A stretch of 19,580 nucleotides of DNA from a bacterium (GTDB lineage: Bacteria > Zixibacteria > MSB-5A5 > GN15 > FEB-12), in NCBI GenBank assembly GCA_030629485.1, contig DAOVOW010000002.1, forward strand, positions 1 through 19,580. Direction: 5' to 3'. A model generated the notes under the pieces. That model searched no databases and was not told the DNA's origin. It saw only the letters and a program-made list of their open reading frames with translations. Position 1 is the first letter of the stretch. Every line of letters starts with the position of its first letter. A program made the translations under genes and the position numbers. Below are positions 1-19,580 of the stretch, in pieces.

Positions 1-177
1 CAGTTTGGGAAACCGTACATGTTGATCGGTGGCTTGCATGGATTCAATGAGTTCGGATTGATTAAGGATTTGCATTCCGTTTGTCCTACTCATTGCACTC
101 AGCACATACCGGAGATCAAGTCCATGTATCCGGATATGTACATCCAGGGGGGAGTCGGGACGGTTATTGAGATATGA
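1..177 (+). CDS. MBL-fold metallo-hydrolase, C-terminal fragment
   Basis: Frame 1 is open from the window edge to TGA at 175-177, giving the last 58 residues of a protein. The segment carries GGLHGF, then CPTHCTQ, and ends in GGVGTVIEI. This pattern is typical of the C-terminus of metallo-beta-lactamase-fold hydrolases related to the archaeal dihydropterin/RFA-P-type enzymes, where the late histidines belong to the metal site. Substrate is unknown. In many anaerobes such hydrolases lie near NifX-like proteins and radical SAM enzymes, as here. The next gene begins just downstream, or overlaps if its upstream TTG start is used, so the two are probably co-transcribed. The N-terminal HxHxDH motif lies outside the window, so the family call rests on the tail alone. 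Confidence 0.72.
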   Translation, partial: QFGKPYMLIGGLHGFNEFGLIKDLHSVCPTHCTQHIPEIKSMYPDMYIQGGVGTVIEI

Positions 178-217
178 GGAATGGCTACTCGAAATCGTCA
201 GCAGGAATACCGGAAAG

Positions 218-1567
218 ATGAAGCACTTGCCTTCCAAAGAAGATCTCTGCAGGAAATTGTTGACCGTTGTGGACAGTATATCGGACGGTGTTTTCGCCGT
301 CGATATGGACTGGAAGATAACCTTTCTCAATAAAGCAGCAGAACGGATTACCGGCTTCAAGGCTGAGGAAGCGATTGGAAAGACTTGCGCGGAGATTTTC
401 CGGACTGATATATGTAACGGCAACTGTGCCTTGAAACGGACCATGGCTACAGAGAAACCGGTTATCAATCAGCCTGTCTGTATCACCAATAGGGAAGGTA
501 AGCTTATTCCTATTAGTATATCTACGGCGTTACTGAGAGACCAGCATGGTCGGATTATAGGTGGCGTGGAAACCTTTCGAGACCTCGATCTGGTCAGGCA
601 AGTGCAAGGGGAGTTCGAGGCGAGGTATACGTATGAGAATATGATCAGCCGCAGCCGGAAAATGCTGGACATCTTCCATCTTCTCCCTGCGATAGCGCAA
701 AGCGGAAGCACTGTATTGATCGAAGGAGAAAGTGGAACCGGCAAGGAGTTGATCGCGCGCGCAATACACAGCCTTGGTTCCAGAAAACGAGGACCATTCA
801 TAAGCATTAATTGCGGCGCTCTTCCCGACACACTCCTCGAATCTGAACTGTTCGGATATGTAGCCGGTGCGTTTACCGATGCCAAGAAAGACAAGAAGGG
901 TCGCTTCGCGCTCGCCGAGAAAGGTACCTTGCTACTGGATGAGATTGGCGATGTTTCATCGGCAATGCAGGTTAAGTTGCTCAGGGTTCTGCAGGAAAAG
1001 ACCTTTGAGCCTCTGGGGAGTACTCAATCTGTTGTGGCCGACGTGAGAGTTGTAGCTGCCACCAACAGGTCACTTGACAAACTTGTCTCTGAAGGGCAAT
1101 TCAGGAAGGACCTGTTTTACCGTATCAACGTCATCAGAATCTCGCTTCCTCCATTGCGGGAAAGGCGAGAGGATATACCACTGCTGGCGGATCATTTTGT
1201 CCAGCGGTTCAACAGACTGCGTCAAACCAATATCTCAGGCATTTCATCACGAGCCCTCAAGCTTCTAATGGCATACAACTACCCGGGCAATATCCGAGAG
1301 CTCGAAAACATTATTGAACACGCCTTTGTACTTAGCCCCGGGGGAGTCATTAAACCGGAAGATCTGCCGGAGAACCTTCAGGCAAGAGGGGCCATCCCAG
1401 TTGTTGAGATAGCCAGCACTATGAAGGAGATGGAATCTTTGTTCATAATGGCAGCCCTGAAACGACACAACTGGAACCGCACGGAAACTGCTAAAGACCT
1501 TGCCATCAATCCGTCGACTCTCTACAGAAAAATCAAGAAGCTTGGCTTGAAAATACCCTTAGAGTGA
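218..1567 (+). CDS. Sigma-54-dependent transcriptional activator (PAS, AAA+, Fis-type HTH)
   Basis: This is a bacterial enhancer-binding protein that uses ATP hydrolysis to open sigma-54 RNA polymerase complexes. Numbering is from ATG 218 (449 aa). A PAS sensor covers about residues 15-125. Walker A GESGTGKE is at 170-177, the sigma-54 contact loop reads GAFTDA at 217-222 (classically GAFTGA), Walker B LLLDEIGD is at 238-245, and a Fis-like helix-turn-helix is at about 415-444. There is no receiver domain, so the signal probably enters through PAS. Three cysteines (57, 66, 70; C-x8-C-x3-C) in the PAS could hold a metal, an Fe-S cluster or a redox switch (inference). The start is uncertain: TTG at 167 would add 17 residues and overlap the previous gene, whereas ATG 218 has AGGA 11 bases upstream. 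A matching promoter and a likely binding site follow directly. Confidence 0.92.
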   Translation: MKHLPSKEDLCRKLLTVVDSISDGVFAVDMDWKITFLNKAAERITGFKAEEAIGKTCAEIFRTDICNGNCALKRTMATEKPVINQPVCITNREGKLIPISISTALLRDQHGRIIGGVETFRDLDLVRQVQGEFEARYTYENMISRSRKMLDIFHLLPAIAQSGSTVLIEGESGTGKELIARAIHSLGSRKRGPFISINCGALPDTLLESELFGYVAGAFTDAKKDKKGRFALAEKGTLLLDEIGDVSSAMQVKLLRVLQEKTFEPLGSTQSVVADVRVVAATNRSLDKLVSEGQFRKDLFYRINVIRISLPPLRERREDIPLLADHFVQRFNRLRQTNISGISSRALKLLMAYNYPGNIRELENIIEHAFVLSPGGVIKPEDLPENLQARGAIPVVEIASTMKEMESLFIMAALKRHNWNRTETAKDLAINPSTLYRKIKKLGLKIPLE

Positions 1568-1593
1568 CACCGATAGCTTTCAGGAGATGGTAT

Positions 1594-1637
1594 TGCACAA
1601 ACGCACGGTAGACCGTGTCGTATCGTGCGTATGTGCA
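1594..1637. promoter_or_regulatory. Long inverted repeat, candidate enhancer (UAS) for the sigma-54 activator
   Basis: Arms TGCACAAACGCACG (1594-1607) and CGTGCGTATGTGCA (1624-1637) are inverted copies matching at 13 of 14 positions, with a 16-base spacer. The spacer edge holds a smaller palindrome, ACGGT-AG-ACCGT (1605-1616). The centre lies about 135 bases upstream of the -24 box at 1752, a usual distance for a sigma-54 enhancer. It starts 26 bases after the activator stop. No T-run follows, so a terminator is less likely. Binding by the neighbouring activator is inference. A weaker pair, CTAACG (1690-1695) and CGTTAG (1716-1721), lies between it and the promoter. Confidence 0.55.
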
Positions 1638-1749
1638 CGTTTCATGCCATTAGCTACTCTTAACCGTCGGTGTCTTATCGGTAATATGTCTAACGTAAGA
1701 AGTTGTATATCAGTGCGTTAGGGCGTTACTCTGGTTGTGGGTGATTGTC

Positions 1750-1766
1750 TTGGCATGGAATATGCG
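1750..1766 (+). promoter_or_regulatory. Sigma-54 (-24/-12) promoter
   Basis: The sequence TTGGCATGGAATATGCG matches the consensus YTGGCACGrNNNTTGCW at nearly every position. The invariant GG (1752-1753) and GC (1764-1765) are separated by exactly 10 bases. Transcription should start near 1777, about 27 bases before ATG 1804 of the DUF2173 gene. It lies directly behind a sigma-54 activator gene, which strongly supports function. Assignment is from sequence only. Confidence 0.78.
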
Positions 1767-1803
1767 TTCAGTCCGCTCAAACGATAGAGAAGGAGATGAT
1801 ACA

Positions 1804-2157
1804 ATGATAGGACTTGATAGGTTAATGAAGATCAAGGGAGTTGTCGCAGCCGGTCAGTTCTCTGACGATGGCAAGGTTATTCGAAAGGTTGGTGAATTGC
1901 CGGAGGACCTGATGAAGAGCGCTAGACTGTGCGTGCAGCAAAATGAAAGCTCCCGCGAATTCTTAAAGGCACTTGATGACAGGTCAGAAAGGGACTGGCA
2001 ACCGCTCATGGGTTGGATAGTTTGGGGTGGTAAATACTCGGTGGTTGTAGTTGGCAACACGCGCGTGTTTGTCGAGACCAGCCGTGGAGATTACAACCAG
2101 TTGATGATTGACCTGGCCGGATCGGAAGGAACTGGTCCTCGGCCCATGAACTACTAG
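1804..2157 (+). CDS. DUF2173 family protein (roadblock/LC7-like)
   Basis: A 117-aa soluble protein recognised as DUF2173 from its opening MIGLDRLMKIKGVVAAGQF, the central LMGWIVWGGKYSVVVVGNTRVFVET and overall length. The alternating strands and helices resemble the roadblock/LC7 fold, but no biochemical function is established for the family. ATG 1804 is preferred over upstream in-frame starts because AAGGAG (from 1789) sits just before it, and because the earlier start at 1735 lies upstream of the predicted transcription start. As the first gene behind the -24/-12 promoter it should be the most directly activator-controlled gene. It may act as a small sensor or scaffold for the operon (inference). 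Confidence 0.85.
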   Translation: MIGLDRLMKIKGVVAAGQFSDDGKVIRKVGELPEDLMKSARLCVQQNESSREFLKALDDRSERDWQPLMGWIVWGGKYSVVVVGNTRVFVETSRGDYNQLMIDLAGSEGTGPRPMNY

Positions 2158-2234
2158 CACTAAAGGTTGATCGCGAATGATACACAACTCTGTACCCTAT
2201 TACGATGCAACAATACACTATGGAGGTAACTGTT

Positions 2235-2426
2235 ATGACTGAGAAGAAACAAGAGAAGCCGAAGCTGGGTGAAGGCATTTTGCACGAAAGCGCCAGACCC
2301 ATGAGGGTTTACATCGGTGATGACGGCGTCATGTACCTGTGCGACAAGGACGTCGACCGTAACAAGCCTCTGAAAGAGCAGGCTTGCTGGACCTGCGATC
2401 AAGTGCTTTTCACTCGCGGTGGTTGA
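2235..2426 (+). CDS. Small Cys-containing protein, unrecognised (63 aa)
   Basis: I do not recognise a named family. ATG 2235 is preceded by GGAGG at 2221-2225, a good ribosome site, and rejects the longer reading from 2205. The N-terminus is highly charged (MTEKKQEKPKLGEG) and the middle reads VYIGDDGVMYLCDKDVD. The tail contains CWTCDQV and ends FTRGG. Three cysteines, two as CxxC, could bind a metal or form a redox pair. No signal peptide or membrane segment is visible. It lies 77 bases after the DUF2173 gene and before a SEC-C mini-protein that also has a Cys cluster. A modified-peptide precursor is conceivable given the Gly-Gly end and a radical SAM enzyme in the cluster, but nothing proves it. 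Confidence 0.75.
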   Translation: MTEKKQEKPKLGEGILHESARPMRVYIGDDGVMYLCDKDVDRNKPLKEQACWTCDQVLFTRGG

Positions 2427-2482
2427 GTCTCAAAGGACAGCAATTACGGATACACTCCTCTTGCAAAGGAACCATCGCTCAG

Positions 2483-2520
2483 AACAGCCAGCCCGCGTAC
2501 TGTTATTTGGGGTGGCTGTT
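2483..2520 (+). other. Intra-operon stem-loop
   Basis: AACAGCCAGCCC (2483-2494) pairs with GGGGTGGCTGTT (2509-2520) at 11 of 12 positions around a 14-base loop. It fills the gap between the 63-aa gene and the SEC-C gene. No T-run follows at once (the first T6 run, 2541-2546, is inside the next gene). A processing or mRNA-stability element, or a partial attenuator, is more likely than a strong terminator. Confidence 0.45.
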
Positions 2521-2533
2521 GAAAGAATCTGTC

Positions 2534-2707
2534 ATGGGATTTTTTGATAAGCTTTTTAATCGTCCTCCCAAGTCTGCTGTGAATCTTGGACACAACAGTC
2601 CCTGCTGGTGCGGCAGCGGCAAGAAGTACAAGAGATGTCACTATACATCGGATCAGAAGTACTTCAATGCCAAGATAATGCATGCTGCCTGCAAGACCTC
2701 CGGGTGA
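2534..2707 (+). CDS. SEC-C motif mini-protein
   Basis: A 57-aa protein starting MGFFDKLF and carrying the zinc-binding SEC-C signature CWCGSGKKYKRCH in its middle, here nearly the whole protein. SEC-C motifs (CxCxSGxxxxxCH) bind Zn through three Cys and one His. They are best known from the SecA C-terminus, where they contact SecB and ribosomes, but stand-alone copies are common and mostly uncharacterised. ATG 2534 was chosen because it places the family's usual short hydrophobic N-terminus at the start; a longer in-frame reading from 2384 would run back through the hairpin and overlap the previous gene. The ribosome site is weak. Its role in this cluster is unknown. Confidence 0.8.
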   Translation: MGFFDKLFNRPPKSAVNLGHNSPCWCGSGKKYKRCHYTSDQKYFNAKIMHAACKTSG

Positions 2708-2777
2708 AAGAGATAAGCGAGGTGAGTTTCACCTCTATCGCGTCGATTCTTCAAGAGTAGGAAGGCAACCCGCAGTT

Positions 2778-3413
2778 GTGGCAAGAATTGAACCATTCGA
2801 AAGACACCCAGCGGAGTATGAGGAATGGTTCGAGAAGAACCATTTCGCCTACTATTCGGAACTCCAGGCGGTTAGGGAGCAATTGCCAAAAAGCGGAGAG
2901 GGGCTCGAAATCGGCGTGGGAACAGGCCGTTTTGCTGCCCCGTTGTGTGTCGAATTCGGAGTTGAACCGTCCTCTCGTATGCGTGAAATCGCAAAACACA
3001 GGGGGATCGAGGTTGTTGGCGGTGTCGCCGAGAGCCTTCCATTCGCGGATGAACAGTTCGACTTTGTTCTCATGGTTACGACAGTCTGCTTTCTTGACGA
3101 CATTGATGCTGCCTGTCGTGAGGCCCGCCGAGTATTAAGACGCACAGGACATTTTATCGTAGGCTTTGTCGATAGCGATTCCCTGCTTGGTAAGCTGTAT
3201 GAAAAGAAAAAGAGGGATAGTGAGTTTTACAGGATCGCCACTTTTTACTCGGTCGATGAGATCGTTTCACACCTTAGGCGAGCCAGTTTTGGACATTTCA
3301 ACGTTGTCCAAACCACTTTTCATCCTTTGAATGAGATCGAGAAAGTTGAACCTGTAGTTAGTGGCTATGGTCAAGGATCATTTGTAGTGATTAGCGCCGG
3401 GAAAGAGGATTGA
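2778..3413 (+). CDS. Class I SAM-dependent methyltransferase
   Basis: A 211-aa Rossmann-fold methyltransferase. Motif I reads EIGVGTG at residues 44-50, an acidic loop VEPS follows, then VAESLPFADEQFDFVLMV as motifs II/III, and ARRVLRRTGHFIVGFVD at the typical post-motif strand. This is the Methyltransf_11 / UbiE-like pattern; the methyl acceptor cannot be read from sequence. GTG 2778 is favoured because AGGAAGG (2759-2765) precedes it and the resulting N-terminus ARIEPFERHPAEYEEWF matches the family. The open frame reaches back to 2682, which would overlap the SEC-C gene by 26 bases. The following permease starts 48 bases on, so the genes are likely in one operon. Confidence 0.85.
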   Translation: MARIEPFERHPAEYEEWFEKNHFAYYSELQAVREQLPKSGEGLEIGVGTGRFAAPLCVEFGVEPSSRMREIAKHRGIEVVGGVAESLPFADEQFDFVLMVTTVCFLDDIDAACREARRVLRRTGHFIVGFVDSDSLLGKLYEKKKRDSEFYRIATFYSVDEIVSHLRRASFGHFNVVQTTFHPLNEIEKVEPVVSGYGQGSFVVISAGKED

Positions 3414-3460
3414 GAGATGTCGCGGCAGTCTGAAAAGACCCTACGAGGGAGCCCGGTGAC

Positions 3461-4483
3461 ATGATTGACAGCTTGAACACTGCGGTGATGATTACAGGCT
3501 TTGTTTTGCTGATGATGCTTGTTATCGAGTACGTTAATGTCATAACCAGAGGGTCATGGCAAAACAGCTTAGCAAAGCGCAGGTGGACGCAGTATCTTCT
3601 TGCAGTTGTCCTTGGCGCCACTCCCGGCTGTATGGGTGCTTTTGCAGTCGTCGCCATGTTCTCTCATCGGGTTGTGTCATTTGGAGCGCTGGTCGCAGCC
3701 ATGATTGCTACCAGCGGCGACGAAGCATTTGTAATGTTGGCGCTTTTCCCCGAAAAAGCTCTTCTTCTGACCGCGATTCTTGTTATTATCGCCTTCGGAG
3801 TTGGTTGGTTAACAGATATGGTCGTATCAAAGCGGGTCGAAACGAGGTTTGAGGCGTGCCGTCAACTTGAAGTTCATGAGTCGGAATTCTGCGATTGTTT
3901 TCCAAAAGATAATGTCTTCATGCAATGGCGGCACCTATCCTTGGCCAGAGGCGTTTTGAGTGTGGCTCTACTGTTGTTTGTGCTGGGTATAGCCATTGGG
4001 TCAATCGGACCGCAGGTTTGGGATTGGAAGCGCATAACCTTATTGATTGCCGGATTGGGCGGGCTCTTTATCACAACCACCGTCCCCGAACATTTCTTGC
4101 AGGAACATCTCTGGAAACATGTAGTTCTCAAACATGGACGAAGCATTTTCCTATGGACCCTCGGGGCGCTTCTGGTTGCTCACATTATCACAAACCAGTT
4201 GCACTTGGAGGGGTACATTCAGGCTAATGCGCTTCTTGTAATTCTTGTTGCCTGTCTTCTTGGAATCATCCCGGAATCCGGTCCCCATCTGTTTTTTGTC
4301 ACATTGTATGCTCAGGGGACCGTTCCTTTTGCCGTACTACTTGCCAGTTCTATCGTCCAGGATGGTCACGGCATGCTTCCAATGTTAGCGCACTCACGAT
4401 GGGGCTTCCTGCTGGTCAAAGGAATCAACCTGTTTGTCGGTTTGGCAGTGGGTGTCTTAGTCTATTTCGGAGGATGGCTATGA
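3461..4483 (+). CDS. ArsP_2-type (10-TM) putative heavy-metal exporter
   Basis: A 340-aa integral membrane protein recognised as the ArsP_2 / putative metal exporter family. Two signature blocks are present: ATPGCMGAF followed by FGALVAAMIATSGDEAFVM in the first half, and GIIPESGPHLFF followed by SSIVQDGHGMLPML in the second. They look like internal pseudo-repeats with conserved polar residues inside membrane helices. Hydrophobic segments cover both halves. The hydrophilic centre (about residues 130-150) reads EACRQLEVHESEFCDCF, a Cys/His-rich loop that could bind a soft metal. The exported ion is unproven; family labels (arsenic, manganese, heavy metal) are predictions. ATG 3461 has GAGGGAG upstream. 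It lies within the sigma-54 cluster, suggesting export or import of a metal linked to the cluster's purpose. Confidence 0.85.
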   Translation: MIDSLNTAVMITGFVLLMMLVIEYVNVITRGSWQNSLAKRRWTQYLLAVVLGATPGCMGAFAVVAMFSHRVVSFGALVAAMIATSGDEAFVMLALFPEKALLLTAILVIIAFGVGWLTDMVVSKRVETRFEACRQLEVHESEFCDCFPKDNVFMQWRHLSLARGVLSVALLLFVLGIAIGSIGPQVWDWKRITLLIAGLGGLFITTTVPEHFLQEHLWKHVVLKHGRSIFLWTLGALLVAHIITNQLHLEGYIQANALLVILVACLLGIIPESGPHLFFVTLYAQGTVPFAVLLASSIVQDGHGMLPMLAHSRWGFLLVKGINLFVGLAVGVLVYFGGWL

Positions 4484-4602
4484 TACCGCGGAATAGTACC
4501 AGAAGCTGCTTCCCCGACGGGAACTATCATAGAAACAAGAGAAGTGATATATTGTAATTGTATAGTGGTGTCTCAACCGGGAACAACAGGGAAAGTAACA
4601 GG

Positions 4603-5772
4603 ATGAACAAAACATTCCGAATATCAAATAGAGTTTCACAGATCCCGAAATCGGCGATCCACGAGATGACGAGATTGTCAAAGGAAGTCGATGATGTAGC
4701 GTTTCTCTCTTGGGCAAAGCCGACTTCAGGTACACCCGAACACATTAACGAAGGTGCCATTACAGCTATCAGAAATGGCTCTGTTGGCGGATACTCCGAG
4801 AACGCCGGTCTTGTGAGTCTTAGGAAGGCAATAGTTGAAAAACTGAAAAGGGATAACGACATAGAGGCTGACATCTCGCAGATTCTCGTTACGGTGGGCG
4901 CTATCGAAGGACTCTCCGCCGCCGTAATGGCGATAATCGATCCCGGAGATGAGGTGCTTCTGTTTACCCCGACCTATTCCACCCACATCCGGCAGGTTGT
5001 AATCGCTTCGGGAAAACCGGTATTGATCCCCACTGTCGAAGAAGAAGGTTTCGCCCTTGATTTCGACGCCATCAGAAAAGCAATCTCTCCTAAGACGAAA
5101 GCGATCATCTGCTGCTCGCCCAATAATCCGACCGGCACGGTTTTCTCCGAGAAAGAACTCCGCGAATTGGCCTCGCTCGCATTGCAGCATAACCTCATGA
5201 TCGTTACGGACGAAGCATACGAGTACTTCGTCTTCGACGGCCACCAGCACTTTTCTATCGCCTCTATTCCCGAGATGAAAGGGCATGTTATTAGTTGCTA
5301 CACGTTCACGAAAACATACGCCATGACAGGCTGGCGTATCGGCTACCTGCACGCGGATGAATCGTTGATTCCACAGATCACGAAGGCACACATCCCCTTC
5401 GCTATATGCGCGCCGGTAGTGTCTCAATATGCGGCACTTGCCGCCCTGGAGGGTCCTCAGGATTGCGTCTCCGAGTTCAGGGCACACTATCTTACCGCTC
5501 GCAATCTTATGTGCGAACGCCTTGATGATCTTGATTCGGTTTTTGCATATTACAAACCGGACGGTTCCTATCTCATGTTTCCGAAAATACTGTTGGAGGA
5601 GGGAAAGGACTCAATGGCTTTCTGTAAGAACCTTTTGAAAAACGGCAAAGTGTCAACAACACCGGGCATAGCCTTTGGGCCGACGGGCGAAAGTCACTTG
5701 AGACTCTCATTCTGCGTCCCCCTGGACGAGATCAACAAGGCTTTTGACAGGATAAAGGCACTGTTCGTATGA
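4603..5772 (+). CDS. PLP-dependent aminotransferase, class I/II
   Basis: A fold-type I aminotransferase of 389 aa. The SPNNPTGT block is at 172-179, the PLP-binding aspartate in VTDEAYEYF is at about 203, the Schiff-base lysine is K237 in TFTKTYAMTGWRIGY, and the carboxylate-binding arginine lies in LRLSFC near the end. The family moves amino groups between amino acids and 2-oxo acids; substrate is not decidable here. ATG 4603 was chosen over TTG 4558; a GGGAA stretch lies 11-15 bases upstream. The 119-base gap after the permease is the largest so far in the cluster, so an internal promoter is possible, though I see no convincing one. Confidence 0.93.
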   Translation: MNKTFRISNRVSQIPKSAIHEMTRLSKEVDDVAFLSWAKPTSGTPEHINEGAITAIRNGSVGGYSENAGLVSLRKAIVEKLKRDNDIEADISQILVTVGAIEGLSAAVMAIIDPGDEVLLFTPTYSTHIRQVVIASGKPVLIPTVEEEGFALDFDAIRKAISPKTKAIICCSPNNPTGTVFSEKELRELASLALQHNLMIVTDEAYEYFVFDGHQHFSIASIPEMKGHVISCYTFTKTYAMTGWRIGYLHADESLIPQITKAHIPFAICAPVVSQYAALAALEGPQDCVSEFRAHYLTARNLMCERLDDLDSVFAYYKPDGSYLMFPKILLEEGKDSMAFCKNLLKNGKVSTTPGIAFGPTGESHLRLSFCVPLDEINKAFDRIKALFV

Positions 5773-5842
5773 TACCCGGGAGTCATTACATGATTACGCA
5801 GAATCGCAACGGACGCTGCATAGTAGTTGAGAAGGTGAAATA

Positions 5843-6769
5843 ATGTATGTTTATGGACCCGTTCCGTCGCGCAGGTTAGGACGATCGCTGGGCGTTAGCC
5901 CGATTCCACCCAAGACGTGCTCTTACTCCTGCGTGTACTGCCAGTTGGGAAGGACAACACAACTTCGAGCAGGGAGAAAAAGCTTTTTCCCCAAAGAAGA
6001 TATCCTTGCTGAGATCATTGAGTCAGCACCGAAGGATGGAACGGACTATGTCACGTTTGTCGGTGATGGTGAACCTACCCTGAACAAAGACCTGGGCTGG
6101 CTCATACAGCGTACCAAAGAGAAACTGCATCTGCCTGTGGCTGTGATAACAAATGGTTCATTGCTATTCAAGGAAGATGTCAGAGAAGATCTTGGCAAAG
6201 CTGATGTCGTGGTACCGACTTTGGATGCGGGCAATGAAAGAATGTTCAGGATCATCAACCAATCCAGTCGGCGTATTCGTTTCAAGAAAATGCTGCAGGG
6301 TCTGATAGACTTCAGACCCGAATACTCCGGGCAGATATGGATGGAGGTCATGCTAATCAAGGATCTGAATGATACTACCATGGAATTGCAGGCTGTCAAG
6401 CACGCTATTGATATGATTAACCCGGATAGGGTGTATGTTCTTACCCCAATCCGTCCGCCGGCAGAACCCTGGGTGAGGCCATCAGATCCGGAGACTATTC
6501 TGAAAGCGCAGGAAATCATTGGGAGCGCTATACCGGTAACAGGGGTGGAGACCGGTCAATTCGGTTTGGGGGAATTCTCAGATGCCAGACAGGCTATTCT
6601 GGAAATCGGTTCGCGTCACCCCCTGCGCCGGGAGCAGGTGGCCGAAATAGAAAAAGAATTTTCCATATCAGGCGTAGTCAGACAAATGGTAGAAAACAAG
6701 GAACTAGTCAATGTTAAGTATAATGGTGAAGAATATCTGCTTCCCGGGCATTTCGCCAGGGGTAGATAG
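5843..6769 (+). CDS. Radical SAM protein (COG0731-like)
   Basis: A 308-aa radical SAM enzyme. C26, C30 and C33 form the canonical CxxxCxxC that holds the 4Fe-4S cluster. FVGDGEPTL downstream is the SAM-binding GGE-like motif. The opening YGPVPSRRLGRSLGVSP is characteristic of a conserved group related to wyosine-type COG0731 proteins whose substrates are unknown. No SPASM or B12 domain is visible. The last 60 residues (REQVAEIEKEF to YLLPG) look like a small winged-helix domain. AAGGTG lies before ATG 5843. Such proteins are oxygen-sensitive, which fits an anaerobe. The cupin gene starts 24 bases after its stop, so the two are probably co-transcribed. Confidence 0.9.
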   Translation: MYVYGPVPSRRLGRSLGVSPIPPKTCSYSCVYCQLGRTTQLRAGRKSFFPKEDILAEIIESAPKDGTDYVTFVGDGEPTLNKDLGWLIQRTKEKLHLPVAVITNGSLLFKEDVREDLGKADVVVPTLDAGNERMFRIINQSSRRIRFKKMLQGLIDFRPEYSGQIWMEVMLIKDLNDTTMELQAVKHAIDMINPDRVYVLTPIRPPAEPWVRPSDPETILKAQEIIGSAIPVTGVETGQFGLGEFSDARQAILEIGSRHPLRREQVAEIEKEFSISGVVRQMVENKELVNVKYNGEEYLLPGHFARGR

Positions 6770-6793
6770 ACTCACATAGGAATGGAGGTTCCG

Positions 6794-7126
6794 ATGATGA
6801 ATGCGGTGAGCGTAAATGTGAATGATATGGAATGGCAGGTTTCCGGAGGCTATTCTGCCGGGGCCGAGGAAAAAGTACTTAGTGTTGGTGGCAGTATTGC
6901 CCCAAGAACTATTTTGCTTAAAATCCCTTCGGGCTGGAGCATGGATGCCCATTCCCACATCCATACAGAGCTACACTATGTACTGGAGGGAGAATATGAA
7001 AGCAAAGGTGAAACATATCGATCCGGGACTTTTCGTGTGATTCCAAAAGGAGTGGAGCACGGCCCGTTTGCTTCCAAGACGGGCGCCATCATCCTGGTTA
7101 CCTGGTGTACGTTACAAGATAAATAG
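6794..7126 (+). CDS. Cupin domain protein
   Basis: A single-domain cupin of about 110 aa. Motif 1 fits G(X)5HXH(X)3E(X)6G exactly, from GWSMDAHSHIHTE to LEG. Motif 2 reads GTFRVIPKGVEHGPF, with G, P, G and H in place. The two His, the Glu and the later His should bind one divalent metal. Cupins of this size can be isomerases, dioxygenases or ligand-binding proteins, so function stays open. GGAGG at 6784-6788 lies inside the possible ATG 6782 start and serves ATG 6794 (5-base spacing) or ATG 6797 (8-base spacing). It lies directly behind the radical SAM gene. After it come 205 bases without a convincing gene, holding a CACGGCCGTG palindrome at 7221-7230. Confidence 0.88.
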   Translation: MMNAVSVNVNDMEWQVSGGYSAGAEEKVLSVGGSIAPRTILLKIPSGWSMDAHSHIHTELHYVLEGEYESKGETYRSGTFRVIPKGVEHGPFASKTGAIILVTWCTLQDK

Positions 7127-7331
7127 AACCAGGAATCTATCATGCTCGCTGGGACAAAAACCGATCATGCGTGGCTCGATTGATTATGATTACAGGTTTC
7201 ATCAATTGAACGTGTTTTGTCACGGCCGTGAAGGTTACCGATGAGAACGCGGATTTCACGGAAGGACTGTCTCCGGAATGATATGGAGAGCTTGAAAAAA
7301 CTTGGGTGGATTCTATGGTGGTATTTCGAAG

Positions 7332-7544
7332 ATGAGAGTTACGAACAATACTTCAATCGAGGAATTGATTGAAAAGGTCCCGGAAGCTGTCTCTTACCTA
7401 AGCAGAAGGGGAATCAGGTGTGTTCAATGTGGGGAACCGATCTGGGGAACGCTCGAAGAAGCGGCCAGAGAAAAAGGGTTTGGTGAAGATGATATTAGAC
7501 AATTCATCAAAGACCTGAATGAACTAGGCAAATCAGTAAGGTGA
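7332..7544 (+). CDS. DUF1858 domain protein
   Basis: A 70-aa protein that is almost wholly a DUF1858 domain. It opens with TSIEELIEKVPEAVSYLSRRGIRC and continues CVQCGEPIWGTLEEAA, ending in a short helix DDIRQFIKDLNEL. The family is a small helical domain, often carrying Cys residues and common in anaerobes, where it is sometimes fused to hybrid-cluster or sulfur-related proteins. Here it has two cysteines (CVQC, CxxC) that may bind metal. ATG 7332 is preferred to 7302 because MRVTNNTSIEEL is the usual beginning; the ribosome site is poor. It is followed at 12 bases by the NifX-like gene, so the pair is probably co-translated. Confidence 0.85.
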   Translation: MRVTNNTSIEELIEKVPEAVSYLSRRGIRCVQCGEPIWGTLEEAAREKGFGEDDIRQFIKDLNELGKSVR

Positions 7545-7555
7545 ATGGAGAGAAC

Positions 7556-7888
7556 ATGAGAATAGCTGTTGCTTCTGAGGGGAGAGAGTTGTCGAGCAAG
7601 ATAGATCCGCGCTTTGGCAGAGCTAAGTACATTGTCATTCACGATACTGGAAATGGCGAATTGGAGGTGCTTGACAACCAGGAAACATCTCAACTCCCCG
7701 GTGGTGCGGGAGTGAAAGCGGCGGAAGCTGTAGTCGACAAGAATGTCGACTATGTTGTATCACAGAACTTCGGTCCCAAGGCCCTCCAGGTCTTCAAGGT
7801 CGCGAACGTAAAGGCAGCCGTATTTTCCGACGGAACCGTCGCCGATGCGATAGAGTTGACCAAGCGCGGGCAACTGAACATCATATAA
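7556..7888 (+). CDS. NifX/NafY-like dinitrogenase cofactor family protein
   Basis: A 110-aa stand-alone member of the NifB/NifX/NafY (MTH1175-type) fold. Typical features are the start MRIAVASEG, the block SSKIDPRFGRAKYIVIHD, the turn GGAGVKAAEAVVDKNVDYVV, the GPKALQVF segment and the end IELTKRGQL. Members with a nif operon bind or carry iron-molybdenum cofactor precursors. Orphans such as this one occur widely in anaerobes without nitrogenase, and no nif structural gene lies in this window, so nitrogen fixation should not be inferred. GGAG (7547-7550) places the start at ATG 7556 rather than GTG 7541. It is the last gene of the + strand block. Confidence 0.9.
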   Translation: MRIAVASEGRELSSKIDPRFGRAKYIVIHDTGNGELEVLDNQETSQLPGGAGVKAAEAVVDKNVDYVVSQNFGPKALQVFKVANVKAAVFSDGTVADAIELTKRGQLNII

Positions 7889-8050
7889 CAGGCTGTGGTC
7901 ATGTCCCTAACAGCCAACAAAGCGGTTCTGTAGGCCATAACACATGGGATTCTGGGATGGTTCTACGTCATCGCGAGACCACGCGCTTCGCGCGTCCGCC
8001 CACAGGAACTCTGTCAAGGTGCGTGGGGTGTAAAACCCCGATTGATGCAG
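7889..8050. other. Convergent intergenic region with three hairpins
   Basis: This gap lies between the end of the + strand cluster and the end of the - strand M48 gene, so it should stop transcription from both sides. I see GGCTGT/ACAGCC (7891-7896 with 7910-7915), a strong ACGCGC-TTC-GCGCGT hairpin (7981-7995), and GGGGT-GTAAA-ACCCC (8025-8039). None has a clear T-run, so classic intrinsic termination is not shown. No gene is apparent. Confidence 0.35.
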
Positions 8051-8878
8051 CTACTTCGCCGGGAACCGCTTGAGCATCTGTTGGTATCGAGATTCGTTGA
8101 GGATCAGACCTGGAGGTAGAGGTTGCATCTCGGCGATCTGAGCGTGCGCGTTGGCGATCCGTTCCTGCGTCGCAGGATGAGAACTGGCCAGTTGCTCGAA
8201 GACATTCGGTGCGCCACGATCACCGAGCGCCGCAAGTTTGTCGAACATCCCGAGAGCACCCTGAGGATCATAGCCAGCCTTCGCCATGTAATGAATACCG
8301 AACCTATCGGCCTCGCGTTCGGCGCCTCGCGAGTAACCGGCAAAGACCAGTCCCATCCCCAGTCCGATAGCAGCATCCAACGCTTGTCCTGCCCCCTCGC
8401 CTCCAAAGGCCAGTTCGTAAGCCAAGGCCACCCCGAGTGCTTTCTGGAGTCGCTTGATGCCATGTCGCGCGACAACATGCGAGATCTCGTGCGCCATCAC
8501 CGCCGCCATTTCCGCCTCGTTGTCCATCTCGCGCAACAGTCCGGTATAGAAATAGATGTAACCACCCGGCGCCGCGAAGGCGTTGATCTGGTCGGACTGA
8601 ATGACTTTGAAATGGTACTCGATATCCTGCCGGTCACAGATATCAACGATCTTCTGCCCCACCTCGGTCAGATATGCCTGCCAAACGGAGTCAGGCAGAA
8701 CAGTCTCGGTTCCCTCTACCTGCTGCGCCATACCGGCGCCGATCTCAACCTCTTGACCGGACGGGATGATAATGAACGATTTCTGACCGCCGGGACCAGT
8801 AGTAGCGCATGACAAGAAGACGACAAACATTGCAGCCAACACAATAGCGCGTACTCTGAAAACTCGAGTAGTCATCAT
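8051..8878 (-). CDS. M48 family metalloprotease, lipoprotein
   Basis: A 275-aa zinc protease of the M48 family (BepA/LoiP-like). A signal sequence with lipobox FLSC puts the lipidated cysteine at residue 24, so it should be anchored in the periplasm. HEISH (130-134) provides two zinc ligands and the catalytic Glu, and READRFG (E189) gives the third ligand. The stretch QINAFAAPGGYIYFYTGLL is the typical substrate-cleft strand before the active site. Related enzymes remove misfolded outer-membrane proteins. AGGAG lies 2 bases before ATG 8878 and 5 before ATG 8875; the second may be the true start. It lies 237 bases after the DUF4870-type gene, with a repeat in between. Confidence 0.93.
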   Translation of the reverse strand: MMTTRVFRVRAIVLAAMFVVFLSCATTGPGGQKSFIIIPSGQEVEIGAGMAQQVEGTETVLPDSVWQAYLTEVGQKIVDICDRQDIEYHFKVIQSDQINAFAAPGGYIYFYTGLLREMDNEAEMAAVMAHEISHVVARHGIKRLQKALGVALAYELAFGGEGAGQALDAAIGLGMGLVFAGYSRGAEREADRFGIHYMAKAGYDPQGALGMFDKLAALGDRGAPNVFEQLASSHPATQERIANAHAQIAEMQPLPPGLILNESRYQQMLKRFPAK

Positions 8879-8930
8879 CTCTCCTTCACAATTCGCATGT
8901 TCGAAAAAACGCCGGAAGAGAAACTATGAA

Positions 8931-9097
8931 GTTGTTGAAAAAGAGCTTCATCACACCTGAAACTTACCTGACTTGTCATGCCCGCGAAGGCGGGCATCCA
9001 GTAACTCGTCAATCCAGATAGATTCCCGCCTGCGCGGGAATGACATGCAACGCAGCGAAACTTCTTTTCTGCCTCTTGTGCCGAGTATTTCAACAAC
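8931..9097. repeat. Nested inverted repeat around a REP unit, MITE-like
   Basis: GTTGTTGAAA (8931-8940) and TTTCAACAAC (9088-9097) are perfect 10-base inverted copies enclosing the hairpin pair at 8974-9045. The 167-base unit could fold into one long cruciform or mRNA stem. No flanking target duplication was found. It lies between two same-direction genes (DUF4870-type and M48) and contains no gene. Confidence 0.55.
8974..9045. repeat. REP-like palindromic element, head-to-head pair
   Basis: The element starts TGTCAT and ends ATGACA. Inside are two hairpins: GCCCGC-GAAG-GCGGGC (8980-8995) and TTCCCGC-CTGC-GCGGGAA (9023-9040). The two units point in opposite directions. The GTCAT-hairpin-ATCCAG unit is a dispersed repeat type seen in many Gram-negative genomes, and a second copy lies at 17921-17990. 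Confidence 0.8.
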
Positions 9098-9115
9098 CTG
9101 CCAGTTGTGGCCCAG

Positions 9116-9526
9116 CTACAGCTTGGCTTTGTCGGCCAGGTCACCAATGATTGGCAAGCGGTAGTTCTTTCCCTGAATGGCGAATACGATACCAGCCACC
9201 GACAATGCCACAGCACCGATCAGGATACCCTTGAACACCAGATCGGATATGGCGTCAATCAGGAACAATACCGCGACCAGTTCGATGAGGAACAACAGCA
9301 CTCCCTGGCGAGCGTGAAAGCGTGCTTCTTTGTTATCTTTCATGCTCAAGAGCGGCACGAAGCACAAAAGCGGGATGTACGCCATGATAGCAGCCATACG
9401 TCCCTCATCCGAGACGAACTGTCCGGTGTTCGCACCGCTGGGACTGTCCTGCGCGGTCTCGTCAAGACCGGGAATCTCCCCAGTCGGTTTCTCATCGGCG
9501 TTGTCTGTGAAAAACGAATCTGTCAT
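9116..9526 (-). CDS. DUF4870-like (Tic20-type) membrane protein
   Basis: A 136-aa protein with an acidic, soluble N-terminus (about 40 residues) followed by three or four hydrophobic segments. The motif AYIPLLCFVPLL, then the charged NKEARFHARQGVLLF, matches the DUF4870 / Tic20-like pattern, in which HARQG lies between membrane helices. Function is unknown in bacteria. GGGAGG lies just upstream of ATG 9526. The gene starts 30 bases downstream of the GH57 stop and is likely co-transcribed with it. Confidence 0.75.
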   Translation of the reverse strand: MTDSFFTDNADEKPTGEIPGLDETAQDSPSGANTGQFVSDEGRMAAIMAYIPLLCFVPLLSMKDNKEARFHARQGVLLFLIELVAVLFLIDAISDLVFKGILIGAVALSVAGIVFAIQGKNYRLPIIGDLADKAKL

Positions 9527-9556
9527 AGTGCCTCCCTGGCGCTCCGAAGCGGCAGG

Positions 9557-11686
9557 CTAAGCGGGCCAAAACATCTCTTTGTTTTTTTCGGCCACGTTGA
9601 TTTCAATTGGCTCGTCCTCGGGCCAGTTTTCCAGCTTTTCCTGCCCGTCCAACAGCGCCACCGTGAAGCCAACCCGGCCGAAGCCTTCCTCCCATAACCA
9701 GGACCGATCCACGGCAAGCTCAAGTATGTCACCAAGGCAGTACTGATACCAGCCAGCCTCTTCAGCCGCTTCAACCTCACCGGTCGGCGTCAACATCAGA
9801 TGTCGCACCTCCGGGGTGAAAAAAGCGATCTGAAAAACCAGCTTCTTGACTAATTCTAAAGCTTTCACGTCAACAAAGTCAAGCCGAATATACAGCCGCT
9901 GGTGATCATAAGCGAAATGTATCCTGGAGAGGTAACGCTCAACGCGATGCATGGCGCCACCCGCTTTGAGGCAATCGAAGTAACCCGCACCGGCCCATTC
10001 GTAAAAATCCGACCGACGGCCATCAATCTCAGGTGTCACCAGGGCATCGGGCGACACGGCTTTGAGACCGGCGCCGGCGCGATAGATGGGATCATACAGT
10101 CTGGCTGGAACCTCCAAGCCCAGCAACTCGTACACAGCCATGAGGTGCCGGCGAAAGATGTGATCGAATTGTTCGTTGCCGGCGCCGCGATGTTCATCGC
10201 CGTACCACCAGCACCAGTCGGAACCCTCGGCAATGTAAATCTGCCGCCAGGCGGCGGCGAGGCGATCCGAGTCAAAATCAGCGTGTTGTTCTTCGAATTC
10301 CGTCAACATATTGCGGGCCTCACTCAGAAGATCCCATGCGGCATTGTCTTCCTGATGACCAATCCAGATCCTAAAATTGTGATTGATCCAACTACCGGCA
10401 AAGAGTGAAGACAACGGTCGAGACTTAAGGTTCTGCGCGGCCTCAGTCAGGGTTACTGTCCGGATCAGAGGATCATCATTCAGGCGGCGATACAACTCGT
10501 TTAGAAAATCACGACCGTCGTTGGGGAAGTACTCCCACGCGTTCTCACCATCCAAAATCACAGGCACCACGGTCTGGTCAAGACGATCGGCCAGCAACTG
10601 GCGCAACCTGGTCAGGTGATCGACAAAGTCTGCAGCAGCTTTGTCGGCGTCCCAACCGGAATAGACAAAACCGATTCGGTCGGACAGAGCGTGGTCTCTG
10701 AAAAACAGCTTCAGCCCCGAGCCGTATTCGTAGACGGCGTGGATTGGTTGTGATCGTGGGTCCATATTGGACTTCTTGAGGGAACCATACAGGATTTCTT
10801 CATCGGTGGCAACCCACTTTACGCCCAGACGGATCAACATCTCGGCGACCTCCTCGGATACCGAGCCCTCCGAAGGCCACAAACCTGCCATCGGGGCGTC
10901 AAACCATTCCTCAAACTTCTCCATCGATCTCCGAATGTGCCACTCGGCGTCTTCCGGATGACAAAAGCGCTTGGAGGGCAACGTCAACCTGGGAGTAGCT
11001 TCCAGAGCGACGTTGGTGTCGCACAGGAGTGGGAGGATCGGATGGTAGTACGGCGTGAACGAGATGTCTACCTTTTGCTGGGTGAAGTAATCACGGTAGG
11101 CAGGCACTACTTTGCGAATCAGAGCTATCTGCCAGTCAAGAAGCGCCTGCTTTTGTTCCTCGCTGAAGTTGCGCCCCTTGGCCAGCAACTCCTTGACAGG
11201 TGATTCGCCGTGGAACATCGGATCGGCCCATACCAGATTGGACCAGACTTGCAGGTCTCTGATTTCCTGTGATGTGAACAGTGAAGGTAGCCCCTCCCCG
11301 CCCGCACCGTTTCTGGCCTTTCGGAACAGTTCATGATAGCGTCGGTACGGTTCGATCATGTTAGTTTGATTAGCCGCGAAGAAACTCTCCAGGAGTTCGG
11401 CTTTCTGACTGGGAGTCATATCCTCGGCTCGCAGGCGGGAAAGATCCAGATGCGGATCAGAGCCGCCGTCCACGTACATCTGAAGCTGGTCCAACAGAGA
11501 CGGCACCAGATTGAACGTCACGCGAACGTTTTCGTACTCACCGACAGTGAGCAGCATATCGAGATAGTCTTTAGTGGCGTGTAGACGGACCCACGGTAGC
11601 ACCATCCGGTTGGAGCCGGGCTCCTGATAATTCGGCTGATGCATATGCCATAGGATTGCAAGCTTCAACGGAGTAGTAATAGTCAT
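9557..11686 (-). CDS. Glycoside hydrolase family 57 protein
   Basis: A 709-aa GH57 enzyme (alpha-amylase / 4-alpha-glucanotransferase-type family), acting on alpha-glucans such as glycogen or starch. Motifs seen: WHMHQP (about 13-18), GLWPSEGSVS with likely nucleophile E273, VPVILDGENAWEYF with likely acid/base D379, and WIGHQEDNAAWDLL further on. A C-terminal region after about 560 reads as beta-rich (HFAYDHQRLYIRLDF) and may be a carbohydrate-binding domain. No signal peptide, so probably cytoplasmic. ATG 11686 is chosen over 11710 because GGGAGG lies just before it and the N-terminus then begins MTITTPLKLAILWHMHQP. It follows the TPR gene by 32 bases. Confidence 0.93.
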   Translation of the reverse strand: MTITTPLKLAILWHMHQPNYQEPGSNRMVLPWVRLHATKDYLDMLLTVGEYENVRVTFNLVPSLLDQLQMYVDGGSDPHLDLSRLRAEDMTPSQKAELLESFFAANQTNMIEPYRRYHELFRKARNGAGGEGLPSLFTSQEIRDLQVWSNLVWADPMFHGESPVKELLAKGRNFSEEQKQALLDWQIALIRKVVPAYRDYFTQQKVDISFTPYYHPILPLLCDTNVALEATPRLTLPSKRFCHPEDAEWHIRRSMEKFEEWFDAPMAGLWPSEGSVSEEVAEMLIRLGVKWVATDEEILYGSLKKSNMDPRSQPIHAVYEYGSGLKLFFRDHALSDRIGFVYSGWDADKAAADFVDHLTRLRQLLADRLDQTVVPVILDGENAWEYFPNDGRDFLNELYRRLNDDPLIRTVTLTEAAQNLKSRPLSSLFAGSWINHNFRIWIGHQEDNAAWDLLSEARNMLTEFEEQHADFDSDRLAAAWRQIYIAEGSDWCWWYGDEHRGAGNEQFDHIFRRHLMAVYELLGLEVPARLYDPIYRAGAGLKAVSPDALVTPEIDGRRSDFYEWAGAGYFDCLKAGGAMHRVERYLSRIHFAYDHQRLYIRLDFVDVKALELVKKLVFQIAFFTPEVRHLMLTPTGEVEAAEEAGWYQYCLGDILELAVDRSWLWEEGFGRVGFTVALLDGQEKLENWPEDEPIEINVAEKNKEMFWPA

Positions 11687-11718
11687 GTCGCCTCCCCAAC
11701 CCTCGGCCATCGATGTTA

Positions 11719-12393
11719 TCAGCCGGGGTTCTTCTCAACGAATCTCCGAACAGCGCGCTTGACCAACTCAGACCCTGCGAAACGCGCTTTGATGCTATCA
11801 AGGTCCGCCCTTGCTTTCTCCACCTCGCCGATCTCGAGGTAGTTTCGCATGGCGGAATTGAGATAGTCACCACCCAGCGGCCCATCTGGAAACTCGCTAA
11901 ACGCTTGTTGGAATTTCTCGGCTGCCTCGACGAAGTTACCCTGGTCCTCATAGCAGGAGGCGACGCCGGCCGATGCCGCGGCTCTGGTAAGGGTGTTGTT
12001 ACGATACTTGTTCAAGTACATCTCGAAGTACCGGATAGCTTCATCATAATTACGGATGCGGTAGTTGAGCTTGCCGAGCAGAAACGTCGCATGTTCGGCC
12101 GTCTTATCCCCGGAATAGTCCTCGACGATCTGCGTAAAACCCATGATCGCCACCTGGTTGTTCTTGTTGCGATAATCCTGAAGAGCATGAGCATACTTCG
12201 TTGCGGCCTCGCCTGCCCGAGTTGCACGAGACTGGGCATAGTACACCGATGCCACGATTATCAGGACCGCCGCCGCCACTCCAATCACTAACAACTGCCA
12301 GTTTCCAAGTAACCAGCTTCGTAACTTGAGCATAAAAGTGGTGAACTTATCTTCCTTGATCTGCCTCTTGGTCAGTCTAACCTTCTGGTACAT
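11719..12393 (-). CDS. Membrane-anchored TPR protein
   Basis: A 224-aa protein with a basic N-terminus (VRLTKRQIKEDKF), one transmembrane helix at about 33-53 (WQLLVIGVAAAVLIIVASVYY), then helical repeats facing the periplasm. At least three TPR-like units are visible: AIMGFTQIVEDYSGDKTA, DEAIRYFEMYLNKYRNN, and FVEAAEKFQQAFSEFP. The layout resembles YfgM-like proteins that work with periplasmic chaperones or the Sec translocon; this is analogy, not identity. GAGGAG before ATG 12393 selects that start over TTG 12396. It lies 172 bases after the outer-membrane protein gene; the gap holds GGTTGA-G-TCAACC (12452-12464), whose right arm could also pair with a TTGAC stretch near 12535. Confidence 0.85.
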   Translation of the reverse strand: MYQKVRLTKRQIKEDKFTTFMLKLRSWLLGNWQLLVIGVAAAVLIIVASVYYAQSRATRAGEAATKYAHALQDYRNKNNQVAIMGFTQIVEDYSGDKTAEHATFLLGKLNYRIRNYDEAIRYFEMYLNKYRNNTLTRAAASAGVASCYEDQGNFVEAAEKFQQAFSEFPDGPLGGDYLNSAMRNYLEIGEVEKARADLDSIKARFAGSELVKRAVRRFVEKNPG

Positions 12394-12565
12394 CAACGAC
12401 TCCTCACACGCGTTTTTCTCTCATATCGTTTATCGGCAGCGCGACCTCGCAGGTTGAGTCAACCAAGCCCACCGGCCACCATGTCAGCAGAACCGGATGG
12501 CATGAGCAAACCGCAGAATCGCTTTGCCTGGTTGACCGATGTAAACTGCCGTAAGGACTGCCGGC

Positions 12566-14008
12566 TTAGAACACCCCCGTGAATGTGAAACCAAAGTGGT
12601 GGTCTCTCATCTTCGCCTCGACAACAGTCTCACCCCAGTTTCGATATACCGTGCTGTAGGTATACGCCCAGTCGAGTTTGATCTGACTCCAGTGGATGCC
12701 GCTGCCGAGGGAATAGTTGCACCGGATCGGCGTGTCGTCCTTGTTGAGAGCCTCTACTAACGGCAGAAAGACAAGATGCGGGAAATCGAAACTTCTCTGA
12801 GATGATTTCGACTCCGAACTGTTCGGCCACGGAATCGGCACCATCCCCATACCGGCCCGTAGCGGAATCATGCCGATTGACGAGTTGATCCGGTACTCAC
12901 CACCGAACCGCAATGAGAAAACGTTGTTCCACCCCGGATCGATATCCGTGAAATACTCCTCGTTGTTGCCGGCCGGATCGATTCGCAGTGAATCACGCCG
13001 CTTGAATTTGGTGCTGCCATAACCACGGTACTCAGCGTCGGCGGTGATCACAGCATCGTCGCCGACATTCAAAGCCAGGCCGGCGCCGATGCTCAGCGGC
13101 AGTGTATACTTGGTGAGCTGATTGTCGATAAACGTCGTGTCGGTGCCTTCTTCCTGTGGCAGACCGTTTATCGACCTCACCTGATAGATCGAACTCCCGG
13201 TCTTGAGGTTCAGACTGAAAGGTGTTCGTAATACCAGCCCAGCACTGAATCGTTCACCGATTTTCTTCAGTCCCAATGTGAAGTTTACGCCGGAGAACTT
13301 TGTTGTATCCACCCAGTACACATCCACGACTTCGTCGATCACTTGCGCTCCCGGAGGAATCGGCAGATCAGCAGTCAGACTGCTTTGAAATATCTCCTGT
13401 ATGTTCGTTCCCGTATAGATGTTGACGCCGATTCCGAGTGATGTATTCTCATACATGCGCGTTCCGAAGGAAAAAGCGACGGAGTTGACACCACCCTCAC
13501 GAAGGGCTCGAGTGCTGATGTCAACCGGGAAAGTATCCAACTCCCATATATCGCCGGTGCGAGGGACCCACCGGTATGTCTCAATCTCGTAGTTGTATCC
13601 CAATCCCATTAGGTCTTCGAAATTGCGAGTGAAATTGATCGACCCAACAAATGGATGTCCCTTCACTCGAAACGGCGCCACAAAATTCAGCCCTGAGACG
13701 TTTTTCAGAGAACCGACGTGGTCAAACTTCCACGTCCTCGATTGAATATTGTAATTGGTGTAACCATGCGGGGCTGTCGATCCCAGGCTGAATCCAAGCA
13801 TGGGCCCTTCAAAACCGACCAGACCAGCCGGGTTCCAGGTGCCGGCCGTAATGTCATCAGCCAGCCCCAGGTAGGCGTTACCCATAGCCTCAGCGCGAGC
13901 GCCACCCCAGGTGAAATCAAAACTCGAATGGGGCAAATATGTTTGACTAGCGGCAGTGGTGGCAAGAAAAGCGACTACAACGACAACCTTGAGTAAAGAC
14001 TTGAGCAT
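12566..14008 (-). CDS. Outer-membrane beta-barrel protein, FadL/OmpP1-like
   Basis: A 480-aa exported protein. A signal peptide (MLKSLLKVVVVVAFLATTAAS) is followed by GGARAEAMGNAYLGLADDITAGTWNPAGL, the characteristic N-terminal hatch-like block of the FadL/toluene-transporter (OMPP1) group and of related PorV-like proteins. The rest is rich in alternating aromatic/polar strands and ends FGFTFTGVF, with the usual terminal phenylalanine of an outer-membrane barrel. Likely role is uptake of hydrophobic molecules or scaffolding; substrate unknown. AAAGGAG upstream selects ATG 14008 rather than 14035. Upstream lies a 257-base region with inverted GGGACA repeats (14101-14140). Confidence 0.82.
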   Translation of the reverse strand: MLKSLLKVVVVVAFLATTAASQTYLPHSSFDFTWGGARAEAMGNAYLGLADDITAGTWNPAGLVGFEGPMLGFSLGSTAPHGYTNYNIQSRTWKFDHVGSLKNVSGLNFVAPFRVKGHPFVGSINFTRNFEDLMGLGYNYEIETYRWVPRTGDIWELDTFPVDISTRALREGGVNSVAFSFGTRMYENTSLGIGVNIYTGTNIQEIFQSSLTADLPIPPGAQVIDEVVDVYWVDTTKFSGVNFTLGLKKIGERFSAGLVLRTPFSLNLKTGSSIYQVRSINGLPQEEGTDTTFIDNQLTKYTLPLSIGAGLALNVGDDAVITADAEYRGYGSTKFKRRDSLRIDPAGNNEEYFTDIDPGWNNVFSLRFGGEYRINSSIGMIPLRAGMGMVPIPWPNSSESKSSQRSFDFPHLVFLPLVEALNKDDTPIRCNYSLGSGIHWSQIKLDWAYTYSTVYRNWGETVVEAKMRDHHFGFTFTGVF

Positions 14009-14100
14009 ACCTTGGACTCCTTTATCACGCAGCAAACCGTTTTGTCTTCTTCATAGACGCACCAGCGCGCCAAAACAACCAACGAATATATGACTTACAG

Positions 14101-14140
14101 GGGACAATGTCAAACTTTCTGCGGGACAAAATGTCGTCCC
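14101..14140. repeat. Repeated GGGACA / TGTC motif, possible operator or IS-end remnant
   Basis: GGGACAATGTC (14101-14111) is followed by GGGACAAAATGTCGTCCC (14123-14140), which is itself an inverted repeat (GACA-AAA-TGTC flanked by GGGA and TCCC). It lies about 93 bases upstream of the outer-membrane protein gene start. Close repeats of this kind occur at IS ends and at operators; I cannot decide. The rest of the 257-base gap shows a G-run and a C-run (14157-14218) and no gene. Confidence 0.4.
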
Positions 14141-14265
14141 TAAGCGGGTATTTTTGGTGGGGGTTCGTGGTGTGGCGCCTTCAGACTGCCGCTGGGAAGG
14201 CAATGCACACCCCCCCCACAAGGCGTTATTTCATAATCGATTATGATCAACGGCACCGTCAGGAA

Positions 14266-15123
14266 TCACTCAACCATACCCGAATAGGGATAACCGAGCA
14301 GTTGCAGGATTTCCTTTGATATTTCCTCGATTGCCCGGTGCGTCACGTCGACTGTCTGCCAGCCTTCCGTACGGTAGAGTTCACGGCAGAATCTGAACTC
14401 CTGTGTCACTTCGCCGATTTCGTGGTAGCTTTGCAGTTCAGCCCGAGCTTTTGGGGCGATAGCAAAGTAACCGGAGCGTTCCTCTCTCATCCGAGCCAGC
14501 CGCTCCGGCTGAATCAGCAAGCCGATGACCTTCTTGGGATCAACCGACTCGAGCCGCCGAAGCAGGTTTTCCATGATAACGGTGTCCTTCACCACCGGGA
14601 TGTTGGCCACCTTGAGCCCATGATTACAGGCCAGGTAGACACTAATCGGGGTTTTGCACGATCTCGACAGTCCCAGCAGGACCGCATCCGCCTGTTCGAT
14701 CAACGAGCCGCAGCCATCGTCGTGCTCGACCGTGTATCCGATCGTGTCGATTCTCCCGTAGTAACGGTCATCGACAATCCGGAAAATCCCCGGTCGATAA
14801 TCGGGATGAACCCCCAGAAACTTGGACACGATATTGAGTGTCGGCTGCAGAATATTCAGATGCAGAATACCGCGATCTTCCAGACGCCGGCTGAAATAAT
14901 CGCTTAGCTTTCTGGAGATTACAGAAAACAGAACGAGGTCTTCGTCGTCGATCTCCTTGAGAATTCTGCCGATTTCTTTGTGTGTACGCACCTGCTGATA
15001 GATATGTTCAAGGGAGTACTCTACCTCCGTTTGGTCATACTGCACCAGGACTGCATCCATTAGCCGTTTGGCCGTCCCGCCGGTACCGTCAGATACAATC
15101 ACGATCTTCTTGAGTTCACTCAT
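14266..15123 (-). CDS. Bifunctional kinase/pyrophosphorylase regulating PEP synthase or PPDK (DUF299)
   Basis: A 285-aa member of the PSRP family. It inactivates PEP synthase or pyruvate phosphate dikinase by ADP-dependent phosphorylation of a threonine, and reactivates it by phosphate-dependent removal. Features: start KKIVIVSDGTGGTAKRL, the phosphate-binding loop GLSRSCKTP at 151-159 (the family usually has RxxKTP), then VYLACNHGLKVANIP, and a late YHEIGEV block. The target enzyme is not in the window, so PpsR versus PPDK-RP cannot be decided. It controls carbon flow between pyruvate and PEP. It is followed on the same strand by the outer-membrane protein gene after a 257-base gap. Confidence 0.93.
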   Translation of the reverse strand: MSELKKIVIVSDGTGGTAKRLMDAVLVQYDQTEVEYSLEHIYQQVRTHKEIGRILKEIDDEDLVLFSVISRKLSDYFSRRLEDRGILHLNILQPTLNIVSKFLGVHPDYRPGIFRIVDDRYYGRIDTIGYTVEHDDGCGSLIEQADAVLLGLSRSCKTPISVYLACNHGLKVANIPVVKDTVIMENLLRRLESVDPKKVIGLLIQPERLARMREERSGYFAIAPKARAELQSYHEIGEVTQEFRFCRELYRTEGWQTVDVTHRAIEEISKEILQLLGYPYSGMVE

Positions 15124-15242
15124 TCAAATGCTCTTCCGAAACAATGACCGTCACAACGTTTATTCCCGACCATGTACAGAGAATACCTGTATTCACTGAG
15201 AAAAGCAATGGGCGGGATCACGCTGAATGTGATGTGAATAAA

Positions 15243-15316
15243 TACCCCCGGCAGGAATCGAACCTGCGACCCTCGGTTTAGGAAACCGATGCTCTATCCA
15301 ACTGAGCTACGGGGGC
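15243..15316 (-). tRNA. tRNA-Arg (anticodon CCT)
   Basis: A 74-base cloverleaf on the minus strand. Acceptor GCCCCCG pairs with CGGGGGT (a G-T pair at 1-72), the discriminator is A, the D-arm is GCTC...GAGC, the anticodon arm is TCGGT-TTCCTAA-ACCGA (anticodon CCT, reading AGG), and the T-arm is GCAGG-TTCGATT-CCTGC. No CCA is encoded. It lies between apt and the PSRP gene on the same strand. Confidence 0.96.
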
Positions 15317-15321
15317 ATGGC

Positions 15322-15339
15322 AGACAGGCCAGCCTGTCT
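15322..15339 (-). other. Hairpin between apt and tRNA-Arg
   Basis: AGACAGG-CCAG-CCTGTCT is a perfect 7-bp stem with a 4-base loop, ending 6 bases upstream of the tRNA 5' end. It lacks a T-run, so it could be the 3' end stem of apt mRNA or a tRNA-processing structure. GGCCAGC occurs twice here (15328-15334 and 15344-15350). Confidence 0.4.
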
Positions 15340-15410
15340 TATAGGCCAGCTTGGATTTCTTTCTCCACAGGACAAATGTACGACAGTGCGCTCGCTTGCG
15401 CAAACAGTAA

Positions 15411-15947
15411 CTACTCGGAATCGTACGACACCAAACAATTGACATCATAGGCGGCCAACTTCTCCCGCCAGGGAAGAAACGACAAATCGATCACCGCTGA
15501 GATACCGACCACCTCAGCCGACAACTGCTCGACCATCTTGCAGACCGCCTGGAGAGTGCCGCCGGTTGCTATCAGGTCATCGACAATCAGCACCCGTTCA
15601 CCCTTGACGACCGCGTCCTCGTGAACCTCAAGACTGTCGGTGCCATACTCCAGCGCGTATTCGACGCTGACCGTCCTGTAGGGCAGTTTCCCTTTTTTGC
15701 GAGCCAGAACCAGCCCGGCCTCTAACCGATCAGCCAAAGCGGCGCCGAAAAGAAAGCCTCGCGATTCGACGGCCAGGATTGTTTCGGTCTGCTTCGATCG
15801 CGCGAATTCCTCCATAGCCTCCAGCGCCAATGTGAACCCGGCAGGATTCTGAAGCAGGGTGGTGATATCGTAAAAGTTGATCCCCGGCCTGGGGAAATCG
15901 GGCACGCTTCGAATATACTTCTTGAGTGCATCTTTGCGCAATAGCAT
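15411..15947 (-). CDS. apt: Adenine phosphoribosyltransferase
   Basis: A 178-aa type I phosphoribosyltransferase that converts adenine plus PRPP to AMP in the cytoplasm. The PRPP loop is VLIVDDLIATGGT at 119-131. The N-terminal IRSVPDFPRPGINFYDIT and VESRGFLFG (about 60-68) are Apt-specific signatures, as is EYGTDSLEVHEDAV. Length is standard. ATG 15947 shares its A with the TGA stop of the acylphosphatase gene (TGATG), so translation is coupled. It fits with surE and the LOG-like gene as part of nucleotide salvage. Confidence 0.96.
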   Translation of the reverse strand: MLLRKDALKKYIRSVPDFPRPGINFYDITTLLQNPAGFTLALEAMEEFARSKQTETILAVESRGFLFGAALADRLEAGLVLARKKGKLPYRTVSVEYALEYGTDSLEVHEDAVVKGERVLIVDDLIATGGTLQAVCKMVEQLSAEVVGISAVIDLSFLPWREKLAAYDVNCLVSYDSE

Positions 15948-16231
15948 CAGTACCCCATCTCAATCTTGAATTCGGACGTCTCCCCGGAGAAATGCCGCCA
16001 GTCGACGTTCACATCGCTGACCGACGAACCGGGCGGTCCCATCTTCAGTTCGACGATGAACGCTTCAACTACCGAACGATCACCCTCGGCCAAAATCAAC
16101 ACCGAGCCGTCAGGCTGATTCTTCACCCATCCGGTGATCCCCAGGTCATTCGCTTTGCGATAGCAGAAATATCGATACCCGACACCCTGCACCATGCCGG
16201 AAACTCGGAGTTCAGCCCCAACCGAACTCAA
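15947..16231 (-). CDS. Acylphosphatase
   Basis: A 94-aa acylphosphatase that hydrolyses acyl phosphates (carboxyl-phosphate bonds). The signature GMVQGVGYRYF gives the catalytic arginine R20, and GWVKNQPDGSV gives the catalytic asparagine N38. The start is TTG 16231, which overlaps the TGA of the preceding gene (TTGA), and AAAGGA and GGAGG lie just upstream. Its stop overlaps the apt start by one base. Coupling with neighbours of different chemistry suggests shared regulation rather than shared substrate. Confidence 0.93.
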   Translation of the reverse strand: MSSVGAELRVSGMVQGVGYRYFCYRKANDLGITGWVKNQPDGSVLILAEGDRSVVEAFIVELKMGPPGSSVSDVNVDWRHFSGETSEFKIEMGY

Positions 16232-16719
16232 TCCTTTCCTCCGTCCTCCCCATCTCCGACGGCCAGCTTCATAGCCAACTCGGCAGCCTCCAGCGGTGAC
16301 TCAACCTGATGGATCTCATCGGAGAGTCTCCAGGCTTTGACCGAGACAACCGGTTTCTTGGCGTGCAGGGCAAAAGCCATCTCCGTCAGCGTCCCGAACT
16401 TGCCGGGAAACGCCACCACGGCATCAGCCGCGCGCACTACCATAATGTTCCTGGCCTCACCAAAACCGGTTGGGATTACGAAATCGATAAACTCGTTGGC
16501 ATCTTCTTTCTGATCGGTCGGCAGAATGCCGATAGTGATGCCGCCGGCTTCTCGGGCGCCTCGAGCCGCTCCCTCCATAATACCGCCCAATCCCCCACAC
16601 ACAACGATACCGCCCTCCTCCGCCACGTATTTGCCAACCTCAAAAGCCATATCACGCAGCTTCTTTGAGCACTTCCCAGCCCCGATAACAGCTATCACTG
16701 GCTTTCTTGCAGATGACAT
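16228..16719 (-). CDS. LOG-like / TIGR00725 Rossmann-fold protein
   Basis: A 163-aa protein of the TIGR00725 group, related to LOG nucleotide phosphoribohydrolases. Features: the opening VIAVIGAGKCS, then GGIVVCGGLGGIMEGAARGAREAGG, and PGKFGTLTEMAFAL, which corresponds to the PGGxGTxxE motif of LOG proteins. LOG enzymes release the base from nucleoside monophosphates; whether this branch keeps that activity is unknown, and the PGK variant differs from the classical PGG. If active it could yield adenine for the coupled apt gene (inference). Start ATG 16719 has AAAGGA upstream. Its stop overlaps the acylphosphatase start. Confidence 0.87.
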   Translation of the reverse strand: MSSARKPVIAVIGAGKCSKKLRDMAFEVGKYVAEEGGIVVCGGLGGIMEGAARGAREAGGITIGILPTDQKEDANEFIDFVIPTGFGEARNIMVVRAADAVVAFPGKFGTLTEMAFALHAKKPVVSVKAWRLSDEIHQVESPLEAAELAMKLAVGDGEDGGKD

Positions 16720-16809
16720 TCAGTTGATCCTTTCACCCTCGGTTCGATATAAGGTAATTACCGCCACAGAGGAGACACCTGCTCTCCGCAGCCATTTCAA
16801 GTAAGATTA

Positions 16810-16883
16810 TCGGGGCGACTGGATTTGAACCAGCGACCTCTTAGTCCCGAACCAAGCGCGCTACCAACCTGCGCCACGCCCCG
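16810..16883 (-). tRNA. tRNA-Pro (anticodon CGG)
   Basis: A 74-base cloverleaf on the minus strand. Acceptor CGGGGCG pairs with CGCCCCG, the discriminator is A, the D-arm is GCGC...GCGC, the anticodon arm is CTTGG-TTCGGGA-CTAAG (anticodon CGG, reading CCG), and the T-arm is CTGG-TTCAAAT-CCAG, with a possible fifth G-T pair. The CGGGGCGTGGCGCAG start is usual for bacterial tRNA-Pro. No CCA is encoded. It lies between surE and the LOG-like gene. Confidence 0.96.
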
Positions 16884-16950
16884 ATCTTCGCAACTTAGCT
16901 AAGTCAAAATAGACCATTTATATGGCTTGTCAACGATTTTGTACAACAGA

Positions 16951-16976
16951 TTTCGGGCGAGATATCGTACCCGAAA
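16951..16976 (-). terminator. Possible hairpin after surE
   Basis: TTTCGGG (16951-16957) pairs with CCCGAAA (16970-16976), with an inner CGA-GATA-TCG. It lies about 70 bases downstream of the surE stop and upstream of tRNA-Pro. On the minus strand the following bases are only moderately T-rich, so it is a weak terminator candidate. Confidence 0.35.
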
Positions 16977-17045
16977 ACGCAACTCTTGCGACAATTGCCC
17001 ACAACCGAGCTTATGGGCCAAACTCCCCGACGTGGAATCTGCGGG

Positions 17046-17801
17046 TCACAGCTTGATACGGCTGTCTTTCAGTCGAGCCAGAACATCGGCGTCGGTGAAG
17101 TTCAGTCGCGTCGGCGTAATCGAGACCACGCCACGACTGACCGCCTCGAAATCGCTTCCGCGGGTCATCTTCCATTGCGGTCGACCACCTATCCAGTAGT
17201 ATGGTTTACCCCGTGGATCGGTTTTGCGAATGACGATGTCTTTGTACCGCCGCGAACCAAGGGTAGTGAATTCGAAAGAGCGATACGCCTGCCCGATGTC
17301 CAGGGGCAGATTGACGTTGAGGAACGTGGAGGAATTCAATCCCAGTTTGTCAAGCGACGCAATCAGTTTCGCTACGAACCGGGCGGCGCGAGCCATCGGT
17401 GTCCGCGGTTCATAGTTGGCCATCGAAACCGCCATTGAAGGCACACCAATAATGGAACCCTCGATCGCCGCTGCCACCGTACCGGAGTAGGTGACGTCGT
17501 CTCCCATGTTGGCGCCGTGATTGATGCCCGATATTATCATGTCCGGAAGCTGGTGCTCGAACAACAGGTGGACAGCCAGCATGACGCAATCGGTCGGAGT
17601 GCCGTCGGTGGCGTAGCAGTACTTGTCTAACTTGTGCACGCGCAACGGCGTGTTCAGGGTCAGCGAATGCGAACTGGCCGACTGCTCCCGATCCGGCGCC
17701 ACGATGTACACCTCGGCTTTCTTCTTCAGTTCATCGTAGAGCGCGGTAATACCGTCGCTGAAATAACCGTCGTCGTTGGTCAGCAGGATGCGTCGTTTCA
17801 T
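17046..17801 (-). CDS. surE: 5'/3'-nucleotidase SurE
   Basis: A 251-aa metal-dependent phosphatase that removes phosphate from nucleoside 5'- and 3'-monophosphates. The metal site is visible: LLTNDDG with D10 and D11, S42 in DREQSASSHSLTL, and the Asn in SGINHGANMGDDVTYSGTVAAA. Length matches the family. ATG 17801 is the only reasonable start and has no strong ribosome site. Upstream, a GCGCGCGCGC run (17824-17833) lies in the leader. It heads the - strand housekeeping block. Confidence 0.96.
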   Translation of the reverse strand: MKRRILLTNDDGYFSDGITALYDELKKKAEVYIVAPDREQSASSHSLTLNTPLRVHKLDKYCYATDGTPTDCVMLAVHLLFEHQLPDMIISGINHGANMGDDVTYSGTVAAAIEGSIIGVPSMAVSMANYEPRTPMARAARFVAKLIASLDKLGLNSSTFLNVNLPLDIGQAYRSFEFTTLGSRRYKDIVIRKTDPRGKPYYWIGGRPQWKMTRGSDFEAVSRGVVSITPTRLNFTDADVLARLKDSRIKL

Positions 17802-17920
17802 GGCGCCAAGGGTACGGAATTATGCGCGCGCGCGCAAGAGGAAGTCTTCGTAGAGTGGATCCGTCTTCGGACCCGCCACAGACCGGAACACGTTGATACT
17901 CTGTCGTTCCCGCACCCCTA

Positions 17921-17990
17921 CGTCATTCCCGCGAACGCGGGAATCCATCTTCTCCCTCTGAGTCATTCTGGCGCAGGCCAGAATCCAGTC
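17921..17990. repeat. REP-like palindromic element, head-to-tail pair
   Basis: Two hairpins in the same direction: ATTCCCGC-GAAC-GCGGGAAT (17925-17944) and ATTCTGGC-GCAG-GCCAGAAT (17965-17984), each preceded by GTC and followed by CCA. Both stems are perfect 8-bp pairs although their sequences differ, so changes are compensated. Same family as 8974-9045. It lies in the 266-base gap between surE and the 105-aa gene, which holds no other gene I can support. Confidence 0.8.
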
Positions 17991-18067
17991 TTGAGGAGAA
18001 TAGGCACTGACCAAAATAACGGTGGTGAATCAGTTTGAAAGCAACCGTCTAATGAAACTCCCCCAGC

Positions 18068-18385
18068 TTACGTTAGACCAGCCTTTTCAAATATCCTACG
18101 GATGGTTTGGACATAGCAACGAGGATATCCGGGATAATCCTCTCTTAACTCCTTAAAACCATATACACCGTCATTGTTGTTCATTGCTCTCCAGCATTTC
18201 TCCAACATTTCCCAAGTTACGAACATATAGTAGCCCCGTCCCATCGGGATTATGTACCCATCATCCAAGACAAATTTGACAATCCGATATGTCGACCTTG
18301 GATCGCCGTTTTTTTTCACAGTGTTTACATCTGTACCCACCACGACATTGTTCTTGATTCCTTGTTTTGCTTCTTTCCACGTCAT
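18068..18385 (-). CDS. Hypothetical protein, 105 aa
   Basis: Not recognised. From ATG 18385 it is a 105-aa soluble, basic protein with no signal peptide or membrane segment. The middle STYRIVKFVLDDGYIIPM reads as beta strands; the rest (TWEMLEKCWRAM, CYVQTIRRIFEKAGL) reads as helices and could be a small DNA- or RNA-binding or adaptor domain. ATG 18385 has GGGGG 8 bases upstream and lies after the predicted promoter start point; the longer reading from 18418 would begin too early for that promoter. It lies downstream of the HEPN-like gene on the same strand, in the A+T-richer stretch. A toxin-antitoxin partnership is possible but unsupported by recognised domains. Confidence 0.65.
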   Translation of the reverse strand: MTWKEAKQGIKNNVVVGTDVNTVKKNGDPRSTYRIVKFVLDDGYIIPMGRGYYMFVTWEMLEKCWRAMNNNDGVYGFKELREDYPGYPRCYVQTIRRIFEKAGLT

Positions 18386-18421
18386 AATACATACCCCCAT
18401 AGTCATTTCACGAGCCATCTC

Positions 18422-18451
18422 ATAATAGTCACATCCTATAACAGTAGTGAA
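18422..18451 (-). promoter_or_regulatory. Possible sigma-70-type promoter for the 105-aa gene
   Basis: On the minus strand, TTCACT (18446-18451) and TATTAT (18422-18427) are separated by 18 bases. The -10 is good and the -35 matches 4 of 6. Transcription would start near 18415, inside the gap after the HEPN-like gene. Weak evidence. Confidence 0.35.
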
Positions 18452-18481
18452 GTAGGCGGTTCCTCACTCATTCTGAGAACT

Positions 18482-19330
18482 TCACCGCTTCGCCATCACC
18501 CAGTGCCCTCTTTCGTCCCTTTGCAGAATGAATGGACCGTTGAATTCGTCCAATTCAATAAGCACCGGCTGCCGCTCCAACAGCTCACTTTCGATCTTCC
18601 TTCGCATTGCTGATACGCAGATGAAGAAGGAGTAACTCGCCTTATACACCATCTCCCATGTCGACAGTTGAAGATCACCTTGGCGTTTTGCGTTGGGACC
18701 TTTCTTATTGGCGGGCTCCCTTTGAGCTTCTCTCAGCGGGTCACCCAGAAAGAGCCAAGGATAATCAATGTAGAACTCGCTATGTGCTATCGCATTGCGA
18801 ATGCGATTGTAATAGAGAGAATCAATTGTCGTCACAAGATCACTTGATGCACTTTTGCATGTTGATTTGATCGATTCCCAGTTGTGGAACGAATTTCGTG
18901 GGTCTTGGTCCAAGAACACAGACGGATTGTAACAACTACCAGCCGCAATTTCGGAAATAGATTTTATGAGTCGCTGAACTCCAAGACATTCCCACAATTG
19001 ACCGTATACGGACAGCTGGAGTCGCCACATGAAGTGTAGCGTTCTGTCATTTCTAAGTTTGCTCGGCAGTTCCTCACTAATGTCGGCGGCATACTGGGCA
19101 AACTGCTGAACAACTCGTAGCCTGGAGAATCCGGTCGTAAGATATCGACGGGTCAGTCCATCGGGGCGAGGGTCAAAGTTACGCTCCAAGTCGATTACTG
19201 CCAAGTATGTGCGCACCCGACTAACACGCGTTGCCCTGTGAAACAAGGCGTTTACTGAAAACCAAGAATTCGGTAACGTGGAAAGTCTTCTTCTAATTTC
19301 ATCGTCACCGAGAAACGTTGCTTCGACCAT
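18482..19330 (-). CDS. Putative HEPN-domain protein, possible RNase toxin or defence gene
   Basis: A 282-aa soluble protein that I do not match to a named family. Residues 178-183 read RNAIAH within a helical stretch (DSLYYNRIRNAIAHSEFYID), which fits the R-x4-6-H motif of HEPN RNases; the polar residue after R is Asn, also common. Other segments are mainly helical, with a Lys/Arg-rich stretch near 205-220. HEPN proteins often cut RNA as toxins, in abortive infection or CRISPR accessories. The motif is short, so the match could be chance. ATG 19330 is chosen because AAGGAGGAG lies about 7 bases upstream. A strong promoter with a palindrome precedes it, and an IS begins about 140 bases upstream. 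It lies next to an unrecognised 105-aa gene. Confidence 0.68.
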   Translation of the reverse strand: MVEATFLGDDEIRRRLSTLPNSWFSVNALFHRATRVSRVRTYLAVIDLERNFDPRPDGLTRRYLTTGFSRLRVVQQFAQYAADISEELPSKLRNDRTLHFMWRLQLSVYGQLWECLGVQRLIKSISEIAAGSCYNPSVFLDQDPRNSFHNWESIKSTCKSASSDLVTTIDSLYYNRIRNAIAHSEFYIDYPWLFLGDPLREAQREPANKKGPNAKRQGDLQLSTWEMVYKASYSFFICVSAMRRKIESELLERQPVLIELDEFNGPFILQRDERGHWVMAKR

Positions 19331-19367
19331 ATATTGCTCCTCCTTGTTTCCAAAAGAATCCACTATC

Positions 19368-19396
19368 AGTCTAACGCCGACACCCTATTGTGTCAA
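19368..19396 (-). promoter_or_regulatory. Sigma-70-type promoter of the HEPN-like gene
   Basis: On the minus strand a perfect -35 TTGACA (19391-19396) is followed after exactly 17 bases by TAGACT (19368-19373), 4 of 6 matches to TATAAT. Start of transcription near 19361, giving a leader of about 30 bases that contains the strong ribosome site. Confidence 0.62.
19379..19394. promoter_or_regulatory. Palindrome in the promoter, possible operator
   Basis: GACAC (19379-19383) and GTGTC (19390-19394) are inverted copies 6 bases apart, covering part of the -35 and the spacer. A repressor bound here would block transcription. Autoregulation is speculative. Confidence 0.35.
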
Positions 19397-19467
19397 TCAC
19401 ATTCCACCGGAGACAACAGAATTCTCGCAAGTTCTGCAACCGTAGGTCGAAACTGATCTTCCCCCAA

Positions 19468-19580
19468 TAAAGTGGACACTTTACGAAGGTCGTATTAGAT
19501 TGACCTTAGGAGGTGTTATTGATGTTACGACGTCACTTTGACCGAGATTTCAAGCTCCATGCGGTGCAACTGGTCAAGAG
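19468..19580 (+). mobile_element. Left end of an IS3-type insertion sequence (truncated by window)
   Basis: A transposase gene begins at 19522 and runs off the window. A 16-base palindrome TAAAGTG-GA-CACTTTA at 19468-19483 lies about 40 bases upstream and is the likeliest terminal feature. The exact end and any target duplication cannot be set without the right end. Confidence 0.5.
19522..19580 (+). CDS. IS3-family transposase OrfA, N-terminal fragment
   Basis: From ATG 19522 the first 19 residues read MLRRHFDRDFKLHAVQLVK, the usual helix-turn-helix opening of IS3/IS911 OrfA proteins (compare the RxFxxEFKxxAVxLV pattern). AGGAGG lies at 19508-19513, about 8 bases before the start. Cut by the window end; OrfB and the frameshift site are not visible. 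It is transcribed away from the HEPN-like gene. Confidence 0.7.
   Translation, partial: MLRRHFDRDFKLHAVQLVK

Follow-up and report, generated by a model that had tools for sequence, protein, structure and literature searches.

A predicted sigma-54-dependent switch of the ORP-regulator type precedes DUF2173 and a 63-residue Cys/His protein in Zixibacteria

INTRODUCTION

Among the known systems nearest to the one described here are the orange protein (ORP) operons DVU2103-DVU2109 of Desulfovibrio vulgaris, whose regulator, DVU2106, is an enhancer-binding protein (EBP) carrying a GAFTDA loop (PMC4641369). The ORP operons have palindromic EBP sites upstream and IHF sites between the EBP site and the -24/-12 element (PMC3897727), and Orp8 is a one-domain Di-Nase protein (PMC6345978).

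Here we analyze the first 19,580 nucleotides of a Zixibacteria contig (DAOVOW010000002.1, assembly GCA_030629485.1; "the window"), in which a preliminary description had proposed a possibly self-contained, sigma-54-controlled module with an activator, its sites and ten target genes. Comparison with related loci (L numbers) and genomes (G numbers) confirmed and strengthened what had been observed there and partly supported how it had been interpreted.

RESULTS

The activator resembles the ORP regulator. The features of the locus are collected in Table 1. The GAFTDA loop is found in 22 of the 23 EBPs compared in all, that of the window among them (the exception, L065z, has GAFTGA), and the cysteine motif of the PAS domain in 16 of the 18 EBPs linked to DUF2173 or the 63-residue protein, p63. 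The likeness to DVU2106 is by its published loop (PMC4641369). In the EBP tree, L017, L019 and L020 formed a separate group; the forks between groups were weak, and long branches were flagged. We found rpoN in the window's own genome, and the features of a sigma-54 regulon are thus all present: rpoN, a -24/-12 promoter and an EBP with an AAA+ domain. The MBL-fold gene, which ends 40 bp before the EBP gene and is kept in G001, a genome of the same genus, may provide the EBP transcript.

Table 1. Features of the locus, in window coordinates
Feature	Position	Strand	Basis and remarks
MBL-fold metallohydrolase, C-terminal end	1..177	+	Truncated by contig end; 93% identity with end of full-length MBL-fold protein in L013
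EBP (PAS/AAA+/Fis)	218..1567	+	PAS, Sigma54_activat 2.6e-67, HTH_8 (Pfam/NCBIfam); GAFTDA loop; PAS motif C-x8-C-x3-C
EBP site palindrome 1 (predicted)	1594..1605	+	TGCACAAACGCA; pattern TGCR-N4-YGCA
EBP site palindrome 2 (predicted)	1626..1637	+	TGCGTATGTGCA; pattern TGCR-N4-YGCA; centre 32 bp from that of palindrome 1; also paired-site model
IHF-consensus site (predicted)	1708..1720	+	TATCAGTGCGTTA; consensus WATCARNNNNTTR, from PMC3897727
Sigma-54 -24/-12 promoter (predicted)	1751..1766	+	TGGCATGGAATATGCG; 9 of 12 consensus letters
DUF2173 (PF09941), 117 aa, first gene of unit	1804..2157	+	Pfam 4.2e-26
p63, 63 aa	2235..2426	+	No Pfam family at 0.1
SEC-C motif protein, 57 aa, variable tail	2534..2707	+	Pfam/NCBIfam
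Class I methyltransferase, variable tail	2778..3413	+	Start uncertain: first ATG of frame at 2682, relatives align from residue ~32
ArsP_2 ("arsenic efflux") permease, variable tail	3461..4483	+	NCBIfam 143 bits, cut-off 100
Class I/II aminotransferase, separable tail	4603..5772	+	Pfam/NCBIfam
Radical SAM protein, separable tail	5843..6769	+	Pfam/NCBIfam
Cupin_7 protein, ChrR-like, separable tail	6782..7126	+	Pfam/NCBIfam
DUF1858/hybrid-cluster-protein-associated domain protein	7332..7544	+	Sub-threshold: Pfam 23.6 vs 32.2 bits; NCBIfam prismane_assoc 37.9 vs 44.95
PF02579 (NifX/ORP family) protein	7556..7888	+	1.5e-19

Paired palindromes lie behind the activator gene. The near-perfect inverted repeat reported at this place was borne out, its arms (1594-1610 and 1621-1637) being 88% complementary, and within it lie two palindromes whose centres are separated by three helical turns. 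A paired-site model was run on 28 stretches, 11 of which had served to train it, and such sites followed by a promoter were found in 18 (17 genomes, the window counted in), against 1 match in one shuffle of the same 377 kb (shuffles here, and for the palindromes, IHF site and promoter, kept letters but not dinucleotides). Outside the training set 7 of 17 stretches matched, and so did 6 of the 9 untrained stretches with an EBP of the window family (L013, L065-L068 and L070). The held-out L065-L070 scored 19.0-32.5, below the 32.7-42.6 of the trained stretches, and L019, L020 and L036 gave no match, although an EBP and DUF2173 are present in all three. L013 is almost a copy of the window. In the roughly 1.1 kb that precede DUF2173 in L019 and L020 we noticed, by eye only, letters resembling TTGCA..TGCAA. 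Strict palindromes, counted over the 260 bp behind each EBP, numbered 29 in 23 regions where 0.23 were expected, and 11 of the 23 regions held two of them 31-33 bp apart. The same paired sites occur in two of the four ORP-type loci examined (L141 and L143); the other two, L020 and L067, have no strict palindromes within those 260 bp. The activator, earlier called an orphan, is therefore not isolated, sharing its loop with DVU2106 and its paired sites with these two loci.

We rejected a large regulon in the window's own genome, where TTGCA-N3-5-TGCA gave 34 matches and its control reading 25, and GCACG-N12-18-CGTGC turned up at 14 places and its control reading at 21, in a scan that would miss sites without such a core and a genome that is 83% complete. 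Only the window's own GCACG-type place scored with the paired-site model (38.8; next 9.8).

A -24/-12 promoter is conserved at a fixed distance from the paired sites. The window's promoter match taken alone is weak (shuffle P = 0.035), and it is one of five matches of at least 9 letters on both strands of the window. The preliminary description had proposed looking for such boxes in relatives, and a match stands at a fixed distance in every one of the 18 stretches where paired sites were found, the window included (8-12 of 12 letters; per-stretch shuffle P = 0.005-0.065). It is because of this conservation that we regard the call as convincing, with the transcript start predicted from the box at 1777, in agreement with the earlier proposal. 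The distance is 109-112 bp in 14 stretches and 100-101 bp in 4, a difference of one helical turn; the promoter-to-start distances of L067 and L070 (26 and 168) are unreliable, their start codons being simply the first in frame. The exact IHF consensus recurs at the same offset in 5 of the 18 stretches, two of them near-copies, where 0.29 would be expected, whereas for the remaining 13 shuffles did as well as the best match (P = 0.117-0.97). A minus-strand -24/-12-like match at 1649 was discarded, its GG being lost in L013, as was an RNA element in 1-8200, for want of an Rfam match at the gathering cut-off. Scans for sigma-70 promoters (12 found, 8.4 expected) and terminators (5 found, 6.9 expected) stayed at chance level.

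DUF2173 and p63 are the constant predicted targets. Ten genes do follow the promoter on the same strand, as first described and now checked against Pfam and NCBIfam, with the DUF1858-like one below the curated cut-offs. The eight tail genes differ from relative to relative. G001 lacks most of the region from the EBP to p63 and nearly all of the methyltransferase and permease genes, and retains the SEC-C, aminotransferase, radical SAM and cupin genes; relatives of the radical SAM gene (at least 50% identity, a threshold set after the results were seen) occur in 11 of 117 genomes without DUF2173. On these two observations we rejected an indivisible ten-gene operon. Judged by sequence comparison, what stays fixed is EBP-sites-promoter-DUF2173-p63 and not the whole set of ten genes. 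The idea of a self-contained unit thus holds for this head; a scattering of genes among relatives, named beforehand as evidence against it, is seen in a good part of the tail but not in the head.

DUF2173 was found in 15 of 132 genomes, with an EBP adjoining it in 14, and p63 in 20; the two occur together in 14 (Fisher P = 2e-13, kinship ignored). DUF2173 is probably a small roadblock-like protein; in the window's protein no membrane segment was apparent by eye. In p63, H17, C36, C51 and C54 are invariant among 25 aligned close relatives, H17 and C54 are lost in distant ones, the predicted structure is weak (pLDDT 72.2), and the Cys/His residues may be ligands. Sequence profiles of p63 and DUF2173 had no convincing match in the PDB (best E = 0.011 and 0.17, respectively).

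Among the DUF2173 stretches, many of which are cut by contig ends, a PF02579 gene of the window type was seen after the head in the window itself, in L013 and, probably, in G012 (L022, whose contig begins inside p63), and in no other. L141, from the same phylum, holds an EBP, two PF02579 genes, DUF5320, two MinD/ferredoxin ATPases, a methyltransferase, TrmO, a radical SAM protein and a cupin, so part of the window's tail is common to an ORP-type locus; neither DUF2173 nor p63 was found in the L141 or L143 stretch. Because PF02579 also sits in this ORP-type operon, we rejected a nif role for the window's gene, and its presence outside a nif context calls for no special other use of the kind once proposed.

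Related loci point to sulfur. In eight related stretches (L017, L019, L020, L021, L032, L070, L150 and L151), the EBP or DUF2173 shares the DNA with genes from the set TusA (PF01206), DsrE (PF02635), FlpD (PF02662) and HdrA-, HdrC- and HdrB-like proteins, as in sHdr-type pathways, from which they differ in their set, A-A2-small wHTH-like-C-B plus FlpD; the window differs in holding no TusA, DsrE, FlpD or Hdr-like gene. For the theme of metal or redox chemistry suggested at the outset, these relatives suggest sulfur and Fe-S redox chemistry in place of metals at large. HdrA of this type is present in 7 of 132 genomes (at least 59% identity, set after listing, with only six candidates scored per genome; next 41-46%). 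DUF2173 occurs in 6 of these 7, one copy being broken, and in 9 of the remaining 125, in a comparison that ignores kinship. This HdrA is absent from G005 and the window's genome (83% complete), where the best matches have 40-41% identity, and from 9 of the 15 DUF2173 genomes, so that a sulfur role at the window is one that we infer. No Hdr operon was seen with a paired site of its own, which leaves EBP control of Hdr unsupported. In L032 an ArsR-type gene, with matches including a sub-threshold one to BigR (60.5 bits; cut-off 155), lies between the EBP and the Hdr operons.

On elemental sulfur, a Sulfolobaceae DUF2173 protein rose 99-fold in one species, 32-fold in another and 2.3-fold, not significantly, in a third (PMC11323534). 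By that paper's label it belongs to PF09941, as does ours, but it is described there as an archaeal putative membrane protein, whereas the window's has 117 residues and lies in a sigma-54 unit; it may be only a distant relative.

DISCUSSION

The locus shares with the ORP operons a one-component GAFTDA EBP next to an operon, a sigma-54 promoter beside the regulator gene, a predicted succession of palindromic EBP sites, IHF site and -24/-12 element (an agreement in order), and a single-domain PF02579 protein like Orp8. It departs from them in having DUF2173 and p63 as first genes, in not forming two divergent operons, and in its lack of MinD/ferredoxin ATPases (Orp3/Orp4-like, with two ferredoxin motifs) among the unit's genes and of an MrpORP (Mrp plus a PF02579-type domain) above the cut-off in its genome, 83% complete. 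On balance, we favor reading the locus as a local sigma-54 switch that is ORP-like in its regulator but differs from the ORP system in its target, as a sulfur- or redox-linked variant; the predicted regulation is well supported by comparison, and the sulfur role would follow from the relatives.

An alternative would be an ORP-type Fe-S assembly or cell division system that has lost its MinD-like partners and in which the terminal PF02579 protein and DUF1858/p63 replace the ORP complex. The shared GAFTDA EBP family, the paired sites of L141 and L143 and the partial tail of L141 speak for it; we consider it improbable given the missing ATPases and MrpORP, the ORP-type loci without strict palindromes, the missing DUF2173 and p63 in L141 and L143, and the rarity of PF02579 behind the head. 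We also think it unlikely that the EBP drives all ten genes as a metal or metalloid response operon, exporting and methylating an arsenic-like substrate through the ArsP_2 permease and the methyltransferase, with the rest as helpers. The permease exceeds the NCBIfam arsenic efflux cut-off; it is missing together with the methyltransferase and the head in G001, and it accompanies DUF2173 in 6 genomes, each being found in 15 (Fisher P = 0.002, kinship ignored). Yet 9 of the 15 genomes with either one show no sign of the other, the methyltransferase falls far below the cut-offs of the ArsM models, no ArsR-type regulator is among the unit's genes, the predicted control is by sigma-54, and the aminotransferase, radical SAM and cupin genes are separable.

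That the EBP has its true targets elsewhere and the adjoining promoter is incidental would fit the weak single -24/-12 match and G012, where a DUF2173-p63 operon has paired sites and no EBP on its contig, the EBP lying on another contig ahead of a second DUF2173 without paired sites. Sites, spacing and gene order are conserved in 17 genomes, however, and the window's genome has no second scoring GCACG-type site, which makes this reading very improbable.

If the window is such a local switch with a new target, low-level transcription from the MBL operon ahead of it would probably supply the EBP, which could sense a sulfur, redox or Fe-S cue through the three conserved cysteines of its PAS domain. 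The conserved layout suggests that two EBP dimers would occupy the two palindromes, that IHF would bend the DNA between them and the promoter, and that the GAFTDA loop would then open sigma-54 polymerase at the -24/-12 element. DUF2173 and p63 might jointly form a small scaffold or relay in the cytosolic handling of sulfur or of thiol redox, and where a TusA/FlpD/Hdr-type operon exists they might feed its electron transfer; the eight genes behind them could be reached by read-through, several being a separable neighborhood. Quite tentatively, we can imagine the DUF2173 scaffold and the p63 redox protein as the core of an undescribed sigma-54-switched cytosolic sulfur relay in Zixibacteria and Electryoneota, which, governed by a retargeted ORP-type regulator, would supply TusA/FlpD/Hdr complexes with electrons or sulfane sulfur. 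We found no description of an EBP-DUF2173-p63 unit in the open-licence library searched, in which a single paper mentions DUF2173.

For two protein families that had no known role, bacterial DUF2173 and the 63-residue family outside Pfam, the comparison supplies a predicted switch, a conserved partner and a theme that can be tested. It also indicates that Zixibacteria possess the ORP-type sigma-54 regulator familiar from Desulfovibrio, with two or more targets and one common grammar of DNA sites, and the unit would offer a ready reporter for what such a regulator senses.

Paired palindromes and a -24/-12 promoter downstream of the activator gene

The enhancer-like inverted repeat noticed in the preliminary description is real and consists of two TGCR-N4-YGCA palindromes, with centers 32 bp (approximately three helical turns) apart, that lie downstream of the gene for a PAS/AAA+/Fis sigma-54 enhancer-binding protein (EBP). 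We found 29 strict palindromes in 23 regions downstream of EBPs of this family (19 linked to DUF2173 or to p63, the 63-aa gene product, and 4 of the type found in the orange-protein [ORP] system), compared with 0.23 expected by shuffling. Two strict copies spaced 31 to 33 bp apart were present in 11 of the 23 regions, and 6 regions (L014, L019, L020, L036, and two ORP-type) contained none. When a weight matrix for the paired sites, built from 11 stretches, was used to scan 28 stretches (377 kb, window included), 18 gave matches, compared with 1 match in one letter-shuffle. Among the 17 stretches on which the matrix had not been trained, 7 matched, namely, L013 (a near-copy of the window's) and L065 to L070. 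The matrix gave no match in L019, L020, and L036, which contain an EBP and DUF2173, or in L022 and L071 to L076, which showed no EBP of this family.

All 18 stretches carry a -24/-12 match (8 to 12 of 12 letters) downstream of the paired sites, the distance from the pair to the -24 element being 109 to 112 bp in 14 stretches and 100 to 101 bp, one turn shorter, in 4. The promoter in the window is one of five comparable matches there and is unconvincing taken singly. An exact IHF consensus lies between the paired sites and this promoter, and an exact match at the same offset occurs in 5 of the 18 stretches (L013 included), compared with 0.29 expected; the remaining 13 scored no better than shuffles. 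The window genome has rpoN. At the sequence level, the order and spacing of sites, IHF, and promoter resemble those established experimentally for the Desulfovibrio vulgaris orp promoters, at which IHF is required (PMC3897727).

Positions of features in the window and in stretches from relatives
Stretch	Feature	Positions	Strand
Window	EBP	218-1567	+
Window	Palindromes	1594-1605, 1626-1637	
Window	IHF consensus	1708-1720	
Window	-24/-12 promoter	1751-1766	
Window	DUF2173	1804-2157	+
Window	p63	2235-2426	+
Window	Other eight genes	2534-7888	+
Window	Top sigma-70-like match in 1-8200 (11/12)	5744-5773	
Window	Unrelated genes: M48 peptidase, GH57, TPR protein, kinase/pyrophosphorylase, phosphoribosyltransferase, FadL-like porin (below cut-off), acylphosphatase, SLOG, SurE, two tRNAs	8051-18418	-
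Window	293-aa frame, no Pfam match	18482-19363	-
Window	Parts aligned to the G001 contig	1-309, 2397-2781, 4443-7096	
L139 (G001:C133)	Unrelated sequence (~170 bp)	6537-6707	
L150 (G071)	Broken DUF2173 (internal stops)	6532-6723	
L150 (G071)	Open DsrE-TusA-FlpD-Hdr genes	from 6808	
L032	ArsR-type gene (Pfam)	6229-6570	
L031	ArsR-type gene (Pfam)	7393-7752	
L151	ArsR-type gene (BLAST)	9705-10043	
L033	ArsR-type gene (by eye)	12839-13171	
L143	DsrMKOP-looking complex (weak BLAST hits, eye)	3343-8357	
L144	DsrMKOP-looking complex (weak BLAST hits, eye)	14292-17965	
L147	DsrMKOP-looking complex (weak BLAST hits, eye)	3063-7985	
L067	DsrMKOP-looking complex (partial Pfam hits)	5241-9699	

A conserved switch related to that of the ORP system

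Among 132 genomes of the phylum, DUF2173 is present in 15, p63 in 20, and both in 14. DUF2173 adjoins an EBP gene in 14 of its 15 genomes, with the paired sites in between in 12 of these. G012 has one DUF2173 copy with an EBP and without sites and a second with sites and no EBP on that contig; in G090, DUF2173 is divergent from the EBP and the sites precede p63; in G071, the sole DUF2173 copy is broken and lacks an EBP. Two further genomes (G092 and G121) have the EBP, sites, and p63 and lack DUF2173. The preliminary observation that regulator, site, and target stand together is confirmed, and it is strengthened by the paired sites and -24/-12 matches in 18 stretches; the interpretation given for it is partly right.

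The motif GAFTDA is present in 22 of the 23 EBPs compared, and the one that lacks it belongs to a different kind. The ORP regulator DVU2106 is listed with GAFTDA (PMC4641369). A PAS C-x8-C-x3-C motif occurs in 16 of 18 EBPs linked to DUF2173 or p63 and in 3 of 4 linked to ORP genes. The same palindromes, with a spacing of 33 bp, are found at two of the four ORP-type loci of relatives (L141 and L143) and at neither of the other two (L020 and L067). The order at L141 is EBP, two PF02579 genes, DUF5320, two MinD-like ATPases with ferredoxin motifs, methyltransferase, TrmO, radical SAM, and cupin, with an Mrp-type ATPase farther along. In a tree of the EBPs, 15 linked to DUF2173 or p63 formed one group with moderate support (89/91) and those of L017, L019, and L020 a separate group (100/99); the forks joining these groups and the ORP-linked EBPs were weak. 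Judged from these features, the window switch is closely related to the ORP switch and has a different putative target. DUF2173 and p63 are most likely the targets of a conserved sigma-54 switch of the ORP type, and we hold this reading of the regulation with high confidence.

DsrMKOP-looking membrane redox complexes lie near ORP-type EBPs or the radical SAM gene in four stretches (see the table).

A loosely attached tail

The window is a complete contig (C68; 19,580 bases), and the draft genome to which it belongs is 83% complete. Ten plus-strand genes follow the EBP in a row (DUF2173, p63, SEC-C, methyltransferase, ArsP_2 permease, aminotransferase, radical SAM, Cupin_7, DUF1858-like, and PF02579), with intergenic gaps of 11 to 205 bp. 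A terminator scan gave no result above chance; the top sigma-70-like match is immediately 5' of the radical SAM gene, in a scan that was overall at chance level.

Missing from a contig of G001, a genome of the same genus, are the control region and DUF2173, the greater part of both the EBP and p63, and nearly all of the methyltransferase and permease genes; the contig retains MBL, SEC-C, aminotransferase, radical SAM, and, as far as the contig end, the start of the cupin gene. Because pieces of the EBP and p63 persist, this scar speaks for a probable loss rather than gain. In place of the missing methyltransferase and permease genes, G001 has unrelated sequence in which inverted repeats and the look of a dispersed repeat were seen by eye and to which the window has no match. 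The genus is represented by seven genomes: two with the unit, one with the scar, and four (one only 69% complete) in which there was no match to DUF2173, p63, the permease, or radical SAM. Relatives of the radical SAM protein with at least 50% identity occur in 23 genomes, 12 of which have DUF2173; in G113, G059, G119, and G090, the two are on different contigs. The genes beyond p63 are separable in good part, as G001 and radical SAM indicate, and may be reached via read-through. The earlier idea of one self-contained ten-gene unit holds for EBP-sites-promoter-DUF2173-p63 and fails for much of the tail.

In G012, the contigs L016 (at its end) and L022 (at its start) each carry part of p63; the combined order, with the contigs unjoined, suggests sites-DUF2173-p63-SEC-C-methyltransferase-TrmO-MBL-PF02579.

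Probable target proteins and a possible link to sulfur

DUF2173 is predicted to fold as alpha-beta-beta-alpha-beta-beta-beta-alpha plus one extra short helix (pLDDT 78.7), a topology that we take to be the roadblock/LC7 layout, and many relatives are labeled roadblock/LC7 in one source. In p63, for which the predicted structure is a weak model, H17, C36, C51, and C54 are invariant among 25 close relatives; distant relatives lack H17 and C54. A profile search returned 609 proteins, and the p63 family is therefore wide. Distant relatives in L071, L072, L073, L075, and L076 have no EBP or DUF2173 nearby, and those in L073 and L075 adjoin genes that look thioredoxin-like by eye.

In several relatives, sulfur-related genes lie close by. 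DUF2173 and p63 are followed by TusA, FlpD, and HdrA-like genes in L019 and L020 and by HdrA, HdrA2, HdrC, HdrB, and DsrE in L017; HdrA2-HdrC-HdrB lies upstream of the EBP in L021; and in L070, p63 and two other genes precede FlpD and Hdr genes. L032 and L151 (where the contig end cuts the EBP) have an ArsR-type gene and a TusA-FlpD-HdrA-HdrA2 run in divergent orientation to the EBP. In L150, open DsrE-TusA-FlpD-Hdr genes follow the broken DUF2173, upstream of which no EBP match was found in 6.5 kb. Hdr operons with a paired site of their own were not seen in the stretches scanned (L150 and L151 were outside the scan). ArsR-type genes lie near EBP or Hdr genes in four stretches (see the table); the L032 protein scores above the general ArsR cut-off, and its BigR match is below the BigR cut-off.

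HdrA of this type occurs in 7 of the 132 genomes and is missing from the window genome and G005 (best match, 40 to 41% identity). DUF2173 is present in 6 of these 7 (5 without the broken copy), compared with 9 of the 125 others (Fisher test, 5e-6, or 1e-4 without the broken copy, uncorrected for kinship), and in the seventh, G124, an EBP of the same family adjoins HdrA. The genes most strongly induced by elemental sulfur in two Sulfolobaceae include one for a DUF2173 membrane protein (PMC11323534). Counting against a sulfur link are the missing HdrA in the window genome and G005 and the Hdr operons seen without paired sites of their own. Reasoning from these relatives, we see roughly an even chance that the unit would serve a sulfur or redox purpose.
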